Assembly: GCF_004366715.1 (NCBI RefSeq)
Contig: NZ_SOQZ01000002.1
Location: forward strand, 62,001-126,000
Direction of reading: 5' to 3'
Length of the DNA: 64,000 nt
Source of the DNA: Meridianimaribacter flavus
Lineage (GTDB): Bacteria > Bacteroidota > Bacteroidia > Flavobacteriales > Flavobacteriaceae
Shown: in pieces, positions 1 through 64,000 of the stretch
Position numbering within the stretch: position 1 is the first letter of the stretch
How the letters are laid out: every line of letters starts with the position of its first letter
Position numbers and translations under genes: made by a program
Notes under the pieces: model-generated
Database searches by the model: none
Seen by the model: only the letters and a program-made list of their open reading frames with translations
Told to the model about the DNA's origin: nothing

Positions 1-647
1 TATTTGATTATCAAATTTAGTTTTTCTGTCACTGCAGAATTGAGCTTTAAACTAATTTCACCTGTTTGTACTTTATCATCTACATTAAGTTCTTGTAATT
101 GTTTTTGAATCAATAAAATTGACGCATTGTATTCTTTTTTTTGTTTTTCAGATTTATAAACAAGCGCATTAATTTCTGTAATACGAGTTCGGTAGTAATT
201 AGCAAAAGCTTTAACTTTTTCTAAACTTACTGTTTCAGTATCACTACTCAATTTTCGGTTATTTTGAATTATAAAAAGTTCTTCGTTATACCCAGAAATC
301 AATTGGTCTTCTATTTGAATTTTATCGTACAATACATCTTTTTGGGTTTGTAATGAATCTATTGTTTTGGTATAATTTTTTTTGGTTAAATAATTGATGC
401 CATAGTTGATAGAAAGTACAGAGGCTTGCTTTAGTCCAGAAACTTGAATGCTACTTTCTTGAATATTAGGTGAGAGATTATCCAAAACAAATTCGGTTGT
501 GCCAACAGGAACACTAACAGTAGTTGTTCGTGTTATTTGTGCTCCATTTAAGTACACTGTGACTTCTTTAATAGTGGAAGACGTGTTTTTCTTGTTAGCA
601 AAGCCAAGAGTTGAAACTATAAAAAATAATAGTAGAATGTTTTTCAT
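1..647 (-). CDS. MuiA-like DUF4140/DUF4139 protein, 3' part cut off by window
   Basis: The frame opens at an ATG at 647 and runs off the left edge, so only the N-terminal 215 residues are present. It starts with a signal peptide (MKNILLLFFIVSTLGFA), followed by a segment reading VTVYLNGAQITR and a beta-rich stretch, which is the usual opening of DUF4140, the N-terminal domain of mucoidy-inhibitor MuiA family proteins. A helical, coiled-coil-like region follows from about residue 95. The DUF4139 C-terminal domain should lie outside the window. The family is envelope-associated and poorly understood, so I infer only an exported protein. Not listed as an intact ORF because it has no stop in the window. 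Confidence 0.8.
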   Translation of the reverse strand, partial: MKNILLLFFIVSTLGFANKKNTSSTIKEVTVYLNGAQITRTTTVSVPVGTTEFVLDNLSPNIQESSIQVSGLKQASVLSINYGINYLTKKNYTKTIDSLQTQKDVLYDKIQIEDQLISGYNEELFIIQNNRKLSSDTETVSLEKVKAFANYYRTRITEINALVYKSEKQKKEYNASILLIQKQLQELNVDDKVQTGEISLKLNSAVTEKLNLIIK

Positions 648-1022
648 GATTGTAGATGATTTAGTTTTGTTTAGTAAAACTATTACCACACCACGAAAAT
701 TAAAACCTCTATTGAGTTTAAGGCTTCTTTCTTTGAGTATAATCCTATTTTGAGTTAGTTAACAAACAGATAATTAAACTTATGCAGTTCATAGACATTA
801 TTTACAATTATGCCTTTTTGAACAAATTTTTTAGGCTTTATATCGATATTTTTGTGCTCCCTAACACGTAACGCATACATTTACAATATTAAAATAATGT
901 GCTATAAATCAAACTTTTATAATTGATTCCCTTTAATTATTAAAGTAATTTTTAGAGTTAAATTAGTTTTTAATTAGTTGTTAATTGTTAGAAAAAGCCC
1001 ACTTGATTAAGTGGGCTTTTTT
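648..1022. other. Gene-free spacer between muiA-like gene and DCC gene
   Basis: This 375-bp AT-rich stretch separates two minus-strand genes. It should hold the promoter of the MuiA-like gene, although I could not pick out an exact TAnnTTTG box. Its right end carries the terminator of the DCC gene. A small plus-strand ORF at 499-753 overlaps the MuiA-like gene antisense and has no recognisable features, so it is not called. Confidence 0.6.
993..1020 (-). terminator. Rho-independent terminator after DCC gene
   Basis: A perfect 10-bp inverted repeat (AAAAGCCCAC / GTGGGCTTTT) with an 8-nt loop lies directly after the stop of the DCC gene. T-runs flank both sides, so it could also work on the plus strand. 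Confidence 0.85.
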
Positions 1023-1457
1023 TTATTTTAAAAATTTAGATTGTAACTCTGGAGTAGGTATCATGCAAGCCTCTTGTTTGCCATACCATTTATAACGGTT
1101 TTTGGCAATAAAATCGTAAACCCAATTACGAATAAACGAAGGAACGATTAAAAACACAGCCATCAAGTTTCTAGGAAAACCCAATTGAGATGCTATTTTT
1201 AAAGCAGCAGTAGATTTGTAATACAGTCCTTTTTCGTGTGAAAACAATAAAATAGAATCTATCTTAGACGTATCTATATTAAAATCCTTTATGATTTCTT
1301 GTCCTGTATTGTTTTGCAATGCAGTAAACATAAACGTATTGTGTTTATCATGTTTAATAACATATTGAACGGAACTATTGCAAAGGTTGCAAACACCATC
1401 AAAAAGAATTAATTGTTTATGTTCTGGTAAGTTGTATTTCACAATACAAAAGTACAA
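1023..1457 (-). CDS. DCC family thiol-disulfide oxidoreductase (DUF393)
   Basis: The 144-residue protein has the family signature LILFDGVCNLCNSSV at residues 16-30, giving the D-x-x-C-x-x-C active-site-like motif (D20, C23, C26). Length and the later conserved helices fit DUF393. Members are predicted thioredoxin-fold oxidoreductases; substrates are generally unknown. The start used is the first ATG at 1457. A few extra residues precede the conserved core, so a shorter alternative start is possible. It stands alone, and a strong terminator follows at once. Confidence 0.85.
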   Translation of the reverse strand: MYFCIVKYNLPEHKQLILFDGVCNLCNSSVQYVIKHDKHNTFMFTALQNNTGQEIIKDFNIDTSKIDSILLFSHEKGLYYKSTAALKIASQLGFPRNLMAVFLIVPSFIRNWVYDFIAKNRYKWYGKQEACMIPTPELQSKFLK

Positions 1458-1627
1458 TATCTTACAGTAGCGAATTTAAAAAATTGAGTTAAAACACTCT
1501 ATGCTCCAAAAGTCAGTTCGAGTGATTTTTTAAAAAAAATTGTATCGAGAACTTCTTTAAACGTAAAATCCTTATTCTCGATACATACCAACACTAAGTG
1601 TGACATACTCGAATTGACAGTATTTTA

Positions 1628-3793
1628 TTATTTTTTAGCTTCAACCAACTCCAGCAAATCCAAACTCACGTTGGTTGTAAACATACCATAGTTAACGGTT
1701 GCTTTTCCTTTTTCAATAGTATCAATACTACCAATAGCACGACCATCTTCCATACGAACTCTATCACCAACTTTTAAAACAGGTTTTGGTTTTTCAACTA
1801 CAACTTCCTTTTTCTTAGCTGCTTTTTTCTTTTGTCGTATAACGTTTACTTTCTTTTCAACTTCCTTTTTAACTTGCTGTTCTTTGTTCTTTTCAGCACG
1901 TTTTTGCTTTGCTGATATCTTCTTGCGCTTAGAATTTTCTATCTGTACAAGCTTAAAAAGTTCATCCATAAGTTGACGTTTGCGCTTGTTTTCAAAATAA
2001 CCTTCGGCAAGTTCGTTTACCTTTTGTCCTAAATAAATCAAGCGTTGGTTACTATCATATAACTCTTGATAGTTCTCTAGTTTCTTCTGAACTCTAGCAT
2101 TAATTTCTTCTAGCTTATCAGCTTCATTTTGCTTTTTCTGTTCGTTCTCTTTTAATGAACGCTCTGTCTTTTCAAGTTTACTGCGTTCTTTTTGAAGCTT
2201 AGCAATGGTTCGGTCAAAACGTACTTTACCACGTTCAATTTTCTTTTTAGCTCTGTTGATTAAACTATACGGAATTCCGTTTTTCTGCGCTACTTCAAAC
2301 GTAAAACTACTTCCTGCTTGACCTAAAACCAGTTTAAACATCGGTTCCAAAGTTTTTTCATCAAACAGCATATTGGCATTTTGCATAAATGGTAATTCGT
2401 TTGCCAAAATTTTTAGGTTTGAGTAGTGCGTTGTAATAATTCCGTAAGCTTCTCTATGGTAAAACTCTTCCAAAAAGGTTTCGGCCAAAGCGCCTCCTAG
2501 CTCAGGGTCACTTCCTGTACCAAACTCATCAATTAAAAACAAGGTATTTTTATTGCACTTTCTTAAAAAGTAATTCATTTGTTTTAAGCGATAACTGTAG
2601 GTACTCAAATGGTTTTCAATAGATTGATTGTCACCAATATCAGTAAGAATTCTATCAAACAAACACACATCACTTTTTTCATGAACAGGAATAAGCATAC
2701 CACTTTGTAACATAACCTGAAGCAGTCCTATGGTTTTTAAAGTGATACTTTTTCCACCAGCATTTGGTCCTGAAATAACAATAATCCTATTTTCAGGTTG
2801 CAGCTCTATAGATTGTGGAAAAGTTTTTAAACCTTCCTTTTTATTAGATAAATAGAGTAGTGGATGGTACGCGTTTTTAGCTATATAGGTTTTGTTGGTA
2901 TTGATATTTGGCAACAACGCATTGGTACTTTGTGCATATTTTGCTTTTGCAGCAACCACATCTATTTTGGTTAAAAAGGTTTGGTATTGCTCCAAAAGCT
3001 CAGCGAAAGGTCGAGTAGCTTCGGTAAGTGCTTTTAGTATTTTTTCAACTTCTTCTTGTTCTTCAAACTCAAGGTTGTTGAGCTCTCTGGCGTGTTGAAA
3101 CGTCGCTTCAGGTTGCATATAAATAATGCTTCCTGTTTTGCTATTACCAAGAATACTACCTTTTACTTTGCGTCGGTACATGGCTTTAACAGCAAGCACA
3201 CGCTTGTTTTCAATAACGGTTTCCCTAATATCATCTAGATAATCTAAAGCACTGTAACTGTTAAGCGCACTTGTAAAACTTTGGTTTATTTTTCCTCTTA
3301 CATTGTTTATAGATTGCCTTATGGTATAGAGCTCTTGTGATGCTTTGTCTTTTACATCACCAAATCGATCAATAATTACATTAATTTGGTTGATTAGCTC
3401 CTTAGTAACTTCAATGTGAGACGCATGAGTGGATAAAGTAGGATAATACTCTTCAAACTTCTTTAAAAACGTGATAATCTCATTACAAACGGTTGAAATG
3501 GATACAATTTTTTTAAAGCTAAGAGTTTCCAAAACCGAACCTTCAATGTTTAAGAATTGTAATTCTCTGGTGATAGGTTCAAATCCATGATTAGGAATTC
3601 TGTTTTCGTTTTCAAAAGACGCCAGATATTCATTGGTCATGTGTAGCTCTTGCATTAATGCGTTACGATTACTAACAGGAGTAATCGCAAGACATTGGGT
3701 TTTACCCAAGTTGGTAATGCAATACTCTGAAACCTGTTGCAGCACAACATGAAACTCTAAATCTTGTAATGTCTTTTTATGAATGTTAACCAT
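1628..3793 (-). CDS. mutS2: MutS2 family DNA-binding ATPase without Smr domain
   Basis: The 721-residue protein has the MutS2 layout: an N-terminal core and clamp-like helices to about residue 320, an ABC-type ATPase with Walker A GPNAGGKS near residue 341 and Walker B FLIDEFGTGSDPE near 415, then a long charged coiled coil (about 505-660). A short KOW-like C-terminal segment (VGDRVRMEDGRAIGSI) follows. MutS2 proteins act in recombination control or in rescue of collided ribosomes. Usual length is about 780 residues with a C-terminal Smr nuclease/RNA-binding domain. Here the protein stops after the KOW-like part, so Smr is missing. The start at 3793 gives a normal N-terminus. Confidence 0.9.
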   Translation of the reverse strand: MVNIHKKTLQDLEFHVVLQQVSEYCITNLGKTQCLAITPVSNRNALMQELHMTNEYLASFENENRIPNHGFEPITRELQFLNIEGSVLETLSFKKIVSISTVCNEIITFLKKFEEYYPTLSTHASHIEVTKELINQINVIIDRFGDVKDKASQELYTIRQSINNVRGKINQSFTSALNSYSALDYLDDIRETVIENKRVLAVKAMYRRKVKGSILGNSKTGSIIYMQPEATFQHARELNNLEFEEQEEVEKILKALTEATRPFAELLEQYQTFLTKIDVVAAKAKYAQSTNALLPNINTNKTYIAKNAYHPLLYLSNKKEGLKTFPQSIELQPENRIIVISGPNAGGKSITLKTIGLLQVMLQSGMLIPVHEKSDVCLFDRILTDIGDNQSIENHLSTYSYRLKQMNYFLRKCNKNTLFLIDEFGTGSDPELGGALAETFLEEFYHREAYGIITTHYSNLKILANELPFMQNANMLFDEKTLEPMFKLVLGQAGSSFTFEVAQKNGIPYSLINRAKKKIERGKVRFDRTIAKLQKERSKLEKTERSLKENEQKKQNEADKLEEINARVQKKLENYQELYDSNQRLIYLGQKVNELAEGYFENKRKRQLMDELFKLVQIENSKRKKISAKQKRAEKNKEQQVKKEVEKKVNVIRQKKKAAKKKEVVVEKPKPVLKVGDRVRMEDGRAIGSIDTIEKGKATVNYGMFTTNVSLDLLELVEAKK

Positions 3794-3903
3794 ACTATTT
3801 CCTGCGACAGCAAGAAGCTTATTTATATGTAGTGAAACCTAATTTTTTAAAAGGAGTACAAACTTACATAATACAATTGAACTATGGAATTTTTTGGAGT
3901 TGC

Positions 3904-4031
3904 GCTTAACGGTTTTGTGTATGGCTCGTTGCGGGAAATCCGCGAGGATTTTCCGCAGTAACCGAAAGATAGCAAATTGCAATGAATTCCGATTAGGAAT
4001 TCAGCCGCAATGAGCTATACACGTTGTTGGC
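3904..4031 (-). repeat. attC-like recombination site 1 (strong hairpin)
   Basis: Read on the minus strand, GCCAAC (4031-4026) opens the element and GTTAAGC (3910-3904) closes it; the latter fits the integron R' consensus GTTRRRY exactly. Inside are complementary 18-nt arms at 4022-4005 and 3934-3917 (GTGTATAGCTCATTGCGG against CCGCAACGAGCCATACAC, two mismatches). The centre carries two further hairpins, at 3931-3956 and 3984-4002. This is the R''-L''-hairpin-L'-R' plan of an attC site. It follows the stop of the LRR gene by 13 bp. A role as plain terminator is possible but would not explain the matching cassette ends. Confidence 0.65.
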
Positions 4032-4044
4032 AAACGTTTTTTAG

Positions 4045-5016
4045 TTAATGTTTTATTTCACAATCCGTAATCTTGTTTTTTAAGTCTAAAATCTGTTCCT
4101 TTTCTAAAATATTATTTTTTAAATCAATCATTTTTAAATTCGTACTTCTATGCAAGTATTCAATTTTATCCAAATAGTTGTCTTTTAATATAAGAGTTTT
4201 TAAATTTTTTAGCATTGACAAATCTGCTAAATTCTGTACTTTATTACTTGTTAAGTCCACCTTTTCAAGTTGACTAAAATTGTTTCTGTTTTTATTGTAA
4301 TAACCGCCAAAGGAATGAATTTCATTATTTGACATATTTAGATAAACTAAAGAATTTAGATTTTCAATAGGTTCAAAATACCTCGAAGATATTTTGTTAT
4401 TACTTAAATTTAAATGCTTTAAATCATCCAAATAGCTTAAAAAGCCGACTTCTTTTAGGTTTAAATCAATAAGCTCTAATTTTTCCAATTTTGTAAGCCT
4501 TTGAATTGGCGAGAAATCTTGTATTTGGACCCGAGCCAAGTATAATTCCTTTAGATTTTCTAAAAAGGTCAATGGCAATAAACTTTTTATCTCTTTGTTA
4601 TCAATTTTAAGAATCGAGGTGCTTTTAATTTTTGATAAATCGTAAATCCCAATATCTTTATTTATCGGGTTGTCTATATTTTCTAAAAAAATTGATTTCC
4701 ATTCTTTATCAAGATGATTCCACCACTCGAAATCAGATTTATTTGTATCTATTTTTTTTGAAACCTCTGTTGGCTTTTTTTCTGCTCTTGATTTATGTAA
4801 AACTATTTGTTCAGTCTTATCTTTAATATCGCTTATTGGCTGTTCTTTTTCTTTTGATTCTGATTTATCAAAGTACTTAAAGTACAAATAAGCTAATATA
4901 ATAAGAAGAATAACGGCTTGAACTACATAAATTCCAATAGTACCTATTATTCCTATCGCTATTGCAACGAAAAAACCCATAAATGCGGTAGGACGATAAT
5001 ATGGTTTCTTTCCCAT
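4045..5016 (-). CDS. Membrane-anchored leucine-rich repeat protein (cassette gene)
   Basis: The 323-residue protein has a hydrophobic N-terminal segment (about residues 13-45, one or two membrane helices), a charged linker to about residue 110, then SDS22-like leucine-rich repeats to the end (patterns such as LKELYLARVQIQDFSPI and LKHLNLSNNKISS). LRR domains of this type usually bind proteins; the partner is unknown. The N-terminus suggests anchoring in the inner membrane, with the LRR side uncertain. The gene lies between two attC-like sites in the same orientation as its neighbours and is probably accessory. The sequence just before its start and the R'' just after its stop share GTTGGCAAAC in inverted form. 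Confidence 0.75.
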   Translation of the reverse strand: MGKKPYYRPTAFMGFFVAIAIGIIGTIGIYVVQAVILLIILAYLYFKYFDKSESKEKEQPISDIKDKTEQIVLHKSRAEKKPTEVSKKIDTNKSDFEWWNHLDKEWKSIFLENIDNPINKDIGIYDLSKIKSTSILKIDNKEIKSLLPLTFLENLKELYLARVQIQDFSPIQRLTKLEKLELIDLNLKEVGFLSYLDDLKHLNLSNNKISSRYFEPIENLNSLVYLNMSNNEIHSFGGYYNKNRNNFSQLEKVDLTSNKVQNLADLSMLKNLKTLILKDNYLDKIEYLHRSTNLKMIDLKNNILEKEQILDLKNKITDCEIKH

Positions 5017-5040
5017 TCAATTCGTTTCGTTTAAATGTTT

Positions 5041-5230
5041 GCCAACTTTATAAGATATGGATTGTTTTAATTATCTATATCTACCGTTAAGCGAAGTTAA
5101 AGTTTTCAATTTTAGTAATCAAGGTATTACACACGTTTGTAAAATTATTTAATGCACAAATTGTTAGTAACTAATAGTTGTGCTTTTAGAAGTAAATGAA
5201 ATCAAGCAATTACTTATAGCCATTGTTGGC
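5041..5230 (-). repeat. attC-like recombination site 2
   Basis: On the minus strand the element opens with GCCAAC (5230-5225) followed by AATGGC and TATAAG, and closes with CTTATAA, A and GTTGGC (5046-5041). The outer and inner boxes pair, with an unequal spacer, as in R''/L'' and L'/R' of attC. The body holds an imperfect 30-nt palindrome (5154-5183) and a stretch shared with sites 3-5 (CGCTTAACGGTAGATATAG). The R' box only partly fits GTTRRRY. The preceding gene ends inside this site. Confidence 0.65.
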
Positions 5231-6181
5231 ACCAGTATTTTTATTCGTTTTCATTCGATAGACTAAATATAAAAATATAACCAGAATTATCGTAAACTTA
5301 AAAATCAGTCCCAATAAGTTCTCTCCGTTTATAAAGTAGTCCGATGATGTCGTCAATAAAGTTAAGGTCTGTGAATAAATCACAATTCCGATACAGACCA
5401 ATGAAAATATTAATTGATTTTTAAAATTCGCTCCAATAACTATGGCAAAGCAAACCAGAAATAGAGTCAGAAAACTGTTTAAATATCGAGTGTTTTTTGT
5501 CCAATTAGATTTTCTTAATTGCTTTGTCAATAGCGTATTCTTTCTTATTTCGTTTTTTAATTGAAATAAATCTCTGCGATTAAATTCTGTTGTCAACTCG
5601 TTTTTTGAGATTCCGTATTCGTTAATTTCCGTTTTAGAAAAATCATTTTGAATTATACTATCAGGAATTTTTTTAAATAAGTCAGAGATAATTTTCTTTT
5701 GAGAATTGTTTTCAGTTTCTAAAGAGTCAGAATATTGGTTTATAAGTCCAATACTCATCATATCAACATTTGTTTTTTTGTATTCGGTAGCTTTTTCAAT
5801 TCTTTCTTGTGACGTAAATGGTTCTTTTCTTGCGTTTTCATATCTATCCAAGAATGATGTCATTCGTAGCTTTGGCACCACACTATTGGATAGTAAGAAT
5901 ATTAGTCCACCAAAGATTAGTGATGCGATAAGTCCGAATTGGAAAAATTTTGAGACAGGAACTTTATCTTTTATTAATTCCGCTGTAACCAAGATTAAGC
6001 CAATGAAAACACCAAAATTAATTACTGCTGGTATTTGACTAAAACTAAAAAGTATTCCATTCGTTAGGTCAAATCCAAATTCGCTAAAATATAAGCTGAT
6101 GGTCTCAACAACTAAAAACAAGTAGTAAACTAAACCACTTATTATAAAATACGATATAAATTTTCGCAGGATTTTTGTCAT
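5210..6181 (-). CDS. Polytopic inner-membrane protein, function unknown (cassette gene)
   Basis: The 323-residue protein has about three hydrophobic segments in residues 8-125, a soluble mid-region (about 125-240), and about three more membrane segments to residue 312. This two-block topology resembles LptF/LptG permeases, but I see none of their specific motifs, so the resemblance is only suggestive. The last ten residues (NTGANNGYK and stop) are encoded by the R''/L'' part of attC-like site 2, so the reading frame ends inside the recombination site, as in some integron cassettes. Its 5' and 3' ends share GTTGGCACCA in inverted form. Confidence 0.7.
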   Translation of the reverse strand: MTKILRKFISYFIISGLVYYLFLVVETISLYFSEFGFDLTNGILFSFSQIPAVINFGVFIGLILVTAELIKDKVPVSKFFQFGLIASLIFGGLIFLLSNSVVPKLRMTSFLDRYENARKEPFTSQERIEKATEYKKTNVDMMSIGLINQYSDSLETENNSQKKIISDLFKKIPDSIIQNDFSKTEINEYGISKNELTTEFNRRDLFQLKNEIRKNTLLTKQLRKSNWTKNTRYLNSFLTLFLVCFAIVIGANFKNQLIFSLVCIGIVIYSQTLTLLTTSSDYFINGENLLGLIFKFTIILVIFLYLVYRMKTNKNTGANNGYK

Positions 6182-6187
6182 ATTGGT

Positions 6188-6365
6188 GCCAACTTTATAA
6201 GATATGGATTGTTTTAATTATCTATACCTATTGTTAAGTGAAGTTAAAGTTTTCAATTTTAGTAATCAGGGTATTACCAGCGTTTGTAAAATTATTTAAT
6301 GGTAACTAAGTTGTGTTTTTCAGAAATAGTCGAATCCGCCGTAATTGCAGTTATACATTGTTGGC
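6188..6365 (-). repeat. attC-like recombination site 3
   Basis: On the minus strand it opens with GCCAAC (6365-6360) and TATAAC a few bases on, and closes with CTTATAAAGTTGGC (ending 6188). The left part of the body matches sites 2 and 4 (GTTAAG-containing segment, TAATACC, TTTTACAAACGC), while the part near R'' differs and lacks the 30-nt palindrome. It follows the stop of the DUF4440-like gene by 5 bp. Confidence 0.6.
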
Positions 6366-6370
6366 AATAG

Positions 6371-6865
6371 TTATTTTTCCAATTTATTAGTTGTGGCTAC
6401 TTCTCTGTGTAATTTCCATTTTCCATCGCTCTTGTCCTTTTTTAGTATGGCCAAGAAAGTATCCTCAATTTCTATCGGTTCACCTTGTTCATTGGTGTAA
6501 TAAACAGAGCTTGTTCCAAAGTCATACGCTATACTATCACTTACAATAATTGTTTCTTTAGGTTTCATAATCAAACTGTCGTAACTAAAAGAGCCCACAG
6601 GTTCATTTCGTAGACGTTTATATTCTTCCCAAGTCCCACAAATAGGTGTTAATGATATGATATCTTTAGTACCATAATTCCTTAAATCAGCATAGCGTTT
6701 TTCTTTAATTGCCAATTGAAAGCCTGCGCGAGTTTCCTCAATCGATGCTAATTCGGCTTGAATATCTATTTTGGTTTCATCCATCGATTTTATTTCCGTT
6801 TGCTTGTTTTTTTCGTTACAAGAAATAAGAAATATTGTCACTAAAAGAAGTGTTAAATTTTTCAT
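6371..6865 (-). CDS. DUF4440/SnoaL-like lipoprotein (cassette gene)
   Basis: The 164-residue protein starts with a lipoprotein signal (LLLVTIFLISCNEK, lipobox Cys16). The mature part reads as an NTF2-like DUF4440 domain: an N-terminal helix with ETRAGFQLAIKEKRYADLRNY, then beta strands ending in DGKWKLHREVATT. Such domains are binding or enzyme scaffolds of varied function. It is predicted to sit on the periplasmic side of a membrane. It is flanked by attC-like sites, and its cassette ends share GTTGGCAATA in inverted form. Confidence 0.75.
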   Translation of the reverse strand: MKNLTLLLVTIFLISCNEKNKQTEIKSMDETKIDIQAELASIEETRAGFQLAIKEKRYADLRNYGTKDIISLTPICGTWEEYKRLRNEPVGSFSYDSLIMKPKETIIVSDSIAYDFGTSSVYYTNEQGEPIEIEDTFLAILKKDKSDGKWKLHREVATTNKLEK

Positions 6866-6899
6866 TTTATTTTGGATTTACGGTTACTTTCTAATTATT

Positions 6900-7090
6900 G
6901 CCAACTTTATAAGAAATGGATTATTTTAATAATCTATATCTACCGTTAAGCGAAGTTAAAGCTTTAAATGTTAGTAATCAAGGTATTACCTGAGTTTGTA
7001 AAATTATTTAATGCACAAATTGTTAGTAACTAATAGTTGTGCTTTTAGAAGTAGGCGAGGACAGCGCCATTACTTATAGCCATTGTTAGC
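6900..7090 (-). repeat. attC-like recombination site 4
   Basis: On the minus strand it opens with GCTAAC (7090-7085), AATGGC, TATAAG and closes with CTTATAAAGTTGGC (ending 6900). The body is almost the same as site 2, including the imperfect 30-nt palindrome at 7013-7042. The R'' box (GCTAAC) does not match its own R' (GTTGGC) exactly, but it does match the boundary at the far end of its own cassette (GTTAGC at 7893-7888). That is expected if R' halves are exchanged on insertion. Confidence 0.65.
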
Positions 7091-7100
7091 AACAGTTATT

Positions 7101-7880
7101 TTATAAATCAAATTGTCCTATAAAACTTTCGTTACCTCTTTCGGAAGCATAATAGTAAAGTCCAATTATAATTTTTGTTTTATTTGATATATCAGTTTCT
7201 TTTTTCCGAGTATAAATCTTGACACTTTCTTTAACACAGTTCAACAAGTCATTTTTAAGGTTTTCATTGTCAAATTCTTTTAATACTTTAACTTCACTAA
7301 TCGACAAATCACTCTCAACAGTCAATTCATAAAGTGCAAATCTATCCGTTTTGACTTCATAACCTTTGAATTCCTTTAAGCAACCGTTAGAAAATGATGT
7401 TCTTAATCCAAATTCGTTTGAAGTTTGAAGTTCAGACTTTTTTAAATATTCAAGTACTTGAAGTTTGAGTTCAATTGATTTTTTATAGTTCTTTTCCGCG
7501 TATGGATATTTTTCAGAGTTGAATTTTCTATCTATTTGTTTTGCGCCAGAACAATACCCAAAACTCAAATTTCCGTTTTTATTTTTACTCGCAAAAATTA
7601 ACCATTCACTATTTTCAGGTGTATAAAATGCACAACTACTATTTAAAGCACTATAGATTTTTAAATTGCTCGTTTGTTGTCCTTTATACAGGTCAATTAT
7701 TTCTATTTGAATATCGTGTAAGTTCGAATTTTCTTTGTCAGGTGAAATTTTAAGGATTTTTGCAGTTGCAATAAAGTCAGACATTGGAATTCTATCCATT
7801 AATGGAACTATTCCACAAGAACAAGCCAAAAGTTTGCTTGAAATAGTAATAAATATTATGGTAAGCAGAATTTTTTTCAT
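7101..7880 (-). CDS. Secreted NTR/TIMP-like domain protein with TonB-C-like tail (cassette gene)
   Basis: The 259-residue protein has a signal peptide ending near residue 19 and then ACSCG, the N-terminal cysteine pattern of netrin/TIMP-like (NTR) domains. The following FIATAKILKI, LYKG, CAFYTPENSEWLIFA and FGYCSG fit bacterial proteins of that fold (about residues 19-125). The C-terminal third (LTVESDLSISEVKVLKEF...LLNCVKES) resembles a TonB C-terminal domain. Function is unknown; an exported binding protein is likely. It lies in the cassette array, and both its cassette ends carry GTTAGCA, unlike its neighbours. Confidence 0.65.
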   Translation of the reverse strand: MKKILLTIIFITISSKLLACSCGIVPLMDRIPMSDFIATAKILKISPDKENSNLHDIQIEIIDLYKGQQTSNLKIYSALNSSCAFYTPENSEWLIFASKNKNGNLSFGYCSGAKQIDRKFNSEKYPYAEKNYKKSIELKLQVLEYLKKSELQTSNEFGLRTSFSNGCLKEFKGYEVKTDRFALYELTVESDLSISEVKVLKEFDNENLKNDLLNCVKESVKIYTRKKETDISNKTKIIIGLYYYASERGNESFIGQFDL

Positions 7881-7887
7881 AATTGGT

Positions 7888-8014
7888 GCTAACTTTATAA
7901 GATATGGATCGTTAAACGAAGTTAGTGTTTTAAATATTAGTAATCAAAGTATTATATATGTTTATGAAGCTATTTAATGCACAAATTGTTAGTAACTAAT
8001 AGTTGTTTTTTTAA
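7888..8014 (-). repeat. attC-like site 5, truncated
   Basis: On the minus strand the closing half is intact (CTTATAAAGTTAGC, ending 7888), and the body shares the TTAGTTACTAACAATTTGTGC part of the palindrome with sites 2 and 4. The opening R''/L'' half is missing: the sequence changes at about 8010 to a poly-A/T stretch and then to a copy of the ung promoter region. The site therefore looks broken by a deletion or rearrangement. Confidence 0.6.
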
Positions 8015-8040
8015 TAGAGTAGTAAAATAGCTTTATTTTT
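8015..8040. repeat. 26-bp direct repeat, copy 1
   Basis: The sequence matches 8609-8634 at 24 of 26 positions (TAGAGTAGTA, two variable bases, ATAGCTTTATTTTT). It lies at the end of the 8039-8479 gene, where the R'' half of attC-like site 5 would be expected. The second copy overlaps the promoter of ung. Confidence 0.8.
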
Positions 8041-8479
8041 AATTAGACTCCAGTTCAATACTATGTGTGGCAAATCCACTTCCAGTATTATTTTCAGCCA
8101 TTCCTTTTATTACACCATTTCCTGAAAAGTCAGCATTAAATTTAATTATAGCAATCGATTTGGCAATTAAGCCGCTAGTCGAATTTTCAATGTTCAAAAT
8201 TTCCATATTACCAGATTCTATAGTCCATATAAATTCGGTATCAATAGGGTTGTCATTTTTTGAGTAAAAAGTTGTTACAAATTTTATGATTTCATTAGGT
8301 AGAGCAAAATCAGTTCCATCTACACATATTGATGCTAATGTGTTTGTTTCTATTGCTATTTCACAATCGGTTACATCTTTTAAGTTTCCAATTGTAGGTT
8401 CGGTATCATCATCATTTGAACAAGATGTTACAATTACGACAAGAACAAGTAATACCGAATAGATAGTTTGTTTATTCAT
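8039..8479 (-). CDS. Lipoprotein with possible Ig/PKD-like domain
   Basis: The 146-residue protein has a signal peptide and lipobox (VIVTSCSNDDD); acidic residues right after the lipid-anchor cysteine resemble the Bacteroidota lipoprotein export signal for surface exposure. The mature part is beta-rich (FIWTIESGNMEILN, GLIAKSIAIIKFNADFSGNGVIKGMAEN), as in PKD- or Ig-like folds, but the family is not recognised. It is the last gene of the array. A truncated attC-like site follows it, and no R' boundary is visible before it, so it may not be a complete cassette. Confidence 0.65.
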   Translation of the reverse strand: MNKQTIYSVLLVLVVIVTSCSNDDDTEPTIGNLKDVTDCEIAIETNTLASICVDGTDFALPNEIIKFVTTFYSKNDNPIDTEFIWTIESGNMEILNIENSTSGLIAKSIAIIKFNADFSGNGVIKGMAENNTGSGFATHSIELESN

Positions 8480-8608
8480 AATATTTCATTTTTTAATTAA
8501 TGTGTTTTCTTAATAGTCTCTATAAACCTTAAAAGGTTGCTTCAAAATATCTTAAATTCTTTCGGTTTGGTTTCTGAACGTAGTTATATTTCCTGTAAAT
8601 AAATTTAG

Positions 8609-8634
8609 TAGAGTAGTAGGATAGCTTTATTTTT
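8609..8634. repeat. 26-bp direct repeat, copy 2 (in ung promoter)
   Basis: Second copy of the repeat at 8015-8040. It includes most of the -7 region used here by ung. The two copies bracket the 8039-8479 lipoprotein gene and its upstream region. Confidence 0.8.
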
Positions 8635-8635
8635 G
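8628..8635 (+). promoter_or_regulatory. Putative -7 box of ung
   Basis: TATTTTTG fits the Bacteroidota -7 consensus TAnnTTTG and lies 18 nt before the ung ATG. No convincing -33 TTTG was found at the usual distance. Confidence 0.5.
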
Positions 8636-8653
8636 TGATACACGCAATACATT

Positions 8654-9319
8654 ATGGACGTTAATATACACCCAAGCTGGAAACCCTATTTACAAGAAGA
8701 ATTTAACAAACCGTATTTTTCTGAGTTGGTTAGTTTTGTAAAAGATGCTTACGCTACAAGTACGTGTTATCCTCCTGCTAAGCAAATATTTTCTGCATTT
8801 GAGCATTGTACTTTTAACGAAGTGAGAGTAGTTATTATAGGTCAAGACCCTTATCATGGTCCAGGACAAGCTAACGGATTGTGTTTTTCGGTTAACGATG
8901 GTATTCCGCATCCACCATCATTAATTAATATTTTTAAAGAAATTGAAACTGATGTCAATACGCCTTATCCTAAAAGTGGTAATCTTGAACGTTGGGCAAA
9001 ACAAGGTGTGCTGCTTTTAAATGCGACTTTAACAGTTAAAGCACATACAGCAGGAAGTCATCAAAAAAAAGGTTGGGAAACGTTTACTGATGCTGTAATA
9101 CAAAGCATAAGTAAAGAAAAAGAGAATGTGGTTTTTTTACTTTGGGGAGGGTTTGCTAAAAAGAAAGCGTCGCTAATTGATAAGACCAAGCATCATATAC
9201 TTACATCAGGACATCCTTCGCCATTAAGCGCAAATAGAGGGTATTGGTTTGGTAACAAACACTTTAGTAAAACTAACTCCCTGTTGGAGCAAGTTGGGTT
9301 TGTTCCAATTGTTTGGTAA
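8654..9319 (+). CDS. ung: Uracil-DNA glycosylase, family 1
   Basis: The 221-residue protein has all family-1 UDG motifs: GQDPYHGPGQANGLCFSV (catalytic water-activating Asp65), LLLNATLTV in the middle, and HPSPLSANRG near the C-terminus (catalytic His and minor-groove loop). It removes uracil from DNA to start base excision repair in the cytoplasm. Length is normal. The ATG at 8654 sits 18 nt after a -7 box. A short minus-strand gene overlaps its last 47 bp. Confidence 0.97.
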   Translation: MDVNIHPSWKPYLQEEFNKPYFSELVSFVKDAYATSTCYPPAKQIFSAFEHCTFNEVRVVIIGQDPYHGPGQANGLCFSVNDGIPHPPSLINIFKEIETDVNTPYPKSGNLERWAKQGVLLLNATLTVKAHTAGSHQKKGWETFTDAVIQSISKEKENVVFLLWGGFAKKKASLIDKTKHHILTSGHPSPLSANRGYWFGNKHFSKTNSLLEQVGFVPIVW

Positions 9320-9458
9320 CCACTTTTGGCTCTCTAAAGTCTCTAACAACTTTTCTTTTGGATTGTGCTTTTTTAGTCGTTTTGTTGCAGCTAAAGAATA
9401 GCAATAAGAAGTTAACAGCAACTAGAAAAAATAGCAATAAAGTAATTTTCATAATCAT
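9273..9458 (-). CDS. Small membrane protein or lipoprotein overlapping ung 3' end
   Basis: The 61-residue ORF starts MIMKITLLLFFLVAVNFLLLFFSCNKTTKK: one hydrophobic helix followed by a cysteine and a very basic tail. A plus-strand overlap of 47 bp with ung affects only the C-terminus. A good -7 box lies at 9511-9504. The alternative ORF at 9224-9421 in another frame lacks these features. No family is recognised; the hydrophobic segment and promoter support a real gene, but its small size leaves doubt. Confidence 0.45.
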   Translation of the reverse strand: MIMKITLLLFFLVAVNFLLLFFSCNKTTKKAQSKRKVVRDFREPKVVTKQLEQTQLAPTGS

Positions 9459-9503
9459 AGAATCAACGGTTTAGTCAAGCATTTAACTTGGTTTGGGTAT
9501 GGG

Positions 9504-9511
9504 CAAATGTA
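9504..9511 (-). promoter_or_regulatory. Putative -7 box of small membrane gene
   Basis: TACATTTG on the minus strand fits TAnnTTTG exactly and lies about 45 nt before the ATG at 9458. No good -33 element was found. Confidence 0.4.
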
Positions 9512-9622
9512 AGTAAAATTTTAATATATAGAAAGTTACGTACAAAAAATGCCAAAAAATAACACTTAAGTAATATAAGTTTAACCTTTAACTATATAAC
9601 AAGTTTAGTAGCGATTTCCCTA

Positions 9623-10483
9623 CTACAATTTGTAAACTATTTCGGGATATTGAAGTTTTTTATCGATAATATTCAATTCAAACAGCTTGTTTTGAACATT
9701 AGTTATTGTTGATTTATCTATGTTTTCTTGAGACCATTCGGTTAAATTTAACCATTCTTGTACGTCTTCAAGTTTTTGGTCGTATCTGTTAGAAATGGTT
9801 TTATCAATACTAGGTATGCTCTTAAAATCAGAAGTTGTATTGTTTATAATGTCTAAGATGGTATTTAACTCCTCTAGATTATTCTCAATAAATTCATCTC
9901 TTACTGCTATAACAAAACAAGGCCATGGTGTTGGGCAATTATCTACACGTCTAAACACACCTTTATCCACTATGGGTTTAGTGGTAAATTTTTCCCACAT
10001 AAAGTAATCTGCTTTACCGTCAACCAAACCTTCAACAGCACCATCAAGATTTTTAACGACCTCAAAATTTAGATCTTCTTCTAAATTCCAATCGTTATTT
10101 TGTGCATTGATATAAGCCATTAAGTGCGACCCAGAACCATATCTGCTAATTGCTGCTTTTGTGCCTTTTAAATCGTTAATAGATGTGTATTTAGAATCAT
10201 TAGCTACGTGGATTCCCCAAATTAAAGGCGATTGCACAAACACCTGAACTATTTTACTAGGGTTACCTTCAACAATATCTTTAACGATACCTTCAGTTAA
10301 AATAACTGCCATGTCAATATCACCATTACGAAGTGCTTTACACATTGAACCTGTACCACCATAATAGTCTTTCCAACGTAGATTAATCCCTTCGTCTTTG
10401 TATTCACCATTTTTTAAAGTTAAATACCAAGCAAGGTTAAAATGCTCTGGTACACCTCCAATTTTTACGTTCTTCATATTCAA
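9623..10483 (-). CDS. Cytosolic PBP2-fold (Ca3427/NMT1-like) substrate-binding protein
   Basis: The 286-residue protein has the type 2 periplasmic-binding-protein fold: KIGGVPEHFNLAWYLTLKNG at the start, GGTGSMCKALRNGDIDMAVILTEG, then DLKGTKAAISRYGSGSHLMAY. It has no signal peptide, so it should act in the cytoplasm rather than as a transporter partner. Relatives of the NMT1/THI5 fold include pyrimidine-synthesis enzymes as well as ligand-binding proteins. It overlaps the phosphorylase gene by 4 bp, so the two are co-translated. This suggests a nucleoside or pyrimidine-related ligand, but that is inference from context. Confidence 0.75.
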   Translation of the reverse strand: MNMKNVKIGGVPEHFNLAWYLTLKNGEYKDEGINLRWKDYYGGTGSMCKALRNGDIDMAVILTEGIVKDIVEGNPSKIVQVFVQSPLIWGIHVANDSKYTSINDLKGTKAAISRYGSGSHLMAYINAQNNDWNLEEDLNFEVVKNLDGAVEGLVDGKADYFMWEKFTTKPIVDKGVFRRVDNCPTPWPCFVIAVRDEFIENNLEELNTILDIINNTTSDFKSIPSIDKTISNRYDQKLEDVQEWLNLTEWSQENIDKSTITNVQNKLFELNIIDKKLQYPEIVYKL

Positions 10484-11349
10484 TCTGTAAGTTTGTTAAG
10501 CGTGTAAAGAATTAAATCGTCTACAATTGCTTTTGGGTCTTCACTAAACGTTCCTGATGCTCTGTTTGCTATTATGGCATTCATGGATAATGCTTTATGA
10601 CCTAATAATTTTGCTAAACCGTAAATTCCTGCGGTTTCCATTTCAAGGTTAGTAATGGCTTTTCCTTGATAATTAAACGATGCTAATTTATCATTTAATT
10701 TTGGGTCTTGAACAGGCAACCTTAACACACGTCCTTGTGGTCCATAAAATCCAACATTGGTTGCTGTAAACCCTTGTGCTGTTTGTGATGAGCTTAGTTT
10801 GTTGTAAAGTGCTTGGTCACAAGACACAATGTAAGGTCTTGATTTATGTTTAAACCAATCTAAATGTTGTATTAATGCTTCAGAAATTTCAGGATATTGC
10901 ACATGTTCGCTTTCGTAAAAATGTAATAAACTGTCAAAACCTGCAGCATATTCACTTATTAAAAACGAATCGGTAGGAATTTCTTTTTGGATAGAACCAG
11001 AAGTCCCTATTCTAACAATATTTAACGAAGTAAGGTCTTGTTTTACTTCGCGTTTATCAAAATCGATATTTACCAAAGCATCTAGCTCGTTAAATACAAT
11101 ATCAATATTATCAGTACCAATTCCTGTTGAAATTACTGTAATACGTTTGTTTTTATAAGTTCCTGTTTGGGTGTGAAACTCCCGTTTTTTAGTTTGAAAT
11201 TCAATAGTGTCAAAATGTTTAGTAACACTATCAACTCTATCAGGATCACCAACAGTAATAATAGTATCAGAAATATGTTCTGGTCGTAAATTTAAATGGT
11301 AAATACTACCATCAGGATTTAAGATAAGTTCAGACGCTTTAATAGGCAT
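10480..11349 (-). CDS. Nucleoside phosphorylase (uridine phosphorylase type)
   Basis: The 289-residue protein has PNP/UDP family 1 motifs: ITVGDPDRV near residue 31, TISTGIGTDNIDIVFNEL-type phosphate/nucleoside-binding segment near 75-95, RIGTSGSIQ near 113, and NLEMETAGIYGLAKLLGHK near 235. It should split a nucleoside with phosphate into base and ribose-1-phosphate in salvage. The exact substrate is not set by sequence alone. It overlaps its neighbours on both sides (4 and 11 bp), so it belongs to a tight operon running from 12606 to 9623. Confidence 0.88.
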   Translation of the reverse strand: MPIKASELILNPDGSIYHLNLRPEHISDTIITVGDPDRVDSVTKHFDTIEFQTKKREFHTQTGTYKNKRITVISTGIGTDNIDIVFNELDALVNIDFDKREVKQDLTSLNIVRIGTSGSIQKEIPTDSFLISEYAAGFDSLLHFYESEHVQYPEISEALIQHLDWFKHKSRPYIVSCDQALYNKLSSSQTAQGFTATNVGFYGPQGRVLRLPVQDPKLNDKLASFNYQGKAITNLEMETAGIYGLAKLLGHKALSMNAIIANRASGTFSEDPKAIVDDLILYTLNKLTD

Positions 11350-12274
11350 TTATTGGTGTTTTAATAAGTTTGTTTTGTTGTTTACTAAACTGAAAATCCA
11401 ATCTATTTACTCCACCATAGTAAATGTTATTGTTTATTTCAGATGAATAATTAGTAGTATTTAATAAGGCTTCATGACCTTTTCTATTTAAAGAAATATG
11501 TTGCTCTTCTTCGTTGAAGAATATGGAAAGTTTATCAATTAATCGGTTAATTTGAATATCTCCAAACCCAAAATAGCCTTGATAATTTAGGGTATAACCT
11601 AAAAGATGATGTCTAGATTTTATATCGTTATCTCTCACAATAGCTAAAATATTATGCTCTAAAACACTCAGACCACTTTTTGAATCAGGAAAACGTTCTA
11701 AATGCGCTTTTAAGCAATTGCTTAAATATTTAAACGATGATTTTTTGGTGATGTAAGGCTTTAATAGGTTGTGGTCTTTACCACAATAGGTTTTCCATAC
11801 AGTTGTTGCCAAATCTAAATCCTCTTCAGAAAGCTTTATTTTATTTTTATAGTGGTTTAAAAGCTGGCTTTGTGTAAGCTCTGGCAATCCTTTGAGGCTT
11901 TTTTCGCCTTCAATTCTACCAGAACACACTAAATACACAGGAAGATTAATTTGTTTTTGTTTGATTAAGCTTATTACAGCAACAAGGTTGATATGGCAGA
12001 ATAAATCGTATTCAAACCAAAGGACAATTTCTTTGTAGGTATCAGCATTATTAAGCTTGTTGATGTCTTCAAAGAATTTTTCATCATGAAAATCTAGATT
12101 ATACACATCGTTAAAAAAGTCTTTTCTGATTTTTAAATACTCTTTAGCATCAATACGCTCAGTAGTTGGACCTTCACAAAGCATTTCATCCCAAGTTAAA
12201 ATATCACCTTGTATTGAGAGTTCTAATAACCTTTCGGTTAGGCTATCTCCATTTGTAATATGCAATGTTTCCAT
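11339..12274 (-). CDS. DUF1835 domain-containing protein
   Basis: The 311-residue protein begins LHITNGDSLTERLLELSIQGDILTWDEMLCEGP, the characteristic start of DUF1835, and continues with LWFEYDLFCHINLVAVISLI. The C-terminal part (about 185-300) fits the helical DUF3658-like companion domain. No enzyme activity is established for the family. It sits between a SUI1-type factor (2-bp gap) and a nucleoside phosphorylase (11-bp overlap). Confidence 0.8.
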   Translation of the reverse strand: METLHITNGDSLTERLLELSIQGDILTWDEMLCEGPTTERIDAKEYLKIRKDFFNDVYNLDFHDEKFFEDINKLNNADTYKEIVLWFEYDLFCHINLVAVISLIKQKQINLPVYLVCSGRIEGEKSLKGLPELTQSQLLNHYKNKIKLSEEDLDLATTVWKTYCGKDHNLLKPYITKKSSFKYLSNCLKAHLERFPDSKSGLSVLEHNILAIVRDNDIKSRHHLLGYTLNYQGYFGFGDIQINRLIDKLSIFFNEEEQHISLNRKGHEALLNTTNYSSEINNNIYYGGVNRLDFQFSKQQNKLIKTPINAY

Positions 12275-12276
12275 AA

Positions 12277-12606
12277 TTATCCGCCTACACGTTTTACAGC
12301 AAATCCCTTGTCTTTAAGTATTTGCATTATTTTATCTCTATAGTCGCCTTGAATAATGATTTTATCATCTTTAAAACTTCCACCAACACTCAATTTGGTT
12401 TTAAGTTCTTTTGCAAGTGCTTTAAAATCTTCGGTAGCTCCTGTATAACCTTCTAAGATAGTAATAGGTTTACCTTTTCGCTTTTCGTATTTACAAATTA
12501 TAGGATCGTCCTGCATCCATAGTCCATCTGCATCGTCATTGATGTCATCAGACGCTTCTGGGACATGGTCTGGAAAAAGGTTTTTAAGCTGGTCTTGTAA
12601 GTCCAT
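12277..12606 (-). CDS. SUI1/YciH-type translation initiation factor
   Basis: The 109-residue protein has an acidic N-terminal linker and a C-terminal SUI1 fold: KGKPITILEGYTG, LAKELKTKLSVGGSFKDDKIIIQGDYRDKIMQIL. Bacterial YciH homologues are eIF1-like and influence start-site fidelity. It is the first gene of the operon with DUF1835 and the phosphorylase, with a 2-bp gap to the next gene. Confidence 0.9.
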   Translation of the reverse strand: MDLQDQLKNLFPDHVPEASDDINDDADGLWMQDDPIICKYEKRKGKPITILEGYTGATEDFKALAKELKTKLSVGGSFKDDKIIIQGDYRDKIMQILKDKGFAVKRVGG

Positions 12607-12634
12607 TTATTAATTTTCAGTACGCAGTTGTTGG

Positions 12635-13585
12635 TTATTTTTTAATTAAACCTAGTTCAACTAAACGCTCATGAAGGAATTCACCTGCTGAGATATCATC
12701 ATACAGTTTTGGATGGTCTTCGTCAATACAACTCTCCAATACGTCTAATCGCATTTCACTTACAGGATGCATAAAAAATGGAATAGAATAACGTGATGTT
12801 CCCCAAAGTTCTTTTGGTGGATTGATAACTCTATGGATAGTAGATTTTAATTTGTTGTTAGTGTGACGCGACAACATATCTCCAACGTTAATCATTAATT
12901 CATCAGGTTCTGCAATGGCGTCAATCCATTCACCTTTATGATTTTGTACTTGTAGTCCTCGTCCTTGAGCTCCCATTAATAACGTAATAAGGTTAATATC
13001 ACCATGAGCAGCAGCTCTAACAGCTTCTTTTGGCTCTTCTTTAATAGGAGGATAGTGGATAGGTCTTAAAATAGAATTTCCGTTGTGGATGTATTGGTCA
13101 AAATAGGTTTCTTCTAAATCTAAATGAAGTGCAAGTGCTCTTAAGACATATCTAGCTGTTTTTTCAAGCATTCTATAGGTTTCTTTACCTATTTCGTTGA
13201 ATTTAGGTAATTCTTCTACAGTCACATTACTTGGATATTCTTCTTCAAGTTTCGGATTGTCTTCAACATATTGTCCAAAATGCCAAAACTCTTTTAAGTC
13301 ACCTTCTTTTTTTCCTTTAGCACTTTCTTTACCAAAAGACACATAACCTCTTTGGCCTCCAATTCCAGGAATTTCATATTTCTGTTTAGTGTCAACTGGC
13401 AAGTCAAAAAAGTTTTTTACTTCTTTATATAGGTTGTCAACTAGTTTATCATCTAAAAAATGACCTTTCAATGCTACAAAGCCTATTTCTTCATAAGCCT
13501 TACCAATTTCTTTAATAAATTTTTGTTTTCTATCAGGATCTCCAGAAATAAAATCTTCGAGATTTACACTAGGTATTGAATTCAT
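12635..13585 (-). CDS. Isopenicillin N synthase-family 2-oxoglutarate/Fe(II) oxygenase
   Basis: I start the gene at the ATG at 13585 (MNSIPSVNLEDF); the longer frame to 13630 adds a hydrophobic leader unlike the family. The 316-residue protein has the DIOX_N domain, then the jelly-roll with HGD (H194, D196) and a second His at about 251 as iron ligands, and RYSIPFF (RxS) for 2-oxoglutarate at about 262. Ligands appear complete, so an active enzyme is likely. The substrate is unknown. It lies 28 bp upstream of the SUI1 gene in the same direction. Confidence 0.88.
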   Translation of the reverse strand: MNSIPSVNLEDFISGDPDRKQKFIKEIGKAYEEIGFVALKGHFLDDKLVDNLYKEVKNFFDLPVDTKQKYEIPGIGGQRGYVSFGKESAKGKKEGDLKEFWHFGQYVEDNPKLEEEYPSNVTVEELPKFNEIGKETYRMLEKTARYVLRALALHLDLEETYFDQYIHNGNSILRPIHYPPIKEEPKEAVRAAAHGDINLITLLMGAQGRGLQVQNHKGEWIDAIAEPDELMINVGDMLSRHTNNKLKSTIHRVINPPKELWGTSRYSIPFFMHPVSEMRLDVLESCIDEDHPKLYDDISAGEFLHERLVELGLIKK

Positions 13586-13702
13586 TGTTTGTATTTTTAA
13601 GTAGTAATAATACAAAAATAACGAAAACATCGCTAAAATTTCACTTCTTTGATAGCTTGTTAAAAAAAATCCTGCTTAGATATAAATCTTTCAATTTTTA
13701 GT

Positions 13703-13710
13703 TACTTTTG
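13703..13710 (+). promoter_or_regulatory. Putative -7 box of the E1 fusion gene
   Basis: TACTTTTG fits TAnnTTTG and lies 8 nt before the ATG at 13719, which implies a very short leader. A second in-frame ATG at 13734 (M6) would give a more usual leader. Confidence 0.4.
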
Positions 13711-13718
13711 AAATACGA

Positions 13719-15734
13719 ATGAAAAATGACAAAATGCTAACTTCATCAAAAAGCAATATTACTTACGACAAAAAGAATTTAGACTCTAAAATACTTTTAC
13801 AACTTTACGCTAACATGCTAAAACCACGCATGGTAGAAGAAAAAATGCTTATCCTTTTACGACAAGGTAAAATTTCAAAGTGGTTTTCAGGAATTGGACA
13901 AGAAGCTATTTCTGTTGGTGTTACAATGGCTCTTAACAAAGAAGAGTATATTTTACCAATGCATAGAAATTTAGGTGTATTTACAACCCGAAAAGTACCT
14001 TTAAACAGATTGTTTAGCCAATGGCAAGGTAAAGCCAATGGTTTTACTAAAGGAAGAGATAGGTCGTTTCACTTTGGAACGCAAGAGTATAATATTGTAG
14101 GGATGATTTCGCATTTAGGTCCTCAACTAGGAGTTGCAGATGGTATTGCACTTGCAAGCGTACTGAAACACAAAAACCAAGTAACAGCAGTATTTACTGG
14201 TGAAGGCGGAACTAGCGAAGGTGATTTTCATGAAGCTTTAAATGTAGCTTCTGTGTGGCACTTGCCTGTTATTTTTTGTATCGAAAATAATGGTTACGGA
14301 CTTTCAACTCCAACAGACGAGCAATACAACTGTAAAGATTTAGCAGATAGAGGTAAAGGCTACGGAATGGAGTCGTTTATTATAGACGGAAACAATGTTG
14401 TTGATGTTTATAGTAAAATTTCAAAGCTAGCTGAAAGCATAAGAAAACGACCAAGACCAATTTTAGTGGAATTTAAAACCTTTAGAATGCGTGGTCATGA
14501 AGAAGCTAGTGGTACAAAGTATGTTCCTGAGCAATTAATGACTGAATGGGCTAAAAAAGATCCTGTACGAAATTTTGAAGTTTACTTAAAGGAACAAAAA
14601 ATACTTACTGAAAAAGAGGATACTATTTTACGTGATAATATCCTTAACGAAATAAACGAAAACTTACAGTTAGCTTACGATGAAGAAGAGATTACTCCAA
14701 ACGTAACTAATGAGTTAAATGATTTATTTAAACCTTTTAATTATCAAGAAGTTAATCCAAGCAGCAAAACTAATGAGTTGCGATTTATTGATGCTATTTC
14801 TGAAGGTTTAAAACAGTCTATGCAACGCCATAAAGATTTAGTAATTATGGGTCAGGACATTGCTGAATATGGTGGTGTTTTTAAAATTACTGAAGGCTTC
14901 GTAGAAGAGTTTGGAAACGACAGAGTAAGAAATACGCCTATTTGTGAATCAGCAATTGTTGAAGCAGGAATGGGACTGTCTATTGCAGGTATGAAAGCAG
15001 TTGTAGAGATGCAGTTTGCTGATTTTGTTAGTTCTGGATTTAACCCAATAGTTAATTATTTAGCTAAATCGTATTACCGTTGGAACCAAAATGCCGATGT
15101 TGTTGTAAGAATGCCTTGTGGTGCTGGTGTTGCTGCTGGTCCTTTCCACTCGCAAACCAATGAAGCTTGGTTTACAAAAACACCAGGTTTAAAAGTAGTA
15201 TATCCAGCGTTTCCTTATGATGCCAAAGGTTTATTAGCTACAGCAATTAACGACCCAAATCCTGTGTTGTATTTTGAGCACAAAGCTTTGTACAGAAGCA
15301 TACGACAAGATGTTCCTAAAGATTACTACACACTACCATTTGGTAAAGCGTCATTGCTAAAAGAAGGAAATGCGGTAACCATAATTACTTATGGAGCAGG
15401 AGTACATTGGGCTTTAGAAGCTCTAGACAAGAATCCTGATATACAAGCAGATTTGTTAGATTTAAGAACATTACAGCCTTTAGATACTGAAGCTATATTT
15501 AATTCGGTTAGAAAAACAGGAAAGGCCATTATCTTACAAGAAGATTCGCTATTTGGTGGAATAGCAAGTGATATTTCAGCACTAATAATGGAAGAGTGTT
15601 TTGAGGCTTTAGATGCTCCTGTTAAACGAGTTGCGAGCTTAGAAACACCAATACCTTTTGTAAAGCAATTGGAAGATCAGTACTTAGCTAAAGGTAGATT
15701 CGAAACGGTTTTAAAAGAGTTGCTTGAGTATTAA
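13719..15734 (+). CDS. Fused E1 alpha/beta of 2-oxoacid (branched-chain) dehydrogenase
   Basis: The 671-residue protein joins both E1 subunits. The alpha part (about 20-330) has the thiamine diphosphate motif GEGGTSEGDFHEALN...ENNGYG near 165-200. The beta part (about 345-671) opens with LRFIDAISEGLKQSM and contains MGQDIAEYGGVFKITEGF and the transketolase pyrimidine and C-terminal domains. It should decarboxylate a 2-oxoacid, probably a branched-chain one, and pass the acyl group to a lipoyl E2, which is not in the window. The fusion is common in Bacteroidota. M1 at 13719 or M6 at 13734 could be the start. Confidence 0.92.
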   Translation: MKNDKMLTSSKSNITYDKKNLDSKILLQLYANMLKPRMVEEKMLILLRQGKISKWFSGIGQEAISVGVTMALNKEEYILPMHRNLGVFTTRKVPLNRLFSQWQGKANGFTKGRDRSFHFGTQEYNIVGMISHLGPQLGVADGIALASVLKHKNQVTAVFTGEGGTSEGDFHEALNVASVWHLPVIFCIENNGYGLSTPTDEQYNCKDLADRGKGYGMESFIIDGNNVVDVYSKISKLAESIRKRPRPILVEFKTFRMRGHEEASGTKYVPEQLMTEWAKKDPVRNFEVYLKEQKILTEKEDTILRDNILNEINENLQLAYDEEEITPNVTNELNDLFKPFNYQEVNPSSKTNELRFIDAISEGLKQSMQRHKDLVIMGQDIAEYGGVFKITEGFVEEFGNDRVRNTPICESAIVEAGMGLSIAGMKAVVEMQFADFVSSGFNPIVNYLAKSYYRWNQNADVVVRMPCGAGVAAGPFHSQTNEAWFTKTPGLKVVYPAFPYDAKGLLATAINDPNPVLYFEHKALYRSIRQDVPKDYYTLPFGKASLLKEGNAVTIITYGAGVHWALEALDKNPDIQADLLDLRTLQPLDTEAIFNSVRKTGKAIILQEDSLFGGIASDISALIMEECFEALDAPVKRVASLETPIPFVKQLEDQYLAKGRFETVLKELLEY

Positions 15735-15761
15735 CATCCTTTTTGTTGTATCTTAGTCATT

Positions 15762-16205
15762 ATGATGCAACAAAATACCTTTAAGTTATTCTGTGTTTTT
15801 TGTGTGATTTTCTGTTTGTCTTGCAATGAAAAGGAAGTTGCTACTCACGAATGGAAAACACTCAAAGTAACAGCTACAGCTTATAATTCTTTTGAGTATC
15901 AAACCAACACCAATCCACATATTACTGCTTTTGGAGATAGTCTAAAACCAGGTTATAAATACATTGCTGTTTCAAGAGATTTGTTAGCTTTAGGGTTGGA
16001 GCACAATACACCTGTTACCATCGAAGGTCTTGACGGATTGTATCTTGTAAAAGACAAAATGAACCGTCGTTGGCGCAACAGGATTGATATTTACATGGGA
16101 ACAGATGTAAAAGCTGCCAAAGAATGGGGACGAAAAAAAGTAACTATTAACTATCAGGTTGAAATAGAAAAAGATTCTATTTCGTCACAGCCTCTGAAAG
16201 AATAA
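15762..16205 (+). CDS. 3D-domain lipoprotein (MltA-like cell-wall domain)
   Basis: The 147-residue protein has a lipoprotein signal (CVIFCLSCNEK). The mature part is a 3D domain: VTATAYN, AFGDSLKPGYKYIAVSRDLLALGLEHNTPVTI in pieces, then KDKMNRRWRNRIDIYMGTD, with the conserved aspartates at GD, KDK and RIDIY. 3D domains form the double-psi beta-barrel of MltA-type lytic transglycosylases, so a peptidoglycan role is likely. It follows the E1 gene by 27 bp, and its 3' end overlaps exbD by 29 bp in convergent orientation. Confidence 0.85.
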   Translation: MMQQNTFKLFCVFCVIFCLSCNEKEVATHEWKTLKVTATAYNSFEYQTNTNPHITAFGDSLKPGYKYIAVSRDLLALGLEHNTPVTIEGLDGLYLVKDKMNRRWRNRIDIYMGTDVKAAKEWGRKKVTINYQVEIEKDSISSQPLKE

Positions 16206-16737
16206 AAGGGTACGCTTTTTTCACTGCTGCAATATCTTCATCAGTTGCTGTTATTGCAGTTTTACCTAATACATCTTTTGTATACAATTCTCTTAATTCA
16301 TAATAAGCTTTAGTAAGTTCATCTTGTACTGAAATGTAAAAATTATAAGAGGTAAGCTTATCATTCTGCAAAGAAATTACAGCTTTTTTAGGGTTGTCAG
16401 ATAAAAATGATAGTCGTTTTCCGTTGCAATACGTACAACTATCATCTCCATTATTATCTAAAAATGATTTAGCAATATCTTTTAGTTCTGGTAAAGTAAC
16501 TAACTCATCTTCAATAAAGATTTCGTCTTTACTGTTTAAAACAATCCTTAAAATGTTTCGTTCGTTAATGGGTTCGCTGCATTCAGTGTTTGGCGGACAA
16601 GGCTTGGGCAATTTTCGGTTAATACCTTTATCCATTGATATGGTTGTGGTTACCAAAAAGAAAATTAATAGTAAAAATGCGATGTCTGCCATAGAACCAG
16701 CATTTACTTGTGGTGAATTGTGTCTTGAAGTTCTCAT
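16177..16737 (-). CDS. exbD: ExbD/TolR family biopolymer transport protein
   Basis: The 186-residue protein starts with SPQVNAGSMADIAFLLLIFFLVTTTI, the typical ExbD N-terminus with the membrane helix and the conserved Asp needed for proton use. The periplasmic part has an unusual two pairs of cysteines (CPPNTEC and CTYC). It should work with an ExbB and TonB, but neither is next to it. The start at 16737 is 64 bp after a hairpin terminator in the same direction. Confidence 0.88.
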   Translation of the reverse strand: MRTSRHNSPQVNAGSMADIAFLLLIFFLVTTTISMDKGINRKLPKPCPPNTECSEPINERNILRIVLNSKDEIFIEDELVTLPELKDIAKSFLDNNGDDSCTYCNGKRLSFLSDNPKKAVISLQNDKLTSYNFYISVQDELTKAYYELRELYTKDVLGKTAITATDEDIAAVKKAYPFILSEAVTK

Positions 16738-16800
16738 AATAAAAGGATTAGAAGTTTCACTAGTCCTCTCAAAAACAATACCATAAAATTTTGTTAAAAA

Positions 16801-16837
16801 GAAAAGCCAGCATGATCAAGATTCATACTGGTTTTTC
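16801..16837 (-). terminator. Bidirectional hairpin terminator before exbD
   Basis: Arms 16801-16815 and 16823-16837 pair over 15 bp with one mismatch and one G-T wobble (GAAAAGCCAGCATGA against TCATACTGGTTTTTC), followed by a short T-run in both directions. On the minus strand it falls between the two tiny ORFs and exbD. It could end their transcript or act as an attenuator for exbD. Confidence 0.7.
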
Positions 16838-16865
16838 TAACTCGCTAATTGATTGATGATTTCTT

Positions 16866-16934
16866 TTATCGTAACGTCTCCAAGTCGTCGTCGCTACTGT
16901 GCGTTGTGTCGATAATTTTTGATAAAGTTTTCAT
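16866..16934 (-). CDS. Tiny ORF, 22 residues (candidate peptide)
   Basis: ATG at 16934 opens MKTLSKIIDTTHSSDDDLET-LR and a stop. It is acidic at the C-terminus, and its codons are richer in G and C than the surrounding DNA. It lies 43 bp downstream of a second tiny ORF that starts in a similar way (MRTLNTN), and both precede a terminator. The sequence CATCAATCA occurs just upstream. No family is recognised; the evidence is the arrangement only. Confidence 0.35.
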   Translation of the reverse strand: MKTLSKIIDTTHSSDDDLETLR

Positions 16935-16977
16935 GATTGATTGATGGTTTTGATTGATGAAATTAAGACTGTTTGAA

Positions 16978-17067
16978 TTAGCTTCTAAAACGTCTTTTAC
17001 TGTTCCAAGAATTACTTCTTGTGTTCTCTAATGTTCCTGTTAATTGATTTGTGTTTAAAGTTCTCAT
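16978..17067 (-). CDS. Tiny ORF, 29 residues (candidate peptide)
   Basis: ATG at 17067 opens MRTLNTNQLTGTLENTRSNS and ends with a basic tail (WNSKRRFRS). A longer frame to 17163 exists, but its N-terminus is unconvincing. CATCAATCA lies 17 nt before the ATG. The start context TATTATGAGAACTT is the same as that of exbD. It could be a secreted or regulatory peptide or a leader peptide; no family is recognised. Confidence 0.35.
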   Translation of the reverse strand: MRTLNTNQLTGTLENTRSNSWNSKRRFRS

Positions 17068-17291
17068 AATATTTTGTTTTAAATGATTGATGTTTATACC
17101 TAATAGACGAGCATTTTTAATTTTTGTTACAGTACTATGTATAACAAAGTAATAAATTAACAAATTTTAACGTTTAAACAAATAACTATCAAACGAATAG
17201 AGTATAGGAGCTTAACTTAATGTAAACCAATTTTGTGAAAATCTTTTTAATAAATGTTGAAAGATTACTGCGTTATAACCTTATAAAACCT

Positions 17292-17299
17292 TAGTTTTG
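17292..17299 (+). promoter_or_regulatory. Putative -7 box of helicase gene
   Basis: TAGTTTTG fits TAnnTTTG and lies 29 nt before the ATG at 17329. The leader also has a purine-rich AAGAGGGAG about 9 nt before the start, a Shine-Dalgarno-like sequence that is rare in this window. Confidence 0.5.
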
Positions 17300-17328
17300 T
17301 ACGAATTTTTTAAGAGGGAGATTTATTT

Positions 17329-18843
17329 ATGTCTGAGACGCTACAAGCAGCAAAAGAACAAGAGAGTAAAAAACGGTTATACGATTATCAGTTAAATGAC
17401 TTAAATCGCATTTTTGATGTGATGGATAAGTCGCCAGATAACTATAATTTATTGTATCAATTGCCAACTGGTGGAGGAAAAACAGTAGTGTTTTCTGAAA
17501 TTGTTCGTCGCTACATTAAAAATCACAACAAAAAAGTAGTAATACTTACACATCGAATTGAGCTTTGTAAGCAAACCTCTAAAATGCTTTCTGGGTTTAA
17601 TGTTAAAAACAAAATCATTAACAGTAAAGTAAAAGATTTACCAGACCAAGACCAGTACAAGTGTTTTGTTGCAATGGTAGAAACTTTAAACAATAGACTT
17701 AATGATGACAAGCTAAAGCTTGAAGATATAGGCTTAGTAGTTATTGATGAGGCACATTACAATTCCTTTAGAAAGTTATTTAAGTTTTTTGATAAGTGCT
17801 TTATTCTTGGAGTAACAGCAACACCTTTAAGTTCTAATATTAAATTGCCAATGAAGGACAATTATCAAGAACTTATTGTTGGTGATGATATTGCGACACT
17901 TATTAAAAACGGATTTTTAGCAGATGCTGAAGTGTATAATTATGATGTTGCTTTAAATACTTTAAAAATTGGTATTAATGGTGATTACACTGTAAAATCA
18001 TCAGAAGCACTATATACTAATTCCATCATGCAGAGTAAATTGCTGCATGCTTACGAAGAAATGTCTAAAGGCAAAAAGACATTAATCTTTAATAATGGAA
18101 TTAATACTTCTAAAGAAGTGTATTATGTATTTAAAAGAGCTGGTTACAATGTTCGACACCTAGATAATACAAATACTAAGCAAGAACGTAAAGAGATTTT
18201 AAAGTGGTTTAAAAACACACCTGACGGAATTTTAACTTCGGTAAGTATCTTAACCACAGGGTTTGATGAACCTTCAGTTGAAACAGTAATTTTAAATAGA
18301 GCAACACGTTCGTTGACACTTTATTTTCAAATGATTGGTCGTGGTTCTCGTATTTTTGGAGATAAAAAAACATTCATGGTTTTAGATTTAGGGAACAATG
18401 CCATTAGGTTTGGACCATGGAATCAACCTGTTGATTGGCAACATATTTTTAAATATCCAGACCTATATTTAGAAAATATTAGAAACGACGAAGATATCGA
18501 ACGAGATTTTGTTTACGTTATGCCTGATGTAGTAAAAGCTCGTTTTAAAGGCGCTAAAATGACCGACTTTGACATTAAACAAGTGTATAAAGAAGTTATC
18601 CAGGAAGGTCAAAAATCTATTGTCGCTATTGAGCGTTCTATTGAGCAACATTCGCAAATGTGTATTGAAAGCAGTGAGGATGTTTTTGAAGCTAGAGCAT
18701 TAACCAAGCTACTTCAAGACGATATTGCTTACCGCATAAAACAATACTCATATTGTATAATGAACAGCACGCAAAACTATAAAGATTGGCTAATGGAAGA
18801 GTACAACCGTAAGCTACGCTTAAGTTTTAATGGTAAGTTTTAA
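17329..18843 (+). CDS. DEAD/DEAH-box superfamily 2 helicase
   Basis: The 504-residue protein has the SSL2/type III restriction helicase fold: motif I LPTGGGKTVVFSE near residue 47, motif II VIDEAH near 140, motif III GVTATPLSS near 162, and motif VI QMIGRGSRIFG near 340. The C-terminal 130 residues are a helical extension of unknown role. It could unwind or remodel DNA or RNA; no nuclease domain is present. It stands alone with its own promoter. Confidence 0.88.
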   Translation: MSETLQAAKEQESKKRLYDYQLNDLNRIFDVMDKSPDNYNLLYQLPTGGGKTVVFSEIVRRYIKNHNKKVVILTHRIELCKQTSKMLSGFNVKNKIINSKVKDLPDQDQYKCFVAMVETLNNRLNDDKLKLEDIGLVVIDEAHYNSFRKLFKFFDKCFILGVTATPLSSNIKLPMKDNYQELIVGDDIATLIKNGFLADAEVYNYDVALNTLKIGINGDYTVKSSEALYTNSIMQSKLLHAYEEMSKGKKTLIFNNGINTSKEVYYVFKRAGYNVRHLDNTNTKQERKEILKWFKNTPDGILTSVSILTTGFDEPSVETVILNRATRSLTLYFQMIGRGSRIFGDKKTFMVLDLGNNAIRFGPWNQPVDWQHIFKYPDLYLENIRNDEDIERDFVYVMPDVVKARFKGAKMTDFDIKQVYKEVIQEGQKSIVAIERSIEQHSQMCIESSEDVFEARALTKLLQDDIAYRIKQYSYCIMNSTQNYKDWLMEEYNRKLRLSFNGKF

Positions 18844-18930
18844 CTCTTTTTTAAAATTTATCTTATTAAAAGTCGTTATTTTCGAAAATAGGTATAGTTT
18901 TTGATTTTTAGAGATAAACCCATTTATCAT

Positions 18931-19620
18931 ATGCCCAAAGTGAATCTTAAATTAGTAATAGCTTTATGTATGTTGTTCTCGTTTCAGCTTAATGCACAAG
19001 TTGATAACGAGAAGAAATCAATACCTATTCCTGCTGAAGAAACCAAGAAAAAAGATTCATTACCTCCTGATTTAAAGATAAAACCAAACGAGAAGGCATC
19101 CATTACCAAAGGCGAAAAGCACATTAGTGGAATTCCGTATAAAAGTAAAGTTGAAGTTAAAGAGTTGAAAAATGAGTTTTCAATGATTGACGACAATAAA
19201 CTTTTAAATCCTGGAAGCATTTTTGAAAAACGCTGGAACAAAACAGCAGTTGACCAAGCGATAAAACCAGCTTCAATGGATGATGTTTTTTTAGGTGATT
19301 TTAGGGTTAACGGAAAATTTGTAAACATCATTTGTAGAGACCACCAGTTTCCTGATGGAGACAGAGTAAGAGTTTATGTTAACGACGACATTATTATTCC
19401 AAGTTTAGTATTGACTTCTAATTATAAATCTTTTAATATTCCTCTTGTTGAAGGATTTAACAAAGTCGTGTTTTTAGCGCTAAACCAAGGAGAATCTGGT
19501 CCAAATACTGCAGAATTTCAGGTTTATGATGATAAAGGTAATTTAGTGTCATCAAAACAATGGAACTTACTCACAGGCGTTAAAGCTACAATTGTTGTTA
19601 CCAAAGAAGCTGAAGAGTAA
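18931..19620 (+). CDS. Secreted protein of unknown function
   Basis: I use the ATG at 18931 (MPKVNLKLVIALCMLFSFQLNAQ), which gives a clear signal peptide and a 229-residue protein; the frame upstream begins with TTG and would bury the signal. The mature part has a lysine/proline-rich linker, then a beta-rich C-terminal region (DHQFPDGDRVRVYVNDDIII, FNIPLVEGFNKVVFLALNQGESG) that looks like an Ig- or carbohydrate-binding-like fold. No named family is recognised. Its stop is 2 bp from the convergent pseudouridine synthase. Confidence 0.75.
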   Translation: MPKVNLKLVIALCMLFSFQLNAQVDNEKKSIPIPAEETKKKDSLPPDLKIKPNEKASITKGEKHISGIPYKSKVEVKELKNEFSMIDDNKLLNPGSIFEKRWNKTAVDQAIKPASMDDVFLGDFRVNGKFVNIICRDHQFPDGDRVRVYVNDDIIIPSLVLTSNYKSFNIPLVEGFNKVVFLALNQGESGPNTAEFQVYDDKGNLVSSKQWNLLTGVKATIVVTKEAEE

Positions 19621-19622
19621 AC

Positions 19623-20210
19623 TTATACCAAACTATCCATTTCTTTAACTTCTCCATAGTTTAGTCCTTCAAGCGTTATAGCTCCAATTCTAACTCTAAC
19701 TAATCGTAGCGTAGGAAAACCAACTGCAGCAGTCATCTTTCTTACTTGTCTAAATTTACCCTCTGTTATAGTTATTGAAATCCATGAGGTTTTACCATGT
19801 CTGTCATCACGTATATTTTTACCTCTTTCAGGAAAATCAGGAACTTCAATTAGTTTATAAGCCTTACAGGGTTTGGTAGTATAAGTGTCTTTTTTGTGAC
19901 TCAAGTCTACACCTTTTTTAAGTTGTTCTAGCGCGTCGTTAGTAATATCTCCATCAACTTGTACGTAATATTCTTTTTCAACAGCTGTACTAGTTATTGT
20001 ATAACTAATTTGTCCATCAGTAGTTAAGAGTAACAACCCTTCTGAATCTTTATCTAATCTACCAATAGCCATAGTGCCTTCTGGAAAATCATACAGTTCT
20101 CCTAAAAACTTTTTCTTCTGTTCATGTTTTGCACTACTCATAAACTGACTAAGGTAACCATACGGTTTAAATAACTTATAATGAAAATGTTTAACTGTAT
20201 TCAAAGACAT
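19623..20210 (-). CDS. rRNA pseudouridine synthase, RluE/RsuA type
   Basis: The 195-residue protein has the catalytic motif GRLDKDSEGLLLLTTDG near residue 50 (catalytic Asp in RLD), KKGVDL, and the C-terminal EGKFRQVRKMTAAVGFPTLRLVRVRIG of the RsuA/RluB/E/F family. It has no S4 domain, as is usual for RluE. It should isomerise a uridine in 23S rRNA. The exact position is inferred by similarity only. Confidence 0.9.
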   Translation of the reverse strand: MSLNTVKHFHYKLFKPYGYLSQFMSSAKHEQKKKFLGELYDFPEGTMAIGRLDKDSEGLLLLTTDGQISYTITSTAVEKEYYVQVDGDITNDALEQLKKGVDLSHKKDTYTTKPCKAYKLIEVPDFPERGKNIRDDRHGKTSWISITITEGKFRQVRKMTAAVGFPTLRLVRVRIGAITLEGLNYGEVKEMDSLV

Positions 20211-20325
20211 TTAATATGTATTAAAAACTCAATGCTGAAATCTATTAATAAATTAATAACATTAAAACAGGTATTCGCTTTTATTTTTATAAATTCACTA
20301 ACCAAAATTTAAAGTTATTTTCTTC

Positions 20326-23300
20326 ATGAAAAAATCAACCATTTTAATGATTGTAGGCTTGAGTTTAGGCTTACAATTTACGCATGCCCAAAAGAATAAA
20401 AAAGAAGACAAACAGCCACTTGACGAAATTGCTATAAGTGGATTAAAATGGAGGAATATAGGACCTTCATTAACTTCTGGTAGAATATCAGATATTGCTG
20501 TAAATCCTAATAATCCTTTTGAATACTACGTAGCTTCATCTTCTGGTGGTGTATGGAAAACTACTAATGCTGGTAACCATTACACACCAATTTTTGATGG
20601 TCAAGGGTCTTATTCTATAGGTTGCGTTACTATTGATCCTAACAATACTAATGTGATTTGGGTTGGTACTGGAGAAAATAACAACCAAAGATCTGTATCT
20701 TATGGTGATGGTGTTTACAAGTCTATTGATGGAGGTCAAAGCTGGAAACACATGGGATTAAAAAACTCTGAACACATTGGTAAAATTATTGTGCATCCAG
20801 ACGATTCTAACATTATTTACGTGGCTGCAATTGGTCCGCTTTGGAGTAAAGGAGGAGACAGAGGTTTGTACAAGTCTACCGATGGTGGTGAAAACTGGGA
20901 AGCTGTGCTTACTATTGACGAACATACAGGTGTTACCGATTTAGTAATGGACCCAAGAGATCCTGATGTGCTTTATGCAGCAACACTTCAAAGAAGAAGA
21001 CACGTTTATACCTATGTTGGTGGTGGTCCAGGATCTGGATTACACAAAACTACTGATGGTGGAAAAACATGGCAAAAAGTTGAAAACGGATTACCTAAAA
21101 CTGAATTAGGACGTATTGGTTTAGCTATTTCTCCTGCAAACCCTGAAATTATTTATGCTATTGTTGAAGCTGCTGAAGGAAAAAGCGGATTCTTTAAATC
21201 TACAAATCGAGGTGCAAGCTGGGAAAAGCAATCCAACCACGTAACAAGCGGAAACTATTATCAAGAAATTATAGCTGACCCAATAGATGAGAACACAGTA
21301 TACTCTATGGATACTTGGATGAGTGCAACAAGAGATGGAGGTAAAACCTTTAATATGGTTGGTGAAGTGACTAAGCACGTTGATAACCATAGTATTTGGA
21401 TTGACCCTAACGATAACAAGCACTGGCTTGTAGGTTGTGATGGTGGAATTTACGAAACCTTTGATGCAGCCAATAACTGGGATTTTAAAGAAAATCTTCC
21501 TGTAACACAGTTTTACAAAGTAGCAGTTGATAATGCTGAACCTTTTTATAATGTGTATGGTGGTACTCAAGATAACTTTAGTCTTGGAGGACCATCAAGA
21601 GTAGTTACAGATCATGGTATTACAAACTTTGATTGGTTTATCACTAATGGAGGAGATGGTTTTGAATCTCAAATAGACCCTTACAATCCTGATTTGGTAT
21701 ATGCACAATCACAATATGGGTTTTTAGTACGATACGATAAAAAGAGTGGTGAAATTGTTGGTATTCAACCTAAAGAGCGCGAAAATGAAAATGCATACCG
21801 TTGGAATTGGGATGCTCCATTAGCAGTAAGCAAACATGCTAAAGGTCGTGTGTATTTTGCAGCTAATAAAGTGTTTAGATCTAACGACTATGGAAATAGC
21901 TGGGAAGTTTTAGGAGATGATTTAACACAACAAATTGACAGAAATACATTAAAAGTGTATGATAGAGTAGTGAGTATAGATGCGGTTGCTAAAAATGGTT
22001 CAACATCACCTTACGGAACTATAGTTGCATTGTCTGAATCTCCAATTGATGAAAACCTTATCGCTATTGGTACTGATGATGGTTTAATCCAAATCACTGA
22101 AGATGGTGGTCGCACATGGCGAAAAGTATCTAATATCTCAGGAGCGCCAAAACAGTCTTATGTCAACAATGTGTATTTATCAAGACATGATGTAAATGTT
22201 ATATATGCAGCATTCAATCATCATAAATATGGCGATTTTAAACCTTATATATTTAGATCAAATGACAAAGGAAAAACATGGTTTAGTATAAGCAATAACT
22301 TACCAGAACGAGGTAGTGTGTATGCTATTGAAGAAGATCATGTTAATAGCAACTTGATTTTTTGTGGTACGGAGTTTTCAGCATATTTCTCACCAGATGG
22401 TGGTAAACGTTGGAAAAAACTAGCTAACGGACTACCTACTATTGCTGTTAGAGATATTGCAATTCAAGAACGTGAAAACGATTTGGTACTTGGTACTTTT
22501 GGTCGTGGATTTTATGTGTTAGATGATTATTCTTCACTTAGAGAAGTAAAAAATAGCACACCAACTGAAACTGCTACCATTTACCCAATACGCGATGCTT
22601 ATATGTGGGAAAAGAGTTTACCTTTAGGCTTACCAGGAAAAGCATTTCAAGGAGATAACTTTTTTAGCGCTCCAAACTTAGGTCCTGAAGTTATGATAAC
22701 CTATTATTATAATGACGATTATAAATCTTTAGAAGACCAAAGAAAAGCTAAAGAAAAGAAACTTATTGAGTCAAAAAGCAACACACCTTATCCTACATAC
22801 AGCGAGTTAAAAGCTGAACGTGATGAAATGGAAGTACTGCTTGTATTCACTATTAAAGATGAAATGGGTAATGTAGTAAAGAAAGAGTTTGTAGCTCCAA
22901 GCAAAGGATTGCAACGTTTTCACTGGGATTTGAGATACACACTACAAGATCCTATTAATTTTAATAGTTCCGATTTTTACAACCCTTGGGCAAATAAAGA
23001 CGAAGGTACTTTAGTGCAACCTGGTAATTATACTGTTGACATGCAACTGTATAAAGATGGAGAAATGACTAGCTTAGTTAACCCTGTAACTTTTAAGGTT
23101 AAGCCTTTAAATAATACTATTTTACCTGCAGAAGACCGAGCGTCTAAAGTTGCTTTTCAAAAGCAGATTTCTCAATTGGAATCAGACTTAGGAACTTGCC
23201 AAAGTATGATGAGTGAAATGAACAACAAGATTAGATACATGAAAAAAGCTGTTAAACGTTCAGAATTACCATTTGCGCAATTAACCGCTTCAATTAATGC

Positions 23301-23607
23301 AATAGAAAAGAACTTAGAAGCGATAAGCACTAGCCTTTATGGAGATAGTGTAAAATCTAAGTTAGATATTGACCAGTTATTAAGTCCTGCAAACCGATTA
23401 GGAACCATAAGTTATGAGCAAAAGTATTCAACATCAACACCTACTGAAACTCACAAAACAAGCTATGCAATTGCAAAAAAACAAATTGATGCTATAAAGA
23501 AACAGTTAGAAGTGATTTACAATATTGATATTAAAAAACTTGAAGAGCAACTCATAAAATCAGGAGCTCCTTATACTCCTGGTCGTGGTTACGAAAACGA
23601 AGACTAA
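20326..23607 (+). CDS. Large secreted VPS10/BNR-repeat (sortilin-like beta-propeller) protein
   Basis: The 1093-residue protein has a signal peptide (ending near THAQ) and many Asp-box/BNR motifs of the type S-x-D-x-G-x-x-W: SIDGGQSWKH, STDGGENWEA, TTDGGKTWQK, STNRGASWEK, EDGGRTWRK, SNDKGKTWFS. This builds one or two beta-propellers over residues 40-720. The C-terminal 350 residues hold a beta domain and a helical region (about 930-1080). Such proteins are often annotated as glycosyl hydrolases, but catalytic residues are not evident, so substrate binding is as likely. The gene leads the AHSA1 gene by 13 bp. Confidence 0.85.
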   Translation: MKKSTILMIVGLSLGLQFTHAQKNKKEDKQPLDEIAISGLKWRNIGPSLTSGRISDIAVNPNNPFEYYVASSSGGVWKTTNAGNHYTPIFDGQGSYSIGCVTIDPNNTNVIWVGTGENNNQRSVSYGDGVYKSIDGGQSWKHMGLKNSEHIGKIIVHPDDSNIIYVAAIGPLWSKGGDRGLYKSTDGGENWEAVLTIDEHTGVTDLVMDPRDPDVLYAATLQRRRHVYTYVGGGPGSGLHKTTDGGKTWQKVENGLPKTELGRIGLAISPANPEIIYAIVEAAEGKSGFFKSTNRGASWEKQSNHVTSGNYYQEIIADPIDENTVYSMDTWMSATRDGGKTFNMVGEVTKHVDNHSIWIDPNDNKHWLVGCDGGIYETFDAANNWDFKENLPVTQFYKVAVDNAEPFYNVYGGTQDNFSLGGPSRVVTDHGITNFDWFITNGGDGFESQIDPYNPDLVYAQSQYGFLVRYDKKSGEIVGIQPKERENENAYRWNWDAPLAVSKHAKGRVYFAANKVFRSNDYGNSWEVLGDDLTQQIDRNTLKVYDRVVSIDAVAKNGSTSPYGTIVALSESPIDENLIAIGTDDGLIQITEDGGRTWRKVSNISGAPKQSYVNNVYLSRHDVNVIYAAFNHHKYGDFKPYIFRSNDKGKTWFSISNNLPERGSVYAIEEDHVNSNLIFCGTEFSAYFSPDGGKRWKKLANGLPTIAVRDIAIQERENDLVLGTFGRGFYVLDDYSSLREVKNSTPTETATIYPIRDAYMWEKSLPLGLPGKAFQGDNFFSAPNLGPEVMITYYYNDDYKSLEDQRKAKEKKLIESKSNTPYPTYSELKAERDEMEVLLVFTIKDEMGNVVKKEFVAPSKGLQRFHWDLRYTLQDPINFNSSDFYNPWANKDEGTLVQPGNYTVDMQLYKDGEMTSLVNPVTFKVKPLNNTILPAEDRASKVAFQKQISQLESDLGTCQSMMSEMNNKIRYMKKAVKRSELPFAQLTASINAIEKNLEAISTSLYGDSVKSKLDIDQLLSPANRLGTISYEQKYSTSTPTETHKTSYAIAKKQIDAIKKQLEVIYNIDIKKLEEQLIKSGAPYTPGRGYENED

Positions 23608-23620
23608 AACTTAAATTTCA

Positions 23621-24046
23621 ATGTCAGATAAAATAGTTACTGTTTCGCAAAAAGTAAACACTTCAATTGAACGTGTTTGGAAAGCAATAACACATAAAGA
23701 CCAGATGAAAAACTGGTATTTTGAACTTGAAGAGTTTTTACCTGAAAAAGGGTTTAAATTTGAATTTATAGGTTATGGACACACAGGTGAGCAATTTAAT
23801 CACCTGTGTGAAATTACCGAAGTTATTCCTCTAAAAAAGCTACAGTATAGTTGGGAGTATAAAGGTTACGTAGGGAAGTCCTTTGTAACGTTTTATTTAG
23901 ATGGTAATGCAGAATCTACTACTATTACTGTAACGCATGAAGGTATTGAAACGTTTCCTGATCATCCAGATTTTGAAAAATCTAATTTTACTGGAGGCTG
24001 GAAACACATTATTAAAGAATCAATATATAACTATTTAACTAAATAA
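23621..24046 (+). CDS. AHSA1/SRPBCC domain protein
   Basis: The 141-residue protein is a single START-like SRPBCC domain: VNTSIERVWKAITHKDQMKNWYF at the start, then KLQYSWEYKGY and a C-terminal TGGWKHIIKESIYNYL helix. Family members bind hydrophobic ligands or, in eukaryotes, stimulate Hsp90. The ligand is unknown. It lies 13 bp after the BNR gene and 18 bp before the transporter gene, so the three may be cotranscribed. Confidence 0.88.
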   Translation: MSDKIVTVSQKVNTSIERVWKAITHKDQMKNWYFELEEFLPEKGFKFEFIGYGHTGEQFNHLCEITEVIPLKKLQYSWEYKGYVGKSFVTFYLDGNAESTTITVTHEGIETFPDHPDFEKSNFTGGWKHIIKESIYNYLTK

Positions 24047-24064
24047 AGTTACCTAACACATTAA

Positions 24065-24991
24065 ATGAGCCAACCTAAAAGCAAATTACTCATTGTATTG
24101 GCGTTCTTTTCTATATACGTCATTTGGGGATCAACCTATTTACTTAACAAAATTGCAGTAATGGAGTTACCTCCATTTATGCTAGCGTCAATTAGATTTA
24201 CAGTTGCAGGCATCTTAATTTTTGGGATTGCAAAAACTATGGGTATCTCTATAAAAATAACCAAAAAGCAACTGCTTAATACAATGGTTGCTGGCTTTTT
24301 GTTTCTAACTTTTGGAAATGGAGTAGTGGTTTGGGCTTTAAAATATGTAGATAGTGGTTTTGCAGCTTTAGAAATTTCAGCACAACCTTTGGTTATTCTT
24401 ATTTTAATGAGAGTTTTACAAGGCAAAAAAATACAACCTATGTCATTAATAGGTGTTGCTCTAGGTATTGTTGGTATTTACCTTTTAGTAAGTCAAAAAC
24501 AAATTATAGCTCAAGAAAATTCCATACTAGGCATGATTATGATTTTTGCTTGTATGCTAAGTTGGGCTTATGGTAGTTTGTTTGTGGGTAAAGCCGATTT
24601 ACCAAACAACTATTTTATAAATACAGGTTATCAAATGTTTACAGGTGGCATTATGCTTTTCATTGCTAGTTTAGCTTTTGGAGAAAGGTGGTCCACACCT
24701 AATGTTTGGAGTATTGACGTTCAAATATCTATGGTATTGCTTATTCTATTTGGAAGTATTGTTGCGTTTACCTCATTTAATTATTTACTAAAAGCCGTAT
24801 CTCCTGAAAAAGTAGCGACATCTACTTATGTGAATCCAATAGTTGCGTTGTTTTTAGGATGGTATTTTTTAGATGAAGCGATCACAGTTCAATCAGTATT
24901 AGCAGCTGTAATATTACTTACAGGAGTGTACTTTATAAATACCAAAAAGAAACTTGTTCTATTTTCTAGATTCAATAGAAAGCAAGTGTAA
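24065..24991 (+). CDS. EamA/DMT family transporter
   Basis: The 308-residue protein has about ten membrane helices in two EamA repeats (about 8-140 and 155-292), with YVIWGSTYLLNKIAV and STYVNPIVALFLGWYFLDE as typical end motifs. DMT-family members move amino acids, metabolites or drugs, usually outward; the substrate is not predictable. Its stop codon directly abuts the stop codon of the convergent gene, without a base between. Confidence 0.9.
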   Translation: MSQPKSKLLIVLAFFSIYVIWGSTYLLNKIAVMELPPFMLASIRFTVAGILIFGIAKTMGISIKITKKQLLNTMVAGFLFLTFGNGVVVWALKYVDSGFAALEISAQPLVILILMRVLQGKKIQPMSLIGVALGIVGIYLLVSQKQIIAQENSILGMIMIFACMLSWAYGSLFVGKADLPNNYFINTGYQMFTGGIMLFIASLAFGERWSTPNVWSIDVQISMVLLILFGSIVAFTSFNYLLKAVSPEKVATSTYVNPIVALFLGWYFLDEAITVQSVLAAVILLTGVYFINTKKKLVLFSRFNRKQV

Positions 24992-25567
24992 TTAATAGCA
25001 CACATTGTTTTTAAGAATTATGGTATTCAGTTCATTCCAGATGCTATCATCAAAAGACTTTGGTGAAAACCTAAAAAGGAGTAGAGTAGTATTCTTGTCT
25101 TTACAGTAATGCTCTTCTACAGTGACATTTAATGTTATTATTTCTTTAGTTTTTAAACGGTCAAATGTTTTTAGTTTTCCTTTATAACTTGTCTTGGTTT
25201 TAACTAATAATACATTAGTTTTTAATATGTCATTTTCAATATTTCCATTTGTGTTCATATCCATTAAACCATCAAAATAAAGCTGTAAATCATTTTCCAA
25301 AGTATGCTCATCAATGTCAATTTCACCTTCTATATGCCAAACAAAAGCATAAGACCAAAACGTAGGACTATCTTTAGTTCCCCAACCTTTTGGAAATTGA
25401 GCTTCTTCAAAACCTGAATATGGAATATCCTGAGCAAAACCAATAGGAAACTTAAATACTTCCTTAGCCCAAGTACTATCTGTTACCAAAAGATTTTGAT
25501 GCGTTTCATCTTGAGCGCTAACTAGTGTAGTTATTAAAATTGCAAAGCATATTAGTAAATGTTTCAT
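24992..25567 (-). CDS. Secreted protein of unknown function
   Basis: The 191-residue protein has a signal peptide (LLICFAILITTLVSAQ) and a mature part with FKFPIGFAQDIPYSGFEEAQFPKGW in pieces and alternating strands. No family is recognised. It overlaps the S41 peptidase gene by 4 bp (ATGA) and is therefore probably co-translated with it. Confidence 0.75.
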   Translation of the reverse strand: MKHLLICFAILITTLVSAQDETHQNLLVTDSTWAKEVFKFPIGFAQDIPYSGFEEAQFPKGWGTKDSPTFWSYAFVWHIEGEIDIDEHTLENDLQLYFDGLMDMNTNGNIENDILKTNVLLVKTKTSYKGKLKTFDRLKTKEIITLNVTVEEHYCKDKNTTLLLFRFSPKSFDDSIWNELNTIILKNNVCY

Positions 25568-27315
25568 TTTGTTTCGGTAAGTTTTAGAGTATGATTTTTA
25601 ACGGTATCTATATTATTCAAATAGTCTTCAATAGGTTGTATTACTGTAATATCTGGCAATACTCCAGTTGTGTCAGGTAGTGTTTTAACAGCAACTCTAC
25701 TTGCTGTATTAGCGACATAGTATTGTAGTTTTGTGTTCTTCAATCGACATACTGTTTGTCCTGCTGTACAAAGCTGATTAGAGCCTAATTCTTCTCCTAC
25801 TATAGTTCCTAAGCTCAATTCTTTTGCTAAAGCCATAAAATGACCAGTTGTTGATTTTCCGTTTCCGTCAATCATAAAATACAAGTTACCTTTAAAGGTA
25901 TTGGAAACTGGTTGGTGAATTTCATGTTCTGAGGAATGCATAGAGTTTACAAAGTATTTAAATGGTGCTTTCGCTAAATGCTTCAATAAGTAAATACTAG
26001 ACTCCGCAGAACCACCTCCATTTAAACGTAAGTCAATAATTAGATTTTCAATGTTTCTGCTTTGAATCCTTTTAAAACTAGAATCTATAAAATCCTTAAA
26101 CTCTTGAAGGTTATTCCATGGGTAATAGTTAAACGAACTAATAGTCATAAGTGCAGTAGCTGTATCATCATAAAACTCTAAACACAGATTAGCTTCACAT
26201 GGTGTAATTGAATTATCTCTGTAAGGTGCCTTAAAATCTTTTGCTTTGTTTAGTATAATTGGATTCTCATTGCCTTTAATAGTAATCGTATACGCTCTAG
26301 GAAAACTAAGTGCATACGGAATAAGCTCAGTAGACCAACTATTAAAGAAATGCTTCTTGGTAGTCTCTGTATATCCTTGTGATTCAATATGCTTATAGAT
26401 GTCATTAACAAGTTTTGAAACCGTTATACCATTAATACTTAGTAGTTCGTCTTTTGGTTTTACCACATCAGAATTACTCATTGCATCTACCACATAGAGT
26501 TTATCGTTTACCCAACGTGTTTGCAATGGAAAAATAAGGCTAACATCCTTTAGCATTTCACTCTCTTGCCAAAATCCTCCCAATGTAGTATGTGAACAAT
26601 TGATACTTGCTATAATCTCACTACAATGCCATATAAACTGACCATAAGTAGTTTGTGGTGTTATCAGTGACTTTTTTTGATTGATAATAGCCCAAAAGTC
26701 TTCTTTAGAAATAAACTTAAGCGCATTAGGACTAATCTCTATTAATTTGTGTCCTAGTTGGTCTAAGTCTGCTTTGTAATCTTCAACAGAATACACCTTA
26801 ACAAACTTTTCTTGTGGCGTAATCGGTTTCTTGTTTGGAAACTTAATGCGTTCAATCTGGTCTTCAGCATTAAAATTATCAGGATTCATAGCTAAAGACT
26901 TCTCATAGTTTTTCAGAGACAGTTCCATGTTTCCTTTTTTCATATAAGCTTCTCCTAAACTATCATACGCATTGGACGAATTAGGGAACTGTGACGCTAT
27001 CAATTTAAAAATTTCTAAGGCTTCATCTGTTTGATTATTCCATAAAAACCCATAACCATACATGGTTAGTTCATCTTCATTATCAAAATTATACGCTGTT
27101 GGTTTTTCCTTCTTTAGCTTCAAGTAAAGTGCTACTTGTTCTTCAATTGGCAAATGACCATTAGCTTTTAATTCCGCAGAAATAGAACGCTTTTCAGTAT
27201 TATCATTAGTTGAAGCTTCAACTGTTACTAAAGGTGTTGCAGTCTTATTGGTATTACCACAACCTAGCAGAGTAGTGGCAACACCAAATAAAATAGGGAG
27301 AAATGATTTGAGCAT
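25564..27315 (-). CDS. S41-family peptidase lipoprotein with TPR region
   Basis: The 583-residue protein has a lipobox (ATTLLGCGNT), a TPR-like segment at about 85-155 (FPNSSNAYDSLGEAYMKKGN, LKNYEKSLAMNPDNF), and a C-terminal S41 fold: NLIIDLRLNGGGSAESS near 420 and FMIDGNGKSTTGHFMALAKEL near 475, where the Ser is the likely nucleophile, followed by GTIVGEELGSN. A PDZ-like stretch (DELLSINGITVSKLVNDIY) lies near 290. It is probably an envelope protease or a protease-like protein. Its operon partners are the 24992-25567 gene and probably the YceI gene 6 bp upstream. Confidence 0.82.
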   Translation of the reverse strand: MLKSFLPILFGVATTLLGCGNTNKTATPLVTVEASTNDNTEKRSISAELKANGHLPIEEQVALYLKLKKEKPTAYNFDNEDELTMYGYGFLWNNQTDEALEIFKLIASQFPNSSNAYDSLGEAYMKKGNMELSLKNYEKSLAMNPDNFNAEDQIERIKFPNKKPITPQEKFVKVYSVEDYKADLDQLGHKLIEISPNALKFISKEDFWAIINQKKSLITPQTTYGQFIWHCSEIIASINCSHTTLGGFWQESEMLKDVSLIFPLQTRWVNDKLYVVDAMSNSDVVKPKDELLSINGITVSKLVNDIYKHIESQGYTETTKKHFFNSWSTELIPYALSFPRAYTITIKGNENPIILNKAKDFKAPYRDNSITPCEANLCLEFYDDTATALMTISSFNYYPWNNLQEFKDFIDSSFKRIQSRNIENLIIDLRLNGGGSAESSIYLLKHLAKAPFKYFVNSMHSSEHEIHQPVSNTFKGNLYFMIDGNGKSTTGHFMALAKELSLGTIVGEELGSNQLCTAGQTVCRLKNTKLQYYVANTASRVAVKTLPDTTGVLPDITVIQPIEDYLNNIDTVKNHTLKLTETK

Positions 27316-27321
27316 ATTGAT

Positions 27322-27906
27322 TTAGTAAAATAGTTCAACTTCAAACTCAATAGCATCAGAAATAGCATAATCCTTAACATCTATTATGCTTTTAGCACCA
27401 TACATAATATTCCATTTTGTACGATCAATCTTAAACTTAGTAACCAGCTTTCTGTCGTTTCCCATCATGCTAAACTCGTTCTCCACTAAAGCTTCAAAAC
27501 GTATGGATTCTGTAATGCCTTTGATAGTGAGATCTCCATCCATATGTATTTTGCCATTGTCCATATACCTTGCCTTGGTAATTACTAGAGTAGAAGTAGG
27601 GTACACTTCAACATCAAAAAAATCGTCATTCTTTAGATGGTCAACTAAGTTCTGACTAAACTCTCCATCGGTATTGATAATGGTATTCATATCAACTGTA
27701 AAGCGTCCACCAGTAATATAGCCTTTATCACTTTCTAGATAACCTTCTTTAAATTTAACTGTTCCGTGGTGCCCTCCAAAACTAAACAACATAGAACTAT
27801 TCCAGTTTATGACACTCTGTTCAGTATCTATAGTAAAGTTGTTTTGTGCGTTAAGGGTTAAAATACTTAATGACACTAGTAATAATGCAATAACAATTCG
27901 TTTCAT
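27322..27906 (-). CDS. YceI family periplasmic lipid-binding-like protein
   Basis: The 194-residue protein has a signal peptide (ending LNAQ) and the YceI lipocalin-like domain: NFTIDTEQSVINWNSS, FTVDMNTIINTDG, DDFFDVEVYPTSTLVITKA, GDLTIKGITESIRFEALV. YceI proteins bind isoprenoid-type lipids in the periplasm. It is the first gene of the run that ends with the S41 and secreted-protein genes. Confidence 0.9.
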   Translation of the reverse strand: MKRIVIALLLVSLSILTLNAQNNFTIDTEQSVINWNSSMLFSFGGHHGTVKFKEGYLESDKGYITGGRFTVDMNTIINTDGEFSQNLVDHLKNDDFFDVEVYPTSTLVITKARYMDNGKIHMDGDLTIKGITESIRFEALVENEFSMMGNDRKLVTKFKIDRTKWNIMYGAKSIIDVKDYAISDAIEFEVELFY

Positions 27907-28168
27907 GATGATATGATTTAAAATTCATCAGTAAAACTAGCAGGAGCAGTGTTTTTAAATGTCAAAAAAGTGTAAAAGAAGTGCAAATAGTTTCAAAAAT
28001 TAGATGGAGAGGGCAATTATCAATAATTCGGCAATGCATTATAGCGGTAATTTTTTCCTTTAATGGTTTTTGGTGTCCTTTTATCGTAAAATTATTACGT
28101 TCATAAGATTTTTATGTTTAAAGCGTGTTAGTGCGTTAATTTTGAAAGGATTAAAAGTATGATGTCCC

Positions 28169-28810
28169 ATGAAAAATGTATTTACACTTTTGTTTTTAAC
28201 GTTATTTGCAAGTACTGCTTTTGCACAAAACACAATGTTAACCGCAAGTATTGCAGATGAAATTCCAACCAACTATAAAAAGCGTAGTCCTGTTTACGAT
28301 TACACCGAAGTTAACTTAAACAATGTTGACACAATTCCAGGGTTTGACGCTACAACCAACAAACTTAAACTTACAGGAACCATTTATTTAAGTGATGGTG
28401 TTACACCTGCAAAAGATGTTGTGTTGTATATTGAACATGCTGATGAAGCAGGAGAGTATGACATTAAAAAAGAACATGGTAAAAAGTATATTGAACATAG
28501 AGGTTGGGTAAAAACTGATGCAAACGGAACATATACTTTATACACTTTTATGCCTGGAGAAGCCATTATTCCTATAACACAACCTGAAAGACGAAGCCCA
28601 AAGCAAATCTTTCCTATTGTTAAAGTTCCAGGAGAAAAAGCCTATAACTTATCTGCGTTCATGTTTGACAATGACCCATTAATCACAAAAACCTGTCGTA
28701 AACGCTTAAAACGCAAAGGTATTGATTGCTTATTGACTACCACTCAAGAAGGCGATATGCTAGTTGCTACAAAAGATATTATATTAAAAGCAGATGCTGC
28801 TGCTTATTAG
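28169..28810 (+). CDS. Intradiol dioxygenase-like secreted protein lacking iron ligands
   Basis: The 213-residue protein has a signal peptide (LFASTAFAQ) and the beta-sandwich core of intradiol ring-cleavage dioxygenases: LTGTIYLSDGVTPAKDVVLYIEHADEAGEY in pieces, HRGWVKTDANGTYTLYTFMPG. In active enzymes a P-x-H-x-H segment supplies two His iron ligands; here the corresponding place reads RRSPKQIFPIV, with no His. The protein is therefore probably not an iron dioxygenase and may only bind ligands. It has its own upstream region of about 260 bp, shared divergently with yceI. Confidence 0.75.
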   Translation: MKNVFTLLFLTLFASTAFAQNTMLTASIADEIPTNYKKRSPVYDYTEVNLNNVDTIPGFDATTNKLKLTGTIYLSDGVTPAKDVVLYIEHADEAGEYDIKKEHGKKYIEHRGWVKTDANGTYTLYTFMPGEAIIPITQPERRSPKQIFPIVKVPGEKAYNLSAFMFDNDPLITKTCRKRLKRKGIDCLLTTTQEGDMLVATKDIILKADAAAY

Positions 28811-28908
28811 CAAATTGTTCTTTTTCAAAACTTAGTATTCTTATAGTAAAGACAAGTTGTTTGATTGATATTTTGTATTTTTAGTATTCACTAATAATCC
28901 ATTGTATT

Positions 28909-29964
28909 ATGAACACAACAGTAGTTAAGGCTTATGGTTCAGAATCTCCTGAAGCCGATTTAAAACCTTTAAAAATAGATAGAAGAGAAATAACACCAAC
29001 AGATGTTGAAATCGACATTTTGTATTGTGGTGTTTGTCATTCTGACCTACACTTTGCTAAAAATGATTGGGGAATGACACAGTACCCAGTAGTACCAGGT
29101 CATGAAATAGTTGGAAAAGTAACCAAAGTAGGAGACAAGGTTAGCAATTATAAAGTAGGTGATTTGGTAGCTGTAGGTTGTTTGGTAGATTCTTGCAGAA
29201 CCTGTAATAATTGCAAAAACGACTTAGAACAATACTGTCCTGAATGGGTTGGTACCTATGGTGGTTTTGATAAACACTTACAAACCAATACGCATGGAGG
29301 CTATTCAGAAACTATAGTTGTTGATAAAGACTTTGTACTCAAAGTCCCAGAGAATTTAGATTTAGCAGGCATTGCTCCTGTATTGTGTGCAGGTATTACC
29401 ACATGGTCACCTTTAAGACATTGGAATGTTGGTAAAGACAGTAAAGTAGCTGTTGTAGGGCTTGGTGGTTTAGGCCATATGGCTATTAAACTAGCACATG
29501 CTTTAGGTGCACATGTTACATTATTTTCAAGGTCTACTAATAAAATAGAAGACGCTAAAAGCCTAGGAGCAGACCAAGTTGTGATTTCAACAGATGATGC
29601 GCAAATGCAAAGTGTTGCAGGCGCGTTTGATATTATTATTGACACTGTTCCTTATGTGCATGATTTAAACCCATACATAGGCACACTAAACACCAATGGT
29701 ACGTTAGTTGTTGTTGGTTATTTAGGACCATTAGACCCAATGTTGGTAACCGTTCCAATGATTATGGGACGTAAATCGGTTGCAGGTTCTTTAATTGGTG
29801 GAATTACCGAAACCCAAGAGCTACTGGACTTTTGTGGTAAGCACAATATTACTTCAGATGTTGAGGTGATTAACATCCAAGAGATAAATACTGCCTACGA
29901 ACGTATGCTAAAAAGCGATGTGAAATATCGTTTTGTGATTGATATGAAGTCAATTAAAAATTAA
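28909..29964 (+). CDS. Zinc-dependent NAD(P) alcohol dehydrogenase (CAD/YahK type)
   Basis: The 351-residue protein has the catalytic zinc site (YCGVCHSDLH with Cys and PGHEIVG), the structural zinc cluster (GCLVDSCRTCNNCKNDLEQYC) and the Rossmann motif VAVVGLGGLGHMAIKLAHALG near 185. Together they place it in the cinnamyl-alcohol-dehydrogenase branch, which reduces broad aldehydes, mostly with NADPH. A terminator follows it. Confidence 0.92.
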   Translation: MNTTVVKAYGSESPEADLKPLKIDRREITPTDVEIDILYCGVCHSDLHFAKNDWGMTQYPVVPGHEIVGKVTKVGDKVSNYKVGDLVAVGCLVDSCRTCNNCKNDLEQYCPEWVGTYGGFDKHLQTNTHGGYSETIVVDKDFVLKVPENLDLAGIAPVLCAGITTWSPLRHWNVGKDSKVAVVGLGGLGHMAIKLAHALGAHVTLFSRSTNKIEDAKSLGADQVVISTDDAQMQSVAGAFDIIIDTVPYVHDLNPYIGTLNTNGTLVVVGYLGPLDPMLVTVPMIMGRKSVAGSLIGGITETQELLDFCGKHNITSDVEVINIQEINTAYERMLKSDVKYRFVIDMKSIKN

Positions 29965-29968
29965 TTTC

Positions 29969-30004
29969 AAAAAAAGCTCTTGACTAAAATTAAGAGCTTT
30001 TTTT
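29969..30004 (+). terminator. Rho-independent terminator after alcohol dehydrogenase
   Basis: Arms AAAAAAAGCTCTT (29969-29981) and AAGAGCTTTTTTT (29992-30004) pair perfectly over 13 bp with a 10-nt loop and end in a T-run. Confidence 0.9.
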
Positions 30005-30135
30005 CATGATTGCTCATAAATCTTCATCTATAAAATACCCCAAAACGTATAGTCAATTCTCTTAACTGTCTATTACACTTTATTAAGATAGCTGTTTGTT
30101 TCACTTTTGATGTGTAAATTAAAAATACACGTTAA

Positions 30136-31464
30136 ATGAAACGACTTCAAATACTATTAATGCTCTTTTTAGTTCACATAGGGTTTTCGCAAACTAATGA
30201 CCTAGCAACTAAAAAAATATGGACACTACAAGACTGTATTAATTATGCTGTAGAGAACAATATTTCAATTAAAGATGCTACTTTAAACAAATCTCAAGCA
30301 GATGTTAATTATCTTGAAGCTAAATCTTCAAGATTACCAAACCTAACAGGTTCAGCATCTCAAAGTTTCACAAACGGTAACTCTATAGACCCAATCACTA
30401 GTGATTATGTAAGTGATCAAATTCACAGCACAAATGTTAGTTTAAACAGTAGCATAACCTTATTTCAAGGTAATCAAATTAATAATCAAATAAGTCAAAA
30501 TGCTTTATTGATAAGCCAAAGTCATTTTTTAGAAGAAGAAGCCAAAAATAACATCATACTAAGTGTTTTAGAAAACTATCTTCAAATTTTACACGCTAAA
30601 GAGGGAATAACCATTGCGGAAAATAATTTAAAGTCTACTGAGCAAGAAGTGAAACGAGCTAAAGCTAGATTAGATGCAGGAACTATAGCACTAAGCGATT
30701 ATACAGAAGTTCAAAGTCAAGCCTCAACCAATAAGTATGCATTAATAAATGCTAAAAACACATATCAACAATACGTTATTGCTTTAAAACAATTACTTGA
30801 GCTAAACCCTACTCAAGATATTGAAATTGAACCACTAGACAATGACATGGAATACTCTTCCATATTGTTAGACAAACATGTTATATACAATAAAGCTCTA
30901 GGTATTTTGCCAGAAGTAAATGCTAGTAATATTGCTATTGAAGCTAGCGAAAAAGATTTAGACATTGCAAAAGGTGGTTATCTTCCAACACTGTCTTTAA
31001 CTTCTAGTCTTGGTACAGGATATACTAGTATAGATAGCAACACCTTTTCAGACCAATTTAATGTGAATTTTAATCAACGAATTGGTTTATCGTTAAGCAT
31101 TCCTATTTTCAATAGAAACAAAACCAAAGCTGCAGTAAAAACGGCTAAAATCAATATTGAAAAAGCAGAAATAGCAAAGCAAAGTACAGAAAAGGAAATT
31201 TACCTTAAAGTAGAAACTGCCTATCAAAATGCTCTATCTGCTCAAGAACAATTAGTAGCAGCAGAATCTTCTATGGAAGCTGCTAAACAATCTTATGAAT
31301 TGGCACAAAAAAAATACGAATTAGGCGGATTAAGCACTACAGATTTGGTCATAAGTCAAAACACATATACTAGTGCGCAACAAGACTATTTACAAGCAAA
31401 ATATTTAAACATACTTTATCATCAATTACTAGAATTTTATCAAGGAAACGCTATCACACTTTAA
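30136..31464 (+). CDS. TolC-family outer-membrane efflux channel
   Basis: The 442-residue protein has a signal peptide (LFLVHIGFSQ) and two OEP repeats rich in coiled coil: LQDCINYAVENNISIKDATLNKSQADVNYLEAKSS in pieces at the start and IEKAEIAKQSTEKEI, YELAQKKYELGGLSTTDL near the end. It should form the outer-membrane channel for the pump encoded next. It is the first of six close genes; the next ATG is 11 bp on. Confidence 0.92.
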   Translation: MKRLQILLMLFLVHIGFSQTNDLATKKIWTLQDCINYAVENNISIKDATLNKSQADVNYLEAKSSRLPNLTGSASQSFTNGNSIDPITSDYVSDQIHSTNVSLNSSITLFQGNQINNQISQNALLISQSHFLEEEAKNNIILSVLENYLQILHAKEGITIAENNLKSTEQEVKRAKARLDAGTIALSDYTEVQSQASTNKYALINAKNTYQQYVIALKQLLELNPTQDIEIEPLDNDMEYSSILLDKHVIYNKALGILPEVNASNIAIEASEKDLDIAKGGYLPTLSLTSSLGTGYTSIDSNTFSDQFNVNFNQRIGLSLSIPIFNRNKTKAAVKTAKINIEKAEIAKQSTEKEIYLKVETAYQNALSAQEQLVAAESSMEAAKQSYELAQKKYELGGLSTTDLVISQNTYTSAQQDYLQAKYLNILYHQLLEFYQGNAITL

Positions 31465-31475
31465 TTATAAAAGAA

Positions 31476-32711
31476 ATGAAAAGAAATAAAAAAACACTCA
31501 TAGCAGGTATCTCAGTAGCCATAATTGCACTGGTACTTTATAACATTTTTAAACCAAGCGAAACTGTTTTGGTAGAAGCTAAAACTATCGAAGCTACTAC
31601 TGGCAATGTAACCACATTAGTAACTGCAACAGGTACTATTGAGCCAATAACACAAGTCGATGTTGGTACACAAGTTTCTGGTGTGGTAGAAAAAATATAT
31701 GTAGACTATAACAGTGAGGTTAAAGAAGGTCAATTAATTGCAGAGCTAGACAAAACTAATCTTAAAGCAAAAGTTATACAAGCTCAAGCTAATTATGACA
31801 ACGCTTTGAGTCAAAAAAATTATACCGAGTCTATATTCAACAGACAGAAAACACTCTATGACAATAAAGTAATCAGTAAAGCAGATTATGACGACGCGCT
31901 GTATAGCTTTCAAACAGCAAAAGGTACTGTAACACAACGATATTCTGAGCTTCAAACAGCAAAAACAGATTTAGGCTATGCTAATATCTATTCACCTATT
32001 GATGGTGTGGTGTTATCTAGAGATATAGACGAAGGGCAAACCGTTGCAGCAAGTTATAGTACACCAACACTGTTTACCATTGCACAAGATTTAAAGGAAA
32101 TGCAAGTAGAAGCTGATGTGGATGAAGCCGATATAGGCAATGTAAAAGAAGGACAGCGCGTAACCTTTACAGTAGATGCATACATTGGTGAAACCTTTGA
32201 AGGCGAAGTAACACAAGTTCGTCTTAATCCTACCACAACATCCAATGTGGTAACATATACTGTAGTAATAAAAGCTCACAATTCAGATTTAAAATTAAAA
32301 CCAGGATTAACAGCTACTATTTCTATATATACTTTAGAGTTAAAAGAGGTGTTAACAACTGAAGCTAAAGCAGTAAACTTCAAACCTGATCCAGCAATAA
32401 TGGCTCAATATTTAGAGCAAAATAACTTAACAATGCCAGAGCGTTCTCAAAATGGTGGTCCAAGAAACAACAAAGAACAACCAAATGAAGAAACCACAAT
32501 GCTTTGGGTATTAAATAGTGATAAATCCATAACACCAAAACCTGTAAAATTAGGCGCAAGTGATGGTGTTAATGTGCAGATATTAGAAGGTGTTTCTATA
32601 GGTGAACAATTAGTATATAGCTTAAAAGGCGGAAACGCAGCAACATCAGGAGCACCACAAGGTTCTAATGAGAGTCCGTTTATGCCAAAACCACCTGGAG
32701 CAAAAAAATAA
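31476..32711 (+). CDS. MacA-like periplasmic adaptor (membrane fusion protein)
   Basis: The 411-residue protein has an N-terminal membrane anchor (residues 7-25), a lipoyl/barrel-sandwich region (VDVGTQVSGVVEKIYVDYNSEVKEGQ in pieces, residues 60-95), a coiled-coil hairpin (95-165), and a beta-barrel segment with IYSPIDGVVLSRDIDEGQTV and EADVDEADIGNVKEGQRV. It joins the MacB-type permease to the TolC channel. A proline/glycine-rich tail (FMPKPPGAKK) ends it. Six bp separate it from the ATPase gene. Confidence 0.92.
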   Translation: MKRNKKTLIAGISVAIIALVLYNIFKPSETVLVEAKTIEATTGNVTTLVTATGTIEPITQVDVGTQVSGVVEKIYVDYNSEVKEGQLIAELDKTNLKAKVIQAQANYDNALSQKNYTESIFNRQKTLYDNKVISKADYDDALYSFQTAKGTVTQRYSELQTAKTDLGYANIYSPIDGVVLSRDIDEGQTVAASYSTPTLFTIAQDLKEMQVEADVDEADIGNVKEGQRVTFTVDAYIGETFEGEVTQVRLNPTTTSNVVTYTVVIKAHNSDLKLKPGLTATISIYTLELKEVLTTEAKAVNFKPDPAIMAQYLEQNNLTMPERSQNGGPRNNKEQPNEETTMLWVLNSDKSITPKPVKLGASDGVNVQILEGVSIGEQLVYSLKGGNAATSGAPQGSNESPFMPKPPGAKK

Positions 32712-32717
32712 AACATC

Positions 32718-33467
32718 ATGGCTAAAGAAACGATTAAAATAGAAAACTTGAAGCGCCAATTTACCATGGGTTCTGAAACGGTTCACGCGTTAAAGGGCAT
32801 TTCATTTACCATTGAGGAAGGCGAATTTGTAACCATAATGGGTTCTAGTGGCTCTGGTAAAAGTACCATGTTAAATATTCTAGGTTGTCTAGACCAACCT
32901 ACCTCTGGTAATTATGAAATTGATGGTGTAAAGGTGAAAAATTTGTCTAAAAATGAATTGGCAACTATTAGAAACGAAAAGATTGGATTCATTTTTCAAT
33001 CCTATAATTTACTAGCAAGAACAAGTGCTATAGAAAATGTAGAATTACCCTTATTATATAATAGCAAAGTAACTTCTGAAGAGCGAAGGAAACGAGCAAT
33101 TAACGCCTTAGAGATGGTTGGTTTGGGCGACAGATTGTTTCATACTCCTTCGCAACTTTCAGGAGGACAACAACAGCGTGTTGCTATTGCAAGATCTTTG
33201 GTTAACAATCCTGTCATGATTTTGGCAGATGAAGCCACAGGAAACTTAGACACCAGAACATCGTACGAAATTATGACCTTGTTTCAAGAGCTCAATAAAA
33301 AAGGGATTACCATCACCTTTGTAACACACGAGCCTGATATTGCTACTTTTAGTGGTAGGACCATTGTTTTAAAAGATGGCGAAATAATGCAAGATTATAA
33401 AAATCATAAGGTACAATCTGCTGCAGATCAACTCGCAAAATTACCTTTAGAAAATCATTTGTCATGA
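32718..33467 (+). CDS. MacB/LolD-type ABC ATPase
   Basis: The 249-residue protein has a complete set of motifs: Walker [10 protein letters not shown] (42-50), Q-loop [13 protein letters not shown], signature [16 protein letters not shown], Walker [13 protein letters not shown] and the switch His in VTHEPDIA. It powers the permease that follows, with which it overlaps by 4 bp (ATGA). Confidence 0.95.
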
Positions 33468-34684
33468 GACTATTAAACTTAATAAAAATAGCCTATAAAG
33501 CTATTATTCTAAATAAAATGAGAACCTTACTTACAATGCTGGGTATTATCATTGGTGTAGCCTCGGTAATTGCTATGTTGGCAATTGGTGAAGGTTCTAA
33601 AGAGAGTATTCGCTCTACAATCTCTAGTATGGGCTCTAATATGATTACCATAAGACCTGGTGCAGATGATAGAGGTCCTGCAAGAGGGAGTGGAGGTAAT
33701 GTGCAAACCCTTACTTTAGAGGATTACAACGTAATTAAAGAAAAGGTTGACTTGCTATCAAACAGTACACCAGTTGTAAATAGCAATGGTCAAGTAATAA
33801 ATGGATCAAACAACTGGCCTAGTTCTATTTACGGTGTATATCCAGAATATCTGGATATTAAAGTTGTAGGATTACAGAGTGGAAGTATGTTTACCGATGC
33901 TGAAGTAAACACAGCATCGAAAGTAGCACTTATTGGGCAAACTGTTGTAGATAATGTATTTCCTAATGGTGAAGAACCTGTCGGACAAATGATTCGTTTT
34001 AACAACATTCCGTTTAAAGTGATTGGCGTTTTGGAAGAAAAAGGTGAAAACACCTTTGGACAAGATCAAGACGATATTGTAATAGCACCATTTACAACCG
34101 TTCAAAAACGTATTCTGGCTATCGATTATTTAAATCAAATTATGGCATCTGCAGTTAGTGAAGATGATGCACCAGAAGCTGTAGAAATCATTACCGAAAT
34201 TTTAAGAGAACAGCACAAATTACAAGACTTTGAAGATGATGACTTTACAGTACGTTCTATGGAAGAATTAATTTCAACCTTTAGTTCTACCAGTGAAATG
34301 CTAACCGTGTTGCTAGTTGCAGTTGCCGGAATTTCACTATTAATTGGTGGTATTGGTATTATGAATATAATGTATGTCTCTGTAAAAGAACGTACTAAAG
34401 AAATTGGTTTGCGTATGGCTGTTGGCGGAAAAGGTTCAGACATCTTAATGCAGTTTCTTATCGAAGCCATTTTAATAAGTATCACAGGTGGTGTTTTAGG
34501 CGTAGCTTTAGGTTTAGGTGCCACAGTTTTCATTGAAAATTTCTTAAATTGGCCTACAAGCGTGGCTATGTATTCTATTATTATTTCTTTTGCTGTATGT
34601 GCTATTACCGGAATATTTTTCGGATGGTATCCTGCTAGAAAAGCTTCTGCTTTAGATCCTATAACAGCTTTACGCTACGAATAA
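33464..34684 (+). CDS. MacB-type ABC permease (FtsX domain)
   Basis: The 406-residue protein has one N-terminal helix (about 20-42), a periplasmic MacB_PCD domain (about 43-275), and three C-terminal helices of the FtsX domain with ISLLIGGIGIMNIMYVSVKERTKEIGLR in pieces. This is the mechanotransmission layout of MacB-class transporters, which export peptides, macrolides or lipoproteins. The real substrate is unknown. The ATPase is encoded by a separate gene rather than fused. Confidence 0.93.
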   Translation: MRLLNLIKIAYKAIILNKMRTLLTMLGIIIGVASVIAMLAIGEGSKESIRSTISSMGSNMITIRPGADDRGPARGSGGNVQTLTLEDYNVIKEKVDLLSNSTPVVNSNGQVINGSNNWPSSIYGVYPEYLDIKVVGLQSGSMFTDAEVNTASKVALIGQTVVDNVFPNGEEPVGQMIRFNNIPFKVIGVLEEKGENTFGQDQDDIVIAPFTTVQKRILAIDYLNQIMASAVSEDDAPEAVEIITEILREQHKLQDFEDDDFTVRSMEELISTFSSTSEMLTVLLVAVAGISLLIGGIGIMNIMYVSVKERTKEIGLRMAVGGKGSDILMQFLIEAILISITGGVLGVALGLGATVFIENFLNWPTSVAMYSIIISFAVCAITGIFFGWYPARKASALDPITALRYE

Positions 34685-34693
34685 AATAGTCTT

Positions 34694-35725
34694 ATGTCTA
34701 AAAACAATAAAATAACTCTATTTGCTCATGTACTAGTTTGGCTGGTATTATTTAGCATGCCTTATATTCTTTCATATGGGCAAGAGCAAGATATTAATAG
34801 AATAATTGCGCATTTTTGGATTCCGATATTCTTTTATGCTATCATTTTCTACATTAATTTTTTTATTTTAATTGATAAGTATTTGTTCAAAAAGGAAACT
34901 CTTCTTTTTATACTTATTAATGTCTTAATAATTGCTGTTTGTATTACGGCTAAAGAACAGATAGAAAGCACTATTTTTTCAGATTTAGGTCGTCCAAAAA
35001 ACAATGATGGTAAAGGTCCACCATTAAAAATGATGATTTATGTGCAAATGTTTTCTTATTTAGCACCTTTACTATTCTCAATAGCGGTAAAAACGACCAA
35101 GCGTTGGGTAAAAACCGAAGCTGAGCGTAAGGAAGCTGCTAATTTTAAATTACAATCCGAGTTACAACATTTACACTATCAGTTACAACCACATTTCTTT
35201 TTTAATTCATTAAACAACATCTATGCGTTGGTAGATATTTCGCCAGAGCAGGCTAAAACTTCTATTCATAGTTTAAGTAAGCTAATGAGATATATGTTGT
35301 ACGAAACTAAAGAGGAAAAAGTGGCACTAAACAAGGAAATAGAATTTATGACCAAGTATATAGAGTTAATGAAGCTACGTGTTTCGGAAAAAACTCTTAT
35401 AAATTTTAGTTTTCCAAAAGATGGAAGTCATATTAAAATAGCTCCTTTACTGTTTATTTCATTAATAGAAAATGCTTTTAAGCATGGCGTATCTGCCAAT
35501 CAAGACAGTAAAATTGAAATTTTAATGACTTTAGAAGGTGATAAGGTTATATTCAAAACGAAAAACAACAATTTCCCCAAAAACACTCAAGACAAAAGTG
35601 GTTCGGGCATTGGATTACAAAATCTAGAAAAACGTTTACAACTTTTATACGCAGGTAAACATAAATTTAACACTAGGGTAGAAAACAACCTTTTTATCGT
35701 AAATTTAGAATTAGAAACCATTTAA
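34694..35725 (+). CDS. LytS/YehU-type sensor histidine kinase
   Basis: The 343-residue protein has four membrane helices (about 10-135) without an obvious extracellular sensor, then the His_kinase domain with LQPHFFFNSLNNIYALV (phospho-acceptor His near 162) and an HATPase with SLIENAFKHGVS and GSGIGLQNLEKRL. It should phosphorylate the LytTR regulator 3 bp downstream. Being the fifth gene of the pump operon, it probably senses envelope stress or pump substrate. Confidence 0.93.
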   Translation: MSKNNKITLFAHVLVWLVLFSMPYILSYGQEQDINRIIAHFWIPIFFYAIIFYINFFILIDKYLFKKETLLFILINVLIIAVCITAKEQIESTIFSDLGRPKNNDGKGPPLKMMIYVQMFSYLAPLLFSIAVKTTKRWVKTEAERKEAANFKLQSELQHLHYQLQPHFFFNSLNNIYALVDISPEQAKTSIHSLSKLMRYMLYETKEEKVALNKEIEFMTKYIELMKLRVSEKTLINFSFPKDGSHIKIAPLLFISLIENAFKHGVSANQDSKIEILMTLEGDKVIFKTKNNNFPKNTQDKSGSGIGLQNLEKRLQLLYAGKHKFNTRVENNLFIVNLELETI

Positions 35726-35728
35726 AAT

Positions 35729-36469
35729 ATGAATAGCTTAAAAATATCTTGTGTAGCAGTAGATGACGAGCCTATGGCTTTAAATTTAGTTGAAAGCTAT
35801 ATTGAAAAAACACCATTCTTAGAACTCAAAACCAAATGCAGTAGCGCTATTGAGGCAATGCAATACATTAATGAACACCCTGTAGACCTACTGTTTTTGG
35901 ATATACAAATGCCTGATTTAACCGGAATAGAGTTCTCAAAAATGCTCCCAAAAAATACACGAGTAATTTTCACAACTGCTTTTGATCATTATGCTTTAGA
36001 CGGTTTTAAAGTAGATGCTATAGATTACTTGTTAAAACCTTTTGATTATGCCGAATTTTTAACCGCAGCTAACAAAGCGTTAAAATGGTTTGAATTGTTA
36101 AATGGAAAAACCAAACAGCCTGAAATCGTCTCTAAGGAAAAAGAATTTTTATTTGTAAAATCAGAATACAAACAACTACGTATTAAACTTGCGGATGTAT
36201 TGTATTTTGAAGGCTTAAAAGACTACATTAAAATTTGGTTAAAAGACGAACCTAAGCCAATTCTAACCTTAATGAGTTTAAAATCTTTAGAACAAGAATT
36301 ACCAGAAACTCAATTTATGCGTGTACATCGTTCTTTTATTGTGTCTTTAAATAATATTGATGTTATTGAGCGTAGCCAAATTATTATCAACAAGCAACGT
36401 ATTACTGTATCTGAACAATACAAGACTAAATTCTTAGAGTTTATAAATAACAACTCCTTAAACTTATAA
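35729..36469 (+). CDS. LytTR-type response regulator
   Basis: The 246-residue protein has a receiver domain (AVDDEPMALNLVE at the start, phosphorylated Asp in LLFLDIQMPDLTG near 57, TTAFDHYALDGFKVDAIDYLLKPF) and a C-terminal LytTR DNA-binding domain (FLFVKSEYKQLRIKLADVLYFEGL, MRVHRSFIVSLNNI). It is the last gene of the six-gene operon and probably regulates it. Confidence 0.94.
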   Translation: MNSLKISCVAVDDEPMALNLVESYIEKTPFLELKTKCSSAIEAMQYINEHPVDLLFLDIQMPDLTGIEFSKMLPKNTRVIFTTAFDHYALDGFKVDAIDYLLKPFDYAEFLTAANKALKWFELLNGKTKQPEIVSKEKEFLFVKSEYKQLRIKLADVLYFEGLKDYIKIWLKDEPKPILTLMSLKSLEQELPETQFMRVHRSFIVSLNNIDVIERSQIIINKQRITVSEQYKTKFLEFINNNSLNL

Positions 36470-36630
36470 CCATATTAGTTGTTAAGTCTATAAAATTACC
36501 TCATTTGTAGATACAACTAACCATTACTTCTATTTCATTCGTTTTAAACCTGTGTTCAAACTACATTTACTCTATAATCGTAAATACCTATTTACTACGA
36601 GAGCAACGTTTAATTAAAAACTAATGTATT

Positions 36631-37203
36631 ATGAAATCACTGTTTAAAAAAAGCATGTTACCTCTAGTACTGGTAATAGCAGTATCAACATCTTATAGTC
36701 AAACGCGAAGAAGTACAATTAATGAAAATAGCAGAACTTCAACTAGTACAAGAATTTCAAGTTCTAGAGTGACTTATAAAAAAGAAAAGACAAAAGTTGA
36801 ATCGGTAAGAACTATACCTAATAGAACTGTTTTAAAGCATAATGGACAAAGCTATTATTATGATAACAACAAGTATTATACACTCTCAAGAGGTCGTTAT
36901 ATTGTAATTGCTCCAAAAGTAGGTTTTAAAATAAAAGTATTACCTGCTAACCATAAACGTATCAGCCATAGAGGGTTTAATTATTATTACGCTAACGGTA
37001 TATTTTATGTTCACTTAAACAATGAATATGAAGTGGTTGACCCAGAAGTAGGAACCATTGTAAGTGAATTACCTTCTGGTTATGAAAAGGTAGTAATTGA
37101 CGGTCTTACATACTATGAATATGCAAATATTTTATACGAAAAGATACAAGTCAATGGTACTAGAGCTTATGAAGTTGTGGGTATTATAGATATAGCTTCT
37201 TAG
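36631..37203 (+). CDS. DUF6515 family secreted protein
   Basis: The 190-residue protein has a signal peptide (LVIAVSTSYSQ), a Ser/Thr/Arg-rich linker, and three similar short repeats with LKHNGQSYYYDNNKYYTLSR, HRGFNYYYANGIFYV and IDGLTYYEYANILYE, each followed by VxxxxGxxVxxLP. This tyrosine-rich pattern is that of DUF6515 proteins, exported proteins of unknown role in Bacteroidota. It lies 161 bp after the pump operon and ends at a shared terminator. Confidence 0.8.
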   Translation: MKSLFKKSMLPLVLVIAVSTSYSQTRRSTINENSRTSTSTRISSSRVTYKKEKTKVESVRTIPNRTVLKHNGQSYYYDNNKYYTLSRGRYIVIAPKVGFKIKVLPANHKRISHRGFNYYYANGIFYVHLNNEYEVVDPEVGTIVSELPSGYEKVVIDGLTYYEYANILYEKIQVNGTRAYEVVGIIDIAS

Positions 37204-37239
37204 AAGATTTTTTTATTAAGATTGGTTAGTTTTTTTAAA

Positions 37240-37278
37240 AAAAAGCCAGTTAGTTTATTAATTTCTAACTGGCTTTTT
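37240..37278. terminator. Bidirectional terminator between convergent genes
   Basis: Arms AAAAAGCCAGTTAG (37240-37253) and CTAACTGGCTTTTT (37265-37278) pair perfectly over 14 bp, with an A-run before and T-run after. It serves both the DUF6515 gene and the convergent T9SS cargo gene. Confidence 0.9.
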
Positions 37279-37296
37279 ATGTATTCAAGTTTTTTA

Positions 37297-40200
37297 TTAC
37301 TTCTTAACAATCTTCATTGCGATGTTTAACTCTGGGATGTTTAAAATATAAATACCTGATGCTAATGCCGACATATTGCCTATGGTTGTTCTACCATTAG
37401 TTAATGTCATTTCTTTACTGTACACTGTAGTTCCTAATAGGTTTACTATTTGAACAGTAGATTGAACCGAAGTTGGTAAACTAATTACTAAATTCAATTC
37501 GCTATTAAATGGAAGTGGAAATACTTTCACTTTACTTGTATTAGCGGTTAGGTCTTCAACACTAAGTGTAGGTCCTTGGTTACCTGGTGAACCAATAGCA
37601 GGTTCTCCCATATCGTTACCAGCTGTAGCAACTGGAGCGTAAGGTGCTTCTCCAATAATACTAAAGCCGCCTTTTTCAACATCATAAGACTGTCCTGGGT
37701 AAGCTGCCGTATCAGGATATGCTTCGGCATCAACAATAGTTCCTACAGTTAAAGGATTTCCAATCCATAGTGTTACCATATCACCACCACCAGAAAGACC
37801 AGCACCAGCGTATGTACCTATTTGCACATCAGTAAGGTTATAAACTCCTCCCCAAACAGCAATAAAGTTAGCTGTATCAGCAGCATCGATAGCTACAACA
37901 GACTCTCCTGGTTGTATTGAAGTAATACCACTTATTAATACAGCAGAAGCAGGATCTTGTGAATCATCATCAAAATATAATCCTCCCAAAGCTGGTGTCC
38001 AAGCTACTGGTCCGTTATTAGTAATTTCAAACCAGTCTGCTGTAAGGTTACTACCATCACCATTCCCTGGCCATATTTCAGTAATGTTTAAGATTGGACC
38101 AACAGGTTTATTGTATGCGTTAGGTGTGTTGATCGCTTCTCCTTCTACAGGAGTACCATCTGTAAAGCCTACAAGACCTTCACCATCAAAGTCATTTCTC
38201 ATCCAATCAGCAGTAGTATCAGTATCTACACCATTAGGAATACGAGAGGCACCACCAACTTGAAAACCAATACCATCAAAGTTTGGGTCTAAATCTAAAG
38301 CATATACTAAGTCAGTTGCTCCACCATCTGAACTTGCAATACCATCTACAATTGTATCCCAATACTCAACATCAATAACACCATCGTCATTAGTATCAAT
38401 ATCGTCACCAATAACTCCTGTAAAGTTTTCAACTAATAATAAAGTTATTGTTCCGTTTTCAATAATGTTTGCTTGTAGAGGTGTAGTCCAAAATCCGTTT
38501 TCGTCAGTAGTTCCTAAAGTAAAGGTACCATCATCTATTAATCCTGTTGAACCACTATCACCTTCGATTTCTACAACAGTATATGCTGAGTAATCAGTGA
38601 AAGGATCTCCATAGATTTCAATATATTCAGCAGTATCACCACCTGTGTGGTCAGCCACAAATTCATTGATAACAGGTGTATTAATCACTGGTTCAGTTAC
38701 AGCTCCTAGTGTTACTGTATCGCTTCTAAACTTTTTCCATTCAGCACGATGGTCTTTGTTTTCAGTTCCATCATTATAAATAACTGTAGCTCCTAAATCT
38801 ACTAATAGCTTCACAGTAGCAGTATCACCATCAGTACCAATAAAGGTTGAGCTTGGTAATGCTACTAAACCTTCAAAAGAACCACTTGTGTTTAACGCTG
38901 ATAAATCAGCACTTCTTAGTTCTGGTGTGTCCATTGCATTACCAGTCCATGTATATAATTTAAAGTCTGTTTGCACACTAAATGGACCACCAATTAGTAT
39001 ACATCCATCAGCATTACACTCCATGGTTCTTAAACTTCTTCCGTTTAAATCAATTAAAATAGGAGCTCCAAAAGTAGCAGAACCATCTGCCATTCCTGGT
39101 AAACTGGTAAAATTAGTAACAGGAATTACGATTGCTTTTCCTTCTGAAGTTGAACTACGCAATCCTAAATAAGCTGTTGTTGTACTATTTGGAGCTAAAG
39201 CTAATGCTTCAATTTCTAATATTGTACTCAAACCAAAAAAGTTAGCACCTAAGCCATGAGTATTACTGGCATCCCAAGCTAATAAGTCGTTATGTAAACT
39301 CATGTATTTATCGCCATAGGTAAGGGTAGAAGTAGCACCTGTTCCTGATAGAGTAGTGGTGAATATTAGAGATCTATCTTCTTCTGAAGTAGACCCAATC
39401 CAATAAATTGTGCTTCCTAATTGAAACGATCCTTCCAAATCAGCTTCTTCAGTAATACCAAGTGCAGTATTAAAATCTATTTCTTGAACTGGTAATCCTG
39501 AGTGATTTCCGTTATATAACCTTAAGGTTTGGTCTTCGTCATCACCAATCCAAATGTAATCGTCATCTATAGCAATACCTGTTGAACCATCAGACGCTCC
39601 TGTATGAAAACGACTTGTAGATGCTACTACAGAAGCTTCAGAAGCAGCATAACTAATGGTATAAGTTGCTGCATTCATATCAGTATCTTCAACAGTAACT
39701 GTAATAGTGGTAAACCCTAAAGCAATAGGAGTGATGGTAAGTTGGCGTTCGCCATTAGTTCCTGTTAATACTAGATTGGTATTAGGCACTATAGCTTCGT
39801 CGCTGCTAGTTGCTGTTACTACTAAATCGGCTAGTGGAGTTTCGGCATCATCAATTAAGAATGGAATACCTATTGTACTAGCAGGATCTGTAGGATCATT
39901 AATTACACCACTTACATAACCAGCATTTGTTTGCGGAAGGTTTAAATATGATGTTAAACTAGCTGTATTTACTTCAATAGTAAGGCTTGAAGGTGCTAAT
40001 GGACCCATATTACCAGGAGACCCAACAGCCGATTCATTCATATCATTACCAGCAGTAGCCACAGGTTCATAAGGTAACTCACCAATAACACTAAAGTCGC
40101 CTTTAGTAACGTTATAAGACTGACCAGAATTAAATTCGGTATCAGGATAGGCTTCAACATCTACAATAGCACTTGCATCCACAGGAGCTCCAATGCTCAT

Positions 40201-41136
40201 AAATAGTGTTACAGCGTCTCCGCCACCACCAAGACCAGCACCAGAGTAGGTACCAATTTGAACATTTGTTAAGTTATAGTATGCTCCCCAAACAGCAATA
40301 AACTCTGCAGTATCTGTATCGTCAATAGCTATCACAGCTTCACCAGGTTGAATACTAGTGATTCCGCTAATAAGCGCAGCATCTAAAGGATCTTCAGAAA
40401 CATCATCAAAGTAGAGGTCTCCAGATACAGGAGTCCATAGTCCAGGACCTAAATTGGTGATTTCAAACCAGTCGGCAGTAAGGTTATCACCTTCACCATT
40501 CCCAGGCCATATTTCGGTGATTTGTAAATTTGGTAGAGCAGGACCCATATTACCAGGAGACCCAACAGCCGATTCATTCATATCATTACCAGCAGTAGCC
40601 ACAGGTTCATAAGGTAGCTCACCAATAACACTAAAGTCGCCTTTAGTAACGTCATAAGACTGACCAGGATTAAATTCGGTATCAGGATAGGCTTCAACAT
40701 CTACAATAGCACTTGCATCCACAGGAGCTCCAACACTCATAAATAGCGTTACAGCGTCTCCGCCACCACCAAGACCAGCACCAGAGTAGGTACCAACTTG
40801 AACATTTGTTAAGTTATAGTATGCTCCCCAAACTGCGATAAACTCTGCAGTATCTGTATCGTCAATAGCTATAACAGCCTCACCTGGTTGAATACTAGTG
40901 ATTCCGCTAATAAGCGCAGCATCTAAAGGATCTTCAGAAACATCATCAAAGTAAAGGTCACCCATAGCAGGTGTCCAAGCAACATCACCAACATTGGTGA
41001 TTTCAAACCAGTCGGCAGTAAGATTATCACCATCGCCATTTCCAGGCCATATTTCAGTAATTTGTAAAGAAACCTGCGAGAAACCAGCAAAATAAGTCAA
41101 TAACAGGGCACTAAAAAGTGTAATTTTTTTGTACAT
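37297..41136 (-). CDS. T9SS cargo protein with lamin-tail-like repeats
   Basis: The 1279-residue protein has a signal peptide (ending AGFSQ), two near-identical 180-residue lamin-tail-like (LTD) units (about 22-380), a beta domain (about 385-500), a DUF3616-like region (about 505-790; GRSLRTMECNADGCILIGGP), another LTD-like unit (about 825-1000), a more divergent copy of the first unit (about 1005-1190), and a C-terminal type A sorting domain (about 1203-1279; VFPLPFNSELNLVIS, LASGIYILNI). It should leave the cell by type IX secretion and stay on the surface or be released. LTD units in secreted bacterial proteins are often linked to extracellular DNA or polymer processing; no nuclease motif is seen here. 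Confidence 0.85.
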   Translation of the reverse strand: MYKKITLFSALLLTYFAGFSQVSLQITEIWPGNGDGDNLTADWFEITNVGDVAWTPAMGDLYFDDVSEDPLDAALISGITSIQPGEAVIAIDDTDTAEFIAVWGAYYNLTNVQVGTYSGAGLGGGGDAVTLFMSVGAPVDASAIVDVEAYPDTEFNPGQSYDVTKGDFSVIGELPYEPVATAGNDMNESAVGSPGNMGPALPNLQITEIWPGNGEGDNLTADWFEITNLGPGLWTPVSGDLYFDDVSEDPLDAALISGITSIQPGEAVIAIDDTDTAEFIAVWGAYYNLTNVQIGTYSGAGLGGGGDAVTLFMSIGAPVDASAIVDVEAYPDTEFNSGQSYNVTKGDFSVIGELPYEPVATAGNDMNESAVGSPGNMGPLAPSSLTIEVNTASLTSYLNLPQTNAGYVSGVINDPTDPASTIGIPFLIDDAETPLADLVVTATSSDEAIVPNTNLVLTGTNGERQLTITPIALGFTTITVTVEDTDMNAATYTISYAASEASVVASTSRFHTGASDGSTGIAIDDDYIWIGDDEDQTLRLYNGNHSGLPVQEIDFNTALGITEEADLEGSFQLGSTIYWIGSTSEEDRSLIFTTTLSGTGATSTLTYGDKYMSLHNDLLAWDASNTHGLGANFFGLSTILEIEALALAPNSTTTAYLGLRSSTSEGKAIVIPVTNFTSLPGMADGSATFGAPILIDLNGRSLRTMECNADGCILIGGPFSVQTDFKLYTWTGNAMDTPELRSADLSALNTSGSFEGLVALPSSTFIGTDGDTATVKLLVDLGATVIYNDGTENKDHRAEWKKFRSDTVTLGAVTEPVINTPVINEFVADHTGGDTAEYIEIYGDPFTDYSAYTVVEIEGDSGSTGLIDDGTFTLGTTDENGFWTTPLQANIIENGTITLLLVENFTGVIGDDIDTNDDGVIDVEYWDTIVDGIASSDGGATDLVYALDLDPNFDGIGFQVGGASRIPNGVDTDTTADWMRNDFDGEGLVGFTDGTPVEGEAINTPNAYNKPVGPILNITEIWPGNGDGSNLTADWFEITNNGPVAWTPALGGLYFDDDSQDPASAVLISGITSIQPGESVVAIDAADTANFIAVWGGVYNLTDVQIGTYAGAGLSGGGDMVTLWIGNPLTVGTIVDAEAYPDTAAYPGQSYDVEKGGFSIIGEAPYAPVATAGNDMGEPAIGSPGNQGPTLSVEDLTANTSKVKVFPLPFNSELNLVISLPTSVQSTVQIVNLLGTTVYSKEMTLTNGRTTIGNMSALASGIYILNIPELNIAMKIVKK
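40001..41080 (-). repeat. 540-bp tandem direct repeat inside T9SS gene
   Basis: Two in-frame 540-bp units (40001-40540 and 40541-41080) encode near-identical LTD modules. The DNA match is very high; for example GGACCCATATTACCAGGAGA occurs at 40001 and again at 40541, and most differences are single bases. A third protein-level copy (37560-38095) is clearly more divergent. Confidence 0.9.
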
Positions 41137-42041
41137 AATGTTTGTTTTGGATTAAATGCTGAAATTACTCGTGACATATTATTACAATTGTAACTAAACA
41201 TTATGTATTGGTTAACTAGAGAGATTTTAGAGTTAAATAATTGTTGTGTAGTATATAATACACAACACTAATAGATTAAATGGCATTAGTAAACTATGAG
41301 TTGTAGTTTGAAGTTTGTAGTAGTATTGATTAAGCAATGAATAGGTTATTACTATATAAAATTCTATTTTACATAATATAAATTATAGAACAAATGTTTA
41401 TTTTTATTATTTATAACAAAGAAGCATAATGGTATTCCATTTGTAAGCTATAATGATATTATGTAAAATATCCCAGAAGCTACACGTTACTATTGAATCA
41501 TTGTAACTTGAGCAACTAAACAAAATCGGTCTGCTACGCAGCGTTAATTCATTTGTATCTATAATTTGCCGTTATGTAAAATATCCGCTGCCAACGTTGA
41601 TTGCTTTATAAAACCAAATTGCTGGATGCAATTTATTTTAAACACAATTTCCAGCCGCTTGCCAGCGCATTATAAAAGCTCTGCTTTTCGTCTTGTTGTA
41701 AAATTTGCGTATTCAATAAAATATACGTAACAAAAAATTTTACACGATTCTCGTCAACTTGCCACAAGAGTATAAAATTTCTCTGTGAGCAAATTTCTAT
41801 ACACTTGTTCTATGTAGAACTCTAATTCAAGTTTTCTTTCAGAACTATTAAGATTATGTAGAAATATTATGTAAAGTAGAAATCCTTAAGAAACTGTATT
41901 ACTAAACCCCTAAAATATGACCGCTCCACTCTCCTATTGTTTTAACCAAAGTTTTATGAGGTCATTTAAAACACTCAAATCATATTAAATTATTAAAGTA
42001 TATTTTCATAAATTACAATTTATAAATATTTAAGAATTATT
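41137..42041. other. Gene-free AT-rich region, 905 bp
   Basis: No ORF with recognisable features was found on either strand. It contains the promoter region of the T9SS gene at its left end, a perfect 8-bp stem (GTTGTGTA/TACACAAC, 41243-41266), two copies of TTATGTAAAATATCC (41459-41473 and 41572-41586), and an inverted pair around 41630-41670 (GCTGG and CCAGC flanks). It may be decayed mobile or cassette DNA, or encode an unrecognised RNA; I see no firm support for either. Confidence 0.5.
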
Positions 42042-42767
42042 ATGACCAGAGACTTATCTGAAGAAACACTTGTTGTTGTACCAGCTTACAATGCTCATAA
42101 TACTATACATAAAGTAATAGAACAAATATTTCAAAGTGGATTTAAAGAGATAATAATTAGTGATGATTGTAGCGCAATACCAATCTTACCAATTTTAAGT
42201 TCTTTTAAAAATCAAATAATTCTTATTGAACAACCAAAAAATTTAGGTTATGGAGGAAACCAAAAATTCTTATATGAATATGCATTAAAAAATAATTATA
42301 ATTATATTGTTATGATTCATGGAGATTTGCAATATACTCCAACACTAATTCCTTCATTAGTAACAATGTTAAAATATGCAAAATACGACTTTGTATTTGG
42401 TTCAAGAATATTAGGAGGAAATGCGATTAAAAATGGAATGCCAATAATTAAATACATAGCAAATAGATGTCTTACATTATTTCAAAATATATTAACTGGT
42501 TATAAACTTTCAGAATATCATAGTGGATTAAGAGCATACAATATTGAAACATTAAAAAATATAAAATTTCATGAATTTTCAAATAATTTTATATTTGACA
42601 ATCAAATGCTTTTGGCAATAATAAAAAACAAATATAAAATTGGAGAAGTTTCTTGTACAACTAAATATGATACTAACTCATCATCAATAAGTTATAAGGA
42701 ATCTACTATTTATGCATTTGGAGTCATAAAGCTAACCTTAATTCATTTTTTTAAAAACATTCTTTAA
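42042..42767 (+). CDS. GT2 glycosyltransferase, polyprenyl-phosphate sugar synthase-like
   Basis: The 241-residue protein has the GT-A fold of family 2: VVVPAYNAHNTIHKVIEQIF at the start, EIIISDDCS, NLGYGGNQKFLYEYAL, and the metal-binding HGDLQY where DPM1-like enzymes have DxD/DAD. Later VFGSRILGG and YHSGLRAYN fit the same group. It should transfer a sugar from a nucleotide donor to a lipid phosphate. It lacks membrane helices. Its 3' end overlaps the convergent membrane-protein gene by 17 bp. Confidence 0.85.
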   Translation: MTRDLSEETLVVVPAYNAHNTIHKVIEQIFQSGFKEIIISDDCSAIPILPILSSFKNQIILIEQPKNLGYGGNQKFLYEYALKNNYNYIVMIHGDLQYTPTLIPSLVTMLKYAKYDFVFGSRILGGNAIKNGMPIIKYIANRCLTLFQNILTGYKLSEYHSGLRAYNIETLKNIKFHEFSNNFIFDNQMLLAIIKNKYKIGEVSCTTKYDTNSSSISYKESTIYAFGVIKLTLIHFFKNIL

Positions 42768-44193
42768 AATAATAAACCTTAACACCATTAGATGAGAGTT
42801 CATCGATTAATTCAAACTCATAAACTTCATTAAAACTATCTATATCAATAATATCAAATCTGTTTATTAATATATTTTCTTTGTCTTTATGAAATTCTAA
42901 ATAATTCTTTTGTGCAGAAATAATATCTATTAATTTATTATTAGAATTCAACATTGAAATTAAAACAAAATTATCATGAATTGCTATTTTTTTATCGCCT
43001 TTTGGTAATAAATCAATTTTTTTATTAACACTATGATATTCTGTAAATTCTTCTCGACCAAATTCTTTTAACATATCAAAGTTGTTAAAAGTTAAAAATA
43101 AACACATAATAAGCGTTAAAGGATAAACTATATTTTTAAATATCTGATTATTATTCTTTTTGCCAAAAATCATATATCCTATTAACAACGGAAGAGTATT
43201 AAACATATATCTAAAACTTTCAAAATGTGTTATTTTTCCGGCTTCAATTGCATATTGTCCTCTATAATGAAAACTATATAGTATGATAAAAGCTAACCAA
43301 ATTGAAATTAAAATCAATGAATTTTTTGATGGTTTTTTTGATAACAATATGAAAATTAAGAGTATAAAAAAACCATCAAACCTAAAAAATGAAACTAAAT
43401 ATGTTGGAAATTGAAAAATGAAATAATCAATAGAAAAAGTACTCCTACCTAAATAGTTAGCTTCTAACCCTTCTGTATAAAAGGGGTTAATGATGTATTG
43501 CGATAAAATCAAGCAAAAAATGAAAAACAAAAATCCTAGATTTCTGGCTAGAGATTTAGGGTTTATAAGAATTAAAGTGCTAAGATAAATGAGGTTCTCT
43601 CTTTTGACAACAACTAATAATAAAAGTAAGGCAAAAGAAACCCATAACCACAATTTATTCCTTTTTAGTATATGTTGATGGAGACTTAATATAAAAATTA
43701 AAGCTACGCAAAATGATAAGTTTTCTATTAATCCACTATTTAGTACATAAACAACAGGTAAACAAGATATAAATGAAAACATAAGAGTTATGCCTAATAA
43801 ATTATCTTTATATAATACAAAAATCAATAAAAAACATAATCCAAATAAAAGTGCATTTCCAAATTTATGTATTAAATATTGGTTTTGTACGTCGAAAATT
43901 TTTGCAACTGTAAACAGGTATGCAGAATAGCTAACATAATGTCCTGTATAAGATGAGACAGATATGCATTTACCATTAACTCTTGATTCACATCCTTGTG
44001 TCCTAAACTCTTTTATAAAAGGGATTAAATTCTCCTGACTAGAAACGTGAGAACTTATAAAAGAATCTTCATATTCGAATCCATAAAATTTTATTGATTG
44101 AAGTGGCTTGAATACTATAGCTAATCCTAAAACTAGTATAATACCCATTAGGTAAAACCTATGGCTTTTCCAAAAATGGCTTAACTTTAGCAT
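42751..44193 (-). CDS. Polytopic membrane protein, GT-C-like, end of Hxs operon
   Basis: The 480-residue protein has about ten to eleven membrane helices spread through residues 15-385, and a soluble C-terminal 90 residues. An extracytoplasmic loop after the first helix contains YEDSFISSHV, which recalls the acidic first loop of GT-C glycosyltransferases, but no family is firmly recognised. The start at 44193 overlaps the end of the HxsC gene by 35 bp; a second ATG at 44148 would avoid the overlap. It is probably cotranscribed with hxsADBC. Confidence 0.65.
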   Translation of the reverse strand: MLKLSHFWKSHRFYLMGIILVLGLAIVFKPLQSIKFYGFEYEDSFISSHVSSQENLIPFIKEFRTQGCESRVNGKCISVSSYTGHYVSYSAYLFTVAKIFDVQNQYLIHKFGNALLFGLCFLLIFVLYKDNLLGITLMFSFISCLPVVYVLNSGLIENLSFCVALIFILSLHQHILKRNKLWLWVSFALLLLLVVVKRENLIYLSTLILINPKSLARNLGFLFFIFCLILSQYIINPFYTEGLEANYLGRSTFSIDYFIFQFPTYLVSFFRFDGFFILLIFILLSKKPSKNSLILISIWLAFIILYSFHYRGQYAIEAGKITHFESFRYMFNTLPLLIGYMIFGKKNNNQIFKNIVYPLTLIMCLFLTFNNFDMLKEFGREEFTEYHSVNKKIDLLPKGDKKIAIHDNFVLISMLNSNNKLIDIISAQKNYLEFHKDKENILINRFDIIDIDSFNEVYEFELIDELSSNGVKVYYFKECF

Positions 44194-45298
44194 ATTTTAT
44201 ATTCCAAGTAAAGAATCCAGAGCAATCTTTTTTCATTAAGCATCTCTCACATTCAGGTTTAAAACTGTTTTTCCAATCAGAAATTGATTGTTTAGCATAA
44301 CTCCAAAGTGATTCTGGAATATGACATAAAGGTGTATTATATATTGAAACATTATACTTCCAACTAGAAAGAAATTTTAATGAGGCAAGAAGATTTTCTT
44401 CTGCCATAGTTGTATTTTCTTCAATTAGTTCAGATTTATTAGCTTTAGTATAACCAATAATTTCTAACCCCATAAAAGTCACATGATAAACAAATGGAAA
44501 ATTTTTATGTATAAATTTAGAAAGTGATAACAATCTAGGGTTCGAGAGTTTATGCAATACAACCCTTATTTCAACAGGAAAACCTAAACTACTTATTTTA
44601 TGAATACCTAAACAAGTTTGATAAAATGCATCTTTAGCTTGAACTATATGATCATGTATTTTGTATACATCTGAATATAAAGGAATTGCAAAAACTACAT
44701 TTTTTCTGTACCTAATATTACTTAAAGTATCAATTACATTTTCTAGGGCTAGCATTCTTCCGTTTGACAAAATTGTTATTAATAAATCCGGAAATTTATC
44801 AAGTATTTTGTTAATTAATAAGACTAACCTTTCACCTAATAAAGTTGGTTCACCACCTGTAATTGTTAAGTGTCTAGGAGAATTATTTAATAAATCTATA
44901 GTATAATTCCAAATAAGATAATTTTCTAAAGTATCGTCCACATCTAAAGGTGGTTGACTGCACATCAAACAATTTGAATTACATCTAATTGTTGCAAAGA
45001 TAAAATTGTTGTTACTTTTAGTTCTATATACAGACCTAATTTTAGAGTTTTTGACAGAAATAATATCACCAATTTCTATATCATTAAGCCCTTTTATATT
45101 AGAAAGAGAATTATCTTCTAATCTATCAGTGCTATCCAGATAGAATAATTTAAATCTATCAGTTTTCAAGTCTTTTCCTTCTAAAATAACGGATAATTCT
45201 TGATTTTTAATTTCTTTAGATATAACACGACCAACAAATAATTCACTACTTGACATGTGTATTTTCCCTTTCCAAGAAAGTTTAATTTCCTCATTCAT
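44159..45298 (-). CDS. hxsC: His-Xaa-Ser system radical SAM maturase HxsC
   Basis: The 379-residue protein has a radical SAM cluster motif in TIRCNSNCLMCSQPP near residue 105 (CxxxCxxC) and TITGGEPTLLGE downstream. A C-terminal cysteine group (CERCLMKKDCSGFF, near 348) probably binds an extra iron-sulfur cluster. The CNSNC-MCSQPP wording is characteristic of HxsC, one of the paired radical SAM enzymes of the Hxs system. It overlaps hxsB by 8 bp. Confidence 0.88.
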   Translation of the reverse strand: MNEEIKLSWKGKIHMSSSELFVGRVISKEIKNQELSVILEGKDLKTDRFKLFYLDSTDRLEDNSLSNIKGLNDIEIGDIISVKNSKIRSVYRTKSNNNFIFATIRCNSNCLMCSQPPLDVDDTLENYLIWNYTIDLLNNSPRHLTITGGEPTLLGERLVLLINKILDKFPDLLITILSNGRMLALENVIDTLSNIRYRKNVVFAIPLYSDVYKIHDHIVQAKDAFYQTCLGIHKISSLGFPVEIRVVLHKLSNPRLLSLSKFIHKNFPFVYHVTFMGLEIIGYTKANKSELIEENTTMAEENLLASLKFLSSWKYNVSIYNTPLCHIPESLWSYAKQSISDWKNSFKPECERCLMKKDCSGFFTWNIKYAKVKPFLEKP

Positions 45299-46778
45299 TA
45301 TTTACCCAAGATTTAAAGATTTCTAATGTATCAGGCTCGTTATCTATCTTATTAAAAATTATATCTAAAACAGACATATTACGCTGACAAAAACTACTAT
45401 CTGGGCGGAAACCATACATATCTCCTTGAGTTGCGTGATGCAAGACAGGGTCAGCACCACAATAAATGTTATATGCACATGTGCTACAACCTGCTATATA
45501 ATCGTTAACACCAGCATCTCCAATTTTCTCTATAATTGGATTAGAAAGTAAAGTCTCCCAGTTATCGTCAACAGTACCTATCTGAAAAGTGAAATCTTTC
45601 ATTTGTGCAAGCATTCTAGCTTCGTCAATCAAAAAAATTTTCCCATCATAATCGTAAACAATTACACTATTTATTAATCCAGACGGAGACATTAAATCAA
45701 CGTAGTTTTCGGAATAAGCAGTAAGTATTTTTTTTAGAAGTATTGAGGTGTATGTTTCCTTAAAATATTCTCCGTTTCGATTTAGTTCTAATATGTAGTC
45801 TAATCCTTTACTATAAAATTTTATAAACTCAACAGTTTGATAATTGCTATTCTTGTTTTTAGTTGCAAAACCATAAGGAGAAATAGGTCTAAGGAAAACA
45901 GAATTAAATCCGAATTTTCTGTATTCATCAATTATTTTAATTGGATGTTGAAGAGATAAAGTTGTTGTTGTCATTAAAGCTGATACATTTTCTCTTCCAA
46001 CAATATCAAAAGATAAATTTAATCCTTTCTCTACTAAAGAGTAGCTATTTCTACCTGGTCTCTTTCTATTATCATTATGTAATTCTTCGTGACCATCAAG
46101 TGAACAAGAAACGAGAATTTTTTCCAATTTACAGTATTCAAGAATTTCATTATTAATAGGAGCTAGATTTGTACAAATAACATAATTGATTCGTTTGTTT
46201 ACTAACTTTGCTTTTTTTTTTGTGTAAGCTATAGCATCTTTGATCAAATCAAAAGCTAATAAAGCCTCACCACCTTGAAACTCCATAGTTATATCCTTTT
46301 CAGGAGAAGCAAGCATTAAATTAATACCCTTAAAAAGATTTAGGTGAGAAAAATCGAACTTCTCTTTATTTTGAGAAACTCTCGAAACTTGGCAATATTG
46401 ACAAGTATGTTCACATCGTAAAGTAATGACAAAAATATGGAGTTGGGCAAAATTAAAAGCATTTGTCTTTTTTGCTCTATATCTATTTGCTAGTAATTCT
46501 AATGATTTAATGTCATCACTATCACTTATAATATGATTGCTTAACAAATCAAAATACAAACTCTCACTTATTTTATCAATTTTCTTTTCTAATAAATAAT
46601 TAACAGTACCATTAGGTGCTATTAAGTAATCACCAACCATACTAATGAGAAGTTCTTTTCCAGAATTTAGCCTTTTAAAATTAAAAGGTAATAATTTTAT
46701 ATTGTTTGAAATTAAGTCGTTATAATATTCAAGGTTTTGAAATTTTCTAAATTCTTTTCTTAAAGTGTTAATTTCCAT
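45291..46778 (-). CDS. hxsB: His-Xaa-Ser system radical SAM maturase HxsB
   Basis: The 495-residue protein has LRCEHTCQYCQVSR near residue 120 (radical SAM CxxxCxxC), MEFQGGEALLAF, and a SPASM-like C-terminal cysteine region (GCSTCAYNIYCGADP near 430 and FCQRN near 463) for auxiliary clusters. This is the HxsB pattern; relatives in the SPASM class modify ribosomal peptides by radical chemistry. Its likely target is the HSS-repeat precursor encoded two genes upstream. It overlaps hxsD by 11 bp. Confidence 0.9.
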   Translation of the reverse strand: MEINTLRKEFRKFQNLEYYNDLISNNIKLLPFNFKRLNSGKELLISMVGDYLIAPNGTVNYLLEKKIDKISESLYFDLLSNHIISDSDDIKSLELLANRYRAKKTNAFNFAQLHIFVITLRCEHTCQYCQVSRVSQNKEKFDFSHLNLFKGINLMLASPEKDITMEFQGGEALLAFDLIKDAIAYTKKKAKLVNKRINYVICTNLAPINNEILEYCKLEKILVSCSLDGHEELHNDNRKRPGRNSYSLVEKGLNLSFDIVGRENVSALMTTTTLSLQHPIKIIDEYRKFGFNSVFLRPISPYGFATKNKNSNYQTVEFIKFYSKGLDYILELNRNGEYFKETYTSILLKKILTAYSENYVDLMSPSGLINSVIVYDYDGKIFLIDEARMLAQMKDFTFQIGTVDDNWETLLSNPIIEKIGDAGVNDYIAGCSTCAYNIYCGADPVLHHATQGDMYGFRPDSSFCQRNMSVLDIIFNKIDNEPDTLEIFKSWVNNE

Positions 46779-47088
46779 TTTTCTTTAAAATATTGATAGG
46801 ATCATCGAATTCACCAATATCTTTAAATTTAATTAAATCTGGATAAAAGGCTTTTGAAACTACTAAATTCTTTATGTCTTTAGTTTCAATGTTAATTTGT
46901 TCTCTTAAAGAAAAATCATTTAATGATTTTATAAAGTCTTTTTTTATAGTTTCATTAAAATCATCAGATGAGATATTGAAGAAATTTTCATCTTCAGTAA
47001 GTAGAATTTCAAAATCTTTGGAAAACCAATATATTGTATTCCTTATAGCTTCTAATTTATAAACACTTTTTTGTAAAACTATCACCAT
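46768..47088 (-). CDS. hxsD: His-Xaa-Ser system protein HxsD
   Basis: I start the gene at the ATG at 47088, giving 106 residues (MVIVLQKSVYKLEAIRNTIYWF). The longer frame to 47172 only reads the HSS repeat of the precursor in another frame. The hallmark of HxsD (LLNDYxLRE) is present as SLNDFSLRE near residue 62. Its exact role is unknown; it may present the peptide to the maturases. The start overlaps the hxsA stop in TAATG, a sign of translational coupling. Confidence 0.85.
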   Translation of the reverse strand: MVIVLQKSVYKLEAIRNTIYWFSKDFEILLTEDENFFNISSDDFNETIKKDFIKSLNDFSLREQINIETKDIKNLVVSKAFYPDLIKFKDIGEFDDPINILKKNGN

Positions 47089-47372
47089 TAAACAAAAGAA
47101 GAAGAAGAGTGTGATGAATGAGATGAATGCGATGAGTGTGATGAGTGAGATGAATGTGATGAGTGAAAACAAGCAACACTATCTTCAAAATTGTTAAAGT
47201 TTACTTTAAGCGTAAATTCTTTTGATCTATTTTTATTTAAATCTCTGACATCAATAGATTTTAAATTATCTTTATCATTGTTAGTATCAGTTTTTAAATC
47301 TACAACAGCAGCAGAGGCTATTGTACTTGAACCTAATATTGAGCTTAAAGCTAAAAGAACCTTTTTATCCAT
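47088..47372 (-). CDS. hxsA: His-Xaa-Ser repeat precursor peptide HxsA
   Basis: The 94-residue protein has a hydrophobic N-terminus resembling a signal peptide (LLALSSILGSSTIASAA), a leader-like middle (about 22-68) and a C-terminal core of seven HSS repeats after ACF, ending SSSSFV. It is the presumed substrate of HxsB and HxsC, whose genes follow directly. The final product may be exported, given the N-terminus. It is the first gene of the operon. Confidence 0.88.
   Translation of the reverse strand: MDKKVLLALSSILGSSTIASAAVVDLKTDTNNDKDNLKSIDVRDLNKNRSKEFTLKVNFNNFEDSVACFHSSHSSHSSHSSHSSHSSHSSSSFV
47103..47165 (-). repeat. Seven 9-bp repeats encoding HSS in hxsA
   Basis: Seven in-frame 9-bp units of the form CAY TCN TCN encode His-Ser-Ser. 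Codon third positions vary (CAC/CAT, TCA/TCT/TCG), so the protein repeat appears to be under selection rather than the result of very recent slippage. Confidence 0.9.
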
Positions 47373-47396
47373 TGATTTGTGTATTATATTGAAGTA

Positions 47397-47427
47397 TAAA
47401 TATATATAAACTCATTGAGTTTACAAA
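47397..47427 (-). promoter_or_regulatory. Putative hxs operon promoter
   Basis: On the minus strand TTTG (47427-47424) is followed after 19 nt by TATATTTA (47404-47397), close to the Bacteroidota pattern TTTG-N19-TAnnTTTG. The hxsA ATG lies 24 nt further on. Confidence 0.5.
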
Positions 47428-47778
47428 AAAAGAAAGCAAATAATATTTTTTTAAAAGTAACGTTATTACATTATAATATTATTTTTGATGTATTTCACAT
47501 CATTTTGTTAAATAAACCCATTTCATACACATTTCCTCTTCGCTCCTATCTTCGCTTCGAGCAAACGTATTCTATTACATTTTTAAGAAAAATTTAGAAA
47601 GAAAAAAATAAAGAAAATGAAGTATTAAACTTTCGCTTTTTATCCAAAGCTCAAGTTACATAACGCGAGAACATTATAGCAAGTAAATCTATAAGTTGTA
47701 TACGATTTATGTATTTTGAGAAAGAATATCCTATTTAAAAAAAAATAAGTTTTTAAGTGTTACTTATAAAGTAATTTT
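47428..47778. other. Spacer upstream of hxs operon, no gene called
   Basis: This divergent AT-rich spacer of about 440 bp in total holds the hxs promoter on its left and the promoter of the 47814 gene on its right. A plus-strand ORF at 47415-47597 overlaps the hxs promoter and has no coding-like features, so it is not called. Confidence 0.5.
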
Positions 47779-47786
47779 TAATTTTG
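47779..47786 (+). promoter_or_regulatory. Putative -7 box of small secreted protein gene
   Basis: TAATTTTG fits TAnnTTTG and lies 27 nt before the ATG at 47814. Confidence 0.45.
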
Positions 47787-47813
47787 AGAATATTAAATTA
47801 AATCCTTCCAAAA

Positions 47814-48185
47814 ATGAAATCATTAATAATATTGTCCTTTTTATTTGGCATTACTTTTAATTCTATTGCACAGGAGTCTTCAATTAAAAGAGAACTTGAT
47901 AGTTTGAAAACAGTACATGCTGTTTGTGATATAACTTCTCAAATAGGAAAAAACATAAAAACACATGATAGTTTAAGTAAGATTCAAGAGAAATATAAAA
48001 GTCAATATTTAGACATTCAAAGTTTTAAAATAGGAAGAACAAAATTAGATAAAGAAAAGCAAATTAAAGAGATAAATACTTTAATTGAAAATAATGATAA
48101 AGCTATTATTGAGAATCGAGCTTTATATCATAGTTTACTAGAAAAATTAAAAGTTGCAGAAGAAAAAGTTAAACTTCTGAATTGA
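47814..48185 (+). CDS. Small secreted coiled-coil protein
   Basis: The 123-residue protein has a signal peptide (LFGITFNSIAQ) and a highly charged, mostly helical mature part with heptad-like spacing (IKEINTLIENNDKAIIENRA, LLEKLKVAEEKVKLLN). No family is recognised. It is divergent from the hxs operon and shares its very AT-rich composition; a link to it is only positional. Confidence 0.7.
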   Translation: MKSLIILSFLFGITFNSIAQESSIKRELDSLKTVHAVCDITSQIGKNIKTHDSLSKIQEKYKSQYLDIQSFKIGRTKLDKEKQIKEINTLIENNDKAIIENRALYHSLLEKLKVAEEKVKLLN

Positions 48186-48412
48186 TTTATTTTTTATAAA
48201 TAAGCCATCTCTCCCACTCTTCTCCTACTTTCCTTCGAGGTTTCTTCGGCAAACACCTTATTTTACAAAGAAATCCCGAAGCATTCCCGAAGGATTCTCG
48301 AACTACTGTATCTTTAAAATAATGTATTTCATCGGTATTTTTATACATTTTATCGATATTTTATATTTTTTTTACTACTTTAGTGATAGTCAATGTTTTA
48401 AATACAACTATT

Positions 48413-49051
48413 ATGGGAACGTATAACAATGGAGTTTTGGGTGGTTTTTCTGGTAAGGTTGGTACTGTAGTAGGCAGCCAATGGCGTGGTAAACAAGTAA
48501 TGCGCAGTGTACCAACAGCGTCCAAGAAGGCACCAAGTGCTGCTCAACTTCAACAACGTGCTAAGTTTAGTTTTGCGCTTCGTTTTTTAAATCCTATTAA
48601 AGGCTTGCTTTCCATTACGTTTGGTGATAATACAGGTAGCAAAACGCCTTTTAACAATGCCTTGTCCTACCATCTTAAAGAGGCTATAACTGTTACCGAT
48701 ACAGGTTTTGAGCTGTTATACTCTAAAGTGCTGATTGGTATGGGAGGCTTGTGTGGCATCAGTAATGCTGTGGTTACCCACTCCAACCCTACTACGCTTT
48801 CATTAACATGGCAAAACAATAGTAACGAGGGTTTAGCCTACCCAAACGATAGCCTAATTGTTATAGCTTATGCACCACAACTGGAGGCTTTTGAGTTTTT
48901 TATTGAGTGTAGTTTTAGGGAACTTAGTCAATGTGAACTTGTGTTTCCTGAGCATTTTCAAGGACATACGCTACAGCTTTGGGCTACTTTTAATAATGCT
49001 ACTAAGGTGTTAAGTGCAACGAGTACGTATTTGGGTGCTGTTGTTTTGTAA
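48413..49051 (+). CDS. DUF6266 family protein
   Basis: I use the ATG at 48413 (MGTYNNGVLGGFSGKVGTVVGS), since the family starts this way; the frame upstream to 48383 is non-conserved. The 212-residue protein continues with WRGKQVMRSVPTASKKAPSA, PFNNALSYHLKEAI and a fibronectin-like C-terminal part. DUF6266 proteins are common in Bacteroidota with unknown function. Composition is nearer to the genome average than the hxs region, so the AT-rich island ends before it. Confidence 0.85.
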   Translation: MGTYNNGVLGGFSGKVGTVVGSQWRGKQVMRSVPTASKKAPSAAQLQQRAKFSFALRFLNPIKGLLSITFGDNTGSKTPFNNALSYHLKEAITVTDTGFELLYSKVLIGMGGLCGISNAVVTHSNPTTLSLTWQNNSNEGLAYPNDSLIVIAYAPQLEAFEFFIECSFRELSQCELVFPEHFQGHTLQLWATFNNATKVLSATSTYLGAVVL

Positions 49052-49080
49052 GGGATGGTTAAGTAGTGTTGTTTGTTCTA

Positions 49081-49143
49081 CCCTTCGACAAGCTCAGGGT
49101 GACAAGACGTGTTTGAGATTGCTTCGTTGCACTCGCAATGACA
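49081..49143. repeat. Dispersed intergenic repeat element
   Basis: The spacer contains CCCTTCGACAAGCTCAGGGT and, 33 nt on, GCTTCGTTGCACTCGCAATG, both followed by GACA. Such CTTCGACAAGCTCAGGGTGACA and CTTCGT...CGCAATGACA units are known to me as recurrent intergenic sequences in Bacteroidota genomes. Only one copy of each is in this window, so repetition cannot be shown here. Confidence 0.5.
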
Positions 49144-49188
49144 TTGAGGAAAGATGTTGCGTCGTGGCTTGATCAAGACTATTTAAAA

Positions 49189-51003
49189 TCAATGTTTATG
49201 TATAGGAATGTTAATATAGCTATCGTTATACCACTTTATTGTTAAAGGTTCTTTAGCATCTTTAATGGTTTCGTCACTTACGTCTTTTCCTGTACCATAG
49301 TTTATTTGTGAAAAAGGATGTTTTATTCCATTAACAAGAACAACTATTCGACTTCCTTTTTTTAGCATCTTACTCGTCATTCTAAAATTACTAATAGGTA
49401 TTGCGGTCTTTTCATTTGGTGCTAACAAGTTTCTGTTTTCAATGTTTTTAGACATACTTGCTCTGGTTGTAAATGGCAGTGTTAAACTAAAAAATTGGCC
49501 GTCAGCGGTTTGTTCATAAAGCAACACATTACAATCAAAATCCTTTTTATTGATAGACAGATTTAAAACGCCACTTATCGCTCCTGTAAGCTCTGTATCT
49601 TCTTCAAAAGGTTCTGTTGCAAACGAGAAGCCTTGACCTACAGTTAAAGTATTTGATACAAGGTTACGATTACCACTTAAATTCCAAGAGAATTGACTAC
49701 GATCAGACATATCAATTGTTTGTTCAATATAACTTGAGGCATCAGCTGTATGAACTAAACTAAAGTGTTCGTTTACATCTAAATTTCCTGTGTCATAAGT
49801 CGACTTAAACGCTACACCAGAACGTTGTTGACTTAAATACACCTTTAAAGTATCTGTAGCCATTTTATCTAATGAAGATGCATGTTTCCAAGTATTGGTA
49901 CCCATAACTTGATAATTGATTTTATCCTTTAACAAAGCAGGTTTATTAGCATCTTTAAAAATATAATCAAACCATTGAAAGATGAGGGCTTTAATATCTA
50001 TTTGAGCTACTGGGTCTATATCATAACCTAGAATGTGTTTTTCAGGATGTTCTTGCGCTCCAAAATGTGAATAAGGTCCTATTAAAAGGTACTGCTCAGC
50101 ATTGGTATGGTATTGATAATGGGATTTTAAATAGTGCATTGTTCCAAATTGTCCACCATCATAATACCCTGTAGTACTTAAGATAGGTATATCTATTTTA
50201 GCAAAATCTGTTTTGTTATACAGTGTCATACCTTTCCAGTAGTTATCAAATGTTGGATGTTTCAGTTTTTCATTGAATCCTGGATTTGGAAGACCATCTA
50301 AACTATCTAAACGTTTATAAGCAACACCTTTTTTATACCAATCCAAATACAACTCATTCCAGCGTTTACCATTATAATACAAAGTGGTATCGAGGGTTTT
50401 GTTATTGGTTACATAATGCCACCAAGGATAATGAAAGTTAAAATAAACACCATTTTCCATAGGTTCAGCAATACCAGGAGCCGCAGCTACTGAAGGTACA
50501 ATAGTTTTTAAAGCTGGATGTACTTTTTCTTTCATTGAAGCCCATTGTACAAAACCAGCATAACTACCACCATACATACCCACTTTGGCATTGCTCCACT
50601 CTTGCTTTGCAATCCAATCAATAACATCGTACACATCGTTGACCTCATGTACATAAGGTGTTATTGTATTTGGACTTAAATGTTTTCCTCGAGTGTATGA
50701 TACCACACCTACATAGCCTTTATCGGCTGCTTCATAAGCTCTTTTGATATCATCTTTACGCGTATATATGGTATGGAATAGTATGGTTGGCTGTGGTTTT
50801 GTTTCAGCTTTACTCCTAACAATTATAGCAGATATTTTTGCACCATCTCTAGTGGTGATTAGCACAGAGTCTTGTACCAAATATGCTTTACCTTCTCTAT
50901 TTACGGTTCTGGGTTCTTGTTGTGCTTCGGTTATTGAATTACAAGCAACCAACACTAATAGCAGTAAAAAAAATGTGCCCTTTAATAGTTTAAATACTCT
51001 CAT
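49189..51003 (-). CDS. CocE/NonD family hydrolase (X-Pro dipeptidyl-peptidase S15-like)
   Basis: The 604-residue protein has a lipobox (LLVLVACNS), an alpha/beta-hydrolase domain with nucleophile elbow GMYGGSYAGFVQW near residue 147, DWIAKQEWSNAKVG before it, and the C-terminal beta jelly-roll of the CocE group (from about 400). It should hydrolyse an ester or amide bond (acyl-peptide, glutaryl or similar) in the envelope. The true substrate is open. Confidence 0.9.
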   Translation of the reverse strand: MRVFKLLKGTFFLLLLVLVACNSITEAQQEPRTVNREGKAYLVQDSVLITTRDGAKISAIIVRSKAETKPQPTILFHTIYTRKDDIKRAYEAADKGYVGVVSYTRGKHLSPNTITPYVHEVNDVYDVIDWIAKQEWSNAKVGMYGGSYAGFVQWASMKEKVHPALKTIVPSVAAAPGIAEPMENGVYFNFHYPWWHYVTNNKTLDTTLYYNGKRWNELYLDWYKKGVAYKRLDSLDGLPNPGFNEKLKHPTFDNYWKGMTLYNKTDFAKIDIPILSTTGYYDGGQFGTMHYLKSHYQYHTNAEQYLLIGPYSHFGAQEHPEKHILGYDIDPVAQIDIKALIFQWFDYIFKDANKPALLKDKINYQVMGTNTWKHASSLDKMATDTLKVYLSQQRSGVAFKSTYDTGNLDVNEHFSLVHTADASSYIEQTIDMSDRSQFSWNLSGNRNLVSNTLTVGQGFSFATEPFEEDTELTGAISGVLNLSINKKDFDCNVLLYEQTADGQFFSLTLPFTTRASMSKNIENRNLLAPNEKTAIPISNFRMTSKMLKKGSRIVVLVNGIKHPFSQINYGTGKDVSDETIKDAKEPLTIKWYNDSYINIPIHKH

Positions 51004-51018
51004 TTAATTGTATTGGTT

Positions 51019-51630
51019 TTATTTTGAATACTCAATTAACTCTTCGGTATAAGAAAAACCGTCTTGTACTTGGGTCATTTTTATAAAGTTCTTGATTTTT
51101 GGAGCATACAACCATACTTCATCTGTTTTGGCACTATAGCCTCTTGAATTAGAAATAGTTCCTTTATAGGTTATGGTGTAAGCCATAAATGTCCCTGCTC
51201 CTACAGTTTCTTTTTTAAAGGATAATACTTCTACATCCTGACTTTGTTTTCCGGTAGTACCATCTTGACTAGTCCAGTCTTTTTCATAGGTCCATGTTTT
51301 ACCAACTTCCAAAGGCCATTTATATCTTGGTGTTTCACTGTCTTCAGGCTTTACAATATCAGAGACTAAAACGGTATCCTTGTCTATAGTCATTCCTAAT
51401 TCACCATTAAAATCAACAATGGTTCTAGTATCTGTTCCATCAGATCGTACTTCGCCTTCATCAGTAACGCCTTTGTATTTCCATACCCATTTTTCTCCCA
51501 AGTTATAATCAGATAGTACAGGTTGATTAGTGACTGTTGCTTCTGGATTGTTTTTGCAAGATGTTAGAAGCAATACTATTATAGCTACTACTAATTTTGC
51601 CAAAAATTTTTGAACTGTAAAAGATTTCAT
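51019..51630 (-). CDS. Lipoprotein of unknown function in LytTR regulon
   Basis: I use the ATG at 51630 (MKSFTVQKFLAK), which gives a lipobox (IVLLLTSCKNN) and 203 residues; the frame upstream to 51729 would run through the putative operator. The mature part is beta-rich, with WVWKYKGVTDEGEVRSDGTD, WPLEVGKTWTYEKDW and MAYTITYKGTISNS; this resembles lipoproteins of a DUF3108-like kind, without certainty. It lies 15 bp before the CocE gene, with which it may be cotranscribed. Upstream it shares a motif with the LytS/LytTR operon. Confidence 0.72.
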   Translation of the reverse strand: MKSFTVQKFLAKLVVAIIVLLLTSCKNNPEATVTNQPVLSDYNLGEKWVWKYKGVTDEGEVRSDGTDTRTIVDFNGELGMTIDKDTVLVSDIVKPEDSETPRYKWPLEVGKTWTYEKDWTSQDGTTGKQSQDVEVLSFKKETVGAGTFMAYTITYKGTISNSRGYSAKTDEVWLYAPKIKNFIKMTQVQDGFSYTEELIEYSK

Positions 51631-51690
51631 AATTTTCGTTTTTAATGATTTACAATACAAATTAAGGGCAGGTTTTACATTTATAAAACA

Positions 51691-51726
51691 AAAAGTACAG
51701 GAGCGTAACATAACAGCATTGAACGT
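51691..51726 (-). promoter_or_regulatory. Putative LytTR operator upstream of lipoprotein gene
   Basis: On the minus strand ACGTT (51726-51722) and ACGCT (51706-51702) form a direct pair with a 20-bp period; the second runs on as ACGCTCCTGTACTTTT. The same arrangement, with the same CCTGTACTTTT, stands before the kinase gene at 53619-53584. LytTR regulators bind paired short direct repeats about two helical turns apart, so this is a good candidate site. It lies 72-96 nt before the ATG. Confidence 0.6.
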
Positions 51727-51748
51727 CAAAAATTGGCGTCATTTATAT

Positions 51749-52471
51749 TTAAAGACTATTCCAATTCCTAAACTTAACAGATTGACGACTAGACACATCG
51801 ATTGTTTCTCCCGAAGTTAATTTAATTTGCAATCTATTATTAAAGTGCGGATAAATCTCCTGTATATAGTGTATGTTAATAATTTGACTTCTATTGGCTC
51901 TAAAAAATACGTTAGGGTCTAATTTTTCTTCTAAAAGATTTAATGAACGCTTAATCATTGCTTTTTGAGTTCCAAAATATAAGCGTGCGTAATTTTCGAG
52001 CGATTCAATGTAGCGAATATCAGACAGAGGAATAAAATGACACTGTTCACCATCTTTGATAAAAATTTTGCGATGCATTGGGAATACCTCAGGAGTGGTC
52101 TTTCTTTTCTTAAAAAGTTCTTGTTTTACCTTTTCTATAGTTTTAGCAAAACGTTCTTCGCGCAAGGGTTTCACCAAATAATCTAAAGCGTTCAATTCGA
52201 AAGCTTTTACTGCATACTGATCATAAGCTGTAGTAAACACAACTTCTGGAACAGTTCCAAGTTCTTCTAATAAATCAAAACCAGACTTTTCAGGCATATG
52301 AATGTCTAAGAAAATAATGTCTGGTGCTTCAGTCTCAATAATTTGGATGGCTTCATCTACATGCGATGCCTCTCCAACAACCTGAAATTCTTTGTGTGGC
52401 TTTAAAGTACGCTTTAACTCTTCTCTCGCTAAACGCTCATCGTCTATTATAATGGTTTTAAATGTCTTCAT
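51749..52471 (-). CDS. LytTR-type response regulator
   Basis: The 240-residue protein has a receiver domain (IIIDDERLAREELKRTL, phospho-Asp in DIIFLDIHMPEKSG near 56, TTAYDQYAVKAFELNALDYLVKP) and a C-terminal LytTR domain (HRKIFIKDGEQCHFIPLSDI, ANRSQIINIHYIQEIYPHFN). It overlaps its kinase gene by 14 bp and probably binds the paired ACGYT sites upstream of this operon and of the neighbouring lipoprotein gene. Confidence 0.94.
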   Translation of the reverse strand: MKTFKTIIIDDERLAREELKRTLKPHKEFQVVGEASHVDEAIQIIETEAPDIIFLDIHMPEKSGFDLLEELGTVPEVVFTTAYDQYAVKAFELNALDYLVKPLREERFAKTIEKVKQELFKKRKTTPEVFPMHRKIFIKDGEQCHFIPLSDIRYIESLENYARLYFGTQKAMIKRSLNLLEEKLDPNVFFRANRSQIINIHYIQEIYPHFNNRLQIKLTSGETIDVSSRQSVKFRNWNSL

Positions 52472-53543
52472 TGGTTGTTAAAGGTAAAATTATCTTAGCC
52501 TCTACTGTATTTGCGTCAATCTCTGTTAAGTGAAATGAAGCTTTGGTTTTATATTGAATTTCTAATCGTTCTTTTAAATTTTTAAGGCCTACACCTTTAG
52601 AATGCTTTGACGTTATTTTACCTGGGTTTTGTACGCTAATTATAATCTGTTCTTCATTTTTTACAATCACTAAATTAATAACGCCTCCCTTAATTAGCTT
52701 ATCTATGCCATGTTTAATGGCATTTTCTATTAATAGCTGAATACTTAATGTTGGTATTTTAACTTGCTCTAAACTATCGTCTAAAGTGCTATGTAATGAT
52801 AAACGCTCTTCAAATCGTAATTTTTCTAATTCAATATAATCATTTACTAAGGCTAACTCATCCTTTATTGAAATTAAATCTTTATCCTTTTCATATAAAG
52901 ATGAACGTAACAAATCTGATAATAGGTCTATAGCTCTTCTTGCTTTACTTGGATTTTCTTCTATTAGAGACTTGATTGAGTTTAATGAATTAAACAAAAA
53001 ATGTGGATTTAATTGAGCTGATAAATTATCTAATTGAATTTGTTTTGAAAGAATAGACAGTTGTGCATTTTCTCTAGCTGTTGCAACCTCTTTTTGGTAA
53101 TAATGGTATAAGTGATATGCTAAAATCCATATTGACATCAAACGTAAACCAGTAAGTAAAATTGGGTCCCAATATACAAGAGCTGTCCAAAACTCTTTAT
53201 GCTCTCCTGCAATGACAGTCCAATAAAGATACCATTTAATATTGTTTAGCAACACATATAATACTGACAATATAATAATGCTTGGTACTACTCTATAAAG
53301 TAATTTTTTAAGAGGCAGTTGATTCCATTGTTTATGTAAAGCAAAGCACCTGTAACAATGCGTTAAAAATATACCAATAGCAATATCTAACACATAATTC
53401 AACAAGGTGTAAAACGCTCCATAGTTATCGCGTGTATACACAGTATATGCCCAATAGATAGATACAATACTCCATCCTAACAATTGACATGTCCAATAAA
53501 GGGATGCTTTACTCTTATTATATACTTTATGACTAGTATTCAT
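52458..53543 (-). CDS. LytS/YehU-type sensor histidine kinase
   Basis: The 361-residue protein has four membrane helices (about 15-155), a short coiled linker, the His_kinase domain with LNPHFLFNSLNSIKSLI (phospho-acceptor His near 183), and an HATPase with LLIENAIKHGID and KGVGLKNLKERL. It is the first gene of the two-gene operon, with a putative operator 41-76 nt upstream. Confidence 0.94.
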   Translation of the reverse strand: MNTSHKVYNKSKASLYWTCQLLGWSIVSIYWAYTVYTRDNYGAFYTLLNYVLDIAIGIFLTHCYRCFALHKQWNQLPLKKLLYRVVPSIIILSVLYVLLNNIKWYLYWTVIAGEHKEFWTALVYWDPILLTGLRLMSIWILAYHLYHYYQKEVATARENAQLSILSKQIQLDNLSAQLNPHFLFNSLNSIKSLIEENPSKARRAIDLLSDLLRSSLYEKDKDLISIKDELALVNDYIELEKLRFEERLSLHSTLDDSLEQVKIPTLSIQLLIENAIKHGIDKLIKGGVINLVIVKNEEQIIISVQNPGKITSKHSKGVGLKNLKERLEIQYKTKASFHLTEIDANTVEAKIILPLTTNEDI

Positions 53544-53583
53544 TTGTTAACAAAAAAAGAAAATACTTTTAAATAGTAAAAAT

Positions 53584-53619
53584 AAAAGTACAGGAACGTA
53601 ATTTACAAGGTTTAAGCGT
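53584..53619 (-). promoter_or_regulatory. Putative LytTR operator upstream of kinase gene
   Basis: On the minus strand ACGCT (53619-53615) and ACGTT (53599-53595) form a pair with a 20-bp period, and the second runs on as ACGTTCCTGTACTTTT. It matches the site at 51726-51691 in spacing and sequence. Confidence 0.6.
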
Positions 53620-53792
53620 ATCAATGAAAATTAAATAATTCAAAACACATGTTTCTCTTTTGTTGATATTGTTGCGCTGTACTCTTATTTGTTTCCCTTT
53701 TTCATAAGCACAAGATGACAAGATAGACATGAGATTACTTTGTTGTAGTATGTTAAATTTTAATTAAATAACTAGACTTGGGAAACGAAATG

Positions 53793-53813
53793 ATAGTAAT
53801 ACTATTATATTTG
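53793..53813 (+). promoter_or_regulatory. TetR gene promoter with candidate operator
   Basis: The 13-nt palindrome ATAGTAATACTAT (53793-53805) directly precedes a perfect -7 box TATATTTG (53806-53813). The ATG of the TetR gene is 19 nt on. The position suggests self-repression by the TetR protein. Confidence 0.5.
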
Positions 53814-53832
53814 CAAGTAATAATTGTAAATT

Positions 53833-54513
53833 ATGAATAACTTACTATCAAACATTAAAATTGAAGTCCCTTCAGGCACCTATTTAAAGGATCCTGAATC
53901 CTCTACTTTAGGTAAAAAAATACTCACTCACAGTATTATTTTAATTGATGAGATGGGATTTGAGAGTTTCAACTTTAAAAAGTTAGGTGCTGCTATACAG
54001 TCCAACGAAAGCTCAATATACCGCTATTTTGAAAGCAAGCATAAGCTGTTAGTGTATTTAACCTCTTGGTATTGGGGTTGGTTAGAGTATCAATTGGTTA
54101 TTGAAACCTATAGCCTTACTTCTATTGAGGATAAGCTAAAAAAAGCGATTGAAGTTTTAACACGTACTACAAAAAACGACAATACCTATACGCATATTAA
54201 TGAGGTATTGCTAAACATTATCGTTATTAACGAAAACTCAAAATCATACCTTACCAAAGATGTTGACGACGATAACAAAGAAGGGTTTTTTATGCCTTAT
54301 AAACGTGTGGTGAAACGTTTTTCTGAACTCATTTCAGAGTATCAACCAGACTACGACTATCCGTTAAGTTTAGCAAGTACTGTAATACAAAGCGCATTAC
54401 ACCAACAGTTTGTTAAAGATCATTTTAAAACCATTAGCAATTTTGACAAACAGCACACGCCTACTCAATTTTTTACTGACCTCGTTTTAAACGCTTTAAC
54501 ATATGGCAAATAA
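53833..54513 (+). CDS. TetR/AcrR family regulator
   Basis: The 226-residue protein has an N-terminal helix-turn-helix (TLGKKILTHSIILIDEMGFESF..., IQSNESSIYRYFESKHKLLVYL, about residues 27-75) and a helical ligand-binding part. The start at 53833 follows a good promoter. It overlaps the ABC gene by 11 bp and should control the exporter operon in response to an unknown signal. Confidence 0.9.
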   Translation: MNNLLSNIKIEVPSGTYLKDPESSTLGKKILTHSIILIDEMGFESFNFKKLGAAIQSNESSIYRYFESKHKLLVYLTSWYWGWLEYQLVIETYSLTSIEDKLKKAIEVLTRTTKNDNTYTHINEVLLNIIVINENSKSYLTKDVDDDNKEGFFMPYKRVVKRFSELISEYQPDYDYPLSLASTVIQSALHQQFVKDHFKTISNFDKQHTPTQFFTDLVLNALTYGK

Positions 54514-56170
54514 CAGTTTAACGCCTTGGCAACGCTTTATTGGATTATTAGAGTTAGAAAAAAAGGACATCTTTCAAATTTCGTATTACGCTATTTTTGA
54601 AGGTATTGTTGCTTTATCATTACCTCTAGGTATACAAGTTATTATAAACTTATTACAAGGCGCACAGGTTTCGGCATCGTGGGTGGTCTTGATTATTTTA
54701 GTAACTACAGGAGTGGCTTTTACTGGTATTTTAAAATTGATGCAATTGCGTATTATAGAAACCATACAGCAACGTATATTTACCAGAGCTTCTTTGGAGT
54801 TAAGTTATCGCTTTCCTAAAATAAAAATGAACGAACTGCGTAGGTATTACCTTCCAGAGTTAGCCAATAGGTTTTTTGATACGCTTACGATACAAAAAGA
54901 ACTGTCTAAAATTTTAATTGATGTGCCTTCGGCATTATTGCAAATTATTTTTGCGCTTATCTTATTATCGTTTTACCATCCGTTTTTTATTGTATTTGGG
55001 TTATTACTCATCCTATTAGTGTACATCGTGTTTAAGTACACTGCCAAAAAAGGCTTGGAAACAAGCTTAAAAGAATCTAAGCACAAGTATAGGGTTGCGC
55101 ACTGGTTACAAGAAGTATCTAGAGCTGTAATAAGCTTTAAGCTTTCAGGGAATACGAATCTTGCAATGCAAAAAAGTGATGCACTCGTTAATGATTATCT
55201 AAAATCTAGAGAAAGTCATTTTAAGATTTTGATACTTCAGTTTATACAAATGATAGGCTTTAAAGTACTTGTAACAGCTGGGTTATTGCTTATTGGTGGA
55301 TTTTTAGTACTTGATCAACGTATGAATATAGGACAGTTTGTAGCTGCCGAAATTATCATCATCCTTGTGATTAACTCAGTTGAGAAATTAATATTAGGAC
55401 TTGGGTCTTTTTACGATGTGCTAACGAGTATAGAAAAACTAGGACAAGTTATAGACAAACCTATTGAAGCGCAAACAGGAGAAGTTGTAAAGTCTGGAAA
55501 CAACTTAAATATTGAACTTAAGAATGTGTTTTATGAAGTAAAAGAACGTAACACTCCTATTTTAAAAGATATAAATTTAACCATCGCACCAAAAGACAAA
55601 ATACTCATTAAAGGCGAAAGTGGTGCTGGTAAGTCTAGTTTGCTACAACTTATTACAGGTGTTATCATGCCAACATCAGGATATATTTATGTGAATGACC
55701 TATCTATGGAAAGTTTATATATTAATAACTATAGAGCACAGTTAGGCTTATCATTATCTACCGAAACACCTTTTGAAGGTACCATTCGAGAAAACATCAC
55801 TTTTGGAAATCCTAATATTAGTGATGATGCCATTTATGATGTTTTTGCTCAAATAGGTCTTACCGAATTTTTACAACAGCAACCAAAAGGATTAAATACT
55901 ATACTAAAACCTGAAGGTAAACAGATAGCTTATACCACAGCAAAGAAAATAGTACTAGCTAGAGCTATTGTTAAAAAGCCTAAGGTATTGATACTAGAAG
56001 ATCCATTAGATCAATTTAAGAAAGCAGAATCTAAACAAATTATAGACTTTTTAATATCAGAAAGCCAAACTTGGAGTCTTGTAGTCATTAGCAATAATGA
56101 TTATTGGAGCTCAAAGTGCAACAAACAAATTACCCTTAAAAAAGGTGAAATTATAAACGTTAAATCTTAG
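54503..56170 (+). CDS. ABC transporter half-protein with degenerate ATPase
   Basis: The 555-residue protein has an ABC type-1 membrane domain with about five to six helices (about 20-310) and an ATPase domain. Walker A GESGAGKSS is intact near 372. The signature region reads IAYTTAKKIVLARAIV instead of LSGGQ, Walker B reads LILEDPLD with Glu and Asp swapped, and the switch His is missing (VVISNNDYW). Hydrolysis is therefore likely weak or changed. With the HlyD and TolC genes it forms a type I secretion-like system; no peptidase domain is present. Confidence 0.85.
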   Translation: MANNSLTPWQRFIGLLELEKKDIFQISYYAIFEGIVALSLPLGIQVIINLLQGAQVSASWVVLIILVTTGVAFTGILKLMQLRIIETIQQRIFTRASLELSYRFPKIKMNELRRYYLPELANRFFDTLTIQKELSKILIDVPSALLQIIFALILLSFYHPFFIVFGLLLILLVYIVFKYTAKKGLETSLKESKHKYRVAHWLQEVSRAVISFKLSGNTNLAMQKSDALVNDYLKSRESHFKILILQFIQMIGFKVLVTAGLLLIGGFLVLDQRMNIGQFVAAEIIIILVINSVEKLILGLGSFYDVLTSIEKLGQVIDKPIEAQTGEVVKSGNNLNIELKNVFYEVKERNTPILKDINLTIAPKDKILIKGESGAGKSSLLQLITGVIMPTSGYIYVNDLSMESLYINNYRAQLGLSLSTETPFEGTIRENITFGNPNISDDAIYDVFAQIGLTEFLQQQPKGLNTILKPEGKQIAYTTAKKIVLARAIVKKPKVLILEDPLDQFKKAESKQIIDFLISESQTWSLVVISNNDYWSSKCNKQITLKKGEIINVKS

Positions 56171-56173
56171 TGT

Positions 56174-57514
56174 ATGTTAAACATTTCAAAGAATAGTGTT
56201 TCAGAATATGTAGACCTAACCAAGTTTAAGTCTTGCCAAGAGATTTTTCATAAAGAATACCACAAGCGATTTAAAAGCTTTTTAATGGTATTTACTGTGA
56301 TAATGATTATGATATTATTTTTACCTTGGACACAAAACATTACTAGTTCAGGTAATGTAACTACACTTAAACCAAACCAGCGACCACAAACCATTCAATC
56401 GCAAATACCTGGACGCATAGAACAATGGTTTGTACAAGAAGGCGACTTTGTAACCGCAGGTGATACTATACTTCGAATATCTGAAGTAAAAAGTGAGTAT
56501 TTTGATGCACAACTTGCTGAACGTACTAACGTACAGCTTAACGCAAAATCATCGTCAGTAGACGCATATAAAAACAAGATTAATGCGCTAAACAATCAAA
56601 TTTCTGCATTACAACGTGAACGTACCTTAAAACTTGAGCAAGCACAAAACAAGTTAAAGCAAGCCTATTTAAAAGTAAAGACAGACAGTATTGACCTTGA
56701 AGCCTTAAAAATTAAAGCAGCTATTGCCAACACTCAATTTGAGCGAACATCTAGTTTACAAACCGAAGGTTTAAAGGCTGTAAAAGATGTTGAAGATGCC
56801 AGAAACAAATTGCAAGAAGCTAGTGCTAAGTTGGTTTCAGCAGAGAATAAGTTTTTAGTTGCAAAGAATGAAGTTATCAATAGTCAGTTAGACATTTCAA
56901 CATTACAAGCAACCTATGCTGATAAGATTTCAAAAGCGCAGAGCGATTTATACGCTACACAATCTAGCGCTTATGATACCGAAGTTCAGGTGTCAAAACT
57001 AGAAACTGATTTGGCAAACTACACCAAACGTAACAGTTTACTTTATGTAACTGCACCACAAGACGGTTACATTAACAAAGCTATAAAATCTGGTATTGGT
57101 GAAACCTTTAAAGAAGGCGAACAACTTGTAAGTATTATGCCTTCTAATTATGAATTGGCTGTTGAAATGTATGTAAGACCAATAGACTTGCCACTTATTC
57201 ATGTGGGCGAAGATGTACGCGTACAGTTTGATGGTTGGCCTGCAATTGTATTTAGCGGTTGGCCTAATGTATCTTATGGTACTTATGGTGCAAAAATTAT
57301 AGCGATTGAAAACTTTATAAGTAACAATGGTATGTATCGTGTTTTACTTGCTCCTAACAAAGAAGATGTTGAATGGCCAAAAGACATTAGAGTAGGTTCA
57401 GGAGCGCGAACTATTGCGTTACTGGACAATGTGCCAATATGGTTTGAGATTTGGAGGCAAATTAACAGCTTCCCTCCTAACTTCTATCAACCAGAACAAG
57501 CCACAACTAAATAA
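56174..57514 (+). CDS. HlyD-family membrane fusion protein
   Basis: The 446-residue protein has one membrane helix (about 36-55), a lipoyl-like half motif (IPGRIEQWFVQEGDFVTAGDTI), a long coiled coil (about 110-275) and a C-terminal beta-barrel (LLYVTAPQDGYINKAI, EDVRVQFDGWPAIVF). It connects the ABC protein to the outer-membrane channel. Gap to the ABC gene is 3 bp and to the TolC gene 17 bp. Confidence 0.92.
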   Translation: MLNISKNSVSEYVDLTKFKSCQEIFHKEYHKRFKSFLMVFTVIMIMILFLPWTQNITSSGNVTTLKPNQRPQTIQSQIPGRIEQWFVQEGDFVTAGDTILRISEVKSEYFDAQLAERTNVQLNAKSSSVDAYKNKINALNNQISALQRERTLKLEQAQNKLKQAYLKVKTDSIDLEALKIKAAIANTQFERTSSLQTEGLKAVKDVEDARNKLQEASAKLVSAENKFLVAKNEVINSQLDISTLQATYADKISKAQSDLYATQSSAYDTEVQVSKLETDLANYTKRNSLLYVTAPQDGYINKAIKSGIGETFKEGEQLVSIMPSNYELAVEMYVRPIDLPLIHVGEDVRVQFDGWPAIVFSGWPNVSYGTYGAKIIAIENFISNNGMYRVLLAPNKEDVEWPKDIRVGSGARTIALLDNVPIWFEIWRQINSFPPNFYQPEQATTK

Positions 57515-57531
57515 AAACAGATTATTGTAAT

Positions 57532-58923
57532 ATGAAAACAGTATTAAGTTATTTGTTGGCACTCATGTGTTTTAATGGATTTGCGCAAGAATCGTTAACT
57601 ACATTAACCCTTGAGGAGTATTTAGGATACGTAAAAAAATACCATCCTGTGGTTAAGCAAACTCAATTACTGGTTAGCGAAGGTGAAGCAAAATTGTTAA
57701 AGTCTAGAGGTGCTTTTGACCCTAAAATTGAAGTTGATTTTGACAGAAAAAAGTTTAGCGAAACTACTTATTACAATAAGCTTAACACTACGTTTAAACT
57801 TCCAACATGGTATGGTGTAGAACTAAAAGCTAACTTTGAAAACAACGATGGCACATATCTCAATCCTGAATTACAAACTCCTGATGATGGTTTATACAGC
57901 GCAGGTGTTTCGGTATCTTTAGCCAAAGGGCTGTTTATGAATGAGCGTATGGCAACGTTAAAGCAAGCAAAACTGTTTACTCAACAAGCACAAGCCAACC
58001 AGCAATTGTTGGTCAACGATGTTATTTATAATGCTTTAGTAACCTATTACAATTGGCTTAAAAACTACCAATCATTAAAAACCTATGAAGGTTACACTCA
58101 GAATGCTAAAACACGATTAGATATTATAAAAAAGAGTTACCTAGCAGGAGACAAACCAGCTATTGACACTTTAGAAGCAAGTATTAATTTAAAAAACAGA
58201 ATGGTTGATTTAGAGAAAGCTAAAATTGGCTATATCAAATCTAAGCTTGAGCTTTCAAACTATTTGTGGATTGATAACAACATACCTTTAGAGCTTGAAG
58301 AAGCCATTATACCAGACTTAAACACTATTAGCATCATTGATCAGGTTTTGAACAGTTCACTTTTAAACAGTGATGCTATTGACATTACTAATCACCCAAA
58401 ACTAAAAGCACTACAAGTAAAAAAAGATATTTTAACTATAGATAAAAAACTAAAAACAAACAATCTACTTCCTACTGTTAACTTACAGTATAATTTTTTA
58501 ACGACAGACTATGACAATTTAAACTCGTTAAACACTGCTAATTACAAAAGTGGGTTGCAAATTAATTTTCCTTTGTTTTTGCGAAAAGAACGAGGCGATT
58601 TAAAACTAGCACAAATAAAGCTACAAGACATTAACTTTGAACTTGCTACTACAGAAGTAACTTTAAAAAATAAGATTAACTCCAACTTACAAGAAATAGA
58701 ATCTTACAACAACCAGCACATCATACTACTTGATTTGGTTGAAGATTACAAAGCCCTTATACAAGGTGAAGAACGCAAATTTGAAATTGGTGAAGGTTCT
58801 TTGTTTTTGGTAAATTACAGAGAGGTAAAACTTATTGAAAATGAATTAAAACGAATTGATGCCGAATACCAGTTACTAAGTAGTAAGTCTAATTTATCAA
58901 GAACTATCAATACACTGTTTTAA
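57532..58923 (+). CDS. TolC-family outer-membrane channel
   Basis: The 463-residue protein has a signal peptide (LALMCFNGFAQ) and the OEP fold (LTLEEYLGYVKKYHPVVKQT at the start; GEERKFEIGEGSLFLVNYRE near the end). It is the channel for the ABC/HlyD system. It ends 9 bp from the convergent lipoprotein gene. Confidence 0.9.
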   Translation: MKTVLSYLLALMCFNGFAQESLTTLTLEEYLGYVKKYHPVVKQTQLLVSEGEAKLLKSRGAFDPKIEVDFDRKKFSETTYYNKLNTTFKLPTWYGVELKANFENNDGTYLNPELQTPDDGLYSAGVSVSLAKGLFMNERMATLKQAKLFTQQAQANQQLLVNDVIYNALVTYYNWLKNYQSLKTYEGYTQNAKTRLDIIKKSYLAGDKPAIDTLEASINLKNRMVDLEKAKIGYIKSKLELSNYLWIDNNIPLELEEAIIPDLNTISIIDQVLNSSLLNSDAIDITNHPKLKALQVKKDILTIDKKLKTNNLLPTVNLQYNFLTTDYDNLNSLNTANYKSGLQINFPLFLRKERGDLKLAQIKLQDINFELATTEVTLKNKINSNLQEIESYNNQHIILLDLVEDYKALIQGEERKFEIGEGSLFLVNYREVKLIENELKRIDAEYQLLSSKSNLSRTINTLF

Positions 58924-58932
58924 TACCAAGTC

Positions 58933-59682
58933 TTAAATATTGCTTGTATTAGTAAAGAATATTTTTACGCGCTCTTCTTGCAAAAGTGCATTAGTATATT
59001 CGTCTACAGTTTCAGAGGTTAATTGAGGGCTTTTAATTTGTAATGACCTCAATGTACCATCTTTTTGTGGCGCTATAAGAATGGTGTTTCCAAAATTTAA
59101 GTCAAATAATCGTGTGTTTATAATAGCATAGCTATTGCTTTCAGCAGTATCAAATGCAAAGTAATCTATTCTATTTTCTTTAGTTTTCACAAAACCTTGC
59201 GCAACATAGTCTGGATGGTTTCTAGAAATACCTATATTTTTGTTCAGGTTATAATTTATGGTATCTAAAGTATCAGTTAGTACCAACAATTGAAAAAACA
59301 CTTCATTATTTTTACCATTTAGTCGCTTTTTGTTTATTTCGTTATCAGCTACAAAAAAACTATTCATGATAACCATTTTATCGCCTATTTGATAGTTTTC
59401 GCCTTTACTACCCAATCCTTTAAAGCTGTCTTTCCCTAAAAGGTCATATTTTGGCACAGGAAAAACTCCAATCTCAAACGGACCAAAATCACCAATACCA
59501 ATCATTTGCTTGTCAGTTTCAAGCATTTTAATGTCCCATGTTGTTGAATCGTTTCGGTTGGTAAGGTATTGTTCTCTTTTTTGTAGGTTCCAAGTTGAAT
59601 TAGTTTCTATTGAATTTGAAGACCTATGATTTCTATCACAGCTAACAACACACAGAAATAGAATGACAACTATATTTTTCAT
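58933..59682 (-). CDS. Lipoprotein of unknown function
   Basis: I use the ATG at 59682 (MKNIVVILFLCVVSCDRN), which starts a lipoprotein signal; the frame upstream adds 12 unlikely residues. The 249-residue protein is beta-rich, with KQMIGIGDFGPFEIGVFPVP and an acidic/Asn-rich middle. No family is recognised. It is the last gene of a run with the erythromycin-esterase-like gene 23 bp upstream. Confidence 0.72.
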   Translation of the reverse strand: MKNIVVILFLCVVSCDRNHRSSNSIETNSTWNLQKREQYLTNRNDSTTWDIKMLETDKQMIGIGDFGPFEIGVFPVPKYDLLGKDSFKGLGSKGENYQIGDKMVIMNSFFVADNEINKKRLNGKNNEVFFQLLVLTDTLDTINYNLNKNIGISRNHPDYVAQGFVKTKENRIDYFAFDTAESNSYAIINTRLFDLNFGNTILIAPQKDGTLRSLQIKSPQLTSETVDEYTNALLQEERVKIFFTNTSNI

Positions 59683-59705
59683 GTATTTAGAGTTTAATTG
59701 CAAGA

Positions 59706-60956
59706 TTAATCTGCCCAATTAATGGCGTTGGTTTTATCAAGATAAATAATAGCATCAAAAGCGCTTCCAAATGCTTTAGATTCTGTTTTAGAACTTCTAG
59801 CACGTGCTCCTGCTCCACTCATTGACATCAATGGCGAATTAAGAGTATACGCTAAATTTTTATTTGCTCTTGCTGCTCTAAAGTTTAGGAAAGTGTTAGG
59901 GGTTCCAAAGTTTTTTAGACATTGTGTAAATGTATCTTCAACTACTTTATCAATTGTAATTGTTTTAAAACGCCAATCGTTTGTTTTATTGGCATCATTA
60001 GGATATGCTATAAAATTGCCTGTACCAAAATCGGTAGCTATGTTAAAGTAATAATCGCCATACAGTTTTCTTAACTGGTGACCTGTAACATCTACAATAC
60101 CATTATCTACCCAATCTCCTACATGTGCATTATGTGCCCAATACATTGCTTTTTTATTATGGTTATAATAATTCATAATCCATAGTATGTTTTCACCCAT
60201 GTAAATATCTCTAAAATCGGATTTTCTCTGTTCGTTATTTTGATTGATGGTAGTGGCAAACTGACCAAGTATTTCCACTAGATGAAAGTTTAAGTTGAAT
60301 TCTTCTTCTGAAGACTTGCTTTTAAAGTTCTCATGGTTTTCAACAAAGTGTTGTTTTAAATTTGCATATGCCATGAAATACATTGTTTTTTCCTGTTCAT
60401 TAAACGCTTGCCAAAGGTGTTTTTCAAACCCATCTACTTTATAATCAGAACCTACTTTTAAAAGGTATTCTTTAATTCTATTCACTTCTGAAGCTACGTA
60501 CTGCATCTCACAACCGTATAGATACAATTTATCTTCATTATTTTGATTGTAGGTTCGCATCCAATCCATTAACTGATAAAACTCTTTGGTTCTATACCTC
60601 CAAGATGAATTGTACTGATTTAGGATAGTTTTTAAATCGTCTCTTTTCCCTTGCACATAATCATTGAGATACAAGCCTTCACCAAAACCGGTTTCGATAA
60701 TCAGTATTTTAAAATCGTGTTGTTCAGAAAGGTATTTCATTAATTCTTGAGCTAGTAAAGTGAACTCAGCTGTTCCATGAGTATCTTCACCATAACCCAC
60801 AATTCTTATATCGCTGAGTACATTGTCTAGAAATGAAAACTCACTAGCTTGAACCGATTTAAAGCCTGTGGTGTATTGTTCTAATTCGGTATGGCATTGT
60901 GCAAAACTTATTTTTGTTGCCAGTACAAAAGCAAGCAGAAAAATGTAGTTTTTCAT
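59706..60956 (-). CDS. Erythromycin esterase family protein, secreted
   Basis: The 416-residue protein has a signal peptide (ATKISFAQ) and the EreA/ChaN-like fold: IVGYGEDTHGTAEFTLLAQ near residue 54 with the conserved Glu and His, IIETGFGEGLYLNDY, then MYWAHNAHVGDW near 280. In known esterases an activated His opens the macrolide lactone. Environmental members have diverse substrates, so resistance should not be assumed. Confidence 0.88.
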   Translation of the reverse strand: MKNYIFLLAFVLATKISFAQCHTELEQYTTGFKSVQASEFSFLDNVLSDIRIVGYGEDTHGTAEFTLLAQELMKYLSEQHDFKILIIETGFGEGLYLNDYVQGKRDDLKTILNQYNSSWRYRTKEFYQLMDWMRTYNQNNEDKLYLYGCEMQYVASEVNRIKEYLLKVGSDYKVDGFEKHLWQAFNEQEKTMYFMAYANLKQHFVENHENFKSKSSEEEFNLNFHLVEILGQFATTINQNNEQRKSDFRDIYMGENILWIMNYYNHNKKAMYWAHNAHVGDWVDNGIVDVTGHQLRKLYGDYYFNIATDFGTGNFIAYPNDANKTNDWRFKTITIDKVVEDTFTQCLKNFGTPNTFLNFRAARANKNLAYTLNSPLMSMSGAGARARSSKTESKAFGSAFDAIIYLDKTNAINWAD

Positions 60957-60959
60957 AGT

Positions 60960-62282
60960 TTATCTTGTTTTAAACTCTATTAAATAAGGCTTTAACGGTC
61001 TGTCGTCTGGTGTCCTAAAATTATTTGTTATAAATATTTGATAGGTTTTGTTAGGTTCTAACTCCACAGGAATTGTCCAAGACCTGTTATCTTCAGCCCA
61101 TGTTCTTCCGTTTAAAGTTCCTTTTGGGAATGCTTCTCTTCCTAAGTTACCCAAATCCACACTTGTATGATAGCCATTTAAAGCTTCAGAAAATTTTATA
61201 GTAATGGCTTTTGTACTTGGATTTACATTTTGACTTTTATTTTCAAATTGTTCAATACCTATAACGGTTGGTCTTTTGCTTTCAAAGCTTTGCTCCAATT
61301 CATTTAGAGACGCTGAAAAATAATTCGCTTTTTGAACAAACGCTTCAATTATAGATTCGTTTTCATAATCTAATTCAATCATAGACTTTATAGCAGCTTG
61401 CTTATCTTCTGCTTGATTATAATAGTTCTCACAAATTTGATAACCTACATAATAGCCTAAATCTCGCATACCAAATTCGTTAGCCTCATTACTATTTAAC
61501 CATTTGCCAAAGTTAGCAACGTAAAACATTTCGTCTTCAAACACTTCTCTAATACGTTCTGCGTTGTTTTTTCCGAATTCTATTTGCGGATTTGGTGATG
61601 GCTGATTGAGTGCTTGTACTGTTACAAACTCTGCAACACCTTCATAAATTACTGAAGATAATAAATTATTAACTCTCGATTTTTGTTGGGTATGTACAAA
61701 CTCGTGGATGTTTAAAAACACCAAGTTTTTATTAGGATTAGTGGCATAATATGATTTTAAATGCGATATGCTTTCAGGAAACTCGCTTGTATCTGTATTA
61801 GGATTACCCATTGCTAATTCTGCACCTATAAGCACCAAACTGTCTATTGTAGTTCCTGGTGTACGGAAAGTTCCAATTGTAAAATATATTTTGGCAGGTT
61901 TTAATTCTGGATATAATGTTTTTAGTTTTTCAATTCCAACTTGTAATTTTGAACTGACTTTAGGAGCCTCTAATGTGTTCTCTCTTATAGAATTCCAAAA
62001 TTTTGGATAGTTGTTGATAGCCTCAATATAATCTTGTGCTGTATAGTTTCTTACTTGTCTAACACCTTCTAACCCAACAGTTCCTTTCTTGAAATATAAG
62101 CTATCTAAATAGTTATATTGTAATACTGAATCTTGAGTTGTGACGATATGATCATAGGCATTCCAAAAGTTTATAACATCAGAAGTAATGACGTTGTTGC
62201 TTTGCGGATTTTCTTTTTCAGGATTTTTACAAGCTATTGCAATAAATACTAAAAAGAATAATAGAATTGATTGATGCTTCAT
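60960..62282 (-). CDS. HExxH metallopeptidase-like lipoprotein with Ig-like tail
   Basis: The 440-residue protein has a lipobox (FIAIACKNP), a zinc-protease-like motif HEFVHTQQ near residue 193 and a downstream YEGVAEFV that could give the third ligand, as in DUF2268/GldB-type domains. The C-terminal 110 residues (STKAITIKFSEALNG, WTIPVELEPNKTYQIFI) look like an Ig-like Big_5 domain. It is probably an envelope peptidase. A 3-bp gap links it to the erythromycin-esterase-like gene. Confidence 0.8.
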   Translation of the reverse strand: MKHQSILLFFLVFIAIACKNPEKENPQSNNVITSDVINFWNAYDHIVTTQDSVLQYNYLDSLYFKKGTVGLEGVRQVRNYTAQDYIEAINNYPKFWNSIRENTLEAPKVSSKLQVGIEKLKTLYPELKPAKIYFTIGTFRTPGTTIDSLVLIGAELAMGNPNTDTSEFPESISHLKSYYATNPNKNLVFLNIHEFVHTQQKSRVNNLLSSVIYEGVAEFVTVQALNQPSPNPQIEFGKNNAERIREVFEDEMFYVANFGKWLNSNEANEFGMRDLGYYVGYQICENYYNQAEDKQAAIKSMIELDYENESIIEAFVQKANYFSASLNELEQSFESKRPTVIGIEQFENKSQNVNPSTKAITIKFSEALNGYHTSVDLGNLGREAFPKGTLNGRTWAEDNRSWTIPVELEPNKTYQIFITNNFRTPDDRPLKPYLIEFKTR

Positions 62283-62351
62283 TTTATTTCTTTATGATTA
62301 ACAGGCTTTTAGAATAACAACTCATAAAACCTAATTTTATGATATTGTGAA

Positions 62352-63617
62352 TTATTTCTCTGGTTTAATATTCCCTTCTTCATCAATCTGGAACTGCTCT
62401 ACAGTTATTTCCTTGTCTTCGAGCCATAAGGTATATGTTCTTTCAATAGTATGGTTTTCAATTTTTGAGGTTATTCTTGCAATTCCTTCAGCAGTTTCAT
62501 CATAAGCTACAACTTCATAGTCGATAATTTCACCATTAAGATCGTAATTGATTAGTACAGACTCCATTTCATTATTGTCTTTAAGAGCTGTTATTACAGC
62601 TGTATGAAAGTTATGAGACATTTCAATTTTGTATGAGGCTATCGCTTTGAAATTATAACCTTCTTTGTAAAAGTTTGGATAAACATCTATTAATTTAAAA
62701 CCTTTAACATCAACTACTTTATAATCATCTTCATCAATAAAATCATCAAAATTTGTGCTATCTGTTATTGGTAGCGTTCTGGTTTTAGTATTGGCAATTA
62801 GTCTATCAAAGTTTACTGTGTTTTCTTCTGCAATGACTTTCATAGCTTCATATGATTCATTATTAAATTTTAAAAAATACTGCTGTTCACTTTTACTTTT
62901 CTCGATTGGATTACACTCCTCGTTTTCATCCTTGGCATAATTAATTTGTGTTATGGTTTGTAAGACTGTTATATCGTAATACCCATTTGTTGTTATATCG
63001 CTTATTTTTAGTTCATTTTTTTCTTTAACTATATCAGCATAACAATCACTAAAATTGACATTTACCTCTCCTGAACTTTCGTAAGTTGTAAAATTGTCTA
63101 ATAGCTTTTGTAGAGTATGATTTTTCTTAGCGTATAAAGATACTATTGAGGTACTGTAAGGATTAGGTTGAGAATTATTTCTAAACTTGACCATGACTCC
63201 AAAGGCAGTAACGGAATCGTTAAGTGTATATTCTGAATCTTCTATCGCAATGTCTTCAGTAAATACCGCATCGGAAATCCAACCGTTTGTTTTAGAACTT
63301 TCAAAATACTTGTGTTTGATGTTTGCCGTAGTAGTATTAGCTATAACAATATGACTGTTGAGTTCATAAATATCTTCTTCTTCATTTACTATTTCAGGAA
63401 TAATTATAATTATTTCATCTGAATTACTTGGGAATACTTTAGATACAATAGTTCCTAATTTGATTTCGTCTTGATCTAAATGAAGTGTTTTAACAACAGA
63501 ATTTATAATTTCCTCCTGAGATAATGCAGTTTCTTCTGCTGTTTTTTCTTTTGGTTCTTTTATGTTTTGAGCACAAGAGCTTAATAGGCACAGAAATAAA
63601 ACGTAAACGATTTTCAT
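62352..63617 (-). CDS. Lipoprotein of unknown function
   Basis: I use the ATG at 63617 (MKIVYVLFLCLLSSCAQN), which begins a clear lipoprotein signal; the upstream TTG adds three residues. The 421-residue protein is acidic and beta-rich, with no recognised family. It is first in the run of four secreted or lipoprotein genes extending to 58933, 69 bp before the next gene. Confidence 0.72.
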   Translation of the reverse strand: MKIVYVLFLCLLSSCAQNIKEPKEKTAEETALSQEEIINSVVKTLHLDQDEIKLGTIVSKVFPSNSDEIIIIIPEIVNEEEDIYELNSHIVIANTTTANIKHKYFESSKTNGWISDAVFTEDIAIEDSEYTLNDSVTAFGVMVKFRNNSQPNPYSTSIVSLYAKKNHTLQKLLDNFTTYESSGEVNVNFSDCYADIVKEKNELKISDITTNGYYDITVLQTITQINYAKDENEECNPIEKSKSEQQYFLKFNNESYEAMKVIAEENTVNFDRLIANTKTRTLPITDSTNFDDFIDEDDYKVVDVKGFKLIDVYPNFYKEGYNFKAIASYKIEMSHNFHTAVITALKDNNEMESVLINYDLNGEIIDYEVVAYDETAEGIARITSKIENHTIERTYTLWLEDKEITVEQFQIDEEGNIKPEK

Positions 63618-63716
63618 GATTTGCAATGTTAAACCCCTTAAAGTTATTCTATTAACGCTAAAAATAAGCTTTAAGGTATCATTTATAGTAATTCAATACG
63701 GTTATAAAAAAGAAAT

Positions 63717-63746
63717 GAGCAGTAATTAACCCAAATATTACTGCTC
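63717..63746 (-). terminator. Terminator after the 27-residue membrane gene
   Basis: Perfect arms GAGCAGTAAT (63717-63726) and ATTACTGCTC (63737-63746) are followed on the minus strand by a CATTTCTTTTTT tail. It ends the transcript of the small gene at 63769-63852. Confidence 0.75.
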
Positions 63747-63768
63747 AATCTTGCAACAAACTAAAGCA

Positions 63769-63852
63769 CTACAACACAATCCATAAAATAATAGCAGTGT
63801 AGAATACTAATAAAAACAATTCTAATTTATATTCTTCTAATAGTTTAACCAT
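63769..63852 (-). CDS. Tiny membrane protein, 27 residues
   Basis: ATG at 63852 opens MVKLLEEYKLELFLLVFYTA, followed by IILWIVL and a stop: a short charged start and one membrane helix. It lies 17 bp after the stop of the upstream partial gene in the same direction and just before a terminator, so it looks like the last gene of an operon. Single-helix peptides of this kind often serve as small subunits; the partner is outside the window. Confidence 0.55.
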   Translation of the reverse strand: MVKLLEEYKLELFLLVFYTAIILWIVL

Positions 63853-63869
63853 GTTTTAAAGTGTTATAG

Positions 63870-64000
63870 TTATTGAATGACATAAGACTCCAAGCGCTTT
63901 TCTATGAAGTGTTCAGATTGGGTTACAAAAGACATAGTACTTAACACCTCTCCTATCCCATCTTCTCTATAGATATGATCTAATGCATTAGCGATATTAC
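63870..64000 (-). CDS. C-terminal end of an unidentified gene (cut by window)
   Basis: An open minus-strand frame enters from the right edge and ends at the TAA at 63872, giving about 43 residues including ALDHIYREDGIGEVLSTM and ending RLESYVIQ. I do not recognise the family. It is 17 bp before the tiny membrane protein gene and probably cotranscribed with it. Confidence 0.5.
   Translation of the reverse strand, partial: NIANALDHIYREDGIGEVLSTMSFVTQSEHFIEKRLESYVIQ

Follow-up and report, generated by a model that had tools for sequence, protein, structure and literature searches.

A complete Hxs peptide-modification gene set with an adjoining multi-pass membrane protein gene

Gene content of the locus

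The window, that is the whole stretch of 64,000 nucleotides that was analysed, carries four hxs genes in the order hxsA-hxsD-hxsB-hxsC (Table 1), all found on the minus strand where the initial annotation had placed them. The one-base or short overlaps reported for them measure 1, 11 and 8 bases in succession, and the ATG of hxsD, at 47088, has one base in common with the hxsA stop codon. On its upstream side hxsD adjoins a precursor gene encoding tandem His-x-Ser units, here seven HSS units, and the HMM search proposed in the initial annotation placed HxsB, HxsC and HxsD above their NCBIfam cut-offs. The sequence-based assignment of a complete Hxs set is supported by three curated HMMs and by a repeat precursor located where one is expected. 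The interval 42751-47372, previously described as a complete Hxs operon, does hold the full gene set, but also contains a fifth gene that had gone unmentioned. It overlaps hxsC by 35 bases and encodes 480 amino acids when counted from the first ATG.

A chance repeat or mis-called reading frames were ruled out by the intact overlapping frames, the HMM scores above cut-off and the third-position-only variation of the core. Anti-phage defence was also rejected, the PADLOC matches for HxsB and HxsC being to pVip (viperin) only (5.3e-7 and 1.6e-6) and covering the radical SAM part, as was a phage origin, since PHROGs gave no match for HxsA or the 480-residue protein, the two proteins scanned. The −33/−7 promoter pattern of Bacteroidota matched 3 times against 7.05 expected, with none before hxsA. 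Sigma-70-like sites numbered 67 against 56.0 (sd 6.0) in shuffles, and are uninformative in such AT-rich DNA.

Table 1. Positions of the hxs genes, their neighbours and the parts of HxsA in the window
Feature	Position	Strand	Description and basis
hxsA	47088..47372	minus	94-aa precursor with seven His-Ser-Ser units; ORF and sub-cut-off matches to four HxsA models
hxsD	46768..47088	minus	106 aa; 73.7 bits against a cut-off of 50 (TIGR03976, scanned from an upstream TTG) and AlphaFold2 model
hxsB	45291..46778	minus	Radical SAM maturase of 495 aa whose C-terminal cysteines are SPASM-like; 556.3 bits against 370 (TIGR03978)
hxsC	44159..45298	minus	Radical SAM maturase of 379 aa whose C-terminal part has a set of four Cys; 321.3 bits against 267.9 (TIGR03977)
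Fifth gene	42751..44193	minus	Encodes an Hxs-linked multi-pass membrane protein of 480 aa, a candidate GT-C (PMT_2-like)
GT2 glycosyltransferase gene	42042..42767	plus	Convergent with the fifth gene; PF00535 match
HxsA signal-peptide-like N-terminus (about residues 1-22)	47307..47372	minus	Charge/hydropathy test
FTLKVN in HxsA	47199..47216	minus	Counterpart of the LVLKLN-type motif preceding the core; loose pattern
HxsA core (HSS)x7	47103..47165	minus	Seven 9-bp units

The HxsA precursor among related loci

Hxs systems are widespread. The locus was compared with 96 related loci, namely the best 80 of one scan together with 10 viral loci, 5 plasmid loci and L032. At least 556 stretches in the same scan encode some HxsB relative, though not necessarily an Hxs one in every case. 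An HxsB-like match at E<=1e-20 occurs in 414 plasmid records, 317 of them Klebsiella. Within the sample, L033 and L118 are near-identical, and L118 was omitted from the HxsA alignment as a duplicate; L069 and L088 carry identical organism names. The H-x-S pattern gave no HxsA reading frame in 7 of the 96 loci, six of which have less than 1.5 kb before hxsB and one, L088, more.

Judged by its sequence, HxsA is a recognisable Hxs-type precursor outside all four named sub-families, as it falls below every cut-off: 30.0 bits with TIGR03979 (cut-off 121.65), 29.4 with HxsA2 (48), 28.2 with HxsA4 (55) and 16.0 with HxsA3 (65). It was the sole TIGR03979 match in the genome, where no second HxsA appeared at E<=1, and no second domain was found in its 94 residues. 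The core consists of seven HSS units followed by SSFV, so that both the repeat number and the Ser at every variable position agree with the initial annotation. The seven 9-bp copies vary solely at the three third-codon positions, a pattern that speaks for the repeat being constrained at the protein level. The view of this core as a very uniform substrate holds in so far as an all-Ser core is unusual, but it is not unique, being found in 2 of 98 HxsA-like reading frames from the related loci. In the 98 arrays position 2 varies freely and position 3 is Ser in 634 of 636 units, a count favoured by the choice of reading frames by the H-x-S pattern. With seven identical units and none of the Arg, Ala or Tyr usual in other cores, the HxsA described here offers a clean substrate.

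A signal-peptide-like start was found in 90 of the 97 HxsA tested (L078 was left untested), including that of the window, by a charge/hydropathy rule of our own rather than SignalP. The corresponding figures for the controls were 18 of 97 HxsB and 7 of 95 HxsC, for which an AxA-like site, present in 89 of 97 HxsA, was additionally needed. HxsA thus looks like an exported peptide. The peptidoglycan-binding domain PG_binding_1 occurs in 38 of the 98 HxsA-like reading frames, and the HxsA of the window is without it. Such relatives, together with the signal-like start, point to the cell envelope and narrow the likely function of HxsA to that of an envelope peptide. In 43 of 97 HxsA a loose LVLK-like pattern falls in the stretch of 32 residues ahead of the core, and an LVLKLN-type motif is found in many HxsA of Bacteroidota; FTLKVN is possibly the recognition site in the present precursor.

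The adjoining membrane protein and the flanking DNA

The 480-residue protein has nine hydrophobic stretches by a simple rule. Its Pfam and NCBIfam matches are all meaningless and include none to PMT_2. Homologs adjoin hxs genes in two of the related loci, L045 and L080, one from Robiginitalea and the other from an Acidobacteriaceae genome. Close to the N-terminus, EYEDS and two Cys are invariant in the family. An AlphaFold2 model built on the three sequences failed (pLDDT 39.8), and a sequence-profile search of the PDB with the family gave no solved relative. Both homologs match PMT_2 below threshold (1e-4 and 3.8e-4; 23.0 and 21.2 bits against a cut-off of 26.1). The product of the neighbouring GT2 gene matches PF00535 with 71.3 bits, over the cut-off of 23.3; its best NCBIfam matches are AglJ (55.8 bits, cut-off 325) and PpgS (52.8 bits, cut-off 370), and none of the 96 related loci matched it at E<=1e-3. 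It is polyprenyl-phosphate-sugar-synthase-like and possibly makes a sugar donor, with a putative link to hxs. The sub-threshold PMT_2 matches of the relatives and the convergent GT2 gene suggest that the 480-residue protein is a lipid-sugar-dependent GT-C transferase.

The chances are only a little short of even that the hxs genes form an ordinary Hxs system, and that the 480-residue protein and the GT2 enzyme are unrelated envelope-sugar cargo abutting on a mobile block. The gene for the former may have belonged to a sugar locus and travelled along with hxs. This reading accords with the lack of the family in 94 of 97 hxs loci, the window included, and with sugar-type neighbours, namely GT2 in the window and in L045 a gene on the other side of the homolog that looks by eye like a polysaccharide deacetylase. 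It also accords with an integrase-like gene, again judged by eye, adjoining the hxs genes of L080, with the AT-richness of the hxs block in the window (22-29% GC against 32%) and with an HxsC above cut-off in 1 of 198 genomes, that of the window. It accounts less well for the overlap of the fifth gene with hxsC and for the three loci, each from a separate HxsB branch and each arranged differently, that retain the family immediately next to hxs, in every case as the sole copy found in the genome. Genome, viral and plasmid searches gave no other strong matches, and the only convincing relatives in them lie beside hxs. One marginal partial match (9.3e-6) stood among the matches listed for 295 further genomes of the phylum.

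The family was present in 2 of 79 hxs-bearing genomes against 0 strong matches in those 295 (Fisher p 0.044), which is not an independent test because the profile was built from the three loci containing the family. The two sets moreover differ in phylum, part of the hxs-bearing search was without a positive control, and all candidates were scored in the hxs-bearing genomes, against at most four first-look candidates per genome, among the matches listed, in the others.

A comparison of the surroundings with two relatives brought no empty insertion site to light. Both share 49189-53543 at 66-87% identity, their stretches of 19 and 20 kb showed no counterpart of 36631-49051, and the genes at 34694-36469 match at 30-38% only.

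Modification chemistry and relation to known systems

The claim of two different radical SAM enzymes is borne out, both HxsB and HxsC having the conserved cysteines and exceeding their own cut-offs. With the window row included, C122, C126 and C129 of HxsB are conserved in 95 of 95 rows, C431, C434 and C440 in 97 of 97 and C464 in 96 of 97; in HxsC the counts are 93 of 94 for C106, 93 of 93 for C110 and C113, and 95 of 95 for C325, C350, C353 and C359. Among other NCBIfam models HxsB scores best with PapB, which forms thioethers (96.5 bits), and lower with YhhB, which forms cyclophanes, so that enzyme kinship does not predict a His-Ser bond. The 3-CyFE families all score below cut-off (YhhB 56.9 bits against 445, GrrM-OscB 41.9 against 310, FxsB 29.7 against 370).

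HxsD had a match in 78 loci, 67 of them past the filter, and after omission of L099 and L112 the remaining 65 were aligned with that of the window. The AlphaFold2 model built on these 66 sequences (pLDDT 88.9) has a predicted beta-alpha-beta-beta-alpha fold (E2-6, H12-22, E29-32, E36-40, H46-81). Foldseek gave no match to it at E<=0.001, and the best VIA row (Z 8.2) was 7mwq_B, a designed beta-sheet heterodimer. Of the 50 matches listed in each fold comparison none had RRE or PqqD in its title, which does not speak against such a fold. A helper or recognition role may be proposed for HxsD.

We favour, at a probability of about 0.6, a working Hxs ribosomal-peptide modification operon whose HxsA is modified, exported and here perhaps glycosylated. 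As synthesised, HxsA would consist of a signal peptide, a short leader strand and the core, and its His-x-Ser units would be modified in the cytoplasm by HxsB and HxsC, aided by HxsD. By analogy with the three-residue cyclophanes of triceptides, we tentatively suggest, at somewhat less than even odds, that the His ring becomes bonded to the Ser two positions further along and that HxsC carries out another step of a different kind. Modified HxsA would then leave via Sec and act in the cell envelope, where it might bind metal or have a structural part. Glycosylation of the exported Ser-rich HxsA on the outer face of the membrane by the linked membrane protein, probably a lipid-sugar-dependent GT-C, is doubtful. 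Slightly more doubtful still is a distinct Hxs sub-type with a doubly modified envelope peptide, in which His-Ser bridges and Sec export would be followed by glycosylation of the remaining Ser by a GT-C using a polyprenyl-phosphate sugar. If true, the 480-residue protein and its Robiginitalea and Acidobacteriaceae relatives would represent a new peptide glycosyltransferase family. The linked membrane protein offers a concrete, testable extra step in the Hxs system.

That no settled product structure exists for Hxs, as the initial annotation held, agrees with the open-licence literature searched, in which none was found; subscription papers lay mostly outside the search. It was also proposed that a loss of 2 Da per crosslink would reveal the modification. 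This loss alone is no proof of a crosslink, since the same mass is removed when Ser is oxidised to formylglycine. Such oxidation is the reaction of anaerobic sulfatase maturases, and it is conceivable, if unlikely, that HxsB oxidises the core Ser in this way or otherwise alters it without a crosslink. HxsB matches the sulfatase maturase model with 66 bits, its profile matches a solved anaerobic sulfatase-maturating enzyme at positions 119-442 (1.1e-16), and Ser as the constant acceptor of the units is compatible with oxidation. The 66 bits are, however, far below the cut-off of 349.45 and are exceeded by several peptide maturase models, and Ser oxidation leaves the strict His at every third residue unexplained. 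That the operon is decaying and the system perhaps inactive here, with a fast-evolving HxsB (end branch 1.58, median 0.3, in a quick-method tree that left out L032, L049, L124 and L127) and a short, uniform HxsA below all HxsA cut-offs, is very improbable in view of the intact overlapping frames, the conserved maturase cysteines and the purely third-position variation of the core.

For the favoured working operon, a chemical parallel lies in the triceptide enzymes (XncB, OscB, MscB, HaaB, YhhB), which share the aromatic-x-acceptor unit, the i,i+2 spacing and a radical SAM enzyme with C-terminal cysteines. According to passages of PMC11002830, triceptide bonds span i,i+2, HaaB, ScaB and YhhB make His C2 to Cbeta(Ala or Arg) bonds and MscB a Phe to Cbeta(Ser) bond, His and Ser thus both being known partners, in different members. 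Hxs differs from these in its two radical SAM enzymes, HxsD and many-copy repeat core, and in an HxsB far below the family cut-offs. The bicyclostreptin-type hgh cluster (HghA/B/C/D) treated in the same source is alike in one precursor, two radical SAM enzymes, a small D protein and Ser-His chemistry. HghD is termed an RRE protein there, whereas the HxsD model is beta-alpha-beta-beta-alpha, and the passage on HghA describes no repeat array, unlike that of HxsA. The 480-residue family resembles the PMT_2/GT-C lipid-sugar glycosyltransferases as a multi-pass membrane protein, in the sub-threshold PMT_2 matches of two homologs and in its invariant EYEDS and Cys, but differs in lying below the PMT_2 cut-off and in that strong relatives were seen next to hxs only.

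With the Hxs systems of NCBIfam the window shares the gene set and the above-cut-off HxsB, HxsC and HxsD, and the A-D-B-C order is also found on the Leptospira plasmid pLiSL34, in Hymenobacter and in Adhaeribacter. A passage of PMC9062424 mentions Haft and Basu 2011. The window differs from these NCBIfam systems in an HxsA below all cut-offs, with a uniform HSS core and without a peptidoglycan-binding domain, and in the extra membrane protein. The Hxs system itself is already known.

The hxs operon and its maturases

The operon is a confirmed member of the known Hxs (His-Xaa-Ser) system, for which no product chemistry is established. Its precursor scores below the cut-offs of the named HxsA models, and linked to hxs is a membrane protein family for which no model was found. 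The gene order hxsA-hxsD-hxsB-hxsC with short overlaps, proposed in the initial annotation, was borne out by minus-strand ORFs overlapping by 1 (hxsA/hxsD), 11 (hxsD/hxsB) and 8 bases (hxsB/hxsC). The interval then assigned to the operon, 42751-47372, does hold the four hxs genes, and also a fifth gene that went unmentioned and overlaps hxsC by 35 bases.

Coordinates of the hxs genes and adjoining genes (window positions)
Gene	Position	Strand	Remarks
hxsA	47088-47372	minus	94 aa, ORF
hxsD	46768-47088	minus	106 aa, counted from the ATG that overlaps the stop of hxsA by one base
hxsB	45291-46778	minus	495 aa
hxsC	44159-45298	minus	379 aa
fifth gene	42751-44193	minus	480 aa, counted from the first ATG
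GT2 glycosyltransferase	42042-42767	plus	tail to tail with the fifth gene, 17-base overlap

Scored against the NCBIfam models, as the initial annotation had proposed, HxsB (556.3 bits vs cut-off 370), HxsC (321.3 vs 267.9) and HxsD (73.7 vs 50) all lie above cut-off. The window HxsA was matched by four HxsA models, but by each of them below cut-off (30.0 vs 121.65, 29.4 vs 48, 28.2 vs 55 and 16.0 vs 65 bits).

Judged by their alignments, both window enzymes are intact. Across 97 HxsB and 95 HxsC rows, the window included in both, each enzyme keeps its three radical SAM and its four C-terminal cysteines almost without exception; in the window these are C122, C126, C129, C431, C434, C440 and C464 of HxsB and C106, C110, C113, C325, C350, C353 and C359 of HxsC. 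The sole departure among the strongly conserved residues listed is W292 of HxsC, which is Ile in the window. Among solved structures, the HxsB profile matched 5wgg, a 453-residue radical SAM protein (1.4e-18), and 4k37, an anaerobic sulfatase maturase (1.1e-16). A confident AlphaFold2 model of HxsD (66 sequences, pLDDT 88.9) has the order beta-alpha-beta-beta-long alpha; no solved structure matched it at E<=0.001, and its best structural neighbours were designed proteins, several of ferredoxin fold, with Z <=8.2, a level common by chance. In this model an exposed sheet edge could accept the leader strand.

Precursor peptides

The seven HSS repeats, all with Ser at the variable position, were read correctly from the start: the window core consists of seven HSS units, with SSFV after the last. 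The 9-bp copies encoding them vary only at positions 3, 6 and 9, and since these are third codon positions, the protein repeat appears to be kept uniform by constraint. No second HxsA was found by TIGR03979 elsewhere in the 3.2-Mb genome.

Among 96 related hxs loci gathered for comparison, 89 held a total of 98 HxsA-like ORFs. Over 98 aligned HxsA (the window and 97 others), repeat position 3 is Ser in 634 of 636 units, a count biased towards Ser by the H-x-S pattern used to choose the ORFs, and position 2 varies (Ser 280, Arg 123, Ala 83, Tyr 67, others). The modified unit is therefore probably a His together with the Ser at i+2. Two further ORFs have an all-Ser core, of six units in L051 and of seven in L086. 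Two or three HxsA-like precursors occur in eight loci (L051, L053, L077, L081, L091, L101, L104 and L105), some copies lying after hxsC and often differing in their repeat letters.

A simple rule on charge and hydropathy assigned a signal-peptide-like N-terminus to 90 of the 97 HxsA tested, and 89 of these also have an AxA-like site; the stricter rule including this site was passed by 18/97 HxsB and 7/95 HxsC as controls. A PG_binding_1 domain was detected in 38 of 98 HxsA, and none in the window HxsA (E<=0.01). From these signal-like starts and domain counts we infer that HxsA is exported and envelope-located, peptidoglycan-bound in some lineages but free in others. An LVLKLN-type strand precedes the core in many HxsA of Bacteroidota (43/97 of all HxsA tested fit a loose pattern); its window counterpart is FTLKVN.

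Distribution and the adjoining membrane protein family

HxsC exceeded its cut-off only in this genome among 198 of its own circle of relatives, and HxsB only here among 395 genomes of the phylum (this one included in both), where one further HxsB match fell just short (361.9 vs 370). The genes and gaps of 42042-48185 have a GC content of 22-29% vs 32.3% for the window. The patchy occurrence and low GC suggest that the hxs block was gained horizontally; an empty insertion site was looked for in relatives and not found. At least 556 stretches in a scan of named genomes encode some HxsB relative, and over half of the best 80 of 556 are, by record title, Bacteroidota, the rest Pseudomonadota, Acidobacteriota, Cyanobacteriota, Planctomycetota and others. 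HxsB-like matches were also found in 414 plasmid records at E<=1e-20 (317 Klebsiella) and two phage records, including Leptospira phage vB_LnoZ_CZ214-LE1, and HxsB relatives in 10 viral-contig loci. In a quick tree of 93 rows the window HxsB groups with mostly Bacteroidota on a long branch (1.58 vs median 0.3); its conserved cysteines are retained despite a branch far longer than in most relatives.

In 9/96 loci, drawn from several phyla, a thermonuclease-like gene is found no more than about 6 kb from hxsB (L036, annotated 'thermonuclease family protein', L045 at 13184-13681, L052, L085, L093, L096, L100, L107 and L110). A SAM-dependent-methyltransferase-like family (one member, by eye) is found in 8/96, beside hxsB in L047, L053 and L067 and near hxs in L075, L086, L110, L115 and L117. 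Window positions 37297-41136 encode a 1279-aa protein with long near-identical internal repeats, whose C-terminus resembles by eye a type IX secretion sorting signal.

The 480-aa product of the fifth gene has nine hydrophobic stretches (simple rule), no meaningful match in Pfam, NCBIfam or PHROGs, and a low-confidence structure prediction (pLDDT 39.8). Homologs lie directly after hxsC on the opposite strand in an Acidobacteriaceae MAG (L080; 3.7e-9, single-sequence search of the ORFs of the 96 loci) and immediately in front of hxsA in Robiginitalea marina (L045; 1.4e-25, two-sequence profile); a three-sequence profile over the loci gave no further convincing homolog, one fragment scoring 0.0099. 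The family thus occurs in 3/97 loci, the window counted, each time arranged differently and on its own HxsB branch, with a single copy found in each genome. The three-row profile matched 2/50 and 0/34 hxs-bearing genomes or records, and among 296 phylum genomes strongly only this one, with one marginal partial match (9.3e-6); as the profile was built from the three loci, these counts are no independent test. The single protein as query matched 1/298 other genomes of the bacterial family (8.7e-4) and 0/394 others of the phylum at 1e-6, both phylum scans scoring at most four first-look candidates per genome among the matches listed.

Against PMT_2 the two homologs score 23.0 and 21.2 bits, short of the cut-off of 26.1; that of L045 also matches DUF6541, below cut-off, and that of L080 the hexose transferase WsfD (19.2 vs 80). 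All three members share EYEDS and two Cys near the N-terminus, and in GT-C enzymes acidic residues of this kind belong to the catalytic loop. The GT2 gene product best matches AglJ (55.8 bits, cut-off 325) and PpgS, the polyprenyl-phospho-GalNAc synthase model (52.8, cut-off 370). The exported Ser-rich peptide could be glycosylated by a GT-C enzyme using a polyprenyl-phosphate sugar donor, for which membrane side and substrate would fit. It is at least as likely that the 480-aa gene is unrelated cargo, an envelope-sugar gene on a mobile block.

Candidate chemistry and comparison with known systems

HxsB and HxsC figure in PMC9062424 as annotated families, following Haft and Basu, and the paper mentions one unrelated His-Xaa-Ser peptide; PMC8446631 lists hxsA-D in a Pseudomonas genome, and a term search of PMC10352776 returned neither His-Xaa-Ser nor Hxs. 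An Hxs product structure was not found in the open-licence literature, a search mostly outside subscription journals, in agreement with the initial annotation, which knew of no settled structure.

Within the cytoplasm, HxsB and HxsC would work on the His-x-Ser units one after the other. By analogy, a His-Ser(i+2) bond is chemically reasonable, at a probability we put at roughly two in five, because triceptide i,i+2 bonds and a bicyclostreptin Ser-His pathway are in print; kinship does not predict it, since for HxsB the PapB (thioether) model scores above the cyclophane families. The main chemical rival is oxidation of Ser as in sulfatase maturases. A loss of 2 Da is common to both, and the mass test proposed in the initial annotation therefore does not by itself separate them.

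As for the His-Ser bond, triceptide bonds described in the review PMC11002830 lie at i,i+2, the spacing proposed here for Hxs. Among them, HaaB links His C2 to the Cbeta of Ala and YhhB to that of Arg, MscB joins Phe to Cbeta of Ser, and ScaB forms a like His-Ala bond. According to the same review, Ser and His of bicyclostreptin are joined by a pathway with two radical SAM enzymes, and Hxs likewise has two, HxsB and HxsC.
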